Source: Pandoraea anhela (GTDB lineage: Bacteria > Pseudomonadota > Gammaproteobacteria > Burkholderiales > Burkholderiaceae). Taken from it: DNA of 64,000 nucleotides. The stretch spans positions 1 through 64,000 of the forward strand of contig NZ_CABPSB010000016.1 of the NCBI RefSeq assembly GCF_902459655.1. The letters are read 5' to 3'. The translations under genes were made by a program, and so were the position numbers. Within the stretch, counting starts at the first letter, position 1. Every line of letters starts with the position of its first letter. A model generated the notes under the pieces. The model had not been told where the DNA came from, did no database searches, and was given only the letters and a program-made list of their open reading frames with translations. Of the stretch, positions 1 through 64,000 are shown piece by piece.

Positions 1-9
1 CTTCTTCAT
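1..9 (-). CDS. First three codons of an ORF running off the window
   Basis: An ATG followed by two lysine codons reads leftward out of the window. A GGAG lies 12 nt upstream. Nothing can be said about the product from three codons. If the adjoining RNA-like region is a group II intron, this would be the position of the reverse transcriptase/maturase ORF, but that is only a positional guess. Confidence 0.25.
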
Positions 10-460
10 GTTCGTCTTCTTCTCCGAAAACGAACTTTACTAGAATCCGGCTGGCCCTGTTTGCAGGGGGCATGTCAGCCCCGCAACAAGAGCCGCCGGT
101 GATTTGACGGCGATGCTCTCGTGGCCGCGGAACTTTGCCCCGATGCCGACCGCTCGGCCGAGCCGGCCAAGTTCAACAGCGTCTTGCAAGCCAGACTCAT
201 AGTCCTGCTCGACTGCTGCGACACCGCGCGGCTTCACCAGCCTTAGCGTCTCCTCCCGGCTACCGGCTCGGGCCGAGGCTGTTGCCAAATGGCCGTTCCC
301 CCGAATTCGCAAGGGCATGCGCCCCACCTGTGCTGTTTGCATCATCTTTGTTCGAGCGAACCCCATACGGGTGTTCCCTGCTTAACACAGTTGACTAGGC
401 CCATCGCCTGGGCGAGAGGCAATCAGCACTCGCCGGCCTACCTCCAGGAGGCGTATCTAC
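10..460 (-). other. Possible 5' RNA portion of a group II intron
   Basis: No convincing protein is seen here. Read on the minus strand, the segment is rich in short hairpins, for example GCCTCC-tgga-GGTAGGC and GTGTT-aagcaggg-AACAC. It interrupts an IS orfA reading frame and ends at a new ORF start with a Shine-Dalgarno. Hairpin-rich leader, then an ORF, inserted in a mobile gene, is the usual layout of bacterial group II introns. The 5' boundary does not clearly show the GUGYG consensus, and domains V and VI would lie outside the window. A chimera of two degenerate insertion sequences is the main alternative. Confidence 0.3.
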
Positions 461-543
461 CACTTCGGGTGAGAACTTGTTTGCCTTGCTCATAGCTCCG
501 TTTTTTCAAGAGTCAGAGCCTTCTCGAGTCCCGAGGCAGTTCA
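461..543 (-). mobile_element. 5' end of an IS3-family element (orfA start only)
   Basis: On the minus strand a terminal sequence beginning TGAACTGCCTCGGGACTCG is followed about 50 nt later by an ORF starting MSKANKFSPEV. Both resemble IS3-family elements of the IS407/IS2 type, whose OrfA often begins MSKxNKFSPEVRERAV. Similarity stops after the valine codon at 461, where the possible intron sequence begins. Only the left terminus and about 11 codons are present, so the element is inactive as it stands unless an intervening intron is spliced out and the rest lies to the left. Confidence 0.5.
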
Positions 544-766
544 GCAGATATTTGGTCTGTTACAAATAGTTACAAAAAAAAATTTCAAAAGTCAATTTAC
601 GGACACCCGCCAGGGCGGCCGAAGACAAGTGCTCTTGCAAAGCCCGTCCGACATTTTAGGATGTCTTCGAGAGAACCAAAGAAAATTTGAACGCACCGCT
701 CAAGAACTTTGCGTCTGCCAGTTTTTTGGGGTTGATAAATAGCGCCATATCCACGGGGACAAGCAG
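544..766 (+). other. AT-rich leader upstream of the recombinase operon
   Basis: No ORF of note. The region is clearly AT-rich (A-run near 573-582) and presumably holds the operon promoter, although no strong -35/-10 pair stands out. A weak Shine-Dalgarno (GGGGAC) lies just before the ATG at 767. Confidence 0.4.
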
Positions 767-3130
767 ATGGATGTCATGCGTCAGTTCGTGCTAGCGAGCT
801 CTTTGCCAGAGCGCAGGCGCGAAATACTTTTGAGTGAGTCGATTTTACGAAATATTCGCTGGCAGAGCGACTATCCTACTGACCATATAAGCACGGACGC
901 ACGCTTGAAATTGGAAGAATCGATTCGCCTTGGAATGGGAAGCCAAGGCGAAAAAATGTGCCGATTGCTCATTAGGATTTTTGAGGCTTATTTGGCGGTG
1001 ACCAAGCAGAAAGTTGATTTTTCCAACAATCACTTTCGCTCAGAAGATGTTCTGGTTGGTTTTGCCGGCGCACTATACTCCGAGAGGTTTCTGCATGCTA
1101 AGTTAGATGTACGGTACAAGTGGGCATATGGTTGGAAGACGGCGTTGGCATATGCTTGCCCAGAGGCATCTTCGCGAATTCCCCGCCTCTCCAAAAACGC
1201 GCCTACGGATTGGTTCGAAACTGCAACCGCCGAGTTTGAGCGGCTCCCATTGGACCGTGTGCAGGTCGATTTGTGGCGTGGTTGGCCTATCCCGAAGACC
1301 AACGGGCAAATCACGTGGGCAAACCTTCGAAACATATACTCAAGATACGGGAAGGATTTCACTGAGGCGTATGCAGTTGCTTTAGCAGGGTATGCTGCAG
1401 GGCGCCGGGTTAACGGAATCGTAATTGAGACCGCTTTCGCTGATTTTCTCGCAAGGCTCCCGGCCTCTTGGCTTAAGGAAGACTTCGCTTCATCTTCGAA
1501 GTTGACCTCGGTGTTAATAAATTTTCTTATATTTCAATGCAAGGTATTCGGAAAGGAGGAGAATCAATATTCTACCCTCGTTGCGTACTGGAACAGATTT
1601 GTGGCATTTGTCACAACCTACCTATGTGCCGGGAAGTTTTTCGCGCGACTGACAGCGGAAGAATTGCCATCGCTGTCCTCGAAAGAAATCTGCCGCAGTA
1701 GCACTCATCTTCGGCAGAACGGAGATGGTGAAACATATATTGCGAAACTGCTGGCGGACGTTCCGTTGCAGTTAAGTGACGAAGAGGCGACGGACCTCAT
1801 CTACTTTAAAATTCAAAAAAATCTGGACTTGGTCAAGAGCTGGGCCGAGTCTGAAGTTAATGTCCTCTGGGCTCGCCTAGAACGACGGCGCCAACTGGCG
1901 AAAAAGGGAACCGTAAAGGAAGTTTTATCCTCTCGTACGGCCACGGGAAGGGGGGCGCTGATTGACCGGACGAATCCGGATTGGGCGGCGAACGCCTGCG
2001 CGACGTTCGAAAAAATTGGGTTCCGAATGAGGGTCGAAGGAAGGCAGCGGACGCTGTACCCCGAGAAACTCGGAAACATGGCATCCGAGGTCTTGGCGCT
2101 GCCTACTACCGGCGCGCTGGTTCCCCATATGACATTGTTGGTCATCGAACATCCGAAGTTAACCGCGAGCTTTTTCGAAAAGCTGCGGCTGTATGACGGG
2201 GCCGGTCAGCTTTCTGGCATTGCGGAGACAGACAACGGATGGGTCCTGGACGGTGACAAGTTGCGGCGCGGCCCGGGAAACGCGGAACAGCAGATTCATC
2301 TCTCCGACCGGGGTGCGGAAATTGTTGCCCAGGTCATAGAGATTACACGGCCGTTGCGTGACTATCTCAGGAACAAGAATGACCCTAATTGGCGATACTT
2401 GTTCTTAGGTTGCGGAAAAGGTTTCTCTTACCCTAGCCGACTGACAATCTCCCACGACATAAACTACCATCGTCGGAGCGGCATCCTCGAGAAGAAGCTT
2501 CTTGCCTCCGGCGGAATGACCGAGGAGGCCGCCGGCATTTTGGCCGCACGATTTTCTCTCGCCACAGTACGTGCAACTGCAGCTGTTGTTGCTTACATCC
2601 GTCGTCCCGATATTCAGAAACTATCCGAAATTCTTGGGCACAAAAAACTCGACATCAGGCTATTGGAGCGCTACTTGCCCGCCCCATTGCTTAGGTATTT
2701 TGAAGAACGTTGGGTAAGGCTGTTTCAGTGTGGAATATTGGTGGAGGCTCTCAAAGAAAGTAAATATCTGCTGCCAGCTGCAGGCTTCAAAACTCTCCAC
2801 GAACTCAACGAGTTCATTTCAAATCACGCGCTAAAGTGGGTGGACCGAAAAGGCGCTGCGGTAGAAGCGAAGACCGGCCATCTTTTTGACTCAGTAGTGT
2901 TTTCAATAAGTGTGGAAACGTTGATGTTGCTTGTCAGCATTCGAGCTGCAGTAGAGAATGCTGACCGGCCAGTGTCGAAACTTGCAGAGATGTGGGTCGA
3001 TTATGCGGAAAGGCTGTTTGCATATATCCAGGATAGTATTCCGCCTCGTGATGATTTTCGAGCCATGCTTGCGGCTGCAAAAGAGCGAGATTGCATTGGC
3101 TTGATTTATCCGGAGGCAATTTATGCTTAA
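767..3130 (+). CDS. Large divergent tyrosine-recombinase-like protein, 787 aa
   Basis: First gene of a four-gene coupled operon. The C-terminal third looks like a degenerate tyrosine recombinase catalytic domain. An ATVRAT segment stands where HxxR is expected, followed about 25 residues later by LGHKKLDIRLLERYLP, which matches the usual LGH...Y box carrying the nucleophilic tyrosine. A basic stretch near residues 500-520 could hold the catalytic lysine. I cannot place the first catalytic arginine with confidence. The N-terminal 400 residues match nothing I recognise. At 787 aa it is about twice the length of a typical integrase. Its 3' end overlaps the next gene by 8 nt. Low GC relative to host genes fits horizontal transfer. 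Confidence 0.7.
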   Translation: MDVMRQFVLASSLPERRREILLSESILRNIRWQSDYPTDHISTDARLKLEESIRLGMGSQGEKMCRLLIRIFEAYLAVTKQKVDFSNNHFRSEDVLVGFAGALYSERFLHAKLDVRYKWAYGWKTALAYACPEASSRIPRLSKNAPTDWFETATAEFERLPLDRVQVDLWRGWPIPKTNGQITWANLRNIYSRYGKDFTEAYAVALAGYAAGRRVNGIVIETAFADFLARLPASWLKEDFASSSKLTSVLINFLIFQCKVFGKEENQYSTLVAYWNRFVAFVTTYLCAGKFFARLTAEELPSLSSKEICRSSTHLRQNGDGETYIAKLLADVPLQLSDEEATDLIYFKIQKNLDLVKSWAESEVNVLWARLERRRQLAKKGTVKEVLSSRTATGRGALIDRTNPDWAANACATFEKIGFRMRVEGRQRTLYPEKLGNMASEVLALPTTGALVPHMTLLVIEHPKLTASFFEKLRLYDGAGQLSGIAETDNGWVLDGDKLRRGPGNAEQQIHLSDRGAEIVAQVIEITRPLRDYLRNKNDPNWRYLFLGCGKGFSYPSRLTISHDINYHRRSGILEKKLLASGGMTEEAAGILAARFSLATVRATAAVVAYIRRPDIQKLSEILGHKKLDIRLLERYLPAPLLRYFEERWVRLFQCGILVEALKESKYLLPAAGFKTLHELNEFISNHALKWVDRKGAAVEAKTGHLFDSVVFSISVETLMLLVSIRAAVENADRPVSKLAEMWVDYAERLFAYIQDSIPPRDDFRAMLAAAKERDCIGLIYPEAIYA

Positions 3131-5225
3131 AGGAATGCCGGATGGGATTTTGGAGCGGCTTGAGTCCATGGCAAATCCACGTGCAACGGATTTTCAAGCG
3201 GCCTGGTGGTTGGATAGTCCATTTTCTGCCAACACATGGGTCATTCGATTTGGCGAGCATGTGCAATCCATTGAGTGGGCTGTTCCCTTTGGCAATGGAT
3301 GCCTTACGGACCTAACTCACTGGAAAATGCTGGACACCTTCAAGTCAATGGTCACGTCTCAAACGCATCCAGCTGCGATGAGGGGCCGAATTTGCGATGT
3401 GCCAACAACACAGCAGCGAGTCTATCGTGCGTTTCGGCTTGTAGATTTTTTTCTGCTTCAACAGGAAGAGCTAAAGCTAGCAAAATATGGCTTTGATTTG
3501 GTTACCGAGAACGACTTCGACCGGCTTCTTCTGCGTTGCGGCGTTGGACCAACCGACGAGGAGGTAATTTACCGTTGGACTGAGCGCCTTGCAGAATGGC
3601 TCGATGAGCGTGTAAACGAGTCCTACGATGAAATCATTTTATTGCTGAACCGGCATAAGGTGTTTAGTGACATCACGATTCCAGCGGAGGAATGGACTCT
3701 GACAAAGGACCCAGACCGTCTCGCGTCCTGGAGAGCTGCCCTGTGGCTAAAGGGAATGTATCGGGTTCGGAGCCTAACCAACTACCGGTTTATTCCATTT
3801 ACTACCAAGCTGGCGGAGAAAATATACGGAAATACGATTTTTGGGCAAGGGCGAAAATCTATCCACGAGGAATTGTGTCTCTATCCCTCAGAAAGGTATC
3901 AGCGCGAATATCCAGCCGTCGACGTCCGAACCATCGAGAGGAGCAAGCCTTCGTGGCGGTATGTGCGAGCTTGGCGCTCGACCATTCTCAGTATGTCCAC
4001 GTTGGAGTCAGTGGGTTTTGATGTGCCCACGGATGCCTTGAATGCGTTGCGAGAAAATTCCGCTGACCGCCACGAAGGCAACCCTTCTGGACGTTATCGA
4101 AATCCTCCGTTTTGGCAGGTTTTGGACGGCATAAAGAATGGGGTCGAATTTGCGCTGGACCACGGCGAAGCGCTGCTCGATAGCTACGTGAACATCATGG
4201 AAGCTGCTAAAGCAGAGAAGGTCTCTCCACTGGCCCTAATCGGCTCGAATGATGTTCAGCAGTTCTTGACTAAGGGAGCGCTTGACTTGGGGGTCACTGC
4301 GTTCTGCCTAAGAGGAGCCGCGACGGGTTGGCCATCCTTCGGCGGATGGTCAGAGAAATGGGACCGCAGAAGATTCTTTGAAGACCTTCGAAATGGACGC
4401 GGTCTATTGCAAAACCTACACGTGCTCTATGGAGCCATTATCCATGTCATTGGTCCCATCACTGCGAGGAGGCAAATGGAGCTAGTGCGGTTACCGGTCA
4501 TCGGTTGCCTGGATGCGTCAAGAAAGTACATGGTGTTCAGGAACGCTAAGTCAGGTGCTCTCGGATTGCGTCAAGAAGAGGTCAGGCCAATTCCACCCAT
4601 AGTCGAGCAGATGGTGTCGCTTCTGGAGTCGTTTCAGTCCAGGCTTGTAAAGGGGGGCAGCCTCAACGAATTCGGCTCCTTGTTGAGCATGCCGGGGAGC
4701 TACGGAATGCGCGTTGCCTCATCCAGTTCGTTCAATGCTTCCTTGGACGTGTTCTGCGATTATTTTGATACGCCATTGAATGCAAACGGGCATCGATACT
4801 ATCTGAGAGAGCACCAGTTCCGCCGATTCTTGATTATTACTTTCTTTTTCGGTGCTCGCCAGGGCAATCTCAATACACTGCGATGGTTTGTCGGTCATGT
4901 TGACGCTGCACATTTATGGCATTACCTGACCAACGCTGTGTCAGGAGATATGCGCAGGGAGGCTGCGGCGTATTTTCTAATGGACGAGTTGCGCCTTCCT
5001 GAAGAGCAACGTGTGGTGGAACTGCACGAGCAGGTGCGCCAACGATTACGCGATTTTGCTGAGTCGCGGTTCGGAGCAAGTGAGTTTTCGTTTGTTGATG
5101 GAGATGCGCTTGAAGATTACCTCAATCTTCAAATGAAGAAAGGACTCGTCGTGGAACCGGTGTTCCTTCCAGGTGCGGCAGGCCGTCAGTACAAAATTGT
5201 CGCTCGAATCGGCAGGTCACGATGA
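3123..5225 (+). CDS. Large tyrosine recombinase, 700 aa
   Basis: The second recombinase of the operon has a more complete active site. An arginine lies in ARRQMELVRLPV, a candidate lysine in FRNAKSGALGLRQEEVRPIP, then REHQFRRF (HxxR), then WFVGHVDAAHLWHYLT with a histidine and the likely nucleophilic tyrosine. The long N-terminal region of roughly 400 residues is unassigned and may bind element ends. It starts within the last codons of the preceding gene and its TGA overlaps the ATG of the following gene (ATGA), so translation of the set is probably coupled. It may act together with the other two recombinases, as in recombinase-in-trio elements or Tn554 TnpA/TnpB; that is inference. Confidence 0.75.
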   Translation: MLKGMPDGILERLESMANPRATDFQAAWWLDSPFSANTWVIRFGEHVQSIEWAVPFGNGCLTDLTHWKMLDTFKSMVTSQTHPAAMRGRICDVPTTQQRVYRAFRLVDFFLLQQEELKLAKYGFDLVTENDFDRLLLRCGVGPTDEEVIYRWTERLAEWLDERVNESYDEIILLLNRHKVFSDITIPAEEWTLTKDPDRLASWRAALWLKGMYRVRSLTNYRFIPFTTKLAEKIYGNTIFGQGRKSIHEELCLYPSERYQREYPAVDVRTIERSKPSWRYVRAWRSTILSMSTLESVGFDVPTDALNALRENSADRHEGNPSGRYRNPPFWQVLDGIKNGVEFALDHGEALLDSYVNIMEAAKAEKVSPLALIGSNDVQQFLTKGALDLGVTAFCLRGAATGWPSFGGWSEKWDRRRFFEDLRNGRGLLQNLHVLYGAIIHVIGPITARRQMELVRLPVIGCLDASRKYMVFRNAKSGALGLRQEEVRPIPPIVEQMVSLLESFQSRLVKGGSLNEFGSLLSMPGSYGMRVASSSSFNASLDVFCDYFDTPLNANGHRYYLREHQFRRFLIITFFFGARQGNLNTLRWFVGHVDAAHLWHYLTNAVSGDMRREAAAYFLMDELRLPEEQRVVELHEQVRQRLRDFAESRFGASEFSFVDGDALEDYLNLQMKKGLVVEPVFLPGAAGRQYKIVARIGRSR

Positions 5226-5803
5226 TTGCAAAGCCCGCGCCTCAGACAACGAATGAAAAATCGGTCGTAGCGCTGTCTGTGCTATTAGGTAAGGTCATAG
5301 CAAATCCTAAAGATTACGTCGGGGACCACCAACTTGTTTCGGCCCTCAAGCGGCAGAGTCGCTTGGCGGAATATTCAAATCCAAAGAATGGTATCTCCGC
5401 GACATCAAGGTCCACTGTCGAAAGGCTAGCTGAGAAGCTGCTTGATGGCGGATTTTCCTATTTCGATAATCTACGAATAACTGCCCTGGGTGAAGTTGAG
5501 GACGAGGGACTCAGAAGCTTTAAAGCGAAACGCCGAACAAAAAAGCGCTTTGCTGAAGACCTGGAACAAGCAAAATCCGAACGCATTCAATCCATGGTTG
5601 ACCTTTGGCATGTGACAAAGGCGTTTCATGAGGCCTTGACCGCTGGAAGGCAAGTGGCGAATCTTTCTCGTAACCCTGGCGTGGTCGAGCGATGGGAAAA
5701 GGAGGAGGAGCGACTGCTCGCGATGTTTGACCTCGCTGAGCGGCCCGTTGTGGAGGTCGGCAGCGATACCGAAGCCTGGCTTCAACGACTGAGGCAACTG
5801 TGA
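5222..5803 (+). CDS. Small recombinase-operon partner, 193 aa
   Basis: Unrecognised protein, charged and predicted mostly helical, with no membrane segment or signal peptide. The middle part (about residues 50-140) has RSTVERLAEKLLDGG followed by a basic, coiled-coil-like stretch (KAKRRTKKRFAEDLEQAKSER), which would suit DNA or protein binding. It starts on an ATGA overlap with the 700-aa recombinase and ends on a GTGA overlap with the 484-aa recombinase. Small accessory proteins of this size accompany recombinases in Tn554 (TnpC) and in gamma-mobile-trio elements; I cannot show homology to either by eye. Confidence 0.6.
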   Translation: MIAKPAPQTTNEKSVVALSVLLGKVIANPKDYVGDHQLVSALKRQSRLAEYSNPKNGISATSRSTVERLAEKLLDGGFSYFDNLRITALGEVEDEGLRSFKAKRRTKKRFAEDLEQAKSERIQSMVDLWHVTKAFHEALTAGRQVANLSRNPGVVERWEKEEERLLAMFDLAERPVVEVGSDTEAWLQRLRQL

Positions 5804-7254
5804 CTTCCAGGAAGGGGCGGTGCCAGCTGTTCGTCCGCGCACCGGCGGAGACAAAAGCATACCGCGTGTACGAACAAGGCCGGGTGCGCACGAATGACAT
5901 CAGCGGAATCCCGCTGCCAACATGGCCCGACGGACGGTGGTGCATTGAACTGGCCGCTTACCTGGACAAGCTGAAGACGCTGGGGCGGTCTATGCTTGAC
6001 CGTGGCGGAACATTGGGAACCTACATTTCCGAGTTGACCCCTCTCATTCGCTATTGCTTTGCGAACAAGGTGAATCTCCACCATTTGACAGATGCACATT
6101 TCGTGATGTTTATGCGGAATTTGGCGGCGGAAAAGAAATCTGATGGTGAGCAGGTTCGGAATAATAGGACAATTGTCAGAATCGGACGGCGCAGCCTTGC
6201 CTTCTTGCATTTTGTGGGCCTAAGAAGAAGGATTGAAGATTACTTGGCGCCGGATGGTCTACACATTCGCGCAGTTCGCCGGACATTTGTAAGAGGACTG
6301 TCTGGAAATAGGGCTGTGCGAATCGAATATTGGCATCACTCATGTTTTCCTGCAATGAGTGAGGTCAATCACAGGTATCCAATAACAGAGAACAATATTA
6401 ATCTCTTGCGTAAAGCGGCGGTGACAAGTAGTGGCTCCTCCGCCCGAAGAATGCGACGATTGTGCATTTTGCGTTTGCTGGAGGCTACGGGGGCAAGACG
6501 AATCGAGGTTGCTAATCTCAAGGTCTCCGACGTCCGTGCTGCAAAGGGAATGGAGCGTCCATTCCTAAAGATGATGACCGTCAAGCGAAGGGGCAAACCT
6601 GAAATTCGATTTGTGCCAATTTCTCACGCCGAGCTTGATTACATTCTCGAATATATCGAAAACTACCGTGCGCCGACAATAGAGCGACTTCTAGGTGGCG
6701 CTGAGCACGATATTGTGTTTATCAACCACAGAACTGGCAAGCCAATTGTTGCTAATACTGTAACATTGGAGTTATATATATTAAGGAGGGCTGCTGGTAT
6801 AAAGGGTAAGGCTCACCCACATCTCTTTAGGCATCGATTTTTTACTGTAAAGATTTATCGCCTTATCCGTGCCCACCACGTTCGGGATGCTCAGCATTTC
6901 ATTGAATTATTTATGAGGCTCGAGCAATTTAAGGTCGATGTTATGGAGCAGACAGGTATTAAATCCGTCGAGACCTTGAATCATTATGTTGATTGGGCAT
7001 TTGCTTTGGGTCCACTCTTGGACCAAGAGCCGGCGCCCGCTGTCGATATTGGGCGACTCGCGAGGGAGGGGCGAGCGGCCATCGCAGAACTGGAAGCGGA
7101 ACGTGATGCCCTAACGGCGATGGAGTATGCCTACAAGGTGGAACGCGAGTTGAAGCGGTTCGTAGACGATTTATCTCGAGCCGAAGGCTTCAGGCGCGAG
7201 TCAGCACCTGGGAATGCAATGCTTGGGAAGGCCTTGGGTGTCCCAGAAAAATAA
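5800..7254 (+). CDS. Tyrosine recombinase/integrase, 484 aa
   Basis: This is the most canonical integrase of the set. It has an N-terminal SAM-like core-binding region (about residues 45-140). The catalytic domain carries the first arginine in LEATGARRIEVANL, a lysine in TVKRRGKPE, the HxxR box in HPHLFRHRFFT and the nucleophilic tyrosine in ETLNHYVDW. A C-terminal extension of about 80 residues is probably coiled coil. The GTG start overlaps the preceding stop (GTGA). The gene ends about 120 nt before the comM junction and reads toward it, the usual place for the integrase of an integrated island. It probably performs or assists excision and integration at comM. Confidence 0.85.
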   Translation: MTSRKGRCQLFVRAPAETKAYRVYEQGRVRTNDISGIPLPTWPDGRWCIELAAYLDKLKTLGRSMLDRGGTLGTYISELTPLIRYCFANKVNLHHLTDAHFVMFMRNLAAEKKSDGEQVRNNRTIVRIGRRSLAFLHFVGLRRRIEDYLAPDGLHIRAVRRTFVRGLSGNRAVRIEYWHHSCFPAMSEVNHRYPITENNINLLRKAAVTSSGSSARRMRRLCILRLLEATGARRIEVANLKVSDVRAAKGMERPFLKMMTVKRRGKPEIRFVPISHAELDYILEYIENYRAPTIERLLGGAEHDIVFINHRTGKPIVANTVTLELYILRRAAGIKGKAHPHLFRHRFFTVKIYRLIRAHHVRDAQHFIELFMRLEQFKVDVMEQTGIKSVETLNHYVDWAFALGPLLDQEPAPAVDIGRLAREGRAAIAELEAERDALTAMEYAYKVERELKRFVDDLSRAEGFRRESAPGNAMLGKALGVPEK

Positions 7255-7357
7255 GTGATAGCGAGGGTACACGCAAAGTCTGTGTTGTTCGACCGGGAGT
7301 TGTTCAAAATCTGCCGAACTCCTTGAATATAAGGGGAATTTTCTATGAGCAACTCGG

Positions 7358-8350
7358 TTACGAAAGCGAAAAATCGAACTCGTCGAGAAACAGCACGCCG
7401 CGATGAGCAAGACTGATTTCGCCGGGCCGTGGCACGCTCCCGCCGCCGACCAGTGCCGCAGAGGATGCCGTGTGATGCGGCGCGCGAAAGGGGCGACGCC
7501 CCCAATGCCGCGTGTCGAACCCCTGCGCACTCAGGCTCGCGAGTGTGGCGGCCTCCACGGCCTGTGCCTTGGTCAAGGGCGGTAGCAGTCCCGCAAGACG
7601 CGTCGCCAGCATCGACTTGCCGGTCCCCGGGGGGCCGTAGAACAGGATGTGATGGCCGCCCGCCGCAGCCACCTCCAGCGCCCGCTTGGCGTGCGCCTGT
7701 CCTTTGATGTCCACCATATCGGCCATCCCGGCGCCTATCCCGGCGGCTATCTCGCCTGCGGTTGCCGCCGGCGACGCCGCATCGCCCCCCGACGTTTGCG
7801 GCGCCACCGCGCGCGGTAGCGGCGTGGCGACCTCCGGCGCTGCGAGGTGGGCGCAGACGTCGAGCAGCGTTCGTGCGCCGTAGACCGTCGCCGCTTCGAC
7901 GAGTGCCGCCTCCTGTGCACTGCTCACAGGCAAGACCAGCGCGCGCCCGGACGGCTGCGCAGCCATCGCACTTGCCATCGCCAGCCCGCCTCGCACCGGG
8001 CGCAACTCCCCGGTCAGCGACAACTCCCCCGCAAACTCGTGTGTGCGCAGACCCGCCTCGGGGAGTTGGCCGCTCGCGGCCAGAATGCCCAGCGCGATAG
8101 GCAAGTCGAAGCAGCCGGATGCTTTCGGCAAATCCGCCGGCGCCAGATTGATCGTGATGCGTCTTGCCGGAAACTCGAAACGGCTGTTCTGCAAGGCGCT
8201 GCGCACACGCTCCCGGCTTTCCTTGACCTCGGTGTCCGGCAGGCCCACCAGCGACAGACCCGGCAGTCCGTTCGCCAGATGCACCTCGACCGTGACCGGA
8301 CGCGCCGCCATTCCTGTGATCGCCCGGCTGCTGACAACTGCCAATGACAT
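7358..8350 (-). pseudogene. comM: comM/yifB, truncated by island insertion (330 aa left)
   Basis: ComM is an AAA+ hexameric helicase that drives branch migration of incoming DNA in natural transformation; older names are YifB or Mg-chelatase-like protein. What remains is the N-terminal Lon-protease-like fold (about residues 1-170), the linker, Walker A (GPPGTGKS) and the start of Walker B (GVLFLDE). The final residues FDFSLS are encoded by island DNA. The intact protein is about 500-520 residues, so the sensor and C-terminal regions are lost and the product cannot be a working ATPase. The start MSLAVVSSRAI fits the family. Loss should lower, though not necessarily abolish, transformation with divergent DNA. 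Confidence 0.9.
7376..7387. other. Island/comM junction (attachment site)
   Basis: The comM frame matches the family up to the codons for L-D-E (plus-strand 7379-7387). Beyond that the protein reads FDFSLS and stops, where intact homologues continue LPEFDR. The crossover therefore lies at or within a few bases of the GAG codon. The other att copy, needed to define the core, is outside the window. Confidence 0.7.
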
Positions 8351-8869
8351 GACTTCCCTCCGTTTTCATTCCCTTGGCACCCCGGCGCGCTCCCGTTTCT
8401 CCCCGCCTTGATGAGGCATTGATGAGGTGTTGACGATGCGTTTGCGGTGAAGCGACAAAGGAGATGTACTGCCCCGTTGAGGTCGATAGTCGCGCAATCG
8501 CGCCGCACGGCACAACGCCTTATCGGCCCAACGACAGGGCAGGAGGCGTGTTTTCGGATGTCCGGCGTTACGTGATCGGACACGTCCATCGCGCGAACCG
8601 GAGGATTCCGATATCGCGTTCGGAAATCCGGCAACCGTCGAGCGTGGCGCGTCAGACGCGCGGATGGGACCCCGGCAGGCGTAAGGCCGCAGAGCGAGGG
8701 CTCCGTCGAGGGAGGAATGGAGAACTGGGGGGAGTTGAGGGAGGAGTGAGGGGGAGCGAGGGGGAGCGAGGGGGAGCGAGGGGGAACGAGGGGGAACGAG
8801 GGGGAACGAGGTGGCACAGAGGGCTGCACAGAGCGACGTCGCGCAGGCGCGCGAGCCCGGACGTAACAA
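8351..8869. other. Intergenic gap between comM and ubiK
   Basis: No gene is seen here. The gap is unusually long for two genes that read in the same direction. It is dominated by purine-rich plus-strand sequence, including the tandem 10-bp repeat array at 8751-8810. The comM promoter presumably lies in the part next to 8350, but no clear -35/-10 is visible. Confidence 0.5.
8751..8810. repeat. Six-copy 10-bp G-rich tandem repeat
   Basis: Three copies of GGGGAGCGAG are followed directly by three copies of GGGGAACGAG, with looser purine-rich sequence just before. One strand is almost pure purine. The clean A/G split between the two halves suggests recent slippage expansion from two parental units. 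No function is evident. Confidence 0.9.
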
Positions 8870-8887
8870 GGGGCGCTGTTGCGCCCC
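8870..8887 (-). terminator. Hairpin terminator after ubiK
   Basis: On the minus strand GGGGCGC-aaca-GCGCCCC is followed by TTGTT. It sits 10 nt past the ubiK stop codon. The stem is strong but the T-tract is weak. Confidence 0.6.
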
Positions 8888-8896
8888 TATGAGTCG

Positions 8897-9145
8897 TCAG
8901 TCTTGCGCTTCGCTGCGCAGGCCTTCGAGTTCGGCCACCCGTTTCTCCAGCGCTTCGAGCTTCTCGCGCGTGCGGGCGAGCACTTGCGCCTGCACGTCGA
9001 ATTCCTCGCGCGTGACCAGATCGAGCTTGGTGAAGCCCTGGTTGAGCAGGCTCTTAACGTTGCGTTCGATATCCTTGGCGGGCGATTGCTTGAGCATCTC
9101 GCTCACCTTGGCTTGCATGTCTTGCAGGATCTCGTTCGGTTTCAT
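8897..9145 (-). CDS. ubiK: Ubiquinone biosynthesis accessory factor UbiK (YqiC family), 82 aa
   Basis: Small coiled-coil protein that binds UbiJ and lipids and supports the soluble Ubi complex making ubiquinone. The N-terminal part (MKPNEILQDMQAKVSEMLKQ) is an amphipathic helix. The middle LLNQGFTKLDLVTREEFDVQ and the C-terminal leucine-rich coiled coil (LARTREKLEALEKRVAELEGL) match the YqiC family in order and spacing. The ATG at 9145 was chosen over an upstream in-frame start at 9274 because the family begins here and GAGGAAGG lies just before it. Its 5' leader faces the porin-glnK-amtB promoter region. Confidence 0.88.
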   Translation of the reverse strand: MKPNEILQDMQAKVSEMLKQSPAKDIERNVKSLLNQGFTKLDLVTREEFDVQAQVLARTREKLEALEKRVAELEGLRSEAQD

Positions 9146-9167
9146 AGCCTTCCTCTCGTCGTTTCTT

Positions 9168-9201
9168 TGCACCGATTTGGTGCTTGCACCGTCAGTGTGC
9201 T
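9168..9201 (+). promoter_or_regulatory. Two adjacent NtrC-like binding sites
   Basis: TGCACCGATTTGGTGCT is followed directly by TGCACCGTCAGTGTGCT. Both fit the NtrC enhancer pattern TGCACC-N5-GGTGCA, the first almost perfectly. They lie about 280 bp upstream of the predicted sigma-54 start site, a normal enhancer distance, and inside the leader of divergent ubiK. A further TGCA-rich stretch at 9221-9236 may be a weaker site. Confidence 0.7.
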
Positions 9202-9457
9202 TCGCCGTGCCGGTACGACCGGTGCATGGTGGTGCATCGGGTGCGTCCCTCAATAATTGGCGCAACTCTATCACCGTTTCTCGCGACCAGCCAGAGACCG
9301 TCGGCGCTCACCCGTACCGGTTCAGGCTTCGACACAGTTTGTCGTGCTTCGTTGCCGTTGTGTGACGTTGCTCGCCCACCTCACTTTCCCGGAAATTTGC
9401 CAATTTTTTATCCCGAAATCCGTATCTTGCGCGTCGCAGCTCAAGCGGTCGAAGGAG

Positions 9458-9474
9458 CTGGCACGGGAGTTGCT
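9458..9474 (+). promoter_or_regulatory. Sigma-54 (RpoN) promoter of the porin-glnK-amtB operon
   Basis: CTGGCACGGGAGTTGCT matches the -24/-12 consensus YTGGCACG-N4-TTGCW at every defined position. Transcription should begin near 9485, giving a leader of about 55 nt before the porin. Together with the upstream NtrC-like sites this predicts nitrogen-limitation control of the whole operon. Confidence 0.88.
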
Positions 9475-9539
9475 CTACCTAGCCCAGGACCTGCCGCACG
9501 CTGTACCAAGACGTTGAATGTCAACTTAAGGGGAAAGTG

Positions 9540-10725
<1,186 letters not shown>

Positions 10726-10749
10726 AGGTCCTAATAAGAGACAACAATC

Positions 10750-12282
10750 ATGAAAAAACTGCTTGCCAAACTCTTGCTCGCCGCCGCTTTTGCTGGTGTT
10801 GTGGGCACCGTGGGCCTCGGCTCGACCGCTGCGCTCGCGCAGGACGCCTCGGCGCCTGCCGCCGCTTCGGAAGCGTCTGCCCCTGCCGCTGCGACGGCCG
10901 CACCCGCTGCCGCACCGGCATCCGCCGCTCAGGCCGCTGCACCGGCCGCCCCGGCAGCCGCCACCCCCGTGCCCGCCAACAAGGGCGATACGGCGTGGCT
11001 GCTGACCTGTACCGCACTTGTGATTCTCATGACGCTGCCCGGCCTGGGCCTGTTCTACGGCGGTCTCGTGCGCTCGAAGAACATGCTCTCCGTGCTGATG
11101 CAGTGTTTCATCATCTTCTCGCTGGTGGTCGTGCTCTGGGCGATCTACGGCTATAGCATCGCGTTCACGGAAGGCGGGGCATTCTTCGGTGGCTTCGATC
11201 GCCTGTTCCTGAAGGGCATGACGCCGGACTCGGTGGCCGCGACCTTCAGCAAGGGCGTGAACGTGCCGGAGTACGCCTACATGGCCTTCCAGGCAGCGTT
11301 CGCCGCGATCACCTGCGCGCTGATCGTCGGCGCCTTCGCCGAACGCGCCAGATTCTCGGCCGTGCTGCTCTTCACCGTCATCTGGTTCACGTTCTCGTAC
11401 CTGCCGATGGCGCACATGGTCTGGTTCTGGGCGGGCCCGGATGCCTACACCGATGCCGCCGCTGCCGATGCCGCCACCGCACATGCCGGCTGGCTGTTCC
11501 AGAAGGGCGCGCTCGACTACGCCGGCGGCACGGTGGTTCATATCAACGCCGCCATCGCAGGTCTCGTGGGTTCGTACATGGTCGGCAAGCGTGTGGGCTT
11601 CGGCAAGGAAGCGTTCAAGCCGCACTCGCTCACCATGACGATGATCGGCGCCTCGCTGCTCTGGTTCGGCTGGTTCGGTTTCAACGCCGGCTCGGGTCTG
11701 GAAGCCAACGGCGGTGCAGCACTCGCCTTCGTCAACACGCTGCTCGCGACCGCCGCTGCCACGCTGTCTTGGACGGCCGGTGAGTGGATCGGCAAGGGCA
11801 AGCCGTCGATGCTCGGTGGCGCATCGGGTGCGGTGGCCGGTCTGGTGGCCGTGACCCCGGCCGCCGGTTTCGTGGGTCCGATGGGTTCCATCGTGCTCGG
11901 CCTGCTCGCCGGTGTGATCTGCCTGTGGGGCGTGAACGGTCTGAAGCGCCTGCTCAAGGCCGACGATGCGCTCGACGTGTTCGGCGTGCACGGTGTGGGC
12001 GGTATGCTCGGCGCGATTCTGACGGGCGTGTTCGCTGCCCCGTCGCTCGGCGGAACGGGCATCTACGATTACGTGGCCAATGCCGTGGCGCCGGATTATT
12101 CGATTGCCGGTCAGGTCTGGATTCAGTTCCAGGGTGTGTTGACCACGCTCGTGTGGTCGGGTGTGGTGGCGTTCATCGCCTTCAAGATCGCCGACATCGT
12201 GCTGGGCCTGCGTGTGCCGGAAGACGAAGAACGCGAAGGTCTGGACATCACTTCGCACGGCGAGTCGGCCTACCACAACTGA
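10750..12282 (+). CDS. amtB: Ammonium transporter AmtB, 510 aa
   Basis: Inner-membrane channel for NH4+/NH3. A cleavable signal peptide (to about residue 27) leads into an unusually long Ala/Pro-rich linker (about residues 28-75), then about eleven membrane helices beginning DTAWLLTCTALVILMTLPGLGLF. The twin pore histidines sit in the fifth and tenth helix regions (VVHINAAIAGLVG and VFGVHGVGGMLGA). The C-terminal tail ends in the GlnK-contacting region after LRVPEDEEREGLD. The family is about 400-430 aa; the excess here is the linker. It is cotranscribed with glnK and followed by a strong terminator. Confidence 0.96.
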   Translation: MKKLLAKLLLAAAFAGVVGTVGLGSTAALAQDASAPAAASEASAPAAATAAPAAAPASAAQAAAPAAPAAATPVPANKGDTAWLLTCTALVILMTLPGLGLFYGGLVRSKNMLSVLMQCFIIFSLVVVLWAIYGYSIAFTEGGAFFGGFDRLFLKGMTPDSVAATFSKGVNVPEYAYMAFQAAFAAITCALIVGAFAERARFSAVLLFTVIWFTFSYLPMAHMVWFWAGPDAYTDAAAADAATAHAGWLFQKGALDYAGGTVVHINAAIAGLVGSYMVGKRVGFGKEAFKPHSLTMTMIGASLLWFGWFGFNAGSGLEANGGAALAFVNTLLATAAATLSWTAGEWIGKGKPSMLGGASGAVAGLVAVTPAAGFVGPMGSIVLGLLAGVICLWGVNGLKRLLKADDALDVFGVHGVGGMLGAILTGVFAAPSLGGTGIYDYVANAVAPDYSIAGQVWIQFQGVLTTLVWSGVVAFIAFKIADIVLGLRVPEDEEREGLDITSHGESAYHN

Positions 12283-12694
12283 TCGCAGGCGCCGATCACG
12301 GGCGCCGATCACAACGGATCGACGGTCTCCCCCGTCCGATCGCAAGGTTTTGCCCCGGCTCAGGCCGGGGTCATCCAGAGGAGTCGCTGGTGGCCGGTCG
12401 GACAGCCGGCGCCGGCATTGCGCGGGCACCCGAACGGGTGCCCGTTTTTTTGTCTGCGGCTTTCGTGCGCGGTGCCTTGTCCGGGATATCTCGCGATGTC
12501 GCGTGCGCGACATGGTGGCCGATTCGGGGGCAGGCGATGCCCGCGCTTGCGATTCGCCGTTTCGCCCCCACCTCCTCTCACCGCAGCATCACACCGTACC
12601 TTCCCCGCCGGTGCCCCTTCCCGGGGCATGGCGAACGGCGGAAGCGTGCGGCAGATGCTCTACAATCGATATTCCATCTGGATATGAGAGAAGC
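12283..12694. other. Gap between amtB and gshA
   Basis: Contains the amtB terminator and otherwise no gene. A possible gshA -10 (TACAAT, 12661-12666) lies about 30 nt before the gshA start, but no good -35 stands in front of it. Confidence 0.5.
12423..12451 (+). terminator. Rho-independent terminator after amtB
   Basis: The perfect 10-bp stem CGGGCACCCG-aa-CGGGTGCCCG is followed by seven T residues, a textbook intrinsic terminator for the porin-glnK-amtB transcript. Confidence 0.92.
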
Positions 12695-13984
12695 ATGGTT
12701 CCGCATCTCGTCACGGCCCTGAAAGGCCCTTTGCTCGACCTGGAAAAGAAGATTCTCGATGCGACACCCGCCATCGAGCGCTGGTTCCGGCTCGAGTGGC
12801 AGGAACATACGCCGCCGTTTTACTGTTCGGTCGATCTGCGAAATGCCGGCTTCAAGCTCGCCCCCGTCGACACCAATCTCTTCCCAGGTGGTTTCAACAA
12901 CCTCGCGCCGGAGGTGCTGCCGCTCGCCGTGCAGGCCGCGATGGCGGCGATCGAGAAGATTTGCCCCGACGCCAAGAACCTGTTGCTGATTCCCGAACGT
13001 CATACGCGCAACTCGTTCTATTTGCAGAACATCGCGCGTCTGTCGACGATCATGCGTCACGCCGGTCTGAATGTGCGGCTGGGCAGTCTGTCGGACGACA
13101 TTGCCGAGCCGACGACCATCGAGTTGCCGGACGGTCAGCATGTCGTCATCGAGCCGCTGGAGCGCACGCCGCGCCGTCTGGGCCTCAAGAACTTCGATCC
13201 GTGCTCGATTCTGCTCAATAACGACCTGTCGGCCGGCATTCCGCCGATTCTCGAAGGGCTGCACGAGCAATACCTGCTCCCGCCGCTGCACGCCGGCTGG
13301 GCGATGCGCCGCAAGAGCCAGCACTTCTCGGCCTACGACGATATCGTCAAGAAGTTCGCGAAGATGATCGACGTCGACCAGTGGATGCTCAATCCGTACT
13401 TCGCGAAGTGCGAGGGCATCGATTTCGACGAGCGCGTCGGTGAGGAGAAACTCGCCGACACGGTCGATGCGGTGCTCAAGAAGATCAACAAGAAGTATCG
13501 CGAGTACGGCATCACGGAGAAGCCGTTCGTCGTGATCAAGGCCGATGCCGGCACCTACGGCATGGGTGTGATGATGGTGCACGACGCCGCCGAGATCAAA
13601 AACCTGAATCGCCGCGAGCGCACCAAGATGAGCGTGGTGAAGGAAGGTCTCGAGGTGCACGATGTCATCGTGCAGGAGGGCGTGTACACGTTCGAGCGCA
13701 TCAACGAAGCCGTGGCCGAGCCGGTCGTCTACATGATCGATCGGTACGTGGTCGGCGGCTTCTATCGGGTTCACACCGGACGCGGCACGGACGAAAACCT
13801 CAACGCCCCCGGCATGCACTTCGTGCCGCTCGCGTTCGAACACACGGCGCTGCCCGACGTCCATGCCAAGCCGGGCGCCGCACCGCCCAATCGCTTCTAT
13901 ATGTATGGCGTGGTGGCGCGTCTGGCGCTGCTCGCAGCATCGGTCGAACTCGAACGGACCGATCCGGATCCGGAAACGTATTGA
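12695..13984 (+). CDS. gshA: Glutamate-cysteine ligase (T. ferrooxidans type), 429 aa
   Basis: Joins L-glutamate and L-cysteine with ATP, the first and rate-limiting step of glutathione synthesis. It belongs to the proteobacterial family of about 430 aa (TIGR02049) rather than the E. coli type. Recognisable blocks are FNNLAPEVLPLAVQAA, IPERHTRNSFYLQNIARL, the ATP-grasp-like VIKADAGTYGMGVMMV and the C-terminal NRFYMYGVVARLALLAAS. The frame is open far upstream, but the ATG at 12695 gives the family N-terminus MVPHLVTALKGPLLDLEKK and follows GAGAG. gshB, the second enzyme, lies two genes downstream. The stop codon overlaps a 12-bp repeat. Confidence 0.93.
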   Translation: MVPHLVTALKGPLLDLEKKILDATPAIERWFRLEWQEHTPPFYCSVDLRNAGFKLAPVDTNLFPGGFNNLAPEVLPLAVQAAMAAIEKICPDAKNLLLIPERHTRNSFYLQNIARLSTIMRHAGLNVRLGSLSDDIAEPTTIELPDGQHVVIEPLERTPRRLGLKNFDPCSILLNNDLSAGIPPILEGLHEQYLLPPLHAGWAMRRKSQHFSAYDDIVKKFAKMIDVDQWMLNPYFAKCEGIDFDERVGEEKLADTVDAVLKKINKKYREYGITEKPFVVIKADAGTYGMGVMMVHDAAEIKNLNRRERTKMSVVKEGLEVHDVIVQEGVYTFERINEAVAEPVVYMIDRYVVGGFYRVHTGRGTDENLNAPGMHFVPLAFEHTALPDVHAKPGAAPPNRFYMYGVVARLALLAASVELERTDPDPETY

Positions 13985-14022
13985 CGGCGGTATTGACGGT
14001 GGTGTTGACGGGGGTATTGACG
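13981..14022. repeat. 12-bp tandem repeat at the gshA stop codon
   Basis: Three and a half copies of a TTGACGGNGGTN unit begin at the last bases of gshA. They repeat the stop-codon region and look like replication slippage. Confidence 0.8.
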
Positions 14023-14463
14023 GCGCATGCGCCCGGCCGTGGCGAGTGACAGCATGCCGCGCGCTTTCGGTTTCGGCGTCTCGTTGAGAAGATTCTGAAT
14101 CTGATGTGGGATCGCGTCTGTGTGGCGGCGGTCTTGTGCGCATTTCCGCTTGAGACGCGAAAAGAAAAAGACGCCCGGCTGGCCCCCCGACTAGCCGGGC
14201 GTCACATTTACCGGCCGCCTCATGCAACGGTCGGAAATCGGGGCTTTCCTGGGCGGTCCCCCCCGCAAACTGGCTCCCTTCGCATCCCCTTCACCCTTCG
14301 GATCGGTGTACTGTGCCGGTCCGTCGTCCGGTTCGCGTCAGCAATGAAGCGATGATGCGACCGTTTGACGCAACCAGCATCCCCCGAATGGGGGATGTCC
14401 GTCTGTGTTCGGGTGGAATAAGAATTTTCCTCGAAATTGCCTTTGGCCGGGAGCGACTTGCGA
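13985..14463. other. Gap between gshA and the LuxR-type regulator
   Basis: No gene is supported. It holds the tail of the 12-bp repeat and a terminator-like hairpin at 14171-14204. The rest is featureless GC-rich sequence with an AT-richer patch (14410-14440) just before the regulator gene, a likely promoter position. Confidence 0.5.
14161..14204. terminator. Terminator hairpin between gshA and the regulator gene
   Basis: GACGCCCGGCT and AGCCGGGCGTC form an 11-bp stem around a 12-nt loop. A run of A residues precedes it, so it is a canonical T-tailed terminator on the minus strand and a weaker one (followed by ACATTT) for gshA. No minus-strand gene is seen that would need it. Confidence 0.6.
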
Positions 14464-15726
14464 ATGCAAGGGGACTTACGCGCATGCCTTCGTCAGATCC
14501 ATCAATTGCCAATGCCGGTTCTCGGCTATCTGCCGCTCTGGCTGGAAACGCTGCGTTCGGGGCTCGACGCCGACGGCGTGGCGGCGCTCTGGTGTCATGC
14601 GCGACATGACACCAGAGCCCCCATCGATGCGCTCGGACTCGCCGACGCCACGTGCTGGTACGCGCCGCAGGCGCCGCTGAGCGCGTGCGAGCGCCTGGCG
14701 GCATGCGCGTGGACGATGCCGTCCATCACCGAGCTGCAACAGGCGCTCCGGCAGGGCGAGGTGCTGTGCGGCCACGTTCGTCGCGGCCGGGCGCGGGCGG
14801 CGGGGCCGTCGGCGTTGCGCCATCCGGCAGCGCTTGGCGATTGCCTGCCCGATGGCGATTTGCTCGACGTATGTCTATTGCCGGCGAAGCAAATGGCCGA
14901 TGCATCGCCGTCGTGTCGCGACGTCCCCCCGATCGGCGCATTACGGCTGTTGGTGTCGCGAGACGGCGAGCGGGCGCGATTCACGTCGCGCGAGGTCGCG
15001 GCATTCGAGACGGCCGCCGCAGCGTTCGCCTCGACGCCGGAGCGCCCTCACTTTCCACCGCTTGCCGAGGGGCCCTCGGCCGTGCCGGGCCTCAGTTCCG
15101 AAGGGGCCGGCGCCGTGACCTGCGATGTGTCCGGCACCCTCGTCTGGCATCGGCGCGAGCCGGAATGGGCCGATCCCGCCGCGCTGGCGCTCATGCGTCG
15201 GGTCTGGCGCCTCGCACCGGGCCGCACGTGGCACGACGCCTGCGTCGTGGTGCAGGCCTGTCAGCGTCTGGCGGACGAACTCAGGCTTCTCCCCGGCGAC
15301 GCGGCGGCGGGTGCGCAGGTGTGCGCATCGGTCCCGGTGCCGGGGGGTACGCTGCATCTGCACGCCACGCATTTTTGCGCGATGGGCGGCGGCGCGACCG
15401 AACGGGTGCGCATTGCGCTGCACCTCGCCGTGCCGCCGGCGCTCCGTTTGCTGCAACGTCTCTGGGACACCGCGCTTACGCCGGTGCAGCGCGAGATTGC
15501 GATGCGACTGCTGGCCGGGCAGTCGCGCACGCAGACGCGTGAGGCGTGCGCGATCGGCGTGCAGACGCTAAAAACGCATCTGTCGCTCATGCGCGCCCGG
15601 CTGGACCCGGTGCGCGACGCGTCGTTGCTGCTCGGGCTGGGAGGGCAGGGTTGGCTGGGTGGGGGCGGCGGCTACGGGGCAGGGTCTGGCGGAACGGGGA
15701 TGGCCGAAACCGCAGGCCGGACGTGA
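14464..15726 (+). CDS. LuxR/GerE-type helix-turn-helix regulator, 420 aa
   Basis: The C-terminal segment LTPVQREIAMRLLAGQSRTQTREACAIGVQTLKTHLSLMRARL is a GerE-type HTH, so DNA binding is likely. The upstream 330 residues have no signature I recognise, lack an AHL-binding pattern and may be a GAF-like sensor. The protein ends in a Gly-rich tail. The ATG at 14464 was chosen because GGGAG lies 9 nt before it; a TTG at 14437 is possible. It sits between gshA and gshB on the same strand, separated from gshA by a hairpin, so a role in thiol or redox control is suggested by position only. Confidence 0.7.
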   Translation: MQGDLRACLRQIHQLPMPVLGYLPLWLETLRSGLDADGVAALWCHARHDTRAPIDALGLADATCWYAPQAPLSACERLAACAWTMPSITELQQALRQGEVLCGHVRRGRARAAGPSALRHPAALGDCLPDGDLLDVCLLPAKQMADASPSCRDVPPIGALRLLVSRDGERARFTSREVAAFETAAAAFASTPERPHFPPLAEGPSAVPGLSSEGAGAVTCDVSGTLVWHRREPEWADPAALALMRRVWRLAPGRTWHDACVVVQACQRLADELRLLPGDAAAGAQVCASVPVPGGTLHLHATHFCAMGGGATERVRIALHLAVPPALRLLQRLWDTALTPVQREIAMRLLAGQSRTQTREACAIGVQTLKTHLSLMRARLDPVRDASLLLGLGGQGWLGGGGGYGAGSGGTGMAETAGRT

Positions 15727-15837
15727 TTTCCGTGCCAACGCACTGCGCAGCGACAAAACGACGGCTCGGCTAGAATAGATGCCTGTCGCCGCAGCTCGCG
15801 GTGTGTGCATCCGAACCCCCAAGACTCCCGCCGATCG

Positions 15838-16776
15838 ATGCAGATTCTCTTTATCGCCGACCCGCTCGACCAATTCAAAATCTACAAGGACACCACGTTC
15901 TCGATGATGCGCGAGGGCGCGCGTCGCGGACATCGCATCTTCGCGTGCGAGCCCCACGAGATGGCGTGGCAAGGCGCGACGGTCGATGCGCGTGTGAAGG
16001 AAATTCGTCTGACGGGGGATGCCGACGTTTGGTACGAAGTCATCGGAACGCGTGTCGCCGCGCTGACGGAGTTCGATGCCGTGCTCATGCGCAAGGATCC
16101 GCCGTTCGACATGGAGTACATCAACGCGACCTGGCTGCTGGAGATCGCGGAGCGTGCCGGCGCGCGCGTGTTCAATAAGCCGAGCGCGATCCGTGACCAT
16201 TCCGAAAAGCTGGCGATCGCCGAATTCCGCCAGTTCGTGGCGCCGACGCTGGTCACGCGCGACGCGGGGCGTTTGCGCGCTTTTCACGCCGAACACGGCG
16301 ACGTGATCTACAAGCCGCTCGACGGCATGGGCGGGACGGGGGTGTTTCGCATCGGCCCGGATGGTCGCAACCTCGGCTCGGTCATCGAGATGCTGGGCGA
16401 GAACGGCGCCCGCTCGGTGATGGCCCAACGCTTCATTCCCGACATCGCGCTGGGTGACAAGCGCGTGCTCGTGATCGGCGGCAAAGTGGTGCCCCATTCG
16501 CTGGCGCGCATCCCGCAGGGCAACGAAGTGCGCGGCAACCTCGCGGCGGGCGGTCTTGGCGAGGCGCGCGATCTGTCGGCGCGCGATCGTCAGATCGCGG
16601 AATCGCTGGCGCCGGTGCTCTGGCAACGCGGTCTGCTGCTGGTGGGGCTCGACGTCATCGGCGATTACCTCACGGAAGTGAACGTCACGAGTCCGACGTG
16701 CTTCCAGGAAATCACGGACCAGACCGGTTTCGACGTGCCGAAGATGTTCATCGACGCGCTGGAGCTGGCCGTCTGA
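15838..16776 (+). CDS. gshB: Glutathione synthetase, 312 aa
   Basis: ATP-grasp enzyme that adds glycine to gamma-glutamylcysteine to give glutathione in the cytoplasm. Family landmarks are the N-terminal MQILFIADPLDQFKIYKDTTF, MRKDPPFDMEYINATWLLE, NKPSAIRDHSEKLA, the glycine-rich IYKPLDGMGGTGVFRI ATP loop and the metal-binding end LTEVNVTSPTCFQEI. Length is normal (about 315). The ATG at 15838 matches the family start; an ATG 33 nt upstream would only add a non-conserved leader. A TAGAAT box near 15771 may be its -10. Confidence 0.96.
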   Translation: MQILFIADPLDQFKIYKDTTFSMMREGARRGHRIFACEPHEMAWQGATVDARVKEIRLTGDADVWYEVIGTRVAALTEFDAVLMRKDPPFDMEYINATWLLEIAERAGARVFNKPSAIRDHSEKLAIAEFRQFVAPTLVTRDAGRLRAFHAEHGDVIYKPLDGMGGTGVFRIGPDGRNLGSVIEMLGENGARSVMAQRFIPDIALGDKRVLVIGGKVVPHSLARIPQGNEVRGNLAAGGLGEARDLSARDRQIAESLAPVLWQRGLLLVGLDVIGDYLTEVNVTSPTCFQEITDQTGFDVPKMFIDALELAV

Positions 16777-16869
16777 CGGACGTCGGACGCTTGGGGGCCG
16801 CGTGATCGCCATGCCGGCAATCCCGCTTGCGGCGGCTCCTAAGCTGATGAAATTTCAGGATTAATTCGG

Positions 16870-16907
16870 GATTTTGGCGCGCCTGCTAAAATAAGAATCC
16901 CAAAATC
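16870..16907. promoter_or_regulatory. Inverted repeat around a -10-like box before the PTS genes
   Basis: GATTTTGG (16870-16877) and CCAAAATC (16900-16907) form a perfect 8-bp inverted repeat flanking TAAAAT (16887-16892). A dyad centred on a -10 is a plausible repressor site for the EIIA-HPr-EI operon. No convincing -35 precedes it, and the regulator is unknown. Confidence 0.35.
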
Positions 16908-16973
16908 GACAGGTGCGCGTTCGTCGTTGTGTTTGTATCCCGAACACCCGCGGCGCCCGGCGTGCCTAGCATC

Positions 16974-17387
16974 ATGGCTGGAATTCTGATCATTGCCCAC
17001 GCACCGCTGGCTTCGGCGCTTCGCGAGTGCGTTTCGCACATCTACGGCGGTTGTCCTTCGCGCATCAGTGCGATCGACGTCGTCCCCGACCAGGACACGG
17101 CGGCGCTCGTAGACGTCGCAAAAGAACGCCTTGCGCAACTGCGCGAAGAGAACGGCGTGCTGGTGCTCACCGATCTGTTCGGGGCGACGCCGTCGAACGT
17201 GGCGGCACAGTTGGTGGGACCGAAAGTGCGTGTGCTCGCCGGGGTAAACCTGTCGATGCTCATCAAGGCGGTGTGTTACCGCTCGGTGCCGCTCGACACG
17301 CTGGCGGAGAAGGTGCTTTCGGGCGGATCTAAAGGTATTCTCGAAGTCGGCGCGGGTGCGCCGGCCACACACACTACGTCACACTGA
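16974..17387 (+). CDS. Mannose-type PTS EIIA domain protein, 137 aa
   Basis: Cytoplasmic phosphocarrier of the EIIA-Man fold. The start MAGILIIAHAPLASALREC carries the phosphorylated histidine (IIAHAPLA, His9), and the second conserved block is VLVLTDLFGATPSNVAAQL. Only the IIA domain is present; no IIB, IIC or IID gene is near. It precedes ptsH by 3 nt. In Ralstonia and related betaproteobacteria this trio works as a regulatory phosphorelay affecting carbon storage rather than sugar uptake, and the same is likely here. The ATG at 16974 gives the family start. Confidence 0.9.
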   Translation: MAGILIIAHAPLASALRECVSHIYGGCPSRISAIDVVPDQDTAALVDVAKERLAQLREENGVLVLTDLFGATPSNVAAQLVGPKVRVLAGVNLSMLIKAVCYRSVPLDTLAEKVLSGGSKGILEVGAGAPATHTTSH

Positions 17388-17390
17388 AAC

Positions 17391-17660
17391 ATGCTTCGAC
17401 AAGAAACGACGATCGTAAATAAATTGGGCTTGCACGCCCGGGCATCCGCAAAGCTGACGCAACTGGCGGCGAAATTTCAGAGTGAGGTCTGGCTGACCCG
17501 GAACGGTCGGCGTATCAATGCGAAGAGCATCATGGGCGTCATGATGCTGGCGGCGGGGATCGGCTCGAAAGTCGAAGTCGAAACCGAAGGCCCTGACGAA
17601 GCGCAGGCCATGCAAGAGCTTCTCGACCTCATCGCGAACAAGTTCGGCGAAGGGGAGTAA
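17391..17660 (+). CDS. ptsH: HPr phosphocarrier protein, 89 aa
   Basis: Receives phosphate from enzyme I on the histidine in NKLGLHARASAKL and passes it to EIIA. The regulatory serine region is NAKSIMGVMMLAAGIGS, so phosphorylation by an HPr kinase (HprK, not in the window) is possible. Length and fold order are typical. It is embedded in EIIA-ptsH-ptsI, 3 nt after the EIIA stop. Confidence 0.96.
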   Translation: MLRQETTIVNKLGLHARASAKLTQLAAKFQSEVWLTRNGRRINAKSIMGVMMLAAGIGSKVEVETEGPDEAQAMQELLDLIANKFGEGE

Positions 17661-17863
17661 AGGGGGCGTCATGCCCGGCGGTGGCGACGCGGCGTCGGCA
17701 GGCGCGCCGCGTCACGATCAGAGGCAATGCGTTGACGTATGGCATCCACGCATACCTTTCGATGACGCCGGCCGAGTTTTCGCCGCACCGCCGCACACTG
17801 TCTTCGATGACAGCACACACAGATTTCGGGCGTACCATTCGCCTCTGAACTGGGGAGACTTCC

Positions 17864-19600
17864 TTGTCTTTCACCCTGCACGGCATTCCCGTTTCCCGCG
17901 GCATCGCGATCGGACGCGCTTATCTGCTGGCGCCCGCCACGCTCGATGTTCCGCACTATCTGCTCGATCCCAGCCAGGTCGACGATGAGATCGCGCGCTT
18001 CGAAAGCGCTCAGGCGACTGTCCAGCATGAACTCGACACGCTCAAGCAAGAGTTGCCGGACGACGCCCCGGGAGAGATGGGCGCGTTTCTCGACGTTCAC
18101 TCCCTGATCCTCAACGACACGCTGCTGGTCGACGCCGTCGTCAAACTCATTCGCGAGCGGCGCTATAACGCCGAATGGGCGCTCACGACGCAACTCGAAG
18201 TGCTCGTCGCGCGCTTCGAAGACATCGAAGACGAGTATCTGCGCGAGCGGCGCGCCGACATCGAACAAGTGACCGAGCGTGTGCTCAAGGCGCTCGCCGG
18301 CGCCCCCGGTATTCGCCACGTGGTGGCCGAGACGCCACGCGACGACATGATCGTCGTGGCCCGTGACATTGCGCCGGCCGACATGCTGCAATTCAAGTCG
18401 CAGACGTTCAAGGGCTTCGTTACGGACCTCGGCGGCAAGACGTCGCACACGGCCATCGTCGCCCGCAGTCTCGGGATTCCGGCGGCCGTCGGCGTGGCAC
18501 AGGCCAGCCTGCTCATCAAGCAGGACGACGTCATCATCATCGACGGCGACCACGGCATCGTGATCGTCGACCCGGCCCCGATCGTGCTCGAAGAGTACAG
18601 CTACCGGCAGAGCGAGCGTGCGCTGGAAGAACGCCGTTTGCAGCGGTTGAAGCATTCGCCCGCGCAGACGATCGACGGCACGCACATCGAGTTGCTCGCC
18701 AACATCGAACTGCCGGACGACGCGAAGACCGCCGTTGCCGCCGGTGCGGTCGGCGTGGGCCTGTTCCGCACGGAATTCCTCTTCATGAACGAGGAGGAGG
18801 CGCCCGAGGAAGAAGCTCAGTTCGAGGCGTACAAACGCGCGGTCGAAGCGATGCAGGGCTTGCCGCTCACGATCCGCACCATCGACGTGGGCGCCGACAA
18901 GCCGCTCGACAGTCACGAGACGTACGAGACCGCGCCGAATCCGGCGCTGGGGCTGCGCGCGATCCGCTGGAGCCTGTCCGAGCCGCGTATGTTCCTCACG
19001 CAGTTGCGGGCGATCTTGCGGGCGTCCGCGTTCGGCAAGATCCAGATCCTGTTCCCGATGCTCGCGCACGCTCAGGAAATCGATCAGACGCTCGAACTCG
19101 TGCGCGAAGCGAAGGCCCAGCTCGATGCGGCCGGTCTGCTGTACGACCCGAACGTCAAGCTCGGCGCGATGATCGAAGTGCCGGCCGCCGCACTCACGGT
19201 CCCCATGTTCCTGAAACGGCTCGACTTTCTGTCTATCGGCACGAACGACCTGATTCAGTACACGCTGGCCATCGACCGTGCGGACAATGCCGTCGCGCAT
19301 CTTTACGACCCGCTGCACCCGGCCGTCCTGCGGTTGATCGCCATGACGATTCGCGAGGCGCACGCGTTCGGCGTACCGGTGGCGGTTTGCGGCGAGATGG
19401 CGGGCGATCCGTCGGCAACACGCCTGCTGCTGGGCATGGGGCTGCGCGAGTTTTCGATGCACCCGAGCCAGTTACTTCAGGTCAAGCAGGAGATCCTGCG
19501 CGCGCACTTGCCCGATCTCGAGCGGCCGGTGCAGGAGTTGCTCGCGGCGACCGAACCCGAGGAGATGCAGGCGGCTCTGGCGCGTCTGGCCGTCGCCTGA
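17864..19600 (+). CDS. ptsI: PTS enzyme I (phosphoenolpyruvate-protein phosphotransferase), 578 aa
   Basis: Transfers phosphate from PEP to HPr. The N-terminal HPr-binding domain begins SFTLHGIPVSRGIAIGRAYLL. The phospho-histidine is in GGKTSHTAIVARSLGIPA, and the PEP-binding TIM barrel holds GLFRTEFLFM, TIRTIDVGADKPL and the C-terminal VAVCGEMAGDP. It starts with TTG at 17864, supported by GGGGAG 6 nt upstream and by family alignment. About 200 nt separate it from ptsH, so it may have its own promoter. A strong terminator follows. Confidence 0.95.
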   Translation: MSFTLHGIPVSRGIAIGRAYLLAPATLDVPHYLLDPSQVDDEIARFESAQATVQHELDTLKQELPDDAPGEMGAFLDVHSLILNDTLLVDAVVKLIRERRYNAEWALTTQLEVLVARFEDIEDEYLRERRADIEQVTERVLKALAGAPGIRHVVAETPRDDMIVVARDIAPADMLQFKSQTFKGFVTDLGGKTSHTAIVARSLGIPAAVGVAQASLLIKQDDVIIIDGDHGIVIVDPAPIVLEEYSYRQSERALEERRLQRLKHSPAQTIDGTHIELLANIELPDDAKTAVAAGAVGVGLFRTEFLFMNEEEAPEEEAQFEAYKRAVEAMQGLPLTIRTIDVGADKPLDSHETYETAPNPALGLRAIRWSLSEPRMFLTQLRAILRASAFGKIQILFPMLAHAQEIDQTLELVREAKAQLDAAGLLYDPNVKLGAMIEVPAAALTVPMFLKRLDFLSIGTNDLIQYTLAIDRADNAVAHLYDPLHPAVLRLIAMTIREAHAFGVPVAVCGEMAGDPSATRLLLGMGLREFSMHPSQLLQVKQEILRAHLPDLERPVQELLAATEPEEMQAALARLAVA

Positions 19601-19631
19601 TAACCGTCATCAGGTTCAGGCGAAAAGAGAA

Positions 19632-19666
19632 GCGGACGGTCCCGTGACGGGACCGTCCGCTTTTTT
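19632..19666. terminator. Terminator between ptsI and moeB
   Basis: GCGGACGGTCCCGT and ACGGGACCGTCCGC form a long perfect stem with almost no loop, followed by six T residues on the plus strand. It ends ptsI transcription and probably also serves the convergent moeB gene. Confidence 0.9.
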
Positions 19667-19719
19667 ATCATCGAAATTTGGGAGGTTGCCGAGCTTATCG
19701 TCGGCCATCTCCCATGTTG

Positions 19720-20472
19720 TCAGTGGCGCTGTCCGCAGACTTTACACTCCGGATTGCGGGCGCAGTGCATGGTGTGCCAACTCATCTTGCGTCCGTCGAG
19801 CATCTGAAGACGTCCCACCAGCGGCGTGCCGACCCCCGTGATCAGCTTGATCGCTTCGGCCGCCTGCATGCTGCCGATGATACCGACGAGCGGCGCCAGT
19901 ACGCCCATCGTGGCGCAGGCCTGCTCGGGGAACGGCTCGTCGGCGGGGAAGATGCACTCGTAGCAGGGCGAGGCGTCGTTGCGTACATCGAAGACGCTGA
20001 TCTGTCCGTCGAAGCGCAACGCTGCGCCGGACACGAGCGGCACGCCCGCCGCGACGCAGGCCCGATTGACGGCGTGACGCGTGGCGAAGTTGTCCGAACC
20101 GTCGAGCACGACGGTGGCTTCGCGCGCTAGTACCGTGAGCCGGGCTTCGTCCACGCGCTCGTCGATGACGTCGACGACCACGCCGGGGTTGATTTGCGCG
20201 ATGCGCGCCCGGCCGGATTCCACCTTGGGCTGTCCCACGCTTTGGGTGTCGTGCAGGATCTGGCGTTGCAGGTTGGTCAGATCGACGACGTCGTCATCGA
20301 TCAGCGTAATGCGTCCGACGCCGGACGCCGCCAGATAAAGGGCGGCCGGCGAGCCCAGGCCGCCGGCGCCTACGATGACCGCGTGGGCGGCGAGCAGGCG
20401 CTCCTGTCCCTCGATACCGAGTTCGTCGAGCAGGATATGGCGGGAGTAACGCAGCAACTGGTCGTCGTTCAT
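19720..20472 (-). CDS. moeB: MoeB/ThiF-type adenylyltransferase, 250 aa
   Basis: E1-like enzyme that adenylates the C-terminal glycine of a sulfur carrier (MoaD or ThiS). The start MNDDQLLRYSRHILLDELG, the nucleotide loop VIVGAGGLGSPAALYLAASG, the catalytic arginine in NLQRQILH and two zinc pairs (CYEC and CKVC) are all present. No rhodanese domain is fused. MoeB and ThiF cannot be separated by eye; MoeB is the more common label for this length. The ATG at 20472 fits the family, although the frame stays open upstream. Confidence 0.9.
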   Translation of the reverse strand: MNDDQLLRYSRHILLDELGIEGQERLLAAHAVIVGAGGLGSPAALYLAASGVGRITLIDDDVVDLTNLQRQILHDTQSVGQPKVESGRARIAQINPGVVVDVIDERVDEARLTVLAREATVVLDGSDNFATRHAVNRACVAAGVPLVSGAALRFDGQISVFDVRNDASPCYECIFPADEPFPEQACATMGVLAPLVGIIGSMQAAEAIKLITGVGTPLVGRLQMLDGRKMSWHTMHCARNPECKVCGQRH

Positions 20473-20490
20473 CGCAAAGCGCAAAGGGAT

Positions 20491-20524
20491 AAAAAAACCG
20501 TGCCGGCTTTCGCGGGCACGGTTT
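20491..20524 (-). terminator. Terminator after ctpA
   Basis: On the minus strand AAACCGTGCC and GGCACGGTTT form a stem followed by a run of T. It separates ctpA from moeB, which therefore probably uses its own promoter. Confidence 0.85.
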
Positions 20525-20542
20525 GTAGTGTAAAGCCGATGC

Positions 20543-22099
20543 TTACTTCTTGTCCGTCGGCTTGGCCGGCACGACGGTGTCCGTCTTCGGATCCGTCTTG
20601 GCGCCGGCCGCCGGCGCGGCGGCCTTGGCGGCGTCCTTCGGCAGCGGGCCGGCATTGGCTTCCAGACGCGACTTCGTGCGCTGGACCGGCTCGCCCTTGA
20701 TCTGATGGACAGCCTGCTGGAGCATGAAGTCGTCGGCGCTGCCCAGATCCGGCAGGCGTTCTTCACGTTCCTTCTTGCGCTCTTCCGGCGTCTTCTTCGC
20801 GTTCTCTTCTTCGAGGCGGCGCAGCTCTTCCAGACGGCGGGCTTCGCGGGCGTCGATTTCCTTCTGCTCGTCAGGCGTTTGCGTGTTGTGCAGGTGGTTC
20901 TGGTAATCGATTTCGCGCGTAACCAGCACGTCGTCCGGATCGCCCTTCGGATTCTGGTCGACCGGCACGTCCGGCTTGATACCGATGGACTGGATCGAGC
21001 GGCCGCTCGGCGTGTAGTAGTAAGCCGTGGTCAGGCGCAGGGCGGTATCCGGCGACAGCTGGCGCACGGTCTGGACCGAGCCCTTGCCGAACGTCGTCTT
21101 GCCCATGATCGTCGCGCGCTTCGAATCTTGCAGCGCACCGGCCACGATTTCCGAGGCCGACGCCGAGTAGGCGTTCACCAGCACCACCATCGGCACCGTC
21201 TTCCAGAACGGGGCTTCACCCTTGAGCGGATCTTCCGGGCTCGCCGACAGACGGTAGTTGTCGAAGGTGGCCTTGTACGTTTGCTTGGCGTCTTCGATCT
21301 GACCGTTGGTCGACACGACCACGGCGCCTTCCTTCAGGAAGGCCGCCGACACACCGACAGCCGACTGGAGAATGCCGCCGCCGTTGTTACGCAGGTCGAG
21401 GATCAGGCCCTTGAGCGGCTGGTCCTTCGCCAGTTCCTGAAGCTTCTTGGCGAGATCCGGCACGGTGCGTTCCTGGAAGCTGGTAATGCGCACGTAGCCG
21501 ATGCCCGGCTCGAGCATCTTGCCCTTGACGCTCTGCACACGAATCTCGGCTCGCACGATGGAGACCGGGAACGTGCGTTCTTCCGCCTTGCGGAAGATCG
21601 TCAGCGTGACCTTGCTACCCGGGGAGCCGCGCATGCGCTTGACCGCCTGATCGAGCGTCATGCCGCGCACGGGCTTGTCGTCGATGCGGGTGATCAGGTC
21701 GCCGGGCTTCAGGCCAGCCTTGAATGCCGGGCTGTCCTCGATCGGCGAGATCACCTTCACGAGGCCGTCTTCCTGCGAGATCTCGATGCCAAGACCTGCG
21801 AAACGGCCGCGCGTCTGCTCTTGCAGTTCCTTGTACTCTTCCTTGTCGAGGTACGAGGAATGCGGATCCAGGCTCGACACCATGCCCTTGATGGCTGCGG
21901 TCAGCAGCTTCTTGTCGTCGACCGGTTGCACGTACTCGCGCTTGATCTGACCGAACACTTCGGCCAGCAGACGAAGCTGTTCGAGCGGCAACGGCGTGGT
22001 AGCGCTTTGTGCGGATGCCTGAGAGAACGCGAGGGTGGCAGCCGCACCGGTCGCGAGGCCCAGCACGATCAGGCCGATGTGTTTGAGGGTTTGGCGCAT
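20543..22099 (-). CDS. ctpA: C-terminal processing peptidase, S41 family, 518 aa
   Basis: Periplasmic serine protease of the CtpA/Prc group that trims or degrades envelope proteins. An N-terminal signal or anchor (about residues 1-31) is followed by the substrate-entry helix region, a PDZ domain (about 95-180, with GLGIEISQEDGLVKVISP) and the catalytic core with the serine in YSASASEIVAGALQD and the lysine in TTFGKGSVQTV. The C-terminal 100 residues are charged and low-complexity. The ATG at 22099 gives MRQTLKHIGLIVLGLATG, a normal secretion signal; the longer open frame upstream is not conserved-looking. Confidence 0.94.
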   Translation of the reverse strand: MRQTLKHIGLIVLGLATGAAATLAFSQASAQSATTPLPLEQLRLLAEVFGQIKREYVQPVDDKKLLTAAIKGMVSSLDPHSSYLDKEEYKELQEQTRGRFAGLGIEISQEDGLVKVISPIEDSPAFKAGLKPGDLITRIDDKPVRGMTLDQAVKRMRGSPGSKVTLTIFRKAEERTFPVSIVRAEIRVQSVKGKMLEPGIGYVRITSFQERTVPDLAKKLQELAKDQPLKGLILDLRNNGGGILQSAVGVSAAFLKEGAVVVSTNGQIEDAKQTYKATFDNYRLSASPEDPLKGEAPFWKTVPMVVLVNAYSASASEIVAGALQDSKRATIMGKTTFGKGSVQTVRQLSPDTALRLTTAYYYTPSGRSIQSIGIKPDVPVDQNPKGDPDDVLVTREIDYQNHLHNTQTPDEQKEIDAREARRLEELRRLEEENAKKTPEERKKEREERLPDLGSADDFMLQQAVHQIKGEPVQRTKSRLEANAGPLPKDAAKAAAPAAGAKTDPKTDTVVPAKPTDKK

Positions 22100-22692
22100 A
22101 TAGGCGTGGAATTTCCCGGAATTTTGAGGCGCACGCCAATGGGCGCGCGCACTTTGGCGAAGTATAACCGTTTGCCCGCAGGCGGGACATTGCCCATTCG
22201 ACAGGGAGTTTTCCGGAGTGGTTCTACGAAAAGTTCCATTCAATGCGACGTTGTGACGCGAATTTCGGCGAACGTCGCCCCATAGTGCGCCGCTTTTGCC
22301 GTCGTGACGCGCTTCGCGATATGCCGGAAAGGGTCACACAACAGCCACAGGACGGACGGGCGTCGTGTTACGGCGTATTACGCCACACGTGGCGGATGCG
22401 CCATCGCCTAGGGATTCCCCGAGGCGATGGGCGCGCATGGCGGGAAAATGACGTCGCGCTCCGGTACGGCGAATCCGTCTCGGACCAACAACGGACACGC
22501 CTCGGAGATGCCTGGGACACCTCGGACACGCTTCGGATATGCGGACGGTACCGGAGGCGGCGCGGGGCAGTGGGCGGGGCGGTGGCGCCTGTTCGGGCGG
22601 GGGGCGTACGGCGATATCCCGCACGCCCGACCATTCGATGACGACGATGACGACGCGCCATGCGCCGTGTCGTCGTGCACGTCACGCCACGA
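22100..22692. other. Gap between ctpA and gpmA
   Basis: No gene is supported despite several spurious open frames in this very GC-rich DNA. A TATACT box on the minus strand (22161-22166) about 60 nt before ctpA may be its -10. The rest shows imperfect CGGACACCTC-like repetition near 22495-22535 and nothing else recognisable. Confidence 0.45.
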
Positions 22693-23439
22693 TTACTTCG
22701 ATTTGCCCTGCGCGGCGACGGCGGCGAGCGCGCCGGCGATCTTCTCCTGATCGCCGAGGTAGTAGTGGCGAATCGGCTTCAGTTCGGCATCCAGCTCATA
22801 CACGAGCGGCGTGCCGTTCGGGATGTTCAGGCCGGCGATGTCGTCGTCCGAAATGTTGTCGAGATGCTTGATGAGGGCGCGCAGCGAGTTGCCATGAGCG
22901 GCCACCAGCACTTGCTTGCCGGCACGCACCGCCGGTGCGATCGACTCGTTCCACAGCGGCAGCACACGGGCGACGGTGTCCTTCAGGCACTCGGTGAGCG
23001 GGATTTCTTCGCGCTTGAGCTTGGCGTAACGCGGGTCGTTGAACGAGCTGCGCTCGTCGTCCTCGGCCAGCGGCGGCGGCGGCGTGTCGTAGCTGCGGCG
23101 CCACACGTGGACCTGCTCGTCGCCGTACTTTGCAGCCGTCTCCGCCTTGTTCAGGCCGGCGAGCGCACCGTAGTGACGCTCGTTGAGACGCCAGCTATGC
23201 ACCACCGGGATCCACATCTGATCCATGGCGTCCTGCACATGCCACAGCGTGCGGATCGCGCGCTTGAGCACCGACGTGTAGGCGAGATCGAATTTGAAAC
23301 CGGCATCGGCGAGCAATCTGCCCGCCTGACCGGCTTCGGCCACGCCCTTTTCGGTCAGGTCGACGTCGACCCAGCCGGTAAAGCGATTTTCTTTGTTCCA
23401 CGTCGATTCGCCGTGGCGGATAAGAACGAGCTTGTACAT
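22693..23439 (-). CDS. gpmA: 2,3-bisphosphoglycerate-dependent phosphoglycerate mutase, 248 aa
   Basis: Glycolytic enzyme interconverting 3- and 2-phosphoglycerate through a phospho-histidine. The start [23 protein letters not shown] carries the catalytic histidine. Conserved [13 protein letters not shown], the second histidine in [18 protein letters not shown] and the C-terminal tail are intact, and length is normal. The ATG at 23439 was preferred to a TTG two codons earlier. It is divergent from the rhodanese gene, with an AT-rich promoter region between them. Confidence 0.96.
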
Positions 23440-23632
23440 GAGCAAACTTCAGTCAGAGTAGGAAAGCGGGGGCAGTCGGCAGGCGGGGGTGGATCGTTGC
23501 GCCGGGCACAGCCAGGCCCGGTAAGGGTTTGGCGCGGCATTCCGGGGCCGTCTGGCGCCCGCAAAAGGCGGGCTGCCGACGTCTGGCGCAACGATTGGCA
23601 ACGACACCCGTCGGCGCAATCACGGATTATTT

Positions 23633-23638
23633 TATAAT
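23633..23638 (+). promoter_or_regulatory. -10 box upstream of the rhodanese gene
   Basis: A perfect TATAAT stands 34 nt before the GTG start in an AT-rich patch. No good -35 is seen 16-18 nt upstream, so activator dependence or a weak -35 is likely. The same AT patch could serve divergent gpmA. Confidence 0.45.
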
Positions 23639-23671
23639 GATCGGATTCTTTTGATTATTTTCAGGTGGTTT

Positions 23672-24079
23672 GTGAAGTTCTTTGCCGATTACACCAACCT
23701 CGCGCTGATCGCGATCGCCCTCGTTTCGGGCGGCATGCTGGCCTGGCCGGTATTCAAGCGCGGCGGTCGCGGTCTGTCGACCATGGAAGCGACCCAGCTC
23801 ATCAACCGCAAGGGCGCCGTGGTGCTCGATGTCCGTACGGCAGAGGAATTTGCCTCCGGCCACCTGCCGTCCGCGCGCAATGTGCCGCTGGACGACGTGG
23901 AGCAAAAAGTCGCGGGCGTCATCAAGAATAAGGCCGCTCCGGTCCTGATCGTGTGCAAGAGCGGCCAGCGCTCGGCGCGTGCTCAGACGCTGCTTCGCAA
24001 TCTTGGTTATGCTGAGGCGTTCAGCCTCCAGGGCGGCGTCGCCGCCTGGCAGGAAGCCGGGCTGCCGGTCGTCAAGTAA
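23672..24079 (+). CDS. Membrane-anchored rhodanese-domain protein, 135 aa
   Basis: One N-terminal membrane segment (about residues 8-27, NLALIAIALVSGGMLAWPVF) is followed by a single rhodanese domain with the active-site cysteine in VLIVCKSGQRSARA. This matches YibN-type proteins, whose cytoplasmic rhodanese domain transfers sulfane sulfur. The cluster rhodanese-grxC-secB-gpsA is the same as in E. coli (yibN-grxC-secB-gpsA), which supports the assignment. The GTG at 23672 follows CAGGTGG; a TTG 21 nt upstream is possible. Confidence 0.88.
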   Translation: MKFFADYTNLALIAIALVSGGMLAWPVFKRGGRGLSTMEATQLINRKGAVVLDVRTAEEFASGHLPSARNVPLDDVEQKVAGVIKNKAAPVLIVCKSGQRSARAQTLLRNLGYAEAFSLQGGVAAWQEAGLPVVK

Positions 24080-24097
24080 TCGAGGAGTTGCAAAGCC

Positions 24098-24358
24098 ATG
24101 CCGAAGATCGTGATGTATAGCACGCAAGTGTGCCCGTATTGCCAGATGGCGGAGCGTCTGCTGCGCCAGCGCGGCGTTCAGGAAATCGAGAAGATCCTGG
24201 TCGATAAGGAGCCGGGTCGCCGCGAAGAGATGATGCAGCGAACGGGCCGTCGCACCGTACCGCAAATTTACATCGACGAGCGTCATATTGGCGGCTACGA
24301 CGATCTTTCGGCACTCGATCGTGCCGGTGGGCTCGTGCCGCTCTTGCAAGCGGCCTGA
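24098..24358 (+). CDS. grxC: Glutaredoxin 3, 86 aa
   Basis: Small thiol-disulfide reductase that uses glutathione. The active site is [12 protein letters not shown] (CPYC), and the glutathione-binding blocks [19 protein letters not shown] are intact. It lies 18 nt after the rhodanese gene and ahead of secB. The glutathione genes gshA and gshB are in the same window but in a separate unit. Confidence 0.96.
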
Positions 24359-24422
24359 TACCGCCTGCAAAATAGTCGCCCAGCCGCGTGACTGCGCGGC
24401 TGTCTCAATCCAAGGAAACGAA

Positions 24423-24929
24423 ATGTCCGACCAGAATCAGCCGTTTTTCAGCATCCAGCGCGCTTACCTGAAAGATCTGTCGCTCGAGCAGCCGAATTCG
24501 CCCGCGATCTTCCTCGAGCAGGAGATGCCGACCGTTGAAGTGCAGTTGGACGTGGCAGCCGAGCGTCTGGCCGAAGAAATTTTCGAGGTCGCTGTGATCG
24601 CTACCGTGACGGCCAAGATCAAGGACAAGGTCGCGTTCCTGGTCGAAGGCAAGCAAGCCGGTATCTTCGAGATCCGCAACGTGCCGGTCGAGCAGCTCGA
24701 TCCGCTCATCGGCATTGCCTGCCCGACGATCGTCTACCCGTACCTGCGTGCGAACGTGGCGGACACCATCAGCCGTGCCGGATTCCAGCCGATTCATCTG
24801 GCGGAAGTGAACTTCCAGGCGCTGTACGAGCAACGTCTGGCGCAACTGGCCGAGCAACAAGCGGCCAACGGCGAGACGCCGGCCCCGGGCATCGTGATGC
24901 CCGACGGCTCGTCCGCACAGACCCACTAA
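24423..24929 (+). CDS. secB: Protein-export chaperone SecB, 168 aa
   Basis: Tetrameric cytoplasmic chaperone that keeps pre-proteins unfolded and hands them to SecA. Conserved regions include [20 protein letters not shown] near the start, [15 protein letters not shown] and [22 protein letters not shown]. The ATG at 24423 with AAGGAA upstream gives the normal family start. The C-terminal tail after residue 150 is variable in the family. Confidence 0.96.
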
Positions 24930-24992
24930 GCGCTTGCGCTTCATCGACGCCGTGGCAGGCTTCGGGCTTGCCATGGCGTCGAGGCCCCCTTC

Positions 24993-26012
24993 ATGAAGAT
25001 TGCCGTATTCGGTGCTGGTGCCTGGGGCACCGCAATGGCGAGTCACATGGCCGCACGCCATGACGTCGTTCTGTGGGCGCGCGACGCTGCGCTCGTGACG
25101 GCGCTGACCGCCTCCCGCGAGAATTCCGCGTATCTCCCCGGTTCCCCGTTGTCGGCCCGTCTGCGATTCGAATCCGATTTCGCGACGGCAATGACGCACG
25201 GCTCGGGTGAGCATGCACTGTGTGTAGCAGCCGTGCCCGTCGCCGGCTTGCGCGCGCTCGCAGGCCATATGGCGCAGGCGGCCAATGCGCCGCAGAATCT
25301 GATCTGGCTTTGCAAAGGTTTCGAGGCCGATACCGGCCTGTTGCCGCATCAGATCGTTGCCGAGGTTTTCCCGGCGGTGGCGGGCGGTTCGCTGTCCGGC
25401 CCCAGTTTCGCGCGGGAAGTGGCGCAAGGCCTGCCCGCCGCGTTGACGATCGCGAGCGCCGCGCCGTCCCTGTGCGATCTCACGATTGCGGCGTGCCACT
25501 TCGGCGCGTTGCGTATCTATTCGAGCGACGATCTCGTCGGCGTCGAAGTCGGTGGCGCCGTGAAGAACGTGCTGGCGATCGCCACGGGCGTGAGCGATGG
25601 CCTCGGCCTCGGGCTGAATGCGCGCGCGGCGCTGGTGACGCGCGGTCTGGCCGAAATGACCCGCCTCGGTGTGGCGTTGGGCGGCAAGCCCGAAACGTTC
25701 ATGGGACTGGCCGGTCTGGGCGATCTGATTCTGACCGCGACCGGCGATCTCTCCCGTAACCGCACCGTCGGGCTGCAACTTGCGTCGGGGAAGTCGCTCG
25801 ACGAAGTGCTCGCTTCGCTGGGCCATGTCGCAGAGGGCGTAAGATGTGCCCGTGCGGTACGCGATCTGGCGCGCGCCCATGGTGTCGAGATGCCGATTAC
25901 CGATGCCGTTTGCGCGACGCTGTTCGAAGGGCTGCCTGCACGTGCGGCCGTCGAAGCACTGCTGCGACGCGACGCCCGCGCCGAGCGCGAGGATGATCCG
26001 CATCAGGGCTGA
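24993..26012 (+). CDS. gpsA: Glycerol-3-phosphate dehydrogenase [NAD(P)+], 339 aa
   Basis: Reduces dihydroxyacetone phosphate to sn-glycerol-3-phosphate for phospholipid synthesis. The Rossmann loop is [20 protein letters not shown], the catalytic lysine sits in [13 protein letters not shown], and the substrate region has [19 protein letters not shown]. Length is normal. It follows secB by 63 nt and is probably cotranscribed. Confidence 0.96.
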
Positions 26013-26150
26013 GTCGGCGCAGGTTCGCCCCGCGTCGATCCGTTCCGTCGTGTGACCCGCCGGCGAACCGTTCGACGACGGTTGGCCTGTGTGTCCCGTC
26101 TCCGACGACGGCGACCCGCCGTCGACACTCGCAACAAGGGAGTCGTGCCC

Positions 26151-26681
26151 ATGTCGCAAGTTGTCCGTCTTCACGCCTCGCAAGGCGATATCACCCAAGC
26201 CACGGTCGATGCGATCGTCAATGCCGCGAATGCGTCGCTGCTTGGCGGTGGCGGCGTCGACCGTGCGATCCACCGTGCCGCAGGGCCGGAACTCCTCGAC
26301 GCCTGCCGGAAGCTCCGGGGTTGTTCGACCGGGCAGGCAAAGATCACCCCCGGATTCCGTCTCAAGGCCAAATTCGTGATTCATGCCGTCGGCCCCGTCT
26401 GGCATGGCGGCGCTAACGACGAACCGGCATTGCTGGCGAGTTGCTACCGGGAAAGCTTGCGGCTTGCCGCCGCGCACGGATGCCGCAGCGTAGCGTTTCC
26501 GGCCATTAGCTGCGGCGTGTACGGCTGCCCTGCCGAGCTTGCCGTGCCGTTGGTCGTCTTCACCGTTCGCGATGCGTTACCGCATTTCCCGGGCATCGAG
26601 CACGTGGAGTTCGTGTGTTTCGATGCCGCCATGTGCGCGGCCTACCAACGCGAGCTCGCGAGTCAGGACCCGCCCGCGTAA
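26151..26681 (+). CDS. Macrodomain protein, probable O-acetyl-ADP-ribose deacetylase, 176 aa
   Basis: Single macrodomain of the YmdB type that removes acetyl or ADP-ribose groups from ADP-ribose derivatives. The key loops are visible: [34 protein letters not shown] with the catalytic-site asparagines and glycine loop, and [17 protein letters not shown] near the phosphates. The ATG at 26151 follows AAGGGAG. Its 3' end overlaps convergent trmL by 19 bp. Confidence 0.93.
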
Positions 26682-27133
26682 TCCTGCTGACGCCAGGCCT
26701 CGAAGACCACGACGGCCACCGTATTCGAGAGATTCAGGCTGCGATTGCCGGGACGCATCGGCAGTCGCACGCGTTGTGTTGTTGCAAACGTGTCGAGCAG
26801 CGCAGGGTCGAGGCCGCGCGTTTCCGATCCGAACACGAACCAGTCGCCGGGTGCGAAAGCCAACTCGCCGAAGGGACGGGAACCACGCGTCGTGAGCGCG
26901 AACATGCGGGCGGGATCAGGTGACTCCGATGCCAGAAACGCGTCCCAATCCCGATGCACTTTCATCTCTGCGTATTCGTGATAGTCGAGGCCGGCGCGGC
27001 GCATACGCGCGTCGTCGAGCGGGAAACCGAGCGGCTCGATCAGGTGCAGACGTGCACCCGTGTTGGCGCACAGGCGAATCACGTTGCCGGTGTTCGGCGG
27101 AATTTCGGGCGAGACGAGAACGACGTTGAACAT
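26663..27133 (-). CDS. trmL: tRNA (cytidine(34)-2'-O)-methyltransferase TrmL, 156 aa
   Basis: SPOUT-family enzyme that 2'-O-methylates the wobble base of tRNA-Leu using SAM. The start [26 protein letters not shown], the middle [21 protein letters not shown] and the knot motifs [12 protein letters not shown] and [26 protein letters not shown] are diagnostic. It sits 15 nt downstream of comF on the same strand and overlaps the macrodomain gene tail to tail. Confidence 0.96.
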
Positions 27134-27148
27134 GAGTGTGGGGACAAG

Positions 27149-27967
27149 TTAGGGAGTGGGCGGCGTGCGCAGCACGACGGCCGCGAGAACATGCGTGGCG
27201 CCTGCACGCTTGAGGGCAGCGGCTGCGGCGTCGCACGTCGCGCCGGTGGTCATCACGTCGTCGATCAGGACGATACGGCGTGCGTTGACGCGTGCATCCG
27301 CGACGAAAACGTCACGCAGGTTGCGCTGTCGCGCGTCGCGCGAAAGTCGTCGCTGGGCAGCGGTGGTCCGCTCCCGGCGCAGCACGTGAGCACTTGCGGG
27401 CAGCCGAGCACGACGCGATGCCACGCGCGCGAGTTCCCATGCCTGATTGAATCCGCGCGATGCGAGCCGTGAGGACGCCAGGGGTACCGGCACCAACAAC
27501 GGCGACTCATCGCCGTGATCGCAGACGGCTAGGGCGTCGCCCAGGCGTTCACCGAATTCGCGCGCCAACGGCAAGGCACCGCGGTATTTCAGACGAATCA
27601 TTAATGTATCGAGCGGCGGCACGTAGTCTGCGAGCGTCAACGTCGCGTCGAACGCTGGCGGGCGCCGCAGGCATTGTCCGCAGAGAACGGGTGTGTGGGT
27701 GCGGCAAATTGTCGCACCTTCCGGGATCGACCCGACTGGCCGGGCTGTCCCGTCCGGTCGTAATGCCATTGGCGGTAGCGCGATCGCGCATCGGTGGCAG
27801 CGCGACGGGGCGTTGGATGTCGACGCATCGAAAGCGAATGCGCAGTCCTCGCAGATCTGCCGCCTCGCTCGCCGCTGGCAAACGGCGCAGTGATCCGGCA
27901 GCGCAATGCGCAGCAATCCGCCCGCGAGCCGGCTCGGCGTCCAGAAGGGGAAGGTGGGCATGGGCAA
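27149..27967 (-). CDS. comF: ComF-family phosphoribosyltransferase-like protein, 272 aa
   Basis: Cytoplasmic competence-associated protein. N-terminal zinc-ribbon cysteines (CAVCQRRARRQICEDC, CHRC and CGQC) precede a type I phosphoribosyltransferase fold with the PRPP loop RIVLIDDVMTTGATCDAAAAAL. In naturally transformable bacteria ComF acts after DNA uptake. It is intact here whereas comM is broken, so the competence gene set is only partly damaged. Its start (MPMPTFPFW) could also be two codons later. Confidence 0.9.
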   Translation of the reverse strand: MPMPTFPFWTPSRLAGGLLRIALPDHCAVCQRRARRQICEDCAFAFDASTSNAPSRCHRCAIALPPMALRPDGTARPVGSIPEGATICRTHTPVLCGQCLRRPPAFDATLTLADYVPPLDTLMIRLKYRGALPLAREFGERLGDALAVCDHGDESPLLVPVPLASSRLASRGFNQAWELARVASRRARLPASAHVLRRERTTAAQRRLSRDARQRNLRDVFVADARVNARRIVLIDDVMTTGATCDAAAAALKRAGATHVLAAVVLRTPPTP

Positions 27968-28189
27968 GGCGGTGAGAGAGAAAAGAGGAAAAAAGAGGAA
28001 TCATGGAGATGACCGGCGGGATGACCGATGACGTGACCGGTGCGATCCGTACGGTCGGTTTCTGACCGATGGCGTCGATGCCGTGAGGCGCTCGACCTGC
28101 CGTCGAGGCGTGCCGGCAGACCGTTCGGCCGTGTCCGATGCGTTCCGACAGCAGCGAGTATACTGCCGACTCGTCTTTTCGCCTGTCCC

Positions 28190-29110
28190 ATGAAGCCTTC
28201 CGACGCTCCCCAAAACCCGTCTTCTGCGTTCTCCGCACGCTTTTTGCGCACCGCATTCGATCGTCGCGCCCCGCACTGGCAGGACGCCGATTTCCTGATG
28301 CGGGAGGTGGCGTCACGACTCGCGAGCCGGCTCGATTACATCAAACTCAAGCCCGCACGCGTGCTTGACGTCGGTTGTGGCACGGGCGGCGATCTGCTGA
28401 ACTTCGGCGCGCGTTATCCCGATGCCTACCGCGTGGGGCTGGACGCCTCGCTCGCCATGGCCAAAGCCGCAGCGGCGGCCGGTGCGACGACGGGCTGGCG
28501 ACGCCTGTTGCGTAGCGCACCGCCGTACGGCGTCGTGCAAGCCGATTTCTCGGCCTTGCCGTTTGCCTCCCGCTCGTTCAACCTCGTCTGGTCGAACCTG
28601 GCGCTGCATTGGTATCGCGAGCCGCATCGCGTGATTCCCGAATGGCACCGCGTGTTGAGTACCGACGGTCTCCTGATGTTTTCGGCATACGGTCCTGACA
28701 CACTGCGTGAGTTGCGTGCGGCATGGGCGGAGGTCGACGACCTTCCCCATGCGCTCGAGCCCACGGACATGCACGACCTGGGTGACATGATGGTGGCGAG
28801 CGGCTTCGATACGCCAGTGACCGACATGGAGCGCCTTACGCTCACATTCGAATCGCCGGACACCTTGTTGCGCGACGTGCGTCTGCTGGGCGTGAACCCT
28901 CTGCCGGAGCGTCGTCGTGGCCTGACGGGGCGCGCGCGACTTGCGGCGCTGCGTGCGGCGCTGGCGCGTCAACGCGGCAGCGACGGCACGATCTCGCTCA
29001 CGTTCGAACTCGTCTACGGTCACGCGTGGAAGATTCCCGAAAAGACGGACGCCGCCGGTAACGCCGTCGTTCGTATTCAGGACATCGGGCGGGGCGGACG
29101 GCCTCGATAA
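28190..29110 (+). CDS. bioC: Malonyl-ACP O-methyltransferase BioC-like, 306 aa
   Basis: SAM-dependent methyltransferase that caps malonyl-ACP at the start of biotin synthesis. SAM motif I is VLDVGCGTGGDLLNFGARYP, and SNLALHWYREPHRVIPEWHRVL is the characteristic BioC block; the C-terminal part (TFELVYGHAWK) also fits. The N-terminus (FSARFLRTAFDRRAPHWQDADFLMREVASRL) matches BioC. Other bio genes are not adjacent, so a different substrate is possible. It is divergent from comF. A hairpin terminator follows. Confidence 0.85.
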   Translation: MKPSDAPQNPSSAFSARFLRTAFDRRAPHWQDADFLMREVASRLASRLDYIKLKPARVLDVGCGTGGDLLNFGARYPDAYRVGLDASLAMAKAAAAAGATTGWRRLLRSAPPYGVVQADFSALPFASRSFNLVWSNLALHWYREPHRVIPEWHRVLSTDGLLMFSAYGPDTLRELRAAWAEVDDLPHALEPTDMHDLGDMMVASGFDTPVTDMERLTLTFESPDTLLRDVRLLGVNPLPERRRGLTGRARLAALRAALARQRGSDGTISLTFELVYGHAWKIPEKTDAAGNAVVRIQDIGRGGRPR

Positions 29111-29143
29111 GTGCGTAATCCGCTAAGTCGTTAATTCGCCAGG

Positions 29144-29175
29144 TCGATAAATCGACAAGTCGACAAGTCGATAAG
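29144..29175. repeat. 8-bp tandem repeat after bioC
   Basis: Four consecutive copies of TCGAYAAR. They lie just before the bioC terminator and have no evident function. Confidence 0.8.
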
Positions 29176-29182
29176 GTGGGCA

Positions 29183-29209
29183 GGCGCCCGCGACGGGCGC
29201 CTTTGCTGT
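29183..29209 (+). terminator. Terminator after bioC
   Basis: GGCGCCCG-cga-CGGGCGCC is followed by TTTGCTGTT: a good stem with an interrupted T-tract. Confidence 0.75.
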
Positions 29210-29553
29210 TCCTCGTCATCGTTGCCGTCAACGGCATCGGTGGATTCCCGCCGATTTCTTTTTCCTCTCCCTCTCCTCGTCGTTTTCCCTTGCGTGGCCC
29301 ACGCGGCATGCCGTTCCGATACGTCGGGTCGAGGCTGGCACCCACGCACCCGCAGCCTGCGTCCTACATGACCTTGCAGGTGTTCCGCGCTCTGCCGCTT
29401 CGTTTAAATGTGGTTTCACGGCGTGCATGAATGCGGGATCAAGATGAGGCCTGTGCCCCATCGATGCGAGATGTTCGGGAACGTTCTCATCGCAAGGTCT
29501 GCGTTGTTTCTCGCCATGACGTCGCCGTTCGGCGAATTCTCGGGAGGTGGGCA
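29210..29553 (+). promoter_or_regulatory. Leader region of the diaminopropionate gene cluster
   Basis: No gene is seen. This region must contain the promoter of the cluster. A short dyad ACCTTGCAGGT (29369-29379) and a wider CCTGC/GCAGG pair around it are the only palindromes near where a LuxR-type regulator could bind, but they do not match a standard 20-bp lux box. GGGAGG (29542-29547) is the Shine-Dalgarno of the first gene. Confidence 0.4.
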
Positions 29554-30648
29554 GTGGGCTATCAGCACGAAACGTTGGCGGTGCCGCATCAGGTCGAATC
29601 GGCGCGACGCGATCGATCGGCCGACGCACTGAAGTTGCGTGTCGACGGCGAATTTCTCCGTCCCACGGTGCCGGTTTTCGCCGCTGTCGAGGGTCTGTGC
29701 GCCGCAACGATCAACCTCAAGATGGAGGGGTTGAACGCAGTGGGCTCGATCAAACTCAAGACGGCGATTCAATTGATCGAAGACCTTGAGGCAACGCATC
29801 GAATTCGCCCGGACACCCGGATCGTCGAGTCGTCGTCGGGAAATCTCGGGGTGGCGCTCGCGATGGTGTGCGCCAATCGCGGGTACCGCTTTACCTGTGT
29901 GACCGATCCCAACACCTCGCGTCAGGCGGTGCGCAGCATGCAGGCCGCAGGCGCACGGGTCGTGCGGGTCGAGCGCCGTGATGCGCAGGGGGGGTATCTT
30001 GCGACGCGTATTGCGTGGATTCGTGAGCAGGTGGCGCGAGATCCTCGCTGCCTCTGGGTCAACCAGTACGCCAATCCGAGCAACTGGCGCGCGCATTTTC
30101 GATGGACGGCGCCGGAGATTTTTTCAGCGTATCCCGATGTCGATCATCTCTTCGTCGGGGCTGGCACGACCGGCACATTGATGGGCTGTCTGCATTATGT
30201 CCGCGCGCATCGCTTGCCGACGCGGGTAATCGCCGTCGATGCCGAAGGTTCGGTCACGTTCGGCGGACCGCCCGGGCCGCGCCGTATTCCCGGGCTCGGC
30301 GCCAGCTGTCGGCCGCCGTTATGCGAGCCGCCCGATGCCGAGTTGCCTGACGCCATCGTCCATGTCCCCGAGGCCGACACCGTACGAATGTGTCGCGCCC
30401 TGGCGCTACGCGGCTTGCTGAGCGGCGGTTCGACGGGCAGCGTGCTGCGCGCGGTGCAGATGTCGTCGGCGGACATCGCGGCGAGCGACACCGTCGTCGC
30501 CATCGCACCGGACATGGGCGACAAGTACCTCGACACGATCTACGACCCCGAGTGGGCCGCGGCATACGTTGCTGGACAGCGTGACGCATCCCCGCTGCCC
30601 GGCGCAGCCGCCCACGTCGTTGAAACCGTCTCCCCCACGCTGTCATGA
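29554..30648 (+). CDS. sbnA: SbnA-like ACEGA synthase (diaminopropionate pathway, step 1), 364 aa
   Basis: PLP enzyme of the cysteine-synthase fold. Staphylococcal SbnA joins O-phospho-L-serine and L-glutamate to form N-(1-amino-1-carboxyl-2-ethyl)-glutamic acid (ACEGA). Blocks shared with SbnA rather than CysK/CysM are ESSSGNLGVALAMVC, GGYLATRIAWI, WVNQYANPSNW, VDAEGSVTFGG and the C-terminal PDMGDKYLDTIYDPEW. The PLP lysine is probably K67 in NAVGSIKLKT. The GTG at 29554 is preceded by GGGAGG at 7-nt spacing; upstream open frame is not conserved. It overlaps sbnB by 4 nt, the same pairing as in staphyloferrin B clusters. Confidence 0.9.
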   Translation: MGYQHETLAVPHQVESARRDRSADALKLRVDGEFLRPTVPVFAAVEGLCAATINLKMEGLNAVGSIKLKTAIQLIEDLEATHRIRPDTRIVESSSGNLGVALAMVCANRGYRFTCVTDPNTSRQAVRSMQAAGARVVRVERRDAQGGYLATRIAWIREQVARDPRCLWVNQYANPSNWRAHFRWTAPEIFSAYPDVDHLFVGAGTTGTLMGCLHYVRAHRLPTRVIAVDAEGSVTFGGPPGPRRIPGLGASCRPPLCEPPDAELPDAIVHVPEADTVRMCRALALRGLLSGGSTGSVLRAVQMSSADIAASDTVVAIAPDMGDKYLDTIYDPEWAAAYVAGQRDASPLPGAAAHVVETVSPTLS

Positions 30649-31697
30649 ACGCACTTCCCATTCCGCAATTTCGCGTGTTCACCGGCGAGCAGGTGGCTGC
30701 TGCCGTTCGCGGCGGACAACGCGCCATTCTCGACACGGTCGAAGCGGCTTATCGCGCACATCACGCCGGACGCACGGTCAATCCGGAAAGCCAGTTCCTG
30801 CGGTTCCCGGATGCGCAACGCAATCGCATCATCGCATTGCCCGCGCATATTCAGGGCGATGAAGGCGAAGGGATCACGGGCATCAAGTGGATTTCCAGTT
30901 TCCCGGAGAACATCGAGCGTGGTGTGCCGCGGGCGTCTGCCGTGCTCATCCTGAACGATGCCGCTACGGGGTATCCGATGGCTTGCATGGAGGCGAGCAT
31001 CATCAGTGCGGCCCGCACGGCGGCCAGCGCGGTCAGTGCGCTGCGGCGTCTCACGTGTGGCGATAGGCGTGGCGATAGGCGTGACGATAGGCGTCGGCAT
31101 CGCCGCGTGGCATTCGTCGGGGCAGGCGTCATCGCGCGTCACGTGGCCGAGTGCCTGCCGCTCGCGGCGTTGCCCGTCGAGGAGGTCGTCGTTCACGACC
31201 TGAACCCCGGGTACGCCGACTCGCTTGCAAACCGAATCGCCGCACACACCGGCATCGATGCGCGTACCGACATATCGCTGGAATCCGTCGTCAGGCGATC
31301 GGACGTCATCGTGTTCGCGACCACGGCATCGTCGCCCTATCTGGACAATCCCGACTGGTTCTCGCACTGCCCGGTCGTACTGCACTTGTCGCTTCGTGAC
31401 CTTGCACCCTCGATCGTGCTCGAGGCCTATAACGTCGTCGACGATATCGAACATTGTCTTCGGGCGAAGACATCGCTTCATCTCACCGAAGTCGAGACGG
31501 GCCATCGACGCTTCGTCACGACATCGCTGCCGCATCTGCTTTGCGGCGGCGAACTGCCCGCACGTGACCGGCCCCTCGTCTTCTCCCCTTTTGGACTCGG
31601 CATTCTCGACATCGCCGTCGGGCGCTGGGTCTATGAACGTCTGGCCGACCGGCAGGCACCTGTTCCTCGTTTTTTCTTTGATTTGCAACGCGCATGA
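30645..31697 (+). CDS. sbnB: SbnB-like ACEGA dehydrogenase (diaminopropionate pathway, step 2), 350 aa
   Basis: Member of the ornithine cyclodeaminase/mu-crystallin family. SbnB oxidatively cleaves ACEGA with NAD+ to L-2,3-diaminopropionate and 2-oxoglutarate. Recognisable parts are GITGIKWISSFPENIERGVPRASAVLILND, the Rossmann loop VAFVGAGVIARHVAE and the C-terminal FSPFGLGILDIAVGRWVY. A 12-bp repeat inserts GDRRGDRRDDRR just before the Rossmann fold; it is in frame and lies in a loop. ATGA overlaps couple it to both neighbours. With SbnA it gives a complete L-Dap supply, and no siderophore synthetase is nearby. Confidence 0.9.
   Translation: MNALPIPQFRVFTGEQVAAAVRGGQRAILDTVEAAYRAHHAGRTVNPESQFLRFPDAQRNRIIALPAHIQGDEGEGITGIKWISSFPENIERGVPRASAVLILNDAATGYPMACMEASIISAARTAASAVSALRRLTCGDRRGDRRDDRRRHRRVAFVGAGVIARHVAECLPLAALPVEEVVVHDLNPGYADSLANRIAAHTGIDARTDISLESVVRRSDVIVFATTASSPYLDNPDWFSHCPVVLHLSLRDLAPSIVLEAYNVVDDIEHCLRAKTSLHLTEVETGHRRFVTTSLPHLLCGGELPARDRPLVFSPFGLGILDIAVGRWVYERLADRQAPVPRFFFDLQRA
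31059..31094. repeat. In-frame 12-bp triplication inside sbnB
   Basis: Three copies of GRCGATAGGCGT encode GDRR-GDRR-DDRR in the loop before the nucleotide-binding fold. The length keeps the reading frame, and copy number may vary between strains. Confidence 0.85.
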
Positions 31698-33163
31698 CCA
31701 CAGTTTCCTTCTGCCCCTCATCTGCAACGCCCGATTCCACTGCGAACGCCGCCGAAGGTTTTGCCGACGTACTCGTCGGACTGCAATACGGCGACGAAGG
31801 CAAAGCGAAGATCATCGACACCCTCGCCCCCGGGTACGACGTGATCGCGCGCTTTAACGGTGGCGCGAATGCCGGACACACCATCGACACGCCACAGGGA
31901 CGCATCGCACTCAAACAACTGCCTTCGGGAGTCTTTCATCCACATGCCGCGCTGTACATCGGATCGGGGTGCGCCATCAACCCGTGGAAGCTCGCCGATG
32001 AGATCGTGCAATTGCGGCAGATGGGCATCTCGCTCGAAGGACGGCTGCGTATCAGCGCGCGTGCTGCGCTGGTGCAGCCCCACCACATCGCGATGGACAG
32101 GCGTGGCAGCGACACGATCGGGACGACGGGAAATGGCATCGGGCCGTGCTATGCGGATCGCGCCTTGCGCGTGCGCAACGATACACGTGTGAATCTGATG
32201 CTCGGTGATCTGCTTGGCAATGAGGCGGAGACGGTGGCCTCGATGCGGGAGGTCTTCACGCGCATGATCAACGCGGAAGGCGGCGCCTCGCCGTGGGTCG
32301 CGGAAATGTCGGATCTGTTGCTGGGCTTGCCGGACATTGCGCGCATGCTGCGTGCTTACCTCGAGCCGGATCGCGGATGGCTGACCCATCGCGTAAAAGC
32401 TGGCGCGAAGGTGCTGTTCGAAGGCGCTCAGTCGGTGCTGCTCGATGTCGTCGACGGCAGTCAGCCGTATGTCACGTCGAGTCATACCGTGCCAGCCTAT
32501 GCGTATGTCGGCGGGGATCTCTCACCGAAGTACCACCGGCGAACCATCGGTGTCGCCAAGGCCATCATGTCGCGCGTGGGACGTGGCCCGTTTCCGTCCG
32601 AGCTTGGGGGCGAGCGTTCCGCGCAGTACTGCCACGAGGCGTCGCAGTCGAAGCTCGGCGAGCGCGAAGAGCAGTCACGCTTCTCGCCGCACACGCTGTT
32701 GCGATCGAGCGATCCGTTCGACGTGGGAACGGCATTGCGCATGCTCACCGGCGAGTACGGTACGGGGACCGGGCGGCCCCGTCGCATCGGCATGCTGGAT
32801 CTTGCGCAGTTAAGAGACGTCATCAGAACGCATGCCGTCGATTGCGTCTATCTCAACAAGGTGGATTGTCTGACGCATTACACGCGCTCGACCTATCAGG
32901 GGGTGCCGGTGCGTGTGCATCGCGAGGCGCTCACCGCAGACGTCATGCCGGACGTGCTGATCTACCCGGGGCTAACGGAGCATTCGGTCGACCTCGGACG
33001 TGCGGGCACGCTGGATTCCGCCATGAACGGTTTCATCGACTTCGTCGAGCGTCATATCGGCGCGCCCCTGGCGGGCCTCGGGCTCGGCCCGGAACGCGCG
33101 AGCCTCGTCTCGCTCGCGAACCGTCAGCCAGCGCTTGTTGCGGCGGGATTGCCCCATGGCTGA
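31694..33163 (+). CDS. Adenylosuccinate synthetase paralogue in a biosynthetic cluster, 489 aa
   Basis: Shares the PurA signature: P-loop GDEGKAKIID with the catalytic aspartate, NGGANAGHTI with the catalytic histidine, IGTTGNGIGP, LFEGAQSVLLDV, YVTSSHT, the IMP/GTP loop GTGRPRRIGMLD and the guanine-specificity NKVD. The C-terminal STGPDR of housekeeping PurA is GLGPER, and roughly 40 extra residues sit between GPFPSEL and the arginine loop. It could form amidine or amide bonds in the pathway, or be a drug-insensitive PurA protecting the producer. A housekeeping purA would normally lie elsewhere in the genome; I cannot see it. The ATG overlaps the sbnB stop, and its end overlaps the next gene by 8 nt. 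Confidence 0.85.
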   Translation: MTTVSFCPSSATPDSTANAAEGFADVLVGLQYGDEGKAKIIDTLAPGYDVIARFNGGANAGHTIDTPQGRIALKQLPSGVFHPHAALYIGSGCAINPWKLADEIVQLRQMGISLEGRLRISARAALVQPHHIAMDRRGSDTIGTTGNGIGPCYADRALRVRNDTRVNLMLGDLLGNEAETVASMREVFTRMINAEGGASPWVAEMSDLLLGLPDIARMLRAYLEPDRGWLTHRVKAGAKVLFEGAQSVLLDVVDGSQPYVTSSHTVPAYAYVGGDLSPKYHRRTIGVAKAIMSRVGRGPFPSELGGERSAQYCHEASQSKLGEREEQSRFSPHTLLRSSDPFDVGTALRMLTGEYGTGTGRPRRIGMLDLAQLRDVIRTHAVDCVYLNKVDCLTHYTRSTYQGVPVRVHREALTADVMPDVLIYPGLTEHSVDLGRAGTLDSAMNGFIDFVERHIGAPLAGLGLGPERASLVSLANRQPALVAAGLPHG

Positions 33164-34118
33164 TACGTCGCCGAGCGCCCTCGGTCTGCCGCACTTCGCT
33201 GACCGCGCCGGCATGGCCGATGCACAGCGGCCGTGGAGAGAGGTGGCCGCCGTGACACGGTGTGCGACCGAGACACCGTTCCCGGCCTTGCTGCCCGGAC
33301 ATCTGCTCTTCAACGTGTCGCTCATGCCGTATGCGATGCATCCTCGGGTGTGCGAGCGGGGGCAGTCCGTGCGCCAGCAGTTGAGCGCCATGCGACTCGA
33401 GGACTACCTGAACAAGACGGAGCGTGTCGAGTTGCACATCGTCAATCGGGCCATAGAACGGATGCTGGATCTGCCGGGGGCCGCCTCCGTCAGTCGCGAC
33501 GACTTGTTGGCGATCTACACCGACGAAGGTTTTCACACCTGGATGATGGAACGCTTCCGGGCGCAGATGCGCCGTGTGACCGGATGCGCGCTGGCGCAGC
33601 GAGCGTCGCCCAGCGTGAGGCGCGTGCTGGCGCTGTGCGAAGCCGTTCCGCCGGCACATCGAGACGTCGCGATCGTGGCGGCGGCATTGATAACCGAGAC
33701 GTTGATCACCGGCACGCTGCGCCAGGCGGGGGCGGGTGACGACATCTATCCGCCGGTGCGTACGCTGCTTGCCGAGCACGGGGCGGACGAAATGCGTCAT
33801 CAGGCGGCCTTTGTCAGATTCGCACGCGCGTGGGTACCGTCGCTGTCGGGCCAGGAGCGTGAGTTTCTCGACGAACTGATCCCGGAACTGATGGAAGCCT
33901 TTCTTTCGCCGGAACTGCCGTCATGGCATGCACATTTGTGCGCAGTGGGCCTGAGTGCGGGCGACGCGGATCGCGTGCTTCAGGACAGTGTCGATCCGTT
34001 GGCGGTTGGGATGCAGATGATGGAGGCGGCGCTGGTGCCCCGACGTCTTTTCGAACGGCTGGGGTTGTCGTGTGCCGAGCGCTTTGCACGACGTGTGAGC
34101 CGCTGGCGACCCCCTTGA
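33156..34118 (+). CDS. AurF-like di-iron N-oxygenase, 320 aa
   Basis: Helical ferritin-like protein with the seven-ligand pattern of AurF/CmlI-type amine oxygenases: a glutamate near 89-92 (TERVELH), E124xxH127 (DEGFH), E181 (TETLITG) and H208xxxE212xxH215 (HGADEMRH). Enzymes of this family turn an amine into hydroxylamine, nitroso or nitro using O2. Length fits (AurF about 330). In this cluster the obvious substrate is the beta- or alpha-amine of diaminopropionate or a derivative. The ATG at 33156 lies inside the end of the preceding gene, so translation is coupled. Confidence 0.82.
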   Translation: MADTSPSALGLPHFADRAGMADAQRPWREVAAVTRCATETPFPALLPGHLLFNVSLMPYAMHPRVCERGQSVRQQLSAMRLEDYLNKTERVELHIVNRAIERMLDLPGAASVSRDDLLAIYTDEGFHTWMMERFRAQMRRVTGCALAQRASPSVRRVLALCEAVPPAHRDVAIVAAALITETLITGTLRQAGAGDDIYPPVRTLLAEHGADEMRHQAAFVRFARAWVPSLSGQEREFLDELIPELMEAFLSPELPSWHAHLCAVGLSAGDADRVLQDSVDPLAVGMQMMEAALVPRRLFERLGLSCAERFARRVSRWRPP

Positions 34119-34138
34119 GCGCTGGCGACCCCCTTGAG
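34101..34138. repeat. 19-bp perfect tandem duplication at a stop codon
   Basis: CGCTGGCGACCCCCTTGAG occurs twice without spacer. The first copy contains the last codons and stop of the N-oxygenase gene, so the second copy lies just outside the frame and has no coding effect. Confidence 0.9.
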
Positions 34139-34320
34139 CGCGGGCGATGTCGGTCGCCGACCCCGCGCGACGCTCGTGTGTCATTGCAGGAGCGCCGGAC
34201 CGACGAAGCGACCAATGAAGTGCTCGAAGTCGCTACCGATAACGCACCGCAGAAAGCGACGCCATGCGGCAGACTCGCCGTCATCGCACGCTTATCGATG
34301 AACGTGATCAGGAGGGATGT

Positions 34321-35367
34321 GTGATCAGTCACTGGCTGGCCCCCGATTTGACGATGAGCGCGCCGGACTATCGGGCGTTACTCGGTGCCGCATTGTCGTT
34401 CAAGCGTCGATATCCGTTGCACACCGAAGGCGCGCTTCGGGACAAGACGATCTACTTCATTTTTTACAATGCGTCGCTGCGCACGCGCAGCAGTTTCCAG
34501 ACGGGGTTGGCCCGATTGGGCGGAAATGCCATCGTGCTCGATCCGCATGCCGGTATTTACACCCCGGCACTGCCCGATGCGGAAATTCCCTACACGACGG
34601 AACGGGTGGCCGACGTGGCGCGCGTGCTCTCGTCATACGGCGATGCGCTGGCGATTCGCATGTATGGCGAGCCGGCCGGATGGGTATACGGCGCGGCGCA
34701 TCGGCATCTCGAAGCCTTCGCCGAATCGAGTCGCGTGCCGGTCATCAACATGGAGTGCGACCGCTTTCATCCATGTCAGGCGCTGGCCGACGTGATGACG
34801 TTGCGCGAACAACTCGGCGTGCTGACAGGGCGGCGGCTATGCATCAGTTGGGCCTATTCGGGAAGCTGGCATAAACCGGTGGCGGTGCCGCAGAGCTTGT
34901 TGTTAGCCGCAGTCAAAACCGGGATGGATGTGACGCTCGCGCACCCGTCGTCATTCGCACTCGACCCTCAGGTGATGTCGGCGGCGGCGCAGTTTGCCGA
35001 ACAGACAGGCGCGAGCCTTCGGGTGACGCACGATTTGCGCGACGGCGTTGCCGATGCGCACGCCGTCTATGCCAAGTCGTGGTGCAGTCTCGATCATCTG
35101 CCCCGGCATCGTGGGGAGACGGTCGACGAAACGGCAATGCGCGATGCGTTCGAACGGCATCGGGACTGGTGTATCGATGCCGACCTGATGCGTCTTGCCG
35201 TACCGAATGCCGGGTATCTCCATTGCTTGCCCGTCGATCGCGGGCAGGAGGTTTCCGATGCGGTGGTGGAGGGGCCGTCGTCGTGGGTCTTTGCGCAAGC
35301 CGCGAATCGTCTCCATGCACAAAACGCCGTGATGGCGCACTTGCTCAATCCGGGGTGTCTGGCGTGA
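34321..35367 (+). CDS. Ornithine-type carbamoyltransferase, 348 aa
   Basis: Transfers the carbamoyl group of carbamoyl phosphate to an amine. The carbamoyl-phosphate motif SLRTRSSFQTGLARLGGNA (SxRTR), HPCQALADVMTL and HCLPVDRGQEVSD of the OTC/acetyl-OTC family are intact; the second-substrate region around NMECDRF and SYGDALAIRMYGEPAGW is unlike standard ArgF. A side-chain-specific enzyme could convert diaminopropionate or its N-hydroxy form to a ureido or hydroxyureido amino acid. GTG start at 34321 with GGAGGG just upstream. The 200-nt gap before it is the only sizeable break in the cluster and may hold an internal promoter. Confidence 0.82.
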   Translation: MISHWLAPDLTMSAPDYRALLGAALSFKRRYPLHTEGALRDKTIYFIFYNASLRTRSSFQTGLARLGGNAIVLDPHAGIYTPALPDAEIPYTTERVADVARVLSSYGDALAIRMYGEPAGWVYGAAHRHLEAFAESSRVPVINMECDRFHPCQALADVMTLREQLGVLTGRRLCISWAYSGSWHKPVAVPQSLLLAAVKTGMDVTLAHPSSFALDPQVMSAAAQFAEQTGASLRVTHDLRDGVADAHAVYAKSWCSLDHLPRHRGETVDETAMRDAFERHRDWCIDADLMRLAVPNAGYLHCLPVDRGQEVSDAVVEGPSSWVFAQAANRLHAQNAVMAHLLNPGCLA

Positions 35368-36668
35368 TGCCCACATTTTCCTACCGGTATGCCTGTGTGC
35401 GGTGCGCCACGCCGCAGGCTTGGGGGACGATTCGCTATCGCTGCGAAGTCTGTGGGCAGAACTTGCGTGTCCAACGCAAAGCGGATGCGGACTCGCCTTC
35501 CGCCGCAGCCATCGTCGATGCGTTTCGGGGGAGCGGCATACACGGGATGTGGCGATACGCGCCCCTCTTGCCGGTCGAGGCGAAGTGGGCCAGCCCGCTG
35601 CACGTTGGCGGAACCCCGATGATCGATTGCGGCAGGATCGGTGATGTCGGCGAGGTGGGTCGCGCCGGCGGCGTGAGGCTCTGGGTCAAGGACGACTCGC
35701 GCAACCCGAGCGGATCGCTCAAGGACCGCGCCACCGAACTGGTGCTCGCGGTGGCGAAGCGCGCCGGGTGTACGCATGCGGTGACCGCGTCCACCGGCAA
35801 TGCCGGGGCGTCGCTCGCGTGCGTTGCAGCGTCACAGGGCATGCCCGCTACGGTGGTCGTGCCGGTCGAGACACCGCACGTCAAACTGGCGCAGATTCGC
35901 GCTTATGGCGCCAGGCTTGTTGAGGTCGACGGGACCTACGATGACGCCTTCGACATTGCGGAGCGAATGGCGGACGACGCGCACATCTGCTGCCGAAACA
36001 CCGGATTCAATCCGTTTACGCGAGAGGGAAAGAAAACGTGCGCGTTCGAGATTGCGGAAGCGTTCGACTGGCGTGTGCCGGATTGGGTGGTCGTGCCGAC
36101 GGGGGACGGCAATATCCTGTCGGGCATTGCGGCGGGTTTTATCGATCTTTTCGCGTTGGGGATCACCTCGGCGGTTCCGCGATTGCTGGCCGCGCAAGCC
36201 ACGGGTTCGAACAGCATCTCGCGCGATTGGCGGGAGAACGATGAGACGCACGCATTTCCGGAGTCGCCGACGGCCGTCACGCCGAACACCTTGGCGGACA
36301 GCCTTTCGGTCAGCCGTCCGCGAGACCACTTCGCAGCGCTGCACGCATTACGGGTAACGAGAGGCGTGTGCGTTGCGCTGGACGACGCGCAGATCGTCGA
36401 GGCATCGTGCACGCTCGCGCAGCGCTTCGGCCTATGGTTCGAGCCATCGACGGCAGCAGGATATGCGGCGTTGCAAGCGTGCCAGGCGACCGGCCGCATC
36501 GAGGCCGGGGCTCGTGTCGTGCTGCTTGGCACGGGCAGTGGGCTGAAATCACCGCAGTGCTTCGACGGTGTCGGTGTCGCCGCGCGACCGGTAGACAGGG
36601 GCGCGACGGTCGCGTCTCGTCGAACTCCCGACGCTCGCAAAGCGAACGACGTGGGGAGGCGCACATGA
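35367..36668 (+). CDS. Threonine-synthase-like PLP enzyme, 433 aa
   Basis: Fold-type II PLP enzyme with an N-terminal zinc ribbon (C10xxC13 and C26xxC29), as in many archaeal-type threonine synthases. The PLP lysine is K119 in NPSGSLKDRAT, the phosphate-binding region is STGNAGASLACVAASQG, and TGDGNILSGIAAGF follows. Such proteins catalyse beta- or gamma-replacement and elimination. In a metabolite cluster it may build or join an amino-acid unit, for example by replacement on phosphohomoserine; the exact reaction is unknown. ATG overlaps the previous stop by one base (TGATG). Confidence 0.78.
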   Translation: MPTFSYRYACVRCATPQAWGTIRYRCEVCGQNLRVQRKADADSPSAAAIVDAFRGSGIHGMWRYAPLLPVEAKWASPLHVGGTPMIDCGRIGDVGEVGRAGGVRLWVKDDSRNPSGSLKDRATELVLAVAKRAGCTHAVTASTGNAGASLACVAASQGMPATVVVPVETPHVKLAQIRAYGARLVEVDGTYDDAFDIAERMADDAHICCRNTGFNPFTREGKKTCAFEIAEAFDWRVPDWVVVPTGDGNILSGIAAGFIDLFALGITSAVPRLLAAQATGSNSISRDWRENDETHAFPESPTAVTPNTLADSLSVSRPRDHFAALHALRVTRGVCVALDDAQIVEASCTLAQRFGLWFEPSTAAGYAALQACQATGRIEAGARVVLLGTGSGLKSPQCFDGVGVAARPVDRGATVASRRTPDARKANDVGRRT

Positions 36669-37717
36669 GTCAAATGAGTCCAATGAGTCCAATGCGTCAT
36701 AAGAGGCACGCGATGCCCGTGACGCAGGGGGAGCACGTCATCGTCGTGGGCGCCGGCGTCAGCGGTTTGACCACGGCCGTCGCATTGTCCCTCGCCGGTT
36801 GCCGCGTCACGATTCACGCGGCCGAAGGACCTTCGCAAACGACGTCGGCGCTGGCGGCAGCGATCTGGCATCCGTTTTATCAAGCGCCCGACTTCGTTTA
36901 TCTGGCGCGGGCGCGGCAAACCTACGCAACGATGTGTCGGTTGTCCACCGATGCCACATCTGGTGTGCTGATGCGGTCGCTGACCGAGTACTTTCGACGC
37001 GATGCCGGTGCGCCATGGTGGGCCGAATGCGCGAGTCGTCTCAAGCGTCTGCCGGAAACCGAGGTGCCGGCCCGTTTTGCCTGCGCTTATCGGATGGACG
37101 TGCCTGTCGCCGACACGGGGGCTTACCTGCGATATTTGATGAACATGTTTCTCGAACTCGGCGGGCAATACGTCCAGCGTCGCGTCGATTCGATGACGTC
37201 GTTACTCGACAAGGCGGATATCGTGGTGAATTGTTGCGGCTACGGCAGCCGGCAATTCGGCGACGACCATTTGTCGCTGTCGCGTGCCATCGTGCTGCGC
37301 GCCGCCCGCGACGATGCCGTGCGTGGCTGCTTCATCGACGACTCCGACCCTCACGCGCCCACATACATCGTGGAGCGGGACGACGACATCGTGCTGGGGG
37401 GGACGGCCGATCCGGCGCTGACCTCGACGGTGATCGGTGCGCATCAGATCGACGATATCGTGCGTCGCTGCGCGCGACTGTGCGAAGGCGTCGCGGCATT
37501 GCGGGTGATCGACGCGCGTGTCGGATTTCGTCCCATGCGTCGTGCGCCTCGTGTGGCGCGCGACAGCGAACACCCGCGACTGTTTCACAACTATGGCCAC
37601 GGTGGGGGAGGTTTCACCCTGTCCTGGGGCTGTGCGAACGACATTGTGCGTCTGGCGGGTCTCACATCTGCCGGGGCCCCACGACGATCGATCGACAGCG
37701 ATGCCGCGCAACCGTAA
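36665..37717 (+). CDS. D-amino-acid-oxidase-like FAD enzyme, 350 aa
   Basis: FAD-binding GxGxxG loop (HVIVVGAGVSGLTTAVAL) near residue 25, the active-site region TSALAAAIWHPFY, and the DAAO C-terminal signature HNYGHGGGGFTLSWGCA with the ribityl-binding motif. True D-amino acids, glycine-type substrates, or a cyclised pathway intermediate are all possible. The first ten residues (MSQMSPMSPM) come from a short repeat, and translation may begin at a later methionine (MPVTQGEHV). It overlaps the PLP gene by 4 nt. Confidence 0.83.
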   Translation: MSQMSPMSPMRHKRHAMPVTQGEHVIVVGAGVSGLTTAVALSLAGCRVTIHAAEGPSQTTSALAAAIWHPFYQAPDFVYLARARQTYATMCRLSTDATSGVLMRSLTEYFRRDAGAPWWAECASRLKRLPETEVPARFACAYRMDVPVADTGAYLRYLMNMFLELGGQYVQRRVDSMTSLLDKADIVVNCCGYGSRQFGDDHLSLSRAIVLRAARDDAVRGCFIDDSDPHAPTYIVERDDDIVLGGTADPALTSTVIGAHQIDDIVRRCARLCEGVAALRVIDARVGFRPMRRAPRVARDSEHPRLFHNYGHGGGGFTLSWGCANDIVRLAGLTSAGAPRRSIDSDAAQP

Positions 37718-37728
37718 AAGGAGACCCG

Positions 37729-38373
37729 ATGGAACTGGATCCGTCGACGCTCGACGAAGCAAGCATCTACAACTTCATGATGAGCACGATCCTGCCGCGT
37801 CCGATTGCATGGGTGAGCACCGTGGACGCGCAAGGGCGGTCGAATCTCGCGCCGTATGCCTACTTCATGGGCGTGTGCTGCGTACCGATGACGGTGCTTT
37901 TCTGCCCTGTCGTGCCCCCACCACCGAAGCGCAAGAAGGATACGCTGCATAACATCGAAGCCGTACCGGAGTTTGTGGTGAACGTGGCCGGCAGCGGGTG
38001 TATCGACGCCGTCAACTTGTCCGCCGCACCATTGCCCGCGGGCGAATCGGAGTTCGACCTCACCGGTGTGACACCGGTGCCCTCGTCGCGTGTGCGGCCG
38101 CCGCGCGTGAAGGAGGCGGCCGTCGCGTACGAATGCCGGGTGCGCGACATTATCGAGATCAGTGCGGCGCCGGGCGGCGGATGGGTCGTCCTCGGCACAG
38201 TCCTCGCCGCGCATGTCGACGACACCTTGCTCGACCCGGTTAGCTGTCACGTCGACCTGCATGCGCTCAGTCCGGTCGGGCGCCTCGGCGGCGGTATGTT
38301 CGTGAACGCTGCGAGTGACACGTTCACGTTGACACGCTATAAGACGCTTGCCGATCTGGCGGCACGCAAGTAG
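37729..38373 (+). CDS. Flavin-reductase-like FMN protein, 214 aa
   Basis: Split-barrel flavoprotein of the flavin reductase-like family. The start MELDPSTLDEASIYNFMMSTILPRPIAWVSTVDAQGRSNLAPYAYFM is typical, with the FMN-phosphate region following. Relatives reduce FMN for partner oxygenases or act as oxidases themselves. It could supply reduced flavin or electrons to the N-oxygenase, or act on a pathway intermediate. Shine-Dalgarno AAGGAG at 7-nt spacing. The last 50 bp overlap the convergent luxR gene. Confidence 0.82.
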   Translation: MELDPSTLDEASIYNFMMSTILPRPIAWVSTVDAQGRSNLAPYAYFMGVCCVPMTVLFCPVVPPPPKRKKDTLHNIEAVPEFVVNVAGSGCIDAVNLSAAPLPAGESEFDLTGVTPVPSSRVRPPRVKEAAVAYECRVRDIIEISAAPGGGWVVLGTVLAAHVDDTLLDPVSCHVDLHALSPVGRLGGGMFVNAASDTFTLTRYKTLADLAARK

Positions 38374-39181
38374 ACGGGGAGGGTGCCAGCAACGTGACGT
38401 CGTCGAGCAATCCGTAGTCGCTGGCCAGTTTCGCCGCGCGATGCCGGCTCGATACGTCGAATTTGCGCATGACGCTGCGCAGATGAAAGACGACGCCGTG
38501 TTCGGAGATGGTGAGAATGCGTCCGATCTCCCATGAGGTTTTTCCCCGGGCCACCCACCTCAGGCACTCGCGCTCGCGCGGCGTGAGCACCGGGGCACGG
38601 CGACGCGCCGCGTCGCGTTGCACGATGCGCCACACGGCCTCGTGCACGTGCGTCGCCAGCACGCCCCCCGCATGCTGCATCCATGTATGTGCACACGCAT
38701 GCGCCGTGTCGTGCGGATGACGTGTTCGGGAAAGGCACGGCGATGGCGGTCGCCAGGGCGACGACAGGCTCAACGTGCCCGATGCGCCGGAGGGCGTGTA
38801 GACCGGGTATGTCACGCCGAAGCGCAGTCCCGCCCTGCGTTGTTCTTCCAGTAGCCGCCGGGTGTCGGGCGATGTGTACAAGCCGGCTTTCCATTCCACC
38901 GGCGTGAGTTGGCGTGCGGCGAGCGCGAGTGTCGGATCGATTGCCTCGAATCCCTGCGCGTCGTAGCGCGCTTGCCACGCCTGCGGCAGATTGTCGAGAC
39001 GGGGCGTCGCCACCGTGCCGTCGGGCAACGGGAATTGCCCGCGGTAGCAGAAGTAGCGCTGCCGCAGCGCGCCGCACAGCGACAACAGCAGCGCGCGCAG
39101 CGTGTCGAATTCGGTGGCGCAAGACAATGCGCTCAGGCCGTCGGCAAACGAGCGGAGAGGAAAACGACGCGTAGCTCGCAT
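38324..39181 (-). CDS. LuxR-family AHL-binding regulator (solo), 285 aa
   Basis: An N-terminal autoinducer-binding domain (about 20-160) keeps the residues that contact acyl-homoserine lactone: W69, Y73, D82-P83 and W97 in the pattern QAWQARY...AIDPTL...TPVEW. A C-terminal GerE HTH (about 200-260, LTPRERECLRWVARGKTSWEIGRILTISEHGV) binds DNA. No luxI is in the window, so it would respond to a signal made elsewhere. It is convergent with the cluster and overlaps the flavin-reductase end by 50 bp; the natural target is the cluster promoter before 29554. There is no good Shine-Dalgarno at the ATG, so the start is uncertain. Confidence 0.85.
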   Translation of the reverse strand: MRATRRFPLRSFADGLSALSCATEFDTLRALLLSLCGALRQRYFCYRGQFPLPDGTVATPRLDNLPQAWQARYDAQGFEAIDPTLALAARQLTPVEWKAGLYTSPDTRRLLEEQRRAGLRFGVTYPVYTPSGASGTLSLSSPWRPPSPCLSRTRHPHDTAHACAHTWMQHAGGVLATHVHEAVWRIVQRDAARRRAPVLTPRERECLRWVARGKTSWEIGRILTISEHGVVFHLRSVMRKFDVSSRHRAAKLASDYGLLDDVTLLAPSPSTCVPPDRQASYSVST

Positions 39182-39784
39182 GGCATGACGATGTAGGGAA
39201 CATGTTTCGCTTGTAGCATGCGTCTCATGGCTGCGCGCATCGCCTGTTGCTGTGGCGGTGCGTCAGGCATCGTCTTGCGTCGTCTGAGAACGACGACAGC
39301 GTGACCACGGCGTAGTCGTGACGCCGTGAGGCAGGGCGCGACATAACGTCGCATGCGAATTTCGCTGCACCGACTACTGTTGATGGATATCGGACGAATC
39401 CCGCATTGCAGCGAAGCGAATCGCAAGCAGTCAGTGCAAAGTGTCATGCATCCGGTGTCGTGAAACGATGCGAAGCATCGATCGCGCGTCTTGTCGATCA
39501 GGGTATTCAGGACACCGCAACGAGTCCCGTCGTGTTGCAATGTGTCAAACCGGCGACGCATAGGGAGTATCCCGTAGTCGCCCGGCCGCTAGGATTTTTC
39601 GCTAGGGGAATTACCGGATTTCCCTTTTGCATCAATGGGTTCAGGAGGATGCTATGGCGCGCCAAATACTCGGTATCAATGTTGTCGCTTGGAGAATGCG
39701 CGTTCTATAATGCGGCAGTTTGTCGCGGCCCGGACGCAGCAAGTTCCCGGCCGTCGGACATGAAAGACCCAAAATGCCCCACGG
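39182..39784. other. Gap between luxR and the cytochrome oxidase region
   Basis: No gene is supported. AT-richer than its surroundings. It contains an imperfect dyad GGGAATTACCGGATTTCCC (39606-39624) and the promoter at 39683-39712. luxR upstream signals must lie in the left part but none is clear. Confidence 0.5.
39683..39712 (+). promoter_or_regulatory. Sigma-70 promoter for the coxB region
   Basis: TTGTCG, an 18-nt spacer and a perfect TATAAT. It stands about 75 nt before the DUF2244 gene and reads into the oxidase operon. Confidence 0.6.
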
Positions 39785-40267
39785 GTGACGGCGATGCTCG
39801 CAGCCTCTTCTTCCGATGCCGAATCGGTGACGAAGGAATGGACGCACAAGCGCAACTGCGCGATATCGCCGCGCCAGTTTGTCCTGTTCTACCTGTCGTT
39901 GGCCGCCGTTTCATTGGGTGTTGCCTTGATTGCGGCGTGGCGCGGTGGGTGGTTGGTCTTGCCGTTCACAGGCCTGGACTTGCTCGTGGTGGGCGTTGCG
40001 TTCGTCATTCATGCCCGGCATGCCACAGATTACGAGGTCATTCGGTTGTCGCCCGTGAGCCTTGTGGTCGAGCAACGTTCAGCACAGAGGTTGACGCAGT
40101 TCGAGTTCAATCCCCGCTGGGTGCGCATCGACATCGAGAAGCCGCCGCGTACGCGCATCGTCTTGCGCTCGGGTAGCCGCTCGGTCACCGTCGGTGCCTA
40201 TCTTGCGCCGCATCGCCGCGAAACGTTTGCGCGCGAGCTGCGCCGTTGTCTTGCCCAACAGGCCTGA
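39785..40267 (+). CDS. DUF2244 membrane protein, 160 aa
   Basis: Two membrane helices (about residues 33-75: FVLFYLSLAAVSLGVALIAAW and LVLPFTGLDLLVVGVAFVIHA) followed by a conserved soluble tail (RSAQRLTQFEFNPRWVRIDI). DUF2244 genes commonly stand directly upstream of coxB in betaproteobacteria, as here, and are suspected of a role in oxidase function; no activity is established. GTG at 39785 or ATG at 39794 are both possible starts, neither with a clear Shine-Dalgarno. Confidence 0.82.
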   Translation: MTAMLAASSSDAESVTKEWTHKRNCAISPRQFVLFYLSLAAVSLGVALIAAWRGGWLVLPFTGLDLLVVGVAFVIHARHATDYEVIRLSPVSLVVEQRSAQRLTQFEFNPRWVRIDIEKPPRTRIVLRSGSRSVTVGAYLAPHRRETFARELRRCLAQQA

Positions 40268-40308
40268 GAGATGGAGACGATCTCGGGCGACCGCCAGGGA
40301 GGATTTGG

Positions 40309-41535
40309 ATGGTAATTTTGGGTAAGGAAGCTATGAAAAAAACGAAACACGCCTTGGCGGCTTTCCTTGCGGGCGCCTCACTGCTCGCCGGCGCTCCGGC
40401 ACTGGCGGCGGTCACGGATATGCCGGGGGGACCGGCCGTCAACGAACTCAACTTCCAGCCGCCGGTCACGAAACTCGCGGAAGAGCTTCACAGCCTTCAC
40501 ACCATGATGCTGATCATCTGTCTGGTGATCTTCATCGCGGTGTTCGGCGTGATGTTCTACTCGATCATCAAGCACCGCAAATCCAAAGGCCATCAGCCTG
40601 CGAATTTCCACGAAAGCACTACGGTCGAGGTGATCTGGACGGTCGTGCCGTTCATCATCGTGATTCTGATGGCGCTGCCCGCCACAAAGACCGTCGTCGC
40701 GATGAAAGACACGACCAACGCCGATATCACCATCAAGGTGACCGGCTATCAGTGGAAGTGGGGCTACGACTATCTGAAGGGTGAAGGCGAAGGGATCAAG
40801 TTCCTCTCCACGCTTACCACGCCGCGCAGCCAGATCGACGGCAAGGAACCGAAGAGCAACACGTATCTTCAGGAAGTCGACAACCCGATGGTCGTGCCGA
40901 TCAACAAGAAGGTGCGTCTGATCACCACGGCCAACGACGTCATCCACTCGTTCTACGTGCCGGCGTTCGGTATCAAGCAGGACGCCATTCCGGGCTTCGT
41001 GCGCGACACATGGTTCAAGGCCGAGAAGGTCGGCGAATATCGCGGCTTCTGTACCGAGCTGTGCGGCAAGGAACACGCGTTCATGCCGGTCGTCGTGAAG
41101 GTGGTTTCGGAAGACGACTACAACAAGTGGGTCGATACGCAGAAGAAAGCCATGGCGGCGTCGGCCGACGATCCGAACAAGACGTACACCGCGCAGGAAC
41201 TGATGGAGCGCGGCCAGAAGGTCTATGCCTCGAATTGCGCGGTATGCCATCAGCCGAACGGCAAGGGCGGCGGCGCGTTCCCGGCGCTCGACGGCGGCAA
41301 GATCGTGACCGGCCCGGTGGCAGAGCACATCGGTATCGTGCTGCACGGCAAGAATGCGATGCCGAACTGGTCGCATCTGAACGATGTGGAGCTTGCGGCC
41401 GTCATCACCTACGAGCGCAACTCGTGGAGCAACAAGACCGGCGACGTGGTGCAGCCGGCGCAGGTGCGTGACGCGCGCGGCAACAAATCGGCCAATGCGG
41501 CCGGCGCCGCGGCGGACGCCGCGAAGAACAGTTAA
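40309..41535 (+). CDS. coxB: Cytochrome c oxidase subunit II with fused cytochrome c, 408 aa
   Basis: Periplasmic CuA subunit of the aa3/caa3-type oxidase. Signal peptide, two membrane helices (LMLIICLVIFIAVFGVMFYSI-like and VEVIWTVVPFIIVILMALP regions), then the cupredoxin domain with CuA ligands in CTELCGKEHAFM, and a C-terminal cytochrome c domain with CAVCH. The fused heme domain makes it a caa3-like subunit. ATG at 40309 has AGGGAGG 7 nt upstream; ATG at 40333 (MKKTKHALAAF) is an alternative. Confidence 0.95.
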   Translation: MVILGKEAMKKTKHALAAFLAGASLLAGAPALAAVTDMPGGPAVNELNFQPPVTKLAEELHSLHTMMLIICLVIFIAVFGVMFYSIIKHRKSKGHQPANFHESTTVEVIWTVVPFIIVILMALPATKTVVAMKDTTNADITIKVTGYQWKWGYDYLKGEGEGIKFLSTLTTPRSQIDGKEPKSNTYLQEVDNPMVVPINKKVRLITTANDVIHSFYVPAFGIKQDAIPGFVRDTWFKAEKVGEYRGFCTELCGKEHAFMPVVVKVVSEDDYNKWVDTQKKAMAASADDPNKTYTAQELMERGQKVYASNCAVCHQPNGKGGGAFPALDGGKIVTGPVAEHIGIVLHGKNAMPNWSHLNDVELAAVITYERNSWSNKTGDVVQPAQVRDARGNKSANAAGAAADAAKNS

Positions 41536-41569
41536 GTCGTTCGACCAGTTCGAAGCAAGGAGATTGGGT

Positions 41570-43162
41570 ATGAGTTCCATCGCTCACGATCACGTGGCGG
41601 GTCACGACGATCACGCGCACGACCATCCGCACGGATGGCGTCGCTGGCTGTTCGCGACGAATCACAAGGACATCGGCACGATGTACATGATCTTCTCGTT
41701 CGTCATGCTGCTCTCGGGCGGTGTGATGGCGCTGATGATCCGTGCGGAATTGTTCGAACCGGGCTTGCAGTTCATTCGTCCGGAGTTCTTCAATCAGCTC
41801 ACCACGATGCACGGGCTGGTGATGATTTTCGGCGCGATCATGCCGGCGTTCGTGGGCTTCGCGAACTGGATGATCCCGTTGCAGATCGGCGCGTCGGACA
41901 TGGCGTTCGCGCGCATGAACAACTTAAGCTTCTGGCTGCTGCCGGTCGGCGGTCTGCTGCTGATCTCGTCGTTCCTCGTGCCGGGCGGCGCCACGGCAGC
42001 CGGCTGGACGATGTACGCGCCGCTCTCGGTGCAGATGGGCCCGGGCCAGGATCTGGCAATCTTCGGCGCGCACATTCTCGGCGCATCGTCGATCATGGGC
42101 GCGATCAACATCATCGTGACGATTCTGAACATGCGCGCGCCGGGCATGACGCTCATGAAGATGCCGATGTTCGTGTGGACGTGGCTGATCACGGCCTACC
42201 TGCTCATCGCCGTGATGCCGGTGCTCGCCGGTGCGATCACGATGCTGCTGACCGATCGTCACTTCGGTACGTCGTTCTTCAACGCCGCAGGCGGCGGCGA
42301 CCCGGTCATGTACCAGCACATCTTCTGGTTCTTCGGACACCCGGAGGTGTACATCATGATTCTGCCGGCGTTCGGGATTGTGTCGCAGGTGATCCCGGCG
42401 TTCTCGCGCAAACCGCTGTTCGGCTATAGCTCGATGGTGTACGCCACGGCGTCGATCGCGATTCTGTCGTTCATGGTGTGGGCGCACCATATGTTCGTGA
42501 CTGGGATGCCGGTTACGGGCCAGCTGTTCTTCATGTACGCGACGATGCTGATCTCCGTGCCCACGGGCGTGAAGGTCTTCAACTGGGTCGCCACGATGTG
42601 GAAGGGGGCGCTCACGTTCGAGACGCCGATGCTCTTCGCCGTCGGCTTCCTCTTCGTGTTCACGATGGGCGGCTTCACGGGCCTGATGCTCTCGCTTGCG
42701 CCGCTCGACATTCAGATGCACGGCACGTACTACGTGGTAGCGCACTTCCATTACGTGCTGGTGGCCGGGTCACTCTTCGCGTTGTTCTCCGGGTTCTATT
42801 ACTGGGTACCGAAGTGGACAGGCCACATGTACAACGAGTGGCGCGGCAAATTCCACTTCTGGGGCTCGCTCATCACGTTCAACGTGACGTTCTTCCCGAT
42901 GCACTTCCTGGGGCTGGCCGGCATGCCGCGTCGCTATGCGGACTACCCGGCGCAGTTCACCGATTTCAACCAGTTGGCGACCATCGGCGCGTTCGGTTTC
43001 GGTCTGATGCAGGTGTACTTCCTGTTCTGGGTGGCGCTGCCGGCGTGGCGCGGCGGCACGGCGGCGCAAGCCAAGCCATGGGACGGGGCGGAAGGGCTTG
43101 AGTGGACCGTGCCGAGCCCGGCGCCGTTCCACACGTTCGAGACGCCGCCGAAGGTGCATTGA
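41570..43162 (+). CDS. ctaD: Cytochrome c oxidase subunit I, 530 aa
   Basis: Twelve-helix catalytic subunit with heme a and the heme a3-CuB centre. An N-terminal His-rich cap (MSSIAHDHVAGHDDHAHDHPHGW) precedes the TNHKDIGTMYMIFSF start of the core. The CuB-site segment is HIFWFFGHPEVYIMILP and the heme a/a3 histidine region MHGTYYVVAHFHYVL. D- and K-channel residues appear conserved. The histidine-rich cap is common in betaproteobacteria. Follows coxB by 34 nt. Confidence 0.96.
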   Translation: MSSIAHDHVAGHDDHAHDHPHGWRRWLFATNHKDIGTMYMIFSFVMLLSGGVMALMIRAELFEPGLQFIRPEFFNQLTTMHGLVMIFGAIMPAFVGFANWMIPLQIGASDMAFARMNNLSFWLLPVGGLLLISSFLVPGGATAAGWTMYAPLSVQMGPGQDLAIFGAHILGASSIMGAINIIVTILNMRAPGMTLMKMPMFVWTWLITAYLLIAVMPVLAGAITMLLTDRHFGTSFFNAAGGGDPVMYQHIFWFFGHPEVYIMILPAFGIVSQVIPAFSRKPLFGYSSMVYATASIAILSFMVWAHHMFVTGMPVTGQLFFMYATMLISVPTGVKVFNWVATMWKGALTFETPMLFAVGFLFVFTMGGFTGLMLSLAPLDIQMHGTYYVVAHFHYVLVAGSLFALFSGFYYWVPKWTGHMYNEWRGKFHFWGSLITFNVTFFPMHFLGLAGMPRRYADYPAQFTDFNQLATIGAFGFGLMQVYFLFWVALPAWRGGTAAQAKPWDGAEGLEWTVPSPAPFHTFETPPKVH

Positions 43163-43164
43163 TC

Positions 43165-43284
43165 ATGGCACTCAGTCCTGAACAGCGTGCGAGGAACCTG
43201 CGCACCGGGCTGATTCTCGGCTCGGTGGTGCTGGTGTTCTTCGTCGGTGTGATGATCAAGACCAAGCTTCTGGGCGGTATCTGA
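43165..43284 (+). CDS. Small cytochrome oxidase assembly protein, 39 aa
   Basis: MALSPEQRARNLRTGLILGSVVLVFFVGVMIKTKLLGGI has one membrane helix with a basic N-terminal flank. Tiny proteins of this kind sit between ctaD and ctaG in many betaproteobacteria and are annotated as cytochrome oxidase small assembly proteins. It lies 2 nt after ctaD and abuts ctaG. Confidence 0.8.
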   Translation: MALSPEQRARNLRTGLILGSVVLVFFVGVMIKTKLLGGI

Positions 43285-43902
43285 ATGGGCGGCCTGCGAC
43301 GCATCAACGCGCGCACCTTCAGCAAGTTGCTGCTGCTGGTCGCGGTGATGTTCGGCTTCGGCTACGCGATGGTGCCGTTTTACCGCGCGTTCTGCGATCT
43401 GGTGGGCATCAACCAGCTGGGCGATCGCACGACCGAAATCAGCGCGCGCAATTCGCAGGTCGACGAGAGCCGCACGATCACGGTCGAGTTCGACGCCAAC
43501 GCGCAGGGACCGCTGCGCTTCAAGCCGGCGAAGAGCAGTCTGACAGTGCACCCCGGGCAGATCGCGACCATCGAGTACGAAGTGGCGAATCAACAGCCGC
43601 ATGAAGTGCGTGCGCAGGCGATTCCGAGCTACGCCCCGGCCCAGGCGGCGAGCTACTTCAAGAAGATCGAGTGTTTTTGCTTCACGCAGCAAACGCTCAG
43701 GGCCGGCGAGGCCAAGGCGTTTCCGGTGGTATTCGTGGTGGACACGAAGCTGCCCAAGGATGTGAATACGATCACGCTGTCCTATACTTTTTTCGATCTC
43801 GGCAAGAACGACGCCAATCAGCGCGCGGACGCCCCGACGGGTTCGCAGGTTGGCGAGGTGAGCGCAGGAGCGGCAGGAGGAGGCAAGGGCGGCAATGGAT
43901 GA
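43285..43902 (+). CDS. ctaG: Cytochrome c oxidase assembly protein CtaG (Cox11), 205 aa
   Basis: Copper chaperone that helps form the CuB site. One N-terminal anchor (about 13-33), then a periplasmic immunoglobulin-like domain with the copper-binding IECFCFTQQTL motif and conserved SYAPAQAASYFKK. The last 25 residues are a Gly/Ala-rich tail. It overlaps the following small gene by 8 nt. Confidence 0.95.
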   Translation: MGGLRRINARTFSKLLLLVAVMFGFGYAMVPFYRAFCDLVGINQLGDRTTEISARNSQVDESRTITVEFDANAQGPLRFKPAKSSLTVHPGQIATIEYEVANQQPHEVRAQAIPSYAPAQAASYFKKIECFCFTQQTLRAGEAKAFPVVFVVDTKLPKDVNTITLSYTFFDLGKNDANQRADAPTGSQVGEVSAGAAGGGKGGNG

Positions 43903-44116
43903 CCTGAAGGAGGCGACCCAGCGCAAGCTGTCGTTCGTCCAGACCATCGGTGCGGTGTTCTGGTCGTTTTTCGGCGTGCGCAAGGGGCGCGATCACGATC
44001 GCGACATGGCACGGCTCAACCCGGTGCATCTGATCGTCGCGGGACTGATCGGAGGCATCCTGTTTGTCGTGGCGCTGGTGTTTTTGGCGAAGCTCGCCAT
44101 TCGGCTCGCGACGTGA
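43895..44116 (+). CDS. DUF2970 membrane protein, 73 aa
   Basis: Short protein with a conserved N-terminal amphipathic part (SFVQTIGAVFWSFFGVRKGRDHDRDM) and one membrane helix (LIVAGLIGGILFVVALVFLAKLA). DUF2970 genes are regularly found in proteobacterial cox operons between ctaG and coxC; function is not established. Starts inside the end of ctaG. Confidence 0.85.
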   Translation: MDDLKEATQRKLSFVQTIGAVFWSFFGVRKGRDHDRDMARLNPVHLIVAGLIGGILFVVALVFLAKLAIRLAT

Positions 44117-44155
44117 GTGGCATAGACAAAGAGAACCAAGCCTGGAGAGATAAGA

Positions 44156-45016
44156 ATGAGTGGTCAACACCAAACGGCGCCTTACTACTTCGTGCCGGCG
44201 CCATCGCGCCATCCGGTGAGTTGCAGCGTCGGTCTGCTGGTGGTGCTCGGTTCGGCCGCCGCGTGGGTCAACGGACAATCGTGGGCGCCGTGGACGTCGC
44301 TGGCCGGCCTGCTGTGGGTGCTGTGGGTGCTGCGCGCCTGGTTCGGCGATTCCATCGCGGAGTCGGAGAGCGGCCTGTACGGCCGACGCATCGACGTCTC
44401 CTACCGTTGGGGCATGAGCTGGTTCATCTTCTCCGAGGTGATGTTCTTCGCGGCCTTCTTCGGGGCGTTGTTTTACGCACGCACGCTGGCCATGCCGTGG
44501 CTCGGCGATCTCGATAACAAGCTGCTGTGGCCCGACTTCACCGCGGTGTGGCCGAATACCGGCCCGGCAGGCGTCGTGGATGCGTTCGAGACGATGGGCC
44601 CCTGGCCGATCCCCACGCTCAACACGGCGCTGCTGCTGACCTCGGGCGTCACGCTCACGATCTCGCACCACGCACTGCGCGCCAACCATCGCGGCAGTGC
44701 GATCTTCTGGCTGTTCGCGACCGTCGTGCTCGGCTTCGTCTTCCTCGGCTTCCAGGCGTACGAGTACCACCACGCCTACTCCGAACTGAACCTGAAGCTG
44801 ACCTCGGGTGTGTACGGCTCGACGTTCTTCCTGCTCACGGGCTTCCACGGGTTCCACGTGATGTTGGGCGCGATCATGCTCTGCGTGATGCTGATTCGTC
44901 TGATGAAGGGCCATTTCACGCCGGACCATCACTTCGGTTTCGAAGGCGCCGCTTGGTACTGGCACTTCGTGGACGTGGTCTGGCTCGGGCTGTACGTCGT
45001 GGTCTACTGGCTCTGA
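44156..45016 (+). CDS. ctaE: Cytochrome c oxidase subunit III, 286 aa
   Basis: Seven-helix non-redox subunit stabilising the oxidase. Family features include WFIFSEVMFFAAFFGALFYA, TLNTALLLTSGVTLTISHHAL, FLGFQAYEYHHAY and the C-terminal FEGAAWYWHFVDVVWLGLYVVVYWL. Length is normal. Last structural gene of the oxidase; followed by a terminator. Confidence 0.96.
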   Translation: MSGQHQTAPYYFVPAPSRHPVSCSVGLLVVLGSAAAWVNGQSWAPWTSLAGLLWVLWVLRAWFGDSIAESESGLYGRRIDVSYRWGMSWFIFSEVMFFAAFFGALFYARTLAMPWLGDLDNKLLWPDFTAVWPNTGPAGVVDAFETMGPWPIPTLNTALLLTSGVTLTISHHALRANHRGSAIFWLFATVVLGFVFLGFQAYEYHHAYSELNLKLTSGVYGSTFFLLTGFHGFHVMLGAIMLCVMLIRLMKGHFTPDHHFGFEGAAWYWHFVDVVWLGLYVVVYWL

Positions 45017-45327
45017 CGTCGATCGATACCGACCGATCTCTGGGACGCCGCCGGTTTCCGGCGGCGTTTCCATTTGCACGACGACGGGCTGCTGCGGCGC
45101 GTGGCGATCAGGATGGGCGGGCAGCGTCTGCCGGAGAGGCCGGTCAGGGGATGGGTTGCGATATCGGTGCGGTCGCCATGCAATGCGGCCTTATGTCGCA
45201 CGGCGCGCGACGATCCGGGCGCTACGGCATGGTGTGACGGCCGGGCGCATCGACCGACGCGCGACGACGCGAAGTACGATGGCCGGGACAGGGTGCGGCG
45301 ATTTGCCGCAGGAGCGCGGCGCGGGAC
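45017..45327. other. Gap after coxC
   Basis: Contains the operon terminator at its left edge and otherwise no recognisable feature. Confidence 0.5.
45045..45072 (+). terminator. Terminator after the cox structural genes
   Basis: ACGCCGCCGG-ttt-CCGGCGGCGT is followed by TTCCATTT. Strong 10-bp stem, modest T-tract. Confidence 0.7.
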
Positions 45328-45531
45328 TCAGTATCGTATGCCCGTGCTGTGAATCCAGCCCATCCAGTTGGCGAACAGGATGAGCAGGAACAGCGTCACC
45401 GACAGGCCGACGCGTACCGCGAGCGATTGCACGGTGCGGTTCGAGCGGCCCTTGTCCCGCATCATGAAAAACAATGCGGACGCCAGACTGCCGAGAATCA
45501 GGACGAAGGCGATGGCGACGATGATGCGCAT
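45328..45531 (-). CDS. Twin transmembrane protein (DUF2909-like), 67 aa
   Basis: Two membrane helices: IIVAIAFVLILGSLASALFFMM and LSVTLFLLILFANWMGWI, joined by a basic loop with DKGRSNRTVQSLAVRVG. Such twin-TM proteins are commonly encoded divergently from SURF1 in betaproteobacterial oxidase clusters. No function is known. Confidence 0.82.
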   Translation of the reverse strand: MRIIVAIAFVLILGSLASALFFMMRDKGRSNRTVQSLAVRVGLSVTLFLLILFANWMGWIHSTGIRY

Positions 45532-45651
45532 GATCTGTCCGATGGCGGTAATTCGACATTATCGGACAACGCCCCCGCGCTGGCACGCTGCAATGCAGTG
45601 TGGCGGGCGAGCGCGGTACGCCATCGAACGACAGCCGGACAAGGAACATAC

Positions 45652-46401
45652 GTGTTGAAAACCCTCTTGCGCGGCATGCGGCCGCTACCGGCGCTGCTGA
45701 TATTGCTCGGCGTGATGCTCACCGCCGCGCTCGGCGTGTGGCAGTACCAGCGCGCGCAGATGCGTCTCGCGCGACAGGCCCAGATCGAGCATGCCGAGCG
45801 CGCGCCGGTGGTGGCGCTCGGTGCGCAGACGTATGGGCTGGCAGACGTGTCGCATCGTCGCGTGCGTGTGACAGGGCGTTTTTTGCGCAACCGTGTGGTG
45901 TATCTGGATAACCGTCCGCGCAACGAGTTGCCCGGTTTCTACGTGGTGATGGCGCTGCAGGTCTCGCCGGAACACGTCGTGCTCGTCAATCGTGGCTGGT
46001 TGCCGCGCGATTTGCGCGACCGCACGGCGATCATGCCTTACGCGACGCCGGCCGGCGACGTCACCATCGAAGGCATCGCCGCGCCCGATCCGTCGCGCGC
46101 TTTCGAATTGGGACATGGCGGATCGGCGGCAGGGCTGTCGATTCGTCAGAATCTCGACGTGGCGGACTACGCTCGCGAGACGTCGCTGCCGCTCCAACCG
46201 TTCGTCGTCATGCAGACGAACGACACCGGCGATCATCTGTTGCGCGACTGGCCCGCGCCGGCGAACGGCGCGGATCGCAACTATGGTTATATGGCGCAGT
46301 GGTTCGGCATATCGCTTGTGCTGGCGCTGCTGGGGCTGCGTCTGGCGTATCGGCGTGGCCGTCGGCTGGCCGGTGGCGGCGACGATTTCAAGCGGGCATG
46401 A
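45652..46401 (+). CDS. SURF1-family oxidase assembly protein, 249 aa
   Basis: Inner-membrane protein with helices at both ends (LLILLGVMLTAALGVWQYQRAQ and WFGISLVLALLGLRLAYRRG) and a large periplasmic loop. SURF1 helps insert heme a into subunit I. Diagnostic are GVWQYQRAQMRLAR, RVRVTGRFLRNRVVYLDNR, VLVNRGWLPRD and YGYMAQWFGIS. GTG start at 45652 with AAGGA 6 nt upstream. Overlaps the next gene by 4 nt. Confidence 0.93.
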   Translation: MLKTLLRGMRPLPALLILLGVMLTAALGVWQYQRAQMRLARQAQIEHAERAPVVALGAQTYGLADVSHRRVRVTGRFLRNRVVYLDNRPRNELPGFYVVMALQVSPEHVVLVNRGWLPRDLRDRTAIMPYATPAGDVTIEGIAAPDPSRAFELGHGGSAAGLSIRQNLDVADYARETSLPLQPFVVMQTNDTGDHLLRDWPAPANGADRNYGYMAQWFGISLVLALLGLRLAYRRGRRLAGGGDDFKRA

Positions 46402-47093
46402 CGGCTTGGGGAGACAGGGCAACGATGAGTGCAGACGCGAGGACCGACATGAGTACCGACATGAGCACTGACGCAAGCGCCGGACGCGCCGGCACCCCCG
46501 CCGTCGACCCGGTGCAGCGACGCCGGGCGCGACGCATGCTCGTGTTGCTGTTCGCCGTATGCGCGGCGCCGGCGGTGGCGGCGTATCTGATGTATTACGT
46601 CTTCAAGCCGCAGGGGGGCACTTCCGCCTACGGCAAGTTGATCGAACCGCAGCGGCCGCTGCCTGCGCTGGTCGTGCATGACGACGAGACGGGCGAAGAC
46701 CTTCCGTTGTCGTCTCTGCGCGGCAAGTGGCTCATGATCAGCGCTGATACGGCCACTTGTGACGAGAATTGCGTGAGCAAACTGTTTTACATGCGGCAGA
46801 TCCGCGTGTTGCAGGGCAATGAGCGTACGCGGGTGGAGACGCTGTGGCTCGTAACGGACGGCGCAACCGTGTCGAAGCAGATCGACGACGCCTATGAAGA
46901 CACGCGACGCCTGCGCGCCGATCCGGTCGCCCTCGCTGCGTGGCTGCCGACGCAGGAAGGCACCGGCCTGCGCGATCACATCTACCTGGTCGACCCGCTG
47001 GGCAACCTGATGATGGCGTTTCCGAAGCACGCGGATCCGGGCAGGATCAAAAGCGATCTGTCCCGACTGCTGAAGTGGTCCGGGACAGGTTGA
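46398..47093 (+). CDS. Membrane-anchored thioredoxin-fold protein, SCO-like, 231 aa
   Basis: One membrane helix (MLVLLFAVCAAPAVAAYLMYYVF, about 50-72) then a periplasmic thioredoxin-like domain with TCDENCVSKLFYMRQIRVLQG, recalling the CxxxC copper site of SCO proteins, and DHIYLVDPLGNLMMAFPK near the end. It is likely to take part in oxidase copper or thiol handling. The ATGA overlap with SURF1 supports the start at 46398; ATG at 46425 is an alternative. A MSTDMSTD repeat marks the variable N-terminus. Confidence 0.8.
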   Translation: MTAWGDRATMSADARTDMSTDMSTDASAGRAGTPAVDPVQRRRARRMLVLLFAVCAAPAVAAYLMYYVFKPQGGTSAYGKLIEPQRPLPALVVHDDETGEDLPLSSLRGKWLMISADTATCDENCVSKLFYMRQIRVLQGNERTRVETLWLVTDGATVSKQIDDAYEDTRRLRADPVALAAWLPTQEGTGLRDHIYLVDPLGNLMMAFPKHADPGRIKSDLSRLLKWSGTG

Positions 47094-47210
47094 TGGGCAG
47101 GTGTGAGCGCTTGCCATCGTGGCGATGATGCGAGCCATGACATAAGACAGTCCGCGCGCGGGGCCGCGCCGGATACGACGACGAATTGATGCGGAACTGA
47201 CGTAATACCG

Positions 47211-48407
47211 ATGCTTTACCTTCTGGAACTGGGCTTCATCGGCCTGTGTATCGCGGTGCTGCCGCTGGGCTGGGTGCTGCTGCGCCGCGATGCCAACAAG
47301 TACCGCAAACTGGCCTGGGTGACGACCTTTCTCACACTCGACCTGATCATGTTCGGCGGCTTCACGCGCCTGACGGATTCGGGGCTGGGATGTCCCGACT
47401 GGCCCGGGTGCTACGGCACGTCGTCGCCGTTCGCGGCGCATGCGGACATCCATGCGGCGCAGACGCTGTTGCCCACCGGCCCGGTGACCTTCGTCAAGGC
47501 GTGGATCGAGATGATCCATCGCTATTTCGCGATGGCCGTCGGCGTGCTCATCATCACGTTGATGGTGATGGCCTGGGTCAAGCGGCGCGAACTGAAGCAG
47601 TCGCCCTGGCTCGCGACGTGGCTGCTGGTGCTGGTGTGTGTGCAAGGCGCGTTCGGAGCGTGGACCGTGACGATGAAGCTGCAACCGGTCATCGTCTCCA
47701 TTCACCTGATGTTGGCGCTCACTTTGCTGGGTTCGCTGGCATGGCTGGCGTCGCGTCAGATGCCGCTGGCGAGTGTGGCAGCCGACGCCGGCGCGTTGCG
47801 CTGGCGGTGGGCGGCGCTCATCGGCCTGGCGTTGCTCTTCTTCCAGATTGCCCTTGGCGGATGGGTGAGCACCAACTACGCTGTATTGGCCTGTACCGAC
47901 TTCCCAACGTGTCAGGGTCAGTGGATACCGTCGATGGACTTCCATAACGGCTTTAAGCTTTGGCGGGAGCTGGGCAAGACGGCGGGCGGCGAGGTGATTC
48001 CGATGGACGCGCTCGTGGCGATTCACTGGGCGCACCGCACGTTTGCCGTGGTCGTGGTGCTGTATCTGGCGTGGCTGGCGAGTGTGCTGCGACGTCATGC
48101 CGCGCTCAGAAAGCTCTCGATTCTGGTATTGATACTGGTGCTCGTGCAATTCGCCACGGGACTGTCGAACATCGTTTTCCAATGGCCGTTGCTTAACGCC
48201 ATCGCGCATAACGGCGGGGCGGCGGTCCTGCTGCTGTTGCTCGTCATGTTAAACTACCGCATTCGCGCCGCCCGCCATATCGAAGCGGCGCCTATTGCGT
48301 CCGGCCTGATGAATCAGGCAGACCTTCCGGCCCGCCAGAAGCCTCACTGCGCGGAGCCGGCCGCCGCACCGCTCGGCGCTCCTTCTGCGCCGTCTGGCCC
48401 GGCGTAG
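47211..48407 (+). CDS. ctaA: Heme A synthase (COX15/CtaA), 398 aa
   Basis: Eight-helix membrane monooxygenase that converts heme O to heme A. Conserved [22 protein letters not shown], the heme-ligand histidine segments [13 protein letters not shown] and ISIHLMLAL-like [36 protein letters not shown], and [12 protein letters not shown]. The C-terminal 35 residues after the last helix are low-complexity. ctaB follows 19 nt later, completing heme A synthesis. Confidence 0.95.
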
Positions 48408-48426
48408 CGCATTGCCTTCAGAGTGT

Positions 48427-49332
48427 ATGAAAAGCACGACCCTTCCCCATCCGCCGGCTAGCCGTATCGCGCAGTATTGGGCGCTCACCAAGCCCCGCGT
48501 GACGCAGCTCGCCGTCTTCTGTGCCGTGATCGGCATGTTCCTGTCCACGCGCGGCATGGTGCCGTGGCAGGTGCTGATCGGCGGCACCATCGGTATCTGG
48601 CTGCTCGCCGGTTCCGCCTTTGCCGTGAATTGCCTGATCGAGCAACGCGTGGACGCGCTCATGCGCCGCACGGCGTGGCGTCCCTCGGCGCGCGGCGAGA
48701 TCGCCCCGTGGCAGATCATCGTCTTCTCGACGATTTTGGGCGCTGCCGGCATGGTGGTGCTCTACACGTTCACCAATGCGTTGACGATGTGGCTTACCCT
48801 GGGCACGTTCGTCGGCTACGCGCTCATCTACACCATCATTCTCAAGCCTTCCACGCCGCAGAACATCGTGATCGGCGGCGCTGCGGGCGCGATGCCGCCG
48901 GCGCTGGGCTGGGCCGCAGTGACCGGCGCCGTGCCGGCCGACGCGTGGATTCTGGTGCTCATCATCTTCGTCTGGACGCCGCCGCATTTCTGGGCGCTCG
49001 CACTGTATCGCCGTCAGGACTACGTGAATTCGGGGCTGCCGATGTTGCCGATCACGCACGGCGAGAAATACACGCGGTTGCAGATCCTGCTGTACAGCGT
49101 GGTCCTGTTCGCCGTATCGCTGCTGCCGTTCGCGCATCGCATGAGCGGCTATCTGTATCTCGTCTCTGCGGTCGTGCTCTCGGGCATTTTCCTCGGCTAC
49201 GCGATCAAGCTGTGGCGTCGATATTCCGACGAACTCTCGCGTTCCATGTTCCGCTACTCGATCGTCTATCTCTCGCTGCTGTTCGCCGCGCTGCTGGTCG
49301 ATCATTACGTGCAGATTTATCTGCTCGGTTGA
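48427..49332 (+). CDS. ctaB: Protoheme IX farnesyltransferase (heme O synthase), 301 aa
   Basis: UbiA-family prenyltransferase that attaches farnesyl to heme B, giving heme O for CtaA. Motifs are [18 protein letters not shown], the first Asp-rich-type region [19 protein letters not shown] and [20 protein letters not shown]. About nine membrane helices. ATG at 48427 gives the normal start. Confidence 0.96.
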
Positions 49333-49472
49333 GCATTTGCGGCGGCAGGGGCTCCGGCTGGCGAGCCGCGCGGGCTGCATCACGACGACAGGCGCGTGAC
49401 GGGATTTCTGACCGGCGCGCCTGTTGGTTTTTCGGAAGGCGTCTTTTCCATACGTTCTGGGGTCATTCGTTC

Positions 49473-50078
49473 ATGAATCTTGCTGTCATCTGGTTGCGCC
49501 GCGCGATGTTGCTCATGGGGCTCGCTGTGCTTCTCGCCGCTTGCGGCAAGGACGGCCCGACGTTCACGAGTCTCGATATCACCGGCAACAAGGAGTTTGC
49601 GCAGGATTTCTCGCTGCAGGACCCGCAGGGCAAGACGCGCACGCTCGCCGACTACAAGGGCAAGGCCGTTGTGATGTTCTTCGGTTATACGCACTGCCCC
49701 GACGTTTGCCCGACCACGATGGCCGAACTCAATCAGGTCATGCAGAAGCTCGGTGCGGATGACGCACAACGCGTGCAGGTGCTGTTCGTGACGGTCGATC
49801 CGCAACGCGACACGCCGGAGCTGATGGGGCAGTACGTGCCGGCGTTCAACCCGGCTTTCGTCGGGCTGCGTCCGGCGGACGATGACGCGCTCAAGGCAGT
49901 CGCCAAGTCGTTCCGCGTGGTCGTGAACAAGGTCGAAGGCGCCACGCCGAACAACTACACGATCGATCACACCGCCGGCATCTACGTCTTCGATCCGAAC
50001 GGTCAGCTGCGTTTGTTCATGCGTCCGGACGAACCGGTCGATGCGATGGCGAAGGATCTGAAGACGTTGTTGAGCTGA
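49473..50078 (+). CDS. SCO1/SenC/PrrC copper chaperone lipoprotein, 201 aa
   Basis: Signal peptide ending in a lipobox (LLAACGKD), so a lipidated periplasmic protein. Thioredoxin-like SCO domain with the copper ligands in GYTHCPDVCPTTM and the distal histidine in IDHTAGIYVFDP. Delivers copper to the CuA site of subunit II. Translation could begin at MLLMGLAVLLAACG (49506) instead, since the Shine-Dalgarno before 49473 is weak. Confidence 0.94.
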   Translation: MNLAVIWLRRAMLLMGLAVLLAACGKDGPTFTSLDITGNKEFAQDFSLQDPQGKTRTLADYKGKAVVMFFGYTHCPDVCPTTMAELNQVMQKLGADDAQRVQVLFVTVDPQRDTPELMGQYVPAFNPAFVGLRPADDDALKAVAKSFRVVVNKVEGATPNNYTIDHTAGIYVFDPNGQLRLFMRPDEPVDAMAKDLKTLLS

Positions 50079-50228
50079 GACTGTCGTCGTCCTGCCGCAG
50101 TGGCGGGGGGATAGCGCCTCGATCGGATCGGTCTGATCGGCCGGCTGCCGCAGCCCGGGCTTGACCGGTAGCGTGGAGGGCGTCGGGATGGCGTCTAGAT
50201 GACGTCGAGCGACTGTCCGTTGACATAA

Positions 50229-50255
50229 AAAATCGCGCCCATGAGGCGCGATTTT
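50229..50255. terminator. Bidirectional terminator between SCO and cydX
   Basis: AAATCGCGCC-catga-GGCGCGATTTT forms a stem flanked by A-run and T-run, suited to end transcripts from both convergent operons. Confidence 0.85.
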
Positions 50256-50351
50256 CGTTGCTGCGGCACGTTGGCGTCTGCGCCGGTGCGGTGTCGGGCA
50301 GTCCTGCGGGCTACCCGAATCCCCTGCGCCGGTTCAGTCGCTTCAGTCGCC

Positions 50352-50468
50352 TCAGTTGCCTTCCTGACTGCGACGTTCGAGGTCGTCGTGCGCCTCGAAC
50401 CACATCACATTGATGATGCCGAACGCGAGCGCGAGGCCAAGGCCGAGAATCCAAGAGAAGTACCACAT
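50352..50468 (-). CDS. cydX: Cytochrome bd oxidase small subunit CydX, 38 aa
   Basis: MWYFSWILGLGLALAFGIINVMWFEAHDD is the typical CydX start: one membrane helix, then an acidic patch. The peptide stabilises the CydAB hemes. Shine-Dalgarno AAGGAG lies 7 nt before the ATG, and the gene is 15 nt downstream of cydB, its usual position. Confidence 0.93.
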   Translation of the reverse strand: MWYFSWILGLGLALAFGIINVMWFEAHDDLERRSQEGN

Positions 50469-50483
50469 GTCGCGACTCCTTGA

Positions 50484-51626
50484 TCAGTACATCGTGTGCG
50501 GGTTGTCGTTGACCGTCTCGATCGTCACGCGGCCACGGATCACGCGATACACCCAACCGGTGTAGAGCAGGACGATAGGCAGGAAGACGATCACCGCGAT
50601 CAGCATGATTTGCAGCGTAAGCTGGCTCGACGTGGCATCCCACACGGTCAGACTGCTGCCCGGCGCAGTGGCCGAGGGCATGACGAAGGGAAACATCGAG
50701 AAGCCGGCGGTCAGGATGATGCCGGCCATCATCAGGCCGGTGACGACGAACGTCCACACATAGGCGCGGCTCGTGGCGAGCCACGCCGCGAGCAGCGCGC
50801 ACACGCCGGCCACGATCGGCGCCGCGATCATCCAGGGATAGGTTTCATAGTTCGTGAGCCACAGCCCCGGCCCCGTCGTGACCTGCTTGAGCAGAGGGTT
50901 GGCCGGCGAATCGGTCGCGCCCATCCGCGTGATGGCAAAGCCGTCGACATGGGTGGCGACCAGTGCGCCTGCCAGGAGGAACAGCAGCAGCGTGCCGAGC
51001 GCGGTGAACCGCATGATGCGTCCAGCCCGCGCGGCGACGATCGGGTCGGCTTTCATTCGCAGATGCGCCGCACCGTGCGTGAGCAGCATCAGCAGACTCA
51101 CCAGCCCGCACAGCAGCGCGAACGGATTGAGCAACGCCCAGAACGATCCGGTGTATGTCGAGCGCAGCGTGTTGTCGAACGAGAACGGCAGGCCGAGCAG
51201 CAAGTTGCCGAAGGCGACGCCGAACACCAGCGACGGCACCGTGCTGCCAACGAACAGTGCCCAGTCCCATGACGTGCGCCAGCGTGCGCTGGGCAACTTG
51301 TTGCGATAGTCGAAACCGACCGGTCGGAGGAACAACGCGAACAGTACGAGCAGGAGCGCCCAGTACAGGCCGGAGAACGCGGCCGCATAGACGAGCGGCC
51401 ATGCGGCGAACATGGCGCCGCCGGCGGTGACGAACCAGACCTGATTGCCCTCCCAGGTCGGGGCGACGGTGTTGATGATGACGCGTCGCTCCGCGTCCGT
51501 CTTGCCGAGGAAGGGCAGCAGCGTGCCGGTGCCCATGTCGAAACCGTCGAAGAAGGCGAAGCCGATCAGCAGCACGCCGATAAGCACCCACCAGATCAGC
51601 TTGAGTACGGTGTAATCGATCATCAT
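50484..51626 (-). CDS. cydB: Cytochrome bd ubiquinol oxidase subunit II, 380 aa
   Basis: Membrane subunit partnering CydA in the high-affinity quinol oxidase. The start [54 protein letters not shown] and [11 protein letters not shown] are characteristic. About eight to nine helices; normal length. Either of the first two methionines can be the start. Confidence 0.96.
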
Positions 51627-51647
51627 GATGTGGTTTCTCCCTGACGA

Positions 51648-53252
51648 TCAGACCGAAGTCGCCGGGCGGTCGCTTACGATAGCGGACCCGCCGGACCCTT
51701 CCGTCTCGAAGTGATAGCGGCCGGTGTGCAGCGACGACGGGCCGAGCTTGACGTACTTCACCATCAGGAACATTTCGATGATGAGCAGCGCGGTGTAGAA
51801 GATGATGAAACCCGCGAGGCTCATGTACAGGTCGCTCGCCGAAAGCGACGACGTCGAGAGATGCGTCGGCAAAATACCGGCGATGGTCCACGGCTGGCGT
51901 CCCACTTCGGCGACGATCCAGCCGAACTCCGCAGCGAGCCACGGCAGCGGAATCGCCCAGACGCACCAGCGCAGGAACCATGCCGAGCGCGGTTTGAGCA
52001 GGCGACGTCGTGCGCACAGCCAGAAGGCCCACAGGAAGGTGAACAGGAACAGGAAGCCGAGGCCGACCATGATGCGGAACGACCAGAACACGGGCGCGAC
52101 CGGCGGAATCGTGTCGTTGGCCGCCAGGTGGATCTGTTCAGGCGTGGCGTCGACGACGTTCGGCGTGTACTTCTTGAGCAGCAGACCGTAGCCGAGATCG
52201 TCCTTGTACTTGTCGAATTCGGCGCGCACGGCCGGCGAGGTATCGCCGCCACGCAGCTTTTCAAGTGCGGCGAATGCCAGCATGCCGCGCTTGATGTTGT
52301 CCTTGTGCTCGTCGCGCAGTTGCGTGAGACCGACCACCGGGGTGTCGACCGAGCGCGTGGCGATCAGACCCATCGCCCAGGGAATCTTCACCGCATAGTC
52401 GGTGCGCTCTTCCTTCTGGTTCGGGAAGCCGAACAGCGTGAACGATGCCGGCGGCTTGGCGGTCTCCCATTCCGCTTCGATGGCGGCGAGCTTCACCTTC
52501 TGCACTTCACCGGTGGTGTAGCCCGATTCGTCGCCCAGTACGATGACGGAGAGGGTCGAGGCCAGACCGAAACCTGCGGCGACGGCAAAGGAGCGCAGCG
52601 CGAACGGCACGTCGCGACGCTTGAGCAGGTACCACGCGGAGACGCCGAGCACGAACATCGCGGCGGTCACGTAACCGGCCGACAGCGTGTGCACGAACTT
52701 CACTTGCGCCACCGGGTTGAAGATCACCTCCCAGATGCTCGTGAGTTCCATGCGCATGGTCTCGTAGTTGAAGTGAGCGCCGATCGGATGGTTCATCCAG
52801 CCGTTCGCTACGAGAATCCACAGGGCCGAGAGGTTCGAGCCCAGCGCCACGGCGAAGGTCGTCGCCAGGTGGCCGATGCGAGAGAGCTTGTTCCATCCGA
52901 AGAAGAACAGGCCGACGAACGTCGCTTCGAGGAAGAACGCCATCAGCCCCTCGATGGCGAGCGGCACACCGAAGATGTCGCCGACATAGTGCGAGTAGTA
53001 CGCCCAGTTCGTGCCGAACTGGAATTCGAGCGTAAGACCGGTGGTCACGCCCATCGCGAAGTTGATCAGGAAGAGCTTGCCCCAGAACTGGGTCATGTCT
53101 TTGTAGATCTGCTTGCCGGTCATCACATAGACCGACTCCATGATGACGAGCAGCCACGACAAGCCCAATGTGAGGGGAACGAACAGGAAGTGATACAGCG
53201 CCGTTATGGCGAACTGCAAGCGCGAGAGGTCGACGACTTCGCTACTGATCAT
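51648..53252 (-). CDS. cydA: Cytochrome bd ubiquinol oxidase subunit I, 534 aa
   Basis: Binds hemes b558, b595 and d. The start MISSEVVDLSRLQFAITALYHFLFVPLTLGL carries the conserved heme histidine region, followed by YSHYVGDIFGVPLAIEGLMAFFLEATF and ETAKPPASFTLFGFPNQKEERTDYAVKIPW of the quinol loop. The long Q-loop type (E. coli bd-I-like), rather than the shorter cyanide-insensitive CIO type, is indicated by the length and the KLAAIEAEWET segment. The ATG at 53252 is preferred to a GTG at 53261; it follows AAGGTG and overlaps the end of cydP. Confidence 0.95.
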   Translation of the reverse strand: MISSEVVDLSRLQFAITALYHFLFVPLTLGLSWLLVIMESVYVMTGKQIYKDMTQFWGKLFLINFAMGVTTGLTLEFQFGTNWAYYSHYVGDIFGVPLAIEGLMAFFLEATFVGLFFFGWNKLSRIGHLATTFAVALGSNLSALWILVANGWMNHPIGAHFNYETMRMELTSIWEVIFNPVAQVKFVHTLSAGYVTAAMFVLGVSAWYLLKRRDVPFALRSFAVAAGFGLASTLSVIVLGDESGYTTGEVQKVKLAAIEAEWETAKPPASFTLFGFPNQKEERTDYAVKIPWAMGLIATRSVDTPVVGLTQLRDEHKDNIKRGMLAFAALEKLRGGDTSPAVRAEFDKYKDDLGYGLLLKKYTPNVVDATPEQIHLAANDTIPPVAPVFWSFRIMVGLGFLFLFTFLWAFWLCARRRLLKPRSAWFLRWCVWAIPLPWLAAEFGWIVAEVGRQPWTIAGILPTHLSTSSLSASDLYMSLAGFIIFYTALLIIEMFLMVKYVKLGPSSLHTGRYHFETEGSGGSAIVSDRPATSV

Positions 53253-53604
53253 GGCGGACACCTTGATTTTTGGTGGGGGACTGCGCTTCGACGGCCTGCG
53301 GCCCGAGGAGGGCGCGGGCCACGACGTCCGGTGGCAACTGCATGTGCTTGGCCATCGGGGCGTCGAAGAACGCGTGCTTCAGAATGAACAGGAGTACTAC
53401 CTTGATCGCGAGAACGATCAGGATTTCGAGGGCAAAGCGCGACGGGCGGGTGCGCCAGCGCCTGCGCACCCAGGCCAGGGCGCCGGATCCGGGTTTTGCG
53501 GCAGATGTGGCGCCCGACGCGCCGGCCGGCGCGTTGCCCGACGACGCGGCAGCAGCTGCGGTCGTGGCGAGAGGCTTCGGACTGCTAGGAGAGTGGGTGT
53601 CCAT
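53242..53604 (-). CDS. cydP: Putative cytochrome bd small subunit CydP, 120 aa
   Basis: Low-complexity N-terminal half, then one membrane helix (FALEILIVLAIKVVLLFILKHAFF) and the conserved periplasmic tail DAPMAKHMQLPPDVVARALLG. This pattern (helix then H-M-x-x-P) is the CydP family, found directly upstream of cydA in many proteobacteria. The ATG at 53604 has an AGGAGC Shine-Dalgarno. Overlaps cydA by 11 nt. Confidence 0.82.
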   Translation of the reverse strand: MDTHSPSSPKPLATTAAAAASSGNAPAGASGATSAAKPGSGALAWVRRRWRTRPSRFALEILIVLAIKVVLLFILKHAFFDAPMAKHMQLPPDVVARALLGPQAVEAQSPTKNQGVRHDQ

Positions 53605-53662
53605 CCGTGACGGCTCCTGGCGTCGAAAGTCGTGTGTCGGAAACCGCGTCGACTTTCGGCGC

Positions 53663-53690
53663 ATTTTGCCTTATCGCTTGAAAATGTCAA
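53663..53690 (-). promoter_or_regulatory. Sigma-70 promoter of the cyd operon
   Basis: On the minus strand, TTGACA, a 16-nt spacer and CAAAAT. It lies about 60 nt before cydP. No exact FNR/Anr box overlaps it. Confidence 0.55.
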
Positions 53691-53931
53691 ACCGCAGCGC
53701 ACGGGGGCGTATGACACGCAGATGACGCTGGTTCGATGCGGATCTGCCGCTGTGGAGCACGGCCGATGAGAAGCGGGTTCGAGACAAGGGTCCGGCGCGG
53801 CGAACGGCCCCCGGGCCGTCCTTCGCACGTAGCATGGCCACGTACGAGCCGATTCTATCGAGCGGTCTTCCGGACGACCTTGCGATGCATCAAGTCCGGC
53901 GCAGATGATGTGTGAACTTTCGATGCGCAAT

Positions 53932-53959
53932 AAAAAAGCCCCGTGAGTCTCACGGGGCT
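53932..53959 (-). terminator. Terminator after rpoH
   Basis: Minus-strand stem AGCCCCGTGAG-ac-TCACGGGGCT is followed by a run of T. It stands about 160 nt beyond the rpoH stop; a second smaller hairpin lies between. Confidence 0.88.
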
Positions 53960-54117
53960 TGGCTGCCGGTGAATGTCACCGGCGTCGATCGGGGGTGTCG
54001 TGTGGCAATTTGTCGCGCTCGCCCGCCATTGGTCGGCAAGCGTTCGACGAGTGCCCGGCAAGCGCTTAATGCTTGCGCCGCGTTGTCGTCACGCTCCGAT
54101 CCGGGGTGACGTCTGCA

Positions 54118-55056
54118 TCAGGCGTACGCTTGCAGCGCACCTTTCATCTTTTTCATTGCCGCGACTTCGATCTGGCGAATACGCTCGGCCGACACACCGA
54201 ACTCGTCTGCCAGCTCGTGCAGGGTGGCGCCGCCGCTACCGTCGTCGGCCACCGACAACCAGCGCGCTTCGATGATGCGGCGGCTGCGCGGGTCGAGACG
54301 GCCGAGCGCCGTTTGCAAACCGTCGCTTTGCAGATGGTCGCGCTCGCGTGCGGCGATCACGGCGGTCGGCTCCTGATGGGAGTCGGCCAGATAGGCGATG
54401 GGGGCGAAGCTTGCGCTGTCGCTGTCGTCGCTGTGACCTTCGAGGGCGATATCGCCGCCCGACATCCGGGTTTCCATCTCGATGACGTCTTCACGCTTGA
54501 CGTTCAGATCGCGCGCGACCTGATCGATTTCTTCCGGCGTGAACGCCTGAAGCCCCTGCTTCTGACTGCGCAGGTTGAAGAACAGCTTGCGCTGAGCCTT
54601 GGTCGTGGCGACCTTGACCGTGCGCCAGTTCTTCAGCACGTATTCGTGAATCTCGGCCTTGATCCAGTGCATGGCGTACGACACGAGCCGCACACCCTGG
54701 GTCGGGTCGAAGCGCTTGACGGCCTTCATCAGGCCGATATTGCCTTCCTGAATCAGGTCCGCGTGCGGCAGACCGTAACCGAGGTAGTTACGCGCGATCG
54801 AGACCACCAGACGCAGGTGCGAGAGCACCAGTTGACGGGCGGCTTCGAGGTCGTCGTTTTCGCGCAGACGCTTGGCGAGCGACTGCTCTTCCTCGGCGGA
54901 AAGCATGGGAATGCGATGGACAGCCTGAATGTAGCTGTCGATATTGCCCAGACTGCCCGGCAGCATCAATGCCGACGGGGCGAGAGCGAGGGCACGCGAA
55001 TTCGGCGCCGTGCCGGTGGCCGGCGTCGTCGGATGCTTGTTGGCGGCAGTACTCAA
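54118..55056 (-). CDS. rpoH: RNA polymerase heat-shock sigma factor RpoH, 312 aa
   Basis: Sigma-32. Region 2 (LVVSIARNYLGYGLPHADLIQEGNIGLMKAVKRFDP) binds the -10, the RpoH box KAQRKLFFNLRSQKQ lies between regions 2 and 3, and the region 4 HTH is ELADEFGVSAERIRQIEVAAMKKM. The start is TTG at 55056, with AGGAG 8 nt upstream and a family N-terminus; there is no in-frame ATG that would retain the start. The gene is preceded by a perfect CIRCE element, which implies repression by HrcA in addition to any mRNA thermometer. Confidence 0.95.
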   Translation of the reverse strand: MSTAANKHPTTPATGTAPNSRALALAPSALMLPGSLGNIDSYIQAVHRIPMLSAEEEQSLAKRLRENDDLEAARQLVLSHLRLVVSIARNYLGYGLPHADLIQEGNIGLMKAVKRFDPTQGVRLVSYAMHWIKAEIHEYVLKNWRTVKVATTKAQRKLFFNLRSQKQGLQAFTPEEIDQVARDLNVKREDVIEMETRMSGGDIALEGHSDDSDSASFAPIAYLADSHQEPTAVIAARERDHLQSDGLQTALGRLDPRSRRIIEARWLSVADDGSGGATLHELADEFGVSAERIRQIEVAAMKKMKGALQAYA

Positions 55057-55091
55057 GTGGTGGACTCCTGGTTAGCCTCTGGGAAAGCATT

Positions 55092-55118
55092 TTAGCACTC
55101 TCTTTCAATGAGTGCTAA
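55092..55118. promoter_or_regulatory. CIRCE element (HrcA operator) upstream of rpoH
   Basis: TTAGCACTC and GAGTGCTAA form a perfect 9-bp inverted repeat separated by exactly 9 nt, the CIRCE consensus without mismatch. It lies 36 nt before the rpoH start codon on the minus strand, placing it in the leader or over the promoter. It also faces the NTF2-like gene on the plus strand, but is about 160 nt from it. HrcA itself is outside the window. Confidence 0.95.
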
Positions 55119-55279
55119 AGACGTTAGAACCCTTGCCGGGCGGGAAGTTTCCGGCTTCTCGGGGTTTTCCAGCACCCTCCGTCAAACGGGAGAAGTCACT
55201 GGCGCAAACGTGACTCGGATGGTGTAAATTGCAACCCAAGCCGCGAGCGGTTGGTGATGGAGAAGACGGGAGGATCAGC

Positions 55280-55663
55280 ATGGCTGGTAAGCACATTGAC
55301 GAGGTGCGGCGACGCGAATCGGCGCGCTTCGAAGCGATGATCGACGGCAATATCGACGAGCTCGAAAAGCATCTCGCGGACGGTCTGTCCTATGTCCATT
55401 CGAACGGCAAACGCGAGTCGAAAGGCGAGTTTCTCAATGCCCTCAGTTCGGGCCGCCGAAAATACGCCGCTATCGATGTGACTGCTCAGGAACTTCGCGA
55501 GTTCGGCGATACCGTGGTCGTGACCGGCAGGCTCGACGTCGAACTCGAGACCGCCACCGGCTCGCTGAATTCTCAGATGGTCTACACCGCCGTGCATGTG
55601 CTGGAAGCCGGGGTCTGGCATCTGATTTCCTGGCAGGCGACCCGGGCGGCGCCCACGGACTGA
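55280..55663 (+). CDS. NTF2-like/DUF4440 protein, 127 aa
   Basis: Small cone-shaped fold protein with family blocks VRRRESARFEAMIDGNIDELEKHLADGLSYVHSNGKRESKGEFL and VWHLISWQATRA. Relatives include steroid-isomerase-like enzymes and ligand-binding proteins; the substrate is unknown. GGGAGG lies 6 nt before the ATG. Confidence 0.83.
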   Translation: MAGKHIDEVRRRESARFEAMIDGNIDELEKHLADGLSYVHSNGKRESKGEFLNALSSGRRKYAAIDVTAQELREFGDTVVVTGRLDVELETATGSLNSQMVYTAVHVLEAGVWHLISWQATRAAPTD

Positions 55664-55980
55664 ATCCGCTGGCGTTGTTCCGTGCGTGTGCGGGGCATAC
55701 CTTTGTTGGCGATGCCGACCTGGCGTCCGCTCGAGACTGATCGGGCGTCCTCTCCAAAACGAAAGTTTGGATCGCTTTCGGGATGAAATGTTCCGGAAAA
55801 TTGGGATTCCCTGGTTTTGGTCGTATTTAGGCCGAGAATCGAGCGAGTAGCGGGACGTTATGGGCGTATTGCGGGCGTGTTGTGGGCGCGTCGTGGACCC
55901 CCATCGACCTCCACCATCCTCCTCCATCCTCTATTGCCCCGCCGGAGACCTCGCCGCCCATCTCCCTGACGGTATCGTCC
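55664..55980. other. Gap between the NTF2-like gene and ybiB
   Basis: Convergent genes on either side. No terminator with a clear T-tract and no gene is seen. Confidence 0.45.
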
Positions 55981-56958
55981 CTACCGGGCACCCGAACCCG
56001 TCGCACCTGACATTTCGAGCGCCTGACGAATCACCTCCACCTGACGCGCAATCGGCTCGGGCAGGGGTATCTCGCCCGCGAGCACGGCTTCGGTCCATTG
56101 CGCCGTCGCCACGGCATCGGCGGCAGGGAGCGCCGGCGGCGTGCCGGAGGCGCCTTCCTCTGCCGCCTGCCACAAGCGGTATGCCCCGTCCGCGAAGCCC
56201 TCGATAGCCGTCTGACGACGCGCATCCGCAACCGGTTCGCCTTCCGTTCCACGAGCGAGCAGTACGCCCGGGGCGGCGCTGTTGGCGGCGTCGGTAAACA
56301 TCTCGCTCAACGTCTCCCGGTACTCCGGATGGGTGTAGTTCACCAAGCGCAGCGCCGGCCCGGCGAACGGCTGCAACAGCTTGACGACGGTATGCCCCGA
56401 ATTGCGCACACCCAGCGGTGAGCGCATCTCCAGCAGACGCTCCAATGCCGGCGAAAGCGCCGCGATGGGCAGATAGGCGACGCGCCGGGTGCGCAGCGCC
56501 GCTTCGGCCTGCGCGGCCGAGCTGCACGCGTCATGCCCCAGTGCCTTGAAGATGGCTTGCGTGCCGACGCGGTTCGCCCCGCTGTGATGCTGTCCGTGCA
56601 CCAGCGCCGGAATGCCCTCCCGGGCGAGCAGCAAGGCCAGCAACGGCGTGAGATTCGGTTGCTTGCGTGCGCCGTTGTAGCTCGGCAGCAGGACCGGCGG
56701 CGGCGCGTCGGCCGGGGCCGAGAGCGGTGCGAAGGTAGCGTGCGCGGCATCGAGCATCGCCCCCAGCTCGACGGGCGTTTCACCCTTGATGCGGTACGCG
56801 ATCAGCACGCCGCCCAGCTCGGCGGGCGACACACGGTCGGCGAGAATGGCGTCGAACAGCGTGCGGGTCTCGTCCGCGCTGAGCGGACGGGCGCCTTTGG
56901 CGCCTCGGGCGATGATCTTGAGCAGCGGGGCGCAGGCAAATGGGGCGGCGGAGGTCAT
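55981..56958 (-). CDS. ybiB: YbiB-like protein of the TrpD2 family, 325 aa
   Basis: Resembles anthranilate phosphoribosyltransferase (KIIARGAKGARPLSADETRTLFDAILADRVSPAELGGVLIAYRIKGETPVELGAMLDA), but the PRPP-binding core is altered, as in YbiB/TrpD2 proteins, which bind nucleic acid rather than making tryptophan precursors. HGQHHSGANRVGTQAIFKALG is a family block. In E. coli ybiB is part of the SOS regulon; I see no LexA box here. The ATG at 56958 fits the family. Confidence 0.85.
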   Translation of the reverse strand: MTSAAPFACAPLLKIIARGAKGARPLSADETRTLFDAILADRVSPAELGGVLIAYRIKGETPVELGAMLDAAHATFAPLSAPADAPPPVLLPSYNGARKQPNLTPLLALLLAREGIPALVHGQHHSGANRVGTQAIFKALGHDACSSAAQAEAALRTRRVAYLPIAALSPALERLLEMRSPLGVRNSGHTVVKLLQPFAGPALRLVNYTHPEYRETLSEMFTDAANSAAPGVLLARGTEGEPVADARRQTAIEGFADGAYRLWQAAEEGASGTPPALPAADAVATAQWTEAVLAGEIPLPEPIARQVEVIRQALEMSGATGSGAR

Positions 56959-57123
56959 GACGCTTGTGTCGACGGGGAAACGGGGATGGGCGTTCGCGGG
57001 TTCGCAGGAAATTGCGAGGATGCATCCATCATACGCAATCAAGTGTCATCGGGGCCAGCGCTTGCAGTACCATCTCGTGTTCGGATGCGCCGCACCGCGT
57101 CGGGGCTGCCGGTGACTGACGGC

Positions 57124-57168
57124 ATCACCTGAATCACCGGGATCGTCGGGATCACCGGGATCGCCTGA
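57124..57168. repeat. 9-bp tandem repeat upstream of maiA
   Basis: Five consecutive 9-bp units of the form ATCRYCKGR (ATCACCTGA, ATCACCGGG, ATCGTCGGG and variants). Noncoding; looks like slippage. Confidence 0.75.
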
Positions 57169-57239
57169 ATGGCGGCTACGGCCTGCGCGTCTCCCGGTGT
57201 CTCGCCTGTTTCTCCCCATTTCCGCTTTTGAGGTCTGTC

Positions 57240-57896
57240 ATGTCCACGCTGTACAGCTACTTTCGCAGTTCCGCCGCGTATCGGGTGCGTATCGCTCTGA
57301 ACCTGAAGGGGCTCGATTACGACATCGCCCCGGTGCATCTGGTGCGCGACGGCGGAGAGCAGCTCAAGCCGGCCTACCGCGCGCTCAACGTCAACGCGCT
57401 GGTGCCGACGTTCGTCGACGGCGATGTCAACATTCACCAGTCGCTCGCCATCATCGAATATCTGGAGGAGGTGCACCCGACGCCCGCGTTGTTGCCCACC
57501 GATCCGGTGGCGCGTGCACAGGTGCGTGCGCTGGCGCTGGACATCGCGGCAGACATCCACCCGATCGACAACCTGCGCGTGCTGCGTTTCCTCAAGCACG
57601 ACATGGGCGTGACCGAAGCCCAGAAGAACGCCTGGTACGTGCACTGGATCGTCGAGGGCTTCAAGGCGCTCGAAGCGCGTCTGCAAGCGCAGACTTCGCC
57701 GGGCAAGTTCGTTTTCGGCGATACGCCGACGATGGCCGATTGCTGCCTGATCCCGCAGGTCTACAACGCCAACCGCTTCAAGGTGGACATGACGCCGTTT
57801 GCGCGCATCGCTGCCATCGACGCACACTGCCGCACGCTCGAAGCGTTCCAACGCGCCGCCCCCGAAGCCCAACCCGATGCAGAGTCGGCGAACTGA
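57240..57896 (+). CDS. maiA: Maleylacetoacetate isomerase (zeta-class GST), 218 aa
   Basis: Glutathione-dependent isomerase of tyrosine catabolism, converting maleylacetoacetate to fumarylacetoacetate. The zeta signature is SYFRSSAAYRVRIALNLKG, with the catalytic serine pair, followed by DGDVNIHQSLAIIEYLEE and DTPTMADCCLIPQVYNANRF in the C-terminal domain. Normal length. A glutathione S-transferase with another substrate (maleylpyruvate) is the alternative. Overlaps the next gene by one base. Confidence 0.93.
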   Translation: MSTLYSYFRSSAAYRVRIALNLKGLDYDIAPVHLVRDGGEQLKPAYRALNVNALVPTFVDGDVNIHQSLAIIEYLEEVHPTPALLPTDPVARAQVRALALDIAADIHPIDNLRVLRFLKHDMGVTEAQKNAWYVHWIVEGFKALEARLQAQTSPGKFVFGDTPTMADCCLIPQVYNANRFKVDMTPFARIAAIDAHCRTLEAFQRAAPEAQPDAESAN

Positions 57897-58522
57897 TGAT
57901 CGATCCGGCTTTCTGGCGGGGCATGGCGCTCGGCGCCAGCCTCATCATGGCAATTGGTGCGCAGAATGCGTTCGTATTACGGCAGGGCATCTTGAAGCGT
58001 CACGTGGGCGTGGTCGTAACGGTCTGTGCGATTTGCGACATGGTGCTGATTGCAGCGGGCGTGGCCGGCATGGGCGGCCTGATCGCGGCGTATCCGAGCT
58101 TCATCACTATCGTGACGTGGGGCGGCGCGGCGTTTCTGTTTCTTTATGGCTGGCGTGCCTGGCGGGCGGCGTTCCGTGGGACGGGCGCGTTGCAGGCCGA
58201 CGGTAGCAAGGCCGCCACGCAGGCGATGACCTGGCAGCGTGCGGTCGTGCTCGTGCTGATGCTCTCGTTGCTCAATCCGCACGTCTATCTGGACACGGTG
58301 ATCCTGCTCGGTGGCATCGGCGCGCGTGAACCGTCGCCCGGCAATGCGTGGTTTGCCGGTGGGGCGATGATCGCGTCGGTGTTGTGGTTTACGGCGTTGG
58401 GGTACGGTGCACGTCTGCTGGCGCCGCTTTTCTCGCGAGCGCGCGCGTGGCAGATCCTCGACGGTTTCGTCGGCCTGATGATGTGGGGGTTGTGCGCGGG
58501 ACTCGTGGCGCAGCAGATGTAA
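57896..58522 (+). CDS. LysE/ArgO-family amino-acid exporter, 208 aa
   Basis: Six-helix inner-membrane exporter of basic amino acids. ALGASLIMAIGAQNAFVLRQGILKRHVGVVVTVCAICDMVLIAAGVAGMGG is the LysE N-terminal signature, and LLNPHVYLDTVILLGGIG is the second conserved block. Closest in pattern to ArgO. TGATG overlap with maiA suggests co-translation though the functions are unrelated. Confidence 0.9.
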   Translation: MIDPAFWRGMALGASLIMAIGAQNAFVLRQGILKRHVGVVVTVCAICDMVLIAAGVAGMGGLIAAYPSFITIVTWGGAAFLFLYGWRAWRAAFRGTGALQADGSKAATQAMTWQRAVVLVLMLSLLNPHVYLDTVILLGGIGAREPSPGNAWFAGGAMIASVLWFTALGYGARLLAPLFSRARAWQILDGFVGLMMWGLCAGLVAQQM

Positions 58523-58545
58523 AGACAGTCGAGGGATGAAAACGC

Positions 58546-58582
58546 ACGGCCCGCCTCGTCAATGGGCGGGCCGTTGGCTTTT
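58546..58582 (+). terminator. Terminator after the lysE-family gene
   Basis: ACGGCCCGCC and GGCGGGCCGT form a 10-bp stem with a 9-nt loop, followed by TGGCTTTT. Confidence 0.7.
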
Positions 58583-58759
58583 GGGCAGGTGATGAGAGGG
58601 CCCGGTCGGGGAACTTGCCGGCGTGGATGCGCCGGTGCATCGCTGCGCAGTTGCGCAGTTGCGCCGATGACCGCGGCGCTCAAGACCTCTCGGTATCGGC
58701 AACGCGTCCGGACGAGCGCGACGTCGGGAATCGACCCGCCCGAAGGGCCGGCGCGATGC

Positions 58760-60262
58760 TTATCCGAGCAAGGCGTCGGCGAATTCGCGTGCCGAGAACG
58801 GCTGCAAGTCTTCGACCTTTTCGCCTACGCCGATGAAGTACACCGGCACGGGGCGTTGGCGCGCGATCGCGGCCAGAATGCCGCCCTTGGCGGTACCGTC
58901 GAGCTTCGTCACGATCAGGCCGGTGAGGGTCAGCGCGTCGTCGAACGCCTTGACCTGTGCGAGGGCGTTCTGGCCGGTGTTCGCGTCGATCACGAGCAGC
59001 ACTTCGTGCGGTGCGCCTTCGGCGGCCTTGCCCAGCACGCGCTTGATCTTCTTGAGCTCCTCCATCAGATGCAACTGCGTGGGCAGACGGCCTGCGGTGT
59101 CCGCCATCACGATGTCGATCTTGCGCGCGCGTGCGGCGCTCACGGCGTCGAACACGACAGCGGCCGGATCGCCGCTTTCCTGTGCGACGACGGCGACGTT
59201 GTTGCGCTCGCCCCAGATCGCCAGTTGCTCACGGGCGGCGGCGCGGAAGGTATCGCCGGCAGCGAGCAGCACGGACTGGCCGTAGTGCTGGAAGTGCTTG
59301 GCGAGTTTGCCGATGCTGGTGGTCTTGCCCGCGCCGTTCACGCCCGCGATCATCACGACCATCGGCGCTTCGCGTCCGAGCACGAGGCTTTGCTCCAGCG
59401 GGCGCAGCAAGTCGACCAGCAGGTCGTGCAGCGCGCGCTTGACCTGCTCGCCTTCCGTCAGACGCTCGGTCTTGACCTTCTTGCGCAGGGCGTCGAGCAG
59501 ATACGTGGTGGCTTCCACGCCGGCATCGCTCATCAACAGCGCGCCTTCGAGTTCTTCGAACAGATTCTCATCGACCTTCACGCCGACGAAGATGCCCGTG
59601 AGGCCTGCACTCGTCTTCGACAGGCCGGCCTTCAGACGGGTAAGCCAAGAGCGCTTGGCTGCCGGTGCCGGTGCCGGAGCTGCGACGATTTCGCCGATGG
59701 CCTCACCCTGAGCGTCCTTGACGACCACCGGCGTCGGCGGCGATGAGAGCGGCTCGGCAGGTTCGGACGCATGCAGAGTGTCGGCAATCTCGACCGGTTC
59801 GACCGGCGCCGGTGCGATCTTCGGTGCGATCTGCGGTTCTATTTGCGGTGCAGTCACCGGTGCGGCGTCGGTCGGCACAACGGGCGTTGGGATATTTCCC
59901 TGAACCCGCTCGGACTGCGCCGTATTTTCCACGGGCGCTGTCACGGGGGCGGCAGCGGGCGTCGGCGTCGCGGGCTGAACGGCCGTGGCAGCAACGGGGA
60001 CGGCCGGGGGAGCAGGGATAGCCGGTGCAGCCGGCGCAGCGTGCGGTGATTGAACCGACTGAACGGGCGCGGCAACGCTTTGCTGGGGCGGTTGCGAGAG
60101 TGCGGGCGCTTGCCGGGTTTGCGGCGCTTCGGGCGACGGGGCCGGCGCTGCGGCGTCGGAGGCGTCGGAGGCGTTGGAGGCGGCTTGCGATTCGGTCGGT
60201 GCGGGGCTCGTCTCGGCGGCCTTGTTACCGCCCGACTTGAAGCGCTTGAAGAAACTGAACAT
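58760..60262 (-). CDS. ftsY: Signal recognition particle receptor FtsY, 500 aa
   Basis: GTPase that docks SRP-ribosome complexes at the membrane. The N-terminal 210 residues are an Ala/Pro/Thr-rich acidic A domain (MFSFFKRFKSGGNKAAETSP...). The NG domain begins near RSWLTRLKAGLSKTSAGLTGIF and carries G1 GVNGAGKTTSIGKLA, DTAGRLPTQ (G3), TKLDGTAKGG (G4) and GVGEKVEDLQPF at the end. Divergent from the M16 peptidase pair. Confidence 0.96.
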   Translation of the reverse strand: MFSFFKRFKSGGNKAAETSPAPTESQAASNASDASDAAAPAPSPEAPQTRQAPALSQPPQQSVAAPVQSVQSPHAAPAAPAIPAPPAVPVAATAVQPATPTPAAAPVTAPVENTAQSERVQGNIPTPVVPTDAAPVTAPQIEPQIAPKIAPAPVEPVEIADTLHASEPAEPLSSPPTPVVVKDAQGEAIGEIVAAPAPAPAAKRSWLTRLKAGLSKTSAGLTGIFVGVKVDENLFEELEGALLMSDAGVEATTYLLDALRKKVKTERLTEGEQVKRALHDLLVDLLRPLEQSLVLGREAPMVVMIAGVNGAGKTTSIGKLAKHFQHYGQSVLLAAGDTFRAAAREQLAIWGERNNVAVVAQESGDPAAVVFDAVSAARARKIDIVMADTAGRLPTQLHLMEELKKIKRVLGKAAEGAPHEVLLVIDANTGQNALAQVKAFDDALTLTGLIVTKLDGTAKGGILAAIARQRPVPVYFIGVGEKVEDLQPFSAREFADALLG

Positions 60263-60433
60263 GGGGTGAAGAACTCGACGTGGGGGCGCGCTATCGGCGT
60301 GCAGCTAAGAATTGTCCGGCCATTCGCGCCGCACAAAACGCCCTACAATGGGCGGGTCGTTGTTTCCGACGCGGGAAATGCGACGTATTTTATCAGACGC
60401 GAATCGACGTCCATGACGGGCGAAAGGGGATCC

Positions 60434-61861
60434 ATGACGGGAACCATGCGCTGGCGACACGCCTTAGCCGGACTGGCTCTGGCGGGTGTGATGAGCCTGG
60501 GCTACGCCGCCGACACCGTGGGTAACGGCGGCAGCAAGACGACGGACAACACTTCGGAATTCACGCTATCGAACGGCCTTCGGCTGATTGTGCGCGAAGA
60601 TCACCGGGCACCGACGGTCGCTCACGTGGTCTGGTATCGCGCCGGGTCGCTCGACGAGTTCAACGGCACCACCGGCGTTGCTCATGCGCTGGAACACATG
60701 ATGTTCAAGGGCACCAGCACCGTTGGGCCGGGCCAGTTCTCGCGTCAGGTCGCCGCGCTCGGCGGCCGGGAAAACGCGTTCACCAGCAAGGACTACACCG
60801 GGTACTTCGAGCAGACGGAGAAGTCGCGTCTGCCGGAGATGATGCGTCTCGAAGCCGACCGCATGGCCAATCTGACGCTGTCCGCCGACGAATTCGCCAA
60901 AGAGATTCAGGTGGTGATGGAGGAGCGCCGTCTCCGTACGGACGATCAGCCGCGCGCACTGCTCTATGAGCAACTCATGGCCACGGCGCTCGTCGCCAAC
61001 CCGTATCGTCGCCCGATCGTCGGCTGGATGGACGATCTTCAGCATATGACCGTGCAGGACACCCGTGATTGGTACGAGCGCTGGTATGCGCCCAACAACG
61101 CCGTGGTCGTCGTGAGCGGAGATGTGGACCCCGTTCAGGTCAAGGCGCTTGCCGAAAAGTATTACGGCCCGATCAAGTCGCATACGCTGCCCGATCGTCG
61201 CCCGCAGAACGAACCGGCGCAGATGGGGGTGCGCCGCGTGTTCGTGACGGCGCCGGCTGAAAATCCGAACGTAATGCTCGCGTGGCGCGCACCGCGTCTG
61301 AACGACGTCGAGAAAGACGACGACGTCTACGCGTTGCAAGTGCTCAGCGCTGTGCTCGACGGGTACGGCAATGCGCGTCTGACGAGCCGCCTCGTGCGCG
61401 AGCAGCGTATCGCGAACGACGTTGGGGCGAGCTATGACGGCGTTGGCCGCGGCCCGCAGTTTTTCATCATGGACGCTACGCCTGCGCAAGGCAAAACGCC
61501 TGAGCAGATGGAGAAAGCCCTGCGAGCCCAGGTGGCCGACATCGCCGCCCACGGGGTGACGGAAGCCGAGCTCAAGCGGGTGAAGGCGCAGGTGGTTGCG
61601 TCGCAGATCTACAAGCGCGACTCGGTGTTCGGACAGGCGATGGAAATCGGTCTGAGCGAGATGTCGGGAATTTCGTGGCGGCAGATCGACCGCATGCTGG
61701 AGAAGGTGAAGGCAGTAACGCCCGCGCAAGTGCAGGCGGTGGCCGGCAAATACTTCGGCGACGAATCGTTGACGGTGGCGACACTGGTGCCGCAACCGAT
61801 CGACGAGGCGACACGCAAGCGCCGCGCCCAAGGGGCGGAAGACTTGAAGAACATGCGCTGA
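60434..61861 (+). CDS. M16 family zinc metallopeptidase (active member), 475 aa
   Basis: Periplasmic pitrilysin-type peptidase. Signal peptide (MTGTMRWRHALAGLALAGVMSLGYAA), then the inverted zinc motif HALEH (H84, E87, H88 of this start) with the distal glutamate in IQVVMEERRLR, and the second M16 half with LTSRLVREQRIANDVG. The ATG at 60434 has AAGGGGA 5 nt upstream; ATGs at 60413 and 60446 are possible. Forms a pair with the next gene, as in other bacterial M16 heterodimers. Confidence 0.92.
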   Translation: MTGTMRWRHALAGLALAGVMSLGYAADTVGNGGSKTTDNTSEFTLSNGLRLIVREDHRAPTVAHVVWYRAGSLDEFNGTTGVAHALEHMMFKGTSTVGPGQFSRQVAALGGRENAFTSKDYTGYFEQTEKSRLPEMMRLEADRMANLTLSADEFAKEIQVVMEERRLRTDDQPRALLYEQLMATALVANPYRRPIVGWMDDLQHMTVQDTRDWYERWYAPNNAVVVVSGDVDPVQVKALAEKYYGPIKSHTLPDRRPQNEPAQMGVRRVFVTAPAENPNVMLAWRAPRLNDVEKDDDVYALQVLSAVLDGYGNARLTSRLVREQRIANDVGASYDGVGRGPQFFIMDATPAQGKTPEQMEKALRAQVADIAAHGVTEAELKRVKAQVVASQIYKRDSVFGQAMEIGLSEMSGISWRQIDRMLEKVKAVTPAQVQAVAGKYFGDESLTVATLVPQPIDEATRKRRAQGAEDLKNMR

Positions 61862-61873
61862 GAGGGCCACACG

Positions 61874-63331
61874 ATGATGAAAATTTCCGCACGGTTGCGT
61901 GCGTTCTCCATGCCCGCGCGAACGGGATTGATGGCCGCCTTCACCTCTGTTGCCTGCGTCGCGGCGGGTGCGCTGCTGAGCGTTGTGCCGCTGACGGCGA
62001 ACGCTGCACTGCCGATCCAGAGCTGGATTGCCCCGTCGGGCGCGAAGGTGATGCTCGTGGAGAGCCGCTCCATTCCGATGATCGATCTGAACATCGATTT
62101 CGACGCCGGCAGTCGTTACGACCCGCCTGGCAAGTCGGGGCTGGCGTTGCTGACGGCCGGGTTGCTCGACGCCGGCGCCGCCGCTGCGGGCGGGCGTCCC
62201 GCGCTGAGCGAAGCGCAGATTGCCGACCGGTTCGCCGATGTGGGGGCGATGGAAGCGACGAGCGCCGGACGCGACGCCGCGACCATCACCATGCGCACGC
62301 TGTCGTCGGCGGCGGAGCGCGATGCCGCAGTGAGTACCCTGGCGCAGTTTCTGCAACATCCCACGTTCCCCGAAGCCGTGCTCAAGCGTGAGACGGCGCG
62401 TCTGTCGTCGGCGATTGCCGAGTCGGATACGAAGCCGGAGGCCATCGCCGAGAAGGCTTTTCGCAGTGCGATCTACGGCAGCCATCCGTACGGTGTGACG
62501 CCGACCGTCGCCAGCGTGAACGCCGTAAAGCGCGACGATCTGCTGCGCTTCTATCGCGATATGTATAGCCCCCGACGGGCGGTCGTCTCCATCGTCGGCG
62601 ATATCGATCGTGCCCAGGCGGAGAAGCTTGTCGCGCAACTGACCGACGCCATGCCGGCTGGGGTCACGCCGCCGACATTGCCGCCGGTCGCGGCGCTGCG
62701 CAGCGCCGTGCAGATCGATTTGCCGCATCCGGCCGAGCAGGCCCACATCGCAACGGGACAAGCGTCGATGGCGCGCAGCGATCCTGACTACTTCCCGCTG
62801 CTGGTGGGCAATTACGTGCTGGGCGGTGGCGGTTTCGTGTCGCGTTTGACGGCCGAGGTCCGGGAAAAGCGGGGTCTGACGTACGGTGTGTCGAGTGGCT
62901 TCGTGCCGCAGTTGCAGGAAGGGCCGTTCGAGATCAATTTGCAGACGCGTCGCGAGCAGGCGCCGGAAGCGCTCAAGGTCGTGCGTGAGACGCTTGCCAA
63001 GTTCGTTCAGGACGGGCCGACCGATGAGGAGATGCAGGCGGCGAAGGACAACCTGACCAATGGGTTCCCGCTGCGTCTGGACAGCAACCGCAAACTGCTG
63101 GCGAACGTGGCCGCCATCGGCTTCTATCATTTGCCGCTGGACTATCTGGACACGTGGACGAGCAAGGTCGAAGCCGTGACCGCCGCGCAGGTGAAAGACG
63201 CCTTCGCGCGTCATGTTCAGCCGGAGCGTCTCGCGACGGTCGTGGTGGGGCCGAGCGATGTGTTCGGTGCGGCGAGCGCAGGCGCTGCGGCGCCGAGCGC
63301 CACGCCCGTGGTGAAAAAGACCGCCAAATGA
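61874..63331 (+). CDS. M16 family peptidase-like protein, catalytically inactive partner, 485 aa
   Basis: Signal peptide, then an M16 fold in which the HxxEH motif is replaced (LALLTAGLLDAG at the matching position), so it cannot bind catalytic zinc. The conserved R/Y pair region GLTYGVSSGF in the second half is kept, as expected for the partner that completes the active site of a heterodimer. It starts 12 nt after its active partner. Confidence 0.9.
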   Translation: MMKISARLRAFSMPARTGLMAAFTSVACVAAGALLSVVPLTANAALPIQSWIAPSGAKVMLVESRSIPMIDLNIDFDAGSRYDPPGKSGLALLTAGLLDAGAAAAGGRPALSEAQIADRFADVGAMEATSAGRDAATITMRTLSSAAERDAAVSTLAQFLQHPTFPEAVLKRETARLSSAIAESDTKPEAIAEKAFRSAIYGSHPYGVTPTVASVNAVKRDDLLRFYRDMYSPRRAVVSIVGDIDRAQAEKLVAQLTDAMPAGVTPPTLPPVAALRSAVQIDLPHPAEQAHIATGQASMARSDPDYFPLLVGNYVLGGGGFVSRLTAEVREKRGLTYGVSSGFVPQLQEGPFEINLQTRREQAPEALKVVRETLAKFVQDGPTDEEMQAAKDNLTNGFPLRLDSNRKLLANVAAIGFYHLPLDYLDTWTSKVEAVTAAQVKDAFARHVQPERLATVVVGPSDVFGAASAGAAAPSATPVVKKTAK

Positions 63332-63360
63332 TCGCGTATCGACAGCGATGACGTAAAAAA

Positions 63361-63394
63361 ACGGTACCGAAAAAAAATCTCGGTGCCGTTTTTT
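63361..63394. terminator. Terminator between the M16 pair and the ABC permease
   Basis: ACGGTACCGA and TCGGTGCCGT pair (one mismatch) around an A-rich loop, flanked by A-run and T-run, so it can act in both directions. Confidence 0.8.
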
Positions 63395-63416
63395 CGCGTG
63401 AGCGTCGGCATTCGCG

Positions 63417-64000
63417 CTATCGAAGAATCCGCCGACGCAGTAACACGAGCGCCACCGCAAAGCCGATGACGGCGTAGAGGGCGAGTGCACCGACGTGCAG
63501 CCATGGCTGGTCGATGGCGCGTCCCAGCATGGCGGGACGAATCAGCGCCACCGCGTGCGCCAGCGGCAACCACTCGGTGATGTGGCGTGCGGCCGCCGGC
63601 AGTTGCGACAGGGGAAAGAACACGCCCGAGAGCAGCAGCATCGGCGTCATCACGAGCGTCTGGTAGAACATGAAGAAGTCGTAGCTCGGCGCGAGCGCCG
63701 TCATCACCATCGCCAGACTGGCGAATGCCAGACCAGCGAGCAGCACGGCCGGCAACACGACCGCCAGGCTCTCGATGCGGGCGTAGCCGAGCACGCTCGC
63801 CACGAGCAGGATCGCGACGCCCGAGAGCACCGCTTTGCTCGCAGCCCACACCACTTCGCCGAGTACGACGTCGCCCAACGTGAGCGGCGTATGCATGAGG
63901 GCCTCCCACGTGCGCTGAACGTGCATACGCGAAAAGCCCGAGTACATCGACTCGAAACTTGCCGAGAACATCACGCTCGAACCGACGGTGCCCGCCGCAA
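63417..64000 (-). CDS. ABC-2 type transporter permease, N-terminus outside the window
   Basis: The visible C-terminal 194 residues show about five membrane helices and the NodJ/ABC-2 pattern GTVGSSVMFSASFESMYSGFSRMHVQRTWEALMHTPL, then LVMTPMLLLSGVFFPLSQLPAAARHITEWLPLAHAVALIRPAMLG. The frame is open to the window edge, so the true start lies beyond 64000. An ATP-binding partner is expected next to it upstream. Confidence 0.88.
   Translation of the reverse strand, partial: AAGTVGSSVMFSASFESMYSGFSRMHVQRTWEALMHTPLTLGDVVLGEVVWAASKAVLSGVAILLVASVLGYARIESLAVVLPAVLLAGLAFASLAMVMTALAPSYDFFMFYQTLVMTPMLLLSGVFFPLSQLPAAARHITEWLPLAHAVALIRPAMLGRAIDQPWLHVGALALYAVIGFAVALVLLRRRILR

Follow-up and report, generated by a model that had tools for sequence, protein, structure and literature searches.

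The locus that we describe lies in a stretch of 64,000 nucleotides from Pandoraea anhela (the window), and consists of eight genes on one strand followed by a convergent gene for a LuxR-type regulator. The genes are referred to as A to I in the order of Table 1. The initial annotation had listed these nine genes as a candidate biosynthetic cluster, and both the coordinates and the Pfam search agree with it: all nine proteins (9/9) score above the cut-off of a family of the named kind. Its remark that nearly all of the eight same-strand genes overlap by 1-8 nt overstates the case a little, since overlaps (4, 4, 8, 1 and 4 nt) occur at five of the seven junctions; the AurF-like and carbamoyltransferase genes are separated by 202 nt (with the starts that we chose) and the DAAO-like and flavin-reductase-like genes by 11 nt. 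At the far end, H and the LuxR gene run into each other with a convergent overlap of 50 nt. For sbnA we use the GTG at 29554, which has a GGGAGG ribosome site ahead of it (an in-frame ATG lies at 29431), and the start of E at 34321 was chosen by hand (in-frame ATG at 34264).

Table 1. Genes and upstream element of the Pandoraea locus, in window coordinates.
Feature	Position	Strand	Basis
A: SbnA, PLP enzyme (O-phosphoserine + Glu step of predicted L-Dap synthesis)	29554..30648	+	TIGR03945
B: SbnB, dehydrogenase predicted to release L-Dap	30645..31697	+	TIGR03944
C: PurA-like paralogue (candidate self-protection enzyme or ligase)	31694..33163	+	PF00709 319 bits
D: AurF-type diiron N-oxygenase	33156..34118	+	PF11583 72.4 bits vs 29.6
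E: carbamoyltransferase	34321..35367	+	PF02729 + PF00185; tree
F: ThrC-like fold-type II PLP enzyme	35367..36668	+	PF00291 236 bits; tree
G: D-amino-acid/D-aspartate-oxidase-like FAD enzyme	36665..37717	+	PF01266 130 bits
H: flavin-reductase-like FMN protein	37729..38373	+	PF01613 77 bits
I: LuxR-type regulator, autoinducer-binding domain	38324..39181	-	PF03472 88 bits, PF00196 65 bits
Upstream element, 25 nt CCTGCGTCCTACATGACCTTGCAGG, inner 18 bp CCTACATGACCTTGCAGG (lux-box form)	29356..29380	+	conserved in Pandoraea loci

The set recurs in other genomes, which is what the initial annotation had proposed to check. An AurF orthologue is present in 28 of the 32 listed Pandoraea genomes, and at every Pandoraea locus that we fetched (19/19) genes A-I keep a single order at a single site, with shortened genes at two of them (L039 and L047). 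Two Pandoraea genomes lacking the cluster show the empty site, from which A-H and the LuxR gene are missing together. Outside the genus, A-G are found again in unchanged order in the actinomycete Kitasatospora phosalacinea, and the leaf symbiont Ca. Burkholderia humilis has the same genes in the same order minus the PurA-like gene C. The core of A, B, D, E, F, G and H is shared by three lineages in two phyla. Because order and place are kept in 19/19 Pandoraea loci and the order of A-G is the same in an actinomycete, this block of genes is not a chance assembly. Some relatives' clusters carry a tenth gene, absent from the initial annotation, which encodes an NHL propeller. Both the Kitasatospora and the Ca. 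B. humilis loci also hold an AMP-forming ligase, together with a small carrier-like gene; the carrier-like proteins were recognised by eye, and the one searched against Pfam and NCBIfam gave no match. The 'carrier-free' route of the initial annotation is therefore a trait of Pandoraea only, and the ligase and carrier-like gene, which fall outside what a scheme drawn up for Pandoraea explains, count against that scheme.

Ahead of sbnA stands a lux-type box, which the initial annotation had passed over. The sample comprised the window plus 17 named loci of Pandoraea; its inner 18 bp agree with CCTACAYGANNNTGCAGG in 18/18 of them, and the 25-nt form of the element is found in 16/18. The 25-nt pattern has one match in the whole of its own genome at ≤3 mismatches (control, 0), and 0 are expected from shuffles of the window. 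Position and conservation suggest that LuxR I acts at this box. No luxI is seen at the Pandoraea locus, and the two PF00765 matches in the genome both lie on other contigs.

The first two genes point to L-2,3-diaminopropionate (L-Dap). SbnA and SbnB both exceed their curated equivalog cut-offs (TIGR03945, 379.1 vs 349.95 bits; TIGR03944, 370 vs 326.9 bits), which bears out the family membership first assigned to them, and the best PDB match of SbnA is SbnA itself (5d87), with CmnB (8if7) also among its relatives. The chemistry of the pair is established: together they make L-Dap from O-phosphoserine and glutamate. We predict the same activity here from family membership.

Two further proteins, E and F, have kin in loci that resemble purine-degradation clusters. 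The transcarbamylase-family carbamoyl-phosphate motifs SxRTR and HPxQ (PMC6022934, accessible part) appear as SLRTR and HPCQ, invariant in 8/8 aligned E proteins. E falls below the cut-offs for N-acetylornithine carbamoyltransferase (282.4 vs 288 bits), ornithine carbamoyltransferase (232.5 vs 306 bits) and YgeW (NF005538, 122.3 vs 453 bits; TIGR03316, 116 vs 500 bits), and F below those for ThrC (TIGR00260, 163.3 vs 167.1 bits; NF006050, 246.3 vs 303 bits). In a midpoint-rooted tree where YgeW and AOTC form long branches and from which the viomycin and zwittermicin Dap transcarbamylases were left out, E falls among carbamoyltransferases of loci resembling anaerobic purine-degradation clusters (97/91 and 99/99). 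In the tree of F, that protein clusters with the PLP enzyme of those same loci (82/76 to 92/96). Leaving carbamate kinase aside, 34/61 loci of E relatives have a homologue of some gene of the E. coli urate cluster; the figure is 47/61 when carbamate kinase is included. This leaves 27/61 with no urate-type gene beyond carbamate kinase, or none (15 loci are <10 kb); relatives of F are present at 24/61, and amidohydrolase and M20 matches at these loci are non-specific. The carbamoyltransferase of the initial annotation can thus be placed as kin to enzymes of loci like ureido-diaminopropionate catabolic clusters.

Among the closest described systems is the reductive uric acid pathway of E. coli and anaerobes (ygeW-ygeX-ygeY-ssnA-hyuA-xdhD), whose genes have the homologues counted above in loci with relatives of E and F, whose chemistry centres on ureido-Dap and Dap, and in which E. 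coli YgeW with HyuA leads to albizziin (PMC12507026, accessible part). That pathway is catabolic and anaerobic, and its annotated E. coli cluster lacks SbnA/SbnB, AurF and DAAO genes. The loci of E's kin are thought to remove ureido groups from diaminopropionate, whereas E would add a carbamoyl group, running the step in the building direction. Carbamoylation of Dap has precedent in viomycin, capreomycin and zwittermicin A, for which L-Dap is made and a transcarbamylase then gives beta-ureidoalanine (PMC4581275, PMC6022934), as far as the available excerpts describe it; that transcarbamylase is OTC-like (PMC6022934), while E groups with enzymes of purine-degradation-like loci. No peptide synthetase is found among the nine Pandoraea proteins by Pfam. 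The Dap branches of viomycin, capreomycin and zwittermicin feed peptide synthetases.

D is an AurF-like N-oxygenase, as first proposed: it clears the PF11583 cut-off, and E92, E124, H127, E181, H208, E212 and H215, which in alignment to 3chh face what we take to be the AurF metal ligands, are invariant in 8/8 aligned AurF-like proteins. It scores far below the cut-off for the 4-aminobenzoate N-oxygenase AurF sensu stricto (NF045603, 36.4 vs 620 bits). AurF-type enzymes with proven activity act, to our knowledge, on aryl amines; here D may oxidise an amine of Dap, and N-hydroxy-albizziine is one plausible intermediate. The best PDB match of G is D-aspartate oxidase (6rkf, 5.5e-29), and it falls below the cut-off for glycine oxidase ThiO (TIGR02352, 71.2 vs 250.8 bits). 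PDB relatives of H include 2-nitrobenzoate nitroreductase (4z85, 8e-20). F and G could rework the carbon end, for example by racemisation or elimination and by oxidation of the alpha carbon, and H might give or consume reduced flavin. How the steps follow one another, what F, G and H do, and which position is carbamoylated is guesswork.

The PurA-like protein C, to which the initial annotation gave no role, suggests what the product might do. It shares family, GTP, IMP and aspartate-loop residues with PurA and phage PurZ, but its identity to true PurA is 30-36% and it scores below both PurA equivalog cut-offs (NF002223, 296.8 vs 402; TIGR00184, 262.2 vs 395.55). Our site table shows that D13, K16, N38, H41, T129, R143, Q224, T239, R303, R305, K331 and D333 are kept. 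With the roles that we assume for these sites, catalytic D13/H41, the GTP motif NKxD and the IMP and aspartate contacts are retained at the tabulated sites with the exception of R131N: position 131 is Arg in 4/4 aligned true PurAs and Asn in 5/5 members of C's subfamily. All five of these also carry extra residues, an insertion of roughly 28-36 ahead of the aspartate loop. Position 300 is Gly in C and variable among true PurAs too, and position 147 lies in a gapped stretch.

C could be an altered extra copy of adenylosuccinate synthetase with which purine synthesis continues even as the product blocks the usual enzyme. Precedent for such a block is hadacidin, which inhibits adenylosuccinate synthetase in competition with Asp (PMC6136348, accessible part). 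The role of C need not be protection, given the 30-36% identity and a close subfamily that sits in AraC-RidA-PurA-PNPOx-MFS operons with no Dap genes within the stretches read. C may instead be a biosynthetic ligase that uses GTP to activate a carbonyl and joins an amine to it, as PurA does. It might couple a nucleotide with an amino acid derived from Dap, or it might act on the ureido group, closing or extending it to give something guanidine-like. The place of the gene within the operon, flanked by SbnB and AurF in both Pandoraea and Kitasatospora, R131N together with the insertion ahead of the aspartate loop, and PurZ, a PurA homologue with a changed substrate (PMC8342488, in excerpt), all speak for such a ligase, but the nucleotide and aspartate-loop contacts are retained, none of the nine proteins is a partner lyase by Pfam, and Ca. 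B. humilis holds the other core genes without any gene of C's kind. That absence is weak evidence because the Ca. B. humilis locus is in decay. In favour of protection, this genome has a broken native purA and an intact second one 4.3 kb beyond H; the position of the latter may be chance, since it adjoins a LysR-type gene (by eye), an arrangement as on Burkholderia replicons. We consider the ligase a possible role, short of an even chance, and favour self-protection over it.

Taken as a whole, the locus is predicted from its sequence to be a quorum-linked operon for a small N-oxygenated, carbamoylated L-Dap derivative that would act as an aspartate-like antimetabolite, a reading that we judge about as probable as its opposite. 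A more specific form of it, in which purine-degradation enzymes run in reverse would join SbnA/SbnB and AurF under quorum control to make an aspartate mimic, like hadacidin or alanosine, that would block adenylosuccinate synthetase while its makers survive by means of either the resistant PurA subfamily, with Asn for Arg131, or a second purA, is tentative and on the unlikely side; the mimic might then be N-hydroxy-albizziine, for example, or N-carbamoyl-N-hydroxyglycine after loss of one carbon. Alanosine acts through purine synthesis. This antiviral and antitumour amino acid of Streptomyces alanosinicus (aln/ala) likewise starts from L-Dap and involves N-oxidation of the side chain, and it is attributed to an acyl-CoA-dehydrogenase-like N-hydroxylase together with a cupin protein and a source of nitrite or nitrosuccinate; unlike the Pandoraea operon, the accessible part of its description mentions neither carbamoylation nor a PurA copy (PMC11705231). 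By Pfam, none of the nine proteins carries a domain of these kinds, in contrast to an alanosine-type pathway.

Other products fit less well. Ring closure and oxidation of ureido-Dap could give a 2-aminoimidazole-type heteroarene, whose nitro group the AurF-type enzyme would then make, the product being an azomycin-like nitroimidazole; this would suit the preference of AurF-type enzymes for aryl amines, and G could supply the oxidation and the PurA fold the activation. Enzymes are known to oxidise 2-aminoimidazole to azomycin, but azomycin synthesis as described starts from arginine with an oxygenase of another family, RohS (PMC10724926, in excerpt), no cyclase is recognised among the nine proteins by Pfam, and we find the idea improbable. 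Very improbable, in our estimate, is an N-hydroxylated Dap that binds metal as a small chelator, as siderophores containing Dap do, or fragin: staphyloferrin B also has SbnA/SbnB as its Dap genes (PMC3179956), and fragin/valdiazen (ham) of Burkholderia cenocepacia, likened here by description only, is an N-oxygenated diazeniumdiolate metallophore linked to a quorum-sensing signal (both sources in their accessible parts; PMC5878181), but by Pfam none of the nine proteins belongs to a siderophore synthetase or receptor family, and the PurA link is left unexplained. Finally, F might eliminate a (hydroxy)ureido group from the Dap skeleton to release a small urea as the active compound, in keeping with the kinship between F and the PLP enzyme that neighbours E-like transcarbamoylases in anaerobes and with the match of the NHL propeller to the amidating lyase of PAM (3fvz, 9.6e-17; generic NHL proteins score higher), but making Dap merely to cleave it would be wasteful, G, H and the relatives' ligase and carrier stay unexplained, and we think it highly doubtful.

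The initial annotation knew of no characterised cluster with this gene set, and the open-licence literature, as far as its accessible text goes, yielded no matching described pathway. What is new here is the kinship of E and F to purine-degradation-like loci, the lux-type box, and the PurA-like protein with Asn in place of Arg131. If the prediction of a Dap-derived antimetabolite is true, Pandoraea, which are opportunistic lung bacteria, would hold a cluster family without NRPS/PKS modules that tools centred on these may miss, and its likely target would be purine synthesis. The PurA subfamily could then be used as a genome-mining marker, catabolic enzymes of ureido-diaminopropionate would have been reused in synthesis, and an AurF-type oxygenase would have an aliphatic amino acid as its substrate.

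The nine genes that the initial annotation listed for this stretch are present as it described them: sbnA and sbnB, predicted to make L-2,3-diaminopropionate (Dap), then genes for PurA-like (C), AurF-like (D), carbamoyltransferase (E), ThrC-like (F), DAAO-like (G) and flavin-reductase-like (H) proteins, and a minus-strand LuxR gene (I). The identities given to the first two products hold against curated equivalog cut-offs, at 379 bits versus 350 for SbnA (TIGR03945) and 370 versus 327 for SbnB (TIGR03944). C and the remaining enzymes score above the cut-offs of their Pfam families. None of C to G, however, reaches the curated thresholds for adenylosuccinate synthase, AurF sensu stricto, OTC, AOTC, YgeW, ThrC and ThiO, and H lacks any NCBIfam match; C to H look like paralogues with roles of their own. 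Within the set, neighbouring genes share 1-8 nt at five of the seven same-strand junctions. The AurF-like and carbamoyltransferase genes are separated here, as they are by 67-411 nt in 17 of 19 genus loci, and a second promoter or control element may lie inside this gap. The first part of the window has a G+C of 0.51-0.56 against 0.60-0.68 in the remainder, and is possibly acquired DNA.

That the set travels together is borne out by comparison within Pandoraea: all nine genes occur in one order in 19 of 19 fetched genus loci, always with a ComF/methyltransferase pair on one side and the gene before coxB on the other. At two genus members without the cluster (both of those read), the flanking genes are adjacent and the LuxR gene is also gone, so we count I as part of the unit. 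Signs of decay appear in two loci, L039 with a shortened carbamoyltransferase and L047 with shortened PurA-like and ThrC-like frames and a 1.6-kb gap before the former. AurF matches at E <= 1e-10 occur in 43 of 398 genomes sampled from the family, and strong orthologues (E <= 1e-79) in 28 of 32 genus genomes among the matches listed, including the 6.05-Mb genome that holds the window. The nearest named locus is that of Pandoraea capi (carbamoyltransferase 90% identical). Some loci carry an NHL beta-propeller gene, absent from the window, whose product has generic NHL proteins as its best PDB matches and PAM amidating lyase lower (3fvz, 9.6e-17). One NHL-bearing genome is present in both the fetched set (L035-L054) and the named set (L055-L071), and since these sets share some genomes, their counts are not summed.

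Features and their positions in the window and in related loci (L numbers)
Feature	Position	Remark
Nine-gene set	window 29554-39181	
Gap, AurF-like to carbamoyltransferase gene	window 34119-34320	202 nt
Stretch of lower G+C	window 1-8000	
NHL beta-propeller gene	L035:3618-4475; L049:12292-13146; L053	between H and LuxR; 3 of 19 fetched loci
NHL beta-propeller gene	L068; L069; L070	between H and LuxR; among 17 named loci
NHL-propeller gene pieces	L152:1971-2824	
AraC-RidA-PurA-like-PNPOx-MFS	L150 (G000:C10:23000-42999), about 7355-12360	second Pandoraea operon, PurA subfamily of C

Upstream of sbnA, the element CCTACAYGANNNTGCAGG is kept in the window and all 17 named loci (18 of 18), and 16 of these 18 have it in an extended 25-nt form; with up to three mismatches allowed, the 25-nt form occurs once in its own genome. 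The element reads CCTACA-N6-TGCAGG, with inverted ends that we take to be of lux box form. Before sbnA, the divergent locus L035 carries CTACAAGACCTTGTAG; the perfect palindrome CTACAAG-AC-CTTGTAG is visible there by eye. The classic lux box consensus, CTG-N10-CAG, is absent upstream of sbnA in the window and found in only two of 17 relatives, elsewhere placed. LuxR I has an autoinducer domain and shows by eye what are presumably the ligand-contact residues, and would bind the lux-type box. Two synthase matches (PF00765, 41.5 and 29.8 bits against a cut-off of 24) lie on other contigs.

How far does the cluster extend beyond the genus? Scanning a carbamoyltransferase alignment against a genome collection and keeping the best 80 of 159 relatives, we find 17 named Pandoraea among them. 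In Kitasatospora phosalacinea (Actinomycetota), genes A to G (A and B being sbnA and sbnB) keep their order, with 40-64% identity, followed at the contig edge by an AMP-forming ligase (PF00501); the H homologue (63%) lies at the edge of a separate contig, with a small DSL-motif protein, carrier-like by look and matching no Pfam or NCBIfam family, and a HAD hydrolase after it. The two contigs presumably adjoin. The guessed ORFs upstream of this cluster have no Pfam match. In Candidatus Burkholderia humilis, the contig with A, B, D, E, F and G breaks off within a ligase of this type; a second contig begins within the ligase and continues with a carrier-like gene (40% to that of Kitasatospora over 86 aa, E 1e-7), then H and an NHL-propeller gene. 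With in-frame stops in the ligase and H, this locus is decaying. Being present in all three lineages, A, B, D, E, F, G and H form a common core, to which Pandoraea and Kitasatospora add C, and Kitasatospora and Ca. B. humilis the ligase and carrier-like gene. The initial annotation had called the route carrier-free; this stands for Pandoraea and is limited to it, because both other lineages have the ligase and the carrier-like gene. A search of the own genome gave no ligase homologue at E <= 1e-40 and, run without a positive control, shows little. The cluster looks rare outside Pandoraea, since at E <= 1e-90 the PurA-like gene finds only that Kitasatospora among 394 genomes of its family, and the carbamoyltransferase only the own genome among 398 sampled from the phylum (where G010, the sole other genus member listed, is without it). 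AurF-like matches on plasmids (seven records) were set aside, the one examined having no annotated Dap or PurA genes alongside. The same applies to plasmid-borne SbnB relatives of Streptomyces, where the case examined combines sbnA and sbnB with anthranilate genes in a different cluster.

The remaining 61 loci of the best 80 of 159, chiefly MAGs from uncultured bacteria and archaea, point to the origin of E and F. E shares 45-51% identity with their E-like enzymes, while plasmid-borne enzymes among the matches listed reach 38% at most. Homologues of E. coli reductive-urate genes occur in 34 of these 61 stretches with carbamate kinase excluded and in 47 with it counted, and xdhA-D, ygfK or ssnA homologues in 26, where 15 stretches are shorter than 10 kb and amidohydrolase or M20 matches are unspecific. 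Of the 61, 37 have carbamate kinase itself, 47 a second carbamoyltransferase and 24 an F relative; ygeX matches at 1e-5 in 13 fall on stretches scoring higher with another query. From this content we infer that the 61 loci would degrade urate. L097, L103 and L132 are examples of these purine-degradation-like loci.

In a maximum-likelihood tree of 38 transcarbamoylases (15 chosen loci of the 61, matches of at least 250 aligned residues), midpoint-rooted and with YgeW, AOTC and ArgF as long branches, the four cluster enzymes form one group (100/100) nested within the E-like enzymes (support of 97/91 with Cloacimonadota-type rows and 99/99 one node further out), separate from OTC, AOTC, YgeW and the second carbamoyltransferase that these loci carry. 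F groups with the purine-type enzymes of the 24 loci (matches of at least 300 aligned residues) with moderate support only, 82/76 to 92/96. On cut-offs and trees we reject E as an ornithine carbamoyltransferase and F as a threonine synthase. In the characterised pathway, according to the available parts of two papers, diureidopropionate yields albizziin and Dap (PMC12507026, PMC12990295), YgeW and HyuA giving albizziin (PMC12507026) and the order of the two cuts being disputed (PMC12990295). The two-carbamoyltransferase loci perhaps hold a variant in which transcarbamoylases remove both ureido groups and Dap is cleaved by the ThrC-like enzyme. Two observations thus support Dap as what E and F act on, the adjoining SbnA and SbnB, and kinship. 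Carbamoylation of Dap is itself known from viomycin and zwittermicin, as excerpts of PMC4581275 and PMC6022934 have it.

Aligned to E. coli PurA, C keeps D13, K16, N38, G40, H41, T42, T129, R143, Q224, T239, V273, G298, T301, R303, R305, K331 and D333, whose site roles we take to be those of PurA; position 301 is Ser in two of five subfamily members (the window, L035, Kitasatospora, the second Pandoraea paralogue and a Caballeronia plasmid). Position 131 is Arg in four of four true PurAs aligned and Asn in five of five subfamily members. We keep R131N as the sole mark of the subfamily, because position 300, although Gly in all five, varies among true PurAs, and position 147 (R147M/Q) lies in a gapped stretch. 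Wang et al. 1995 reportedly studied the aspartate-site arginines of PurA, presumably R131 among them. The subfamily also has about 28-36 extra residues before the aspartate loop. The role of R303 is given as well in the part of PMC8342488 available.

Two readings of C then compete. Hadacidin competes with aspartate at adenylosuccinate synthetase (Ki 0.19 uM in H. pylori; PMC6136348, in part), and alanosine, made from L-Dap according to the accessible text of PMC11705231, resembles Dap with an oxidised side-chain nitrogen, which makes it attractive to see in C a second, resistant copy of the target enzyme. Members of the subfamily are found, too, in AraC-RidA-PurA-PNPOx-MFS operons of Pandoraea and Caballeronia (on plasmids, L158, and L159 with a gapped PurA), which could confer resistance to a PurA inhibitor. 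Their occurrence there, with no Dap genes in the stretches read, speaks against self-protection by C, as does PurZ, which shows that PurA relatives can change substrate (PMC8342488, in part). We slightly favour self-protection over a ligase role, not by much.

Ca. B. humilis has no C-subfamily gene in its whole genome, the best matches being true PurAs. Its native purA is broken; the genes next to it look by eye like hisZ, hflC, hflK, hflX and hfq. Another purA, this one intact, stands 4.3 kb beyond H. Among 57 other genomes of the genus of Ca. B. humilis, the intact gene finds matches of no more than 50-52% in 56 and none in the remaining one, which is 60% complete. Its nearest kin in the plasmid collection (seven records, 72-77%) are purA copies carried by large Burkholderia replicons, and the three examined share its divergent LysR-type neighbour. 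On these (L187, L188, L189), purA lies between two LysR-type genes, near replication genes.

The route would begin with Dap, which D would N-oxidise; E would then carbamoylate, and F and G, the latter resembling D-aspartate and D-amino-acid oxidases, would rework the product. Flavin would come from H, which resembles NTA-monooxygenase component B and 2-nitrobenzoate nitroreductase. Rival readings would make the cluster a nitroimidazole route, a metallophore or a urea-releasing route. The view that no characterised cluster has this gene set agrees with the open-licence literature as far as its accessible portions go, where we found none. A Dap-based amino-acid pathway is already known as a kind; what look new are the gene set, the origin of the carbamoyltransferase, the PurA subfamily and the spread across phyla.
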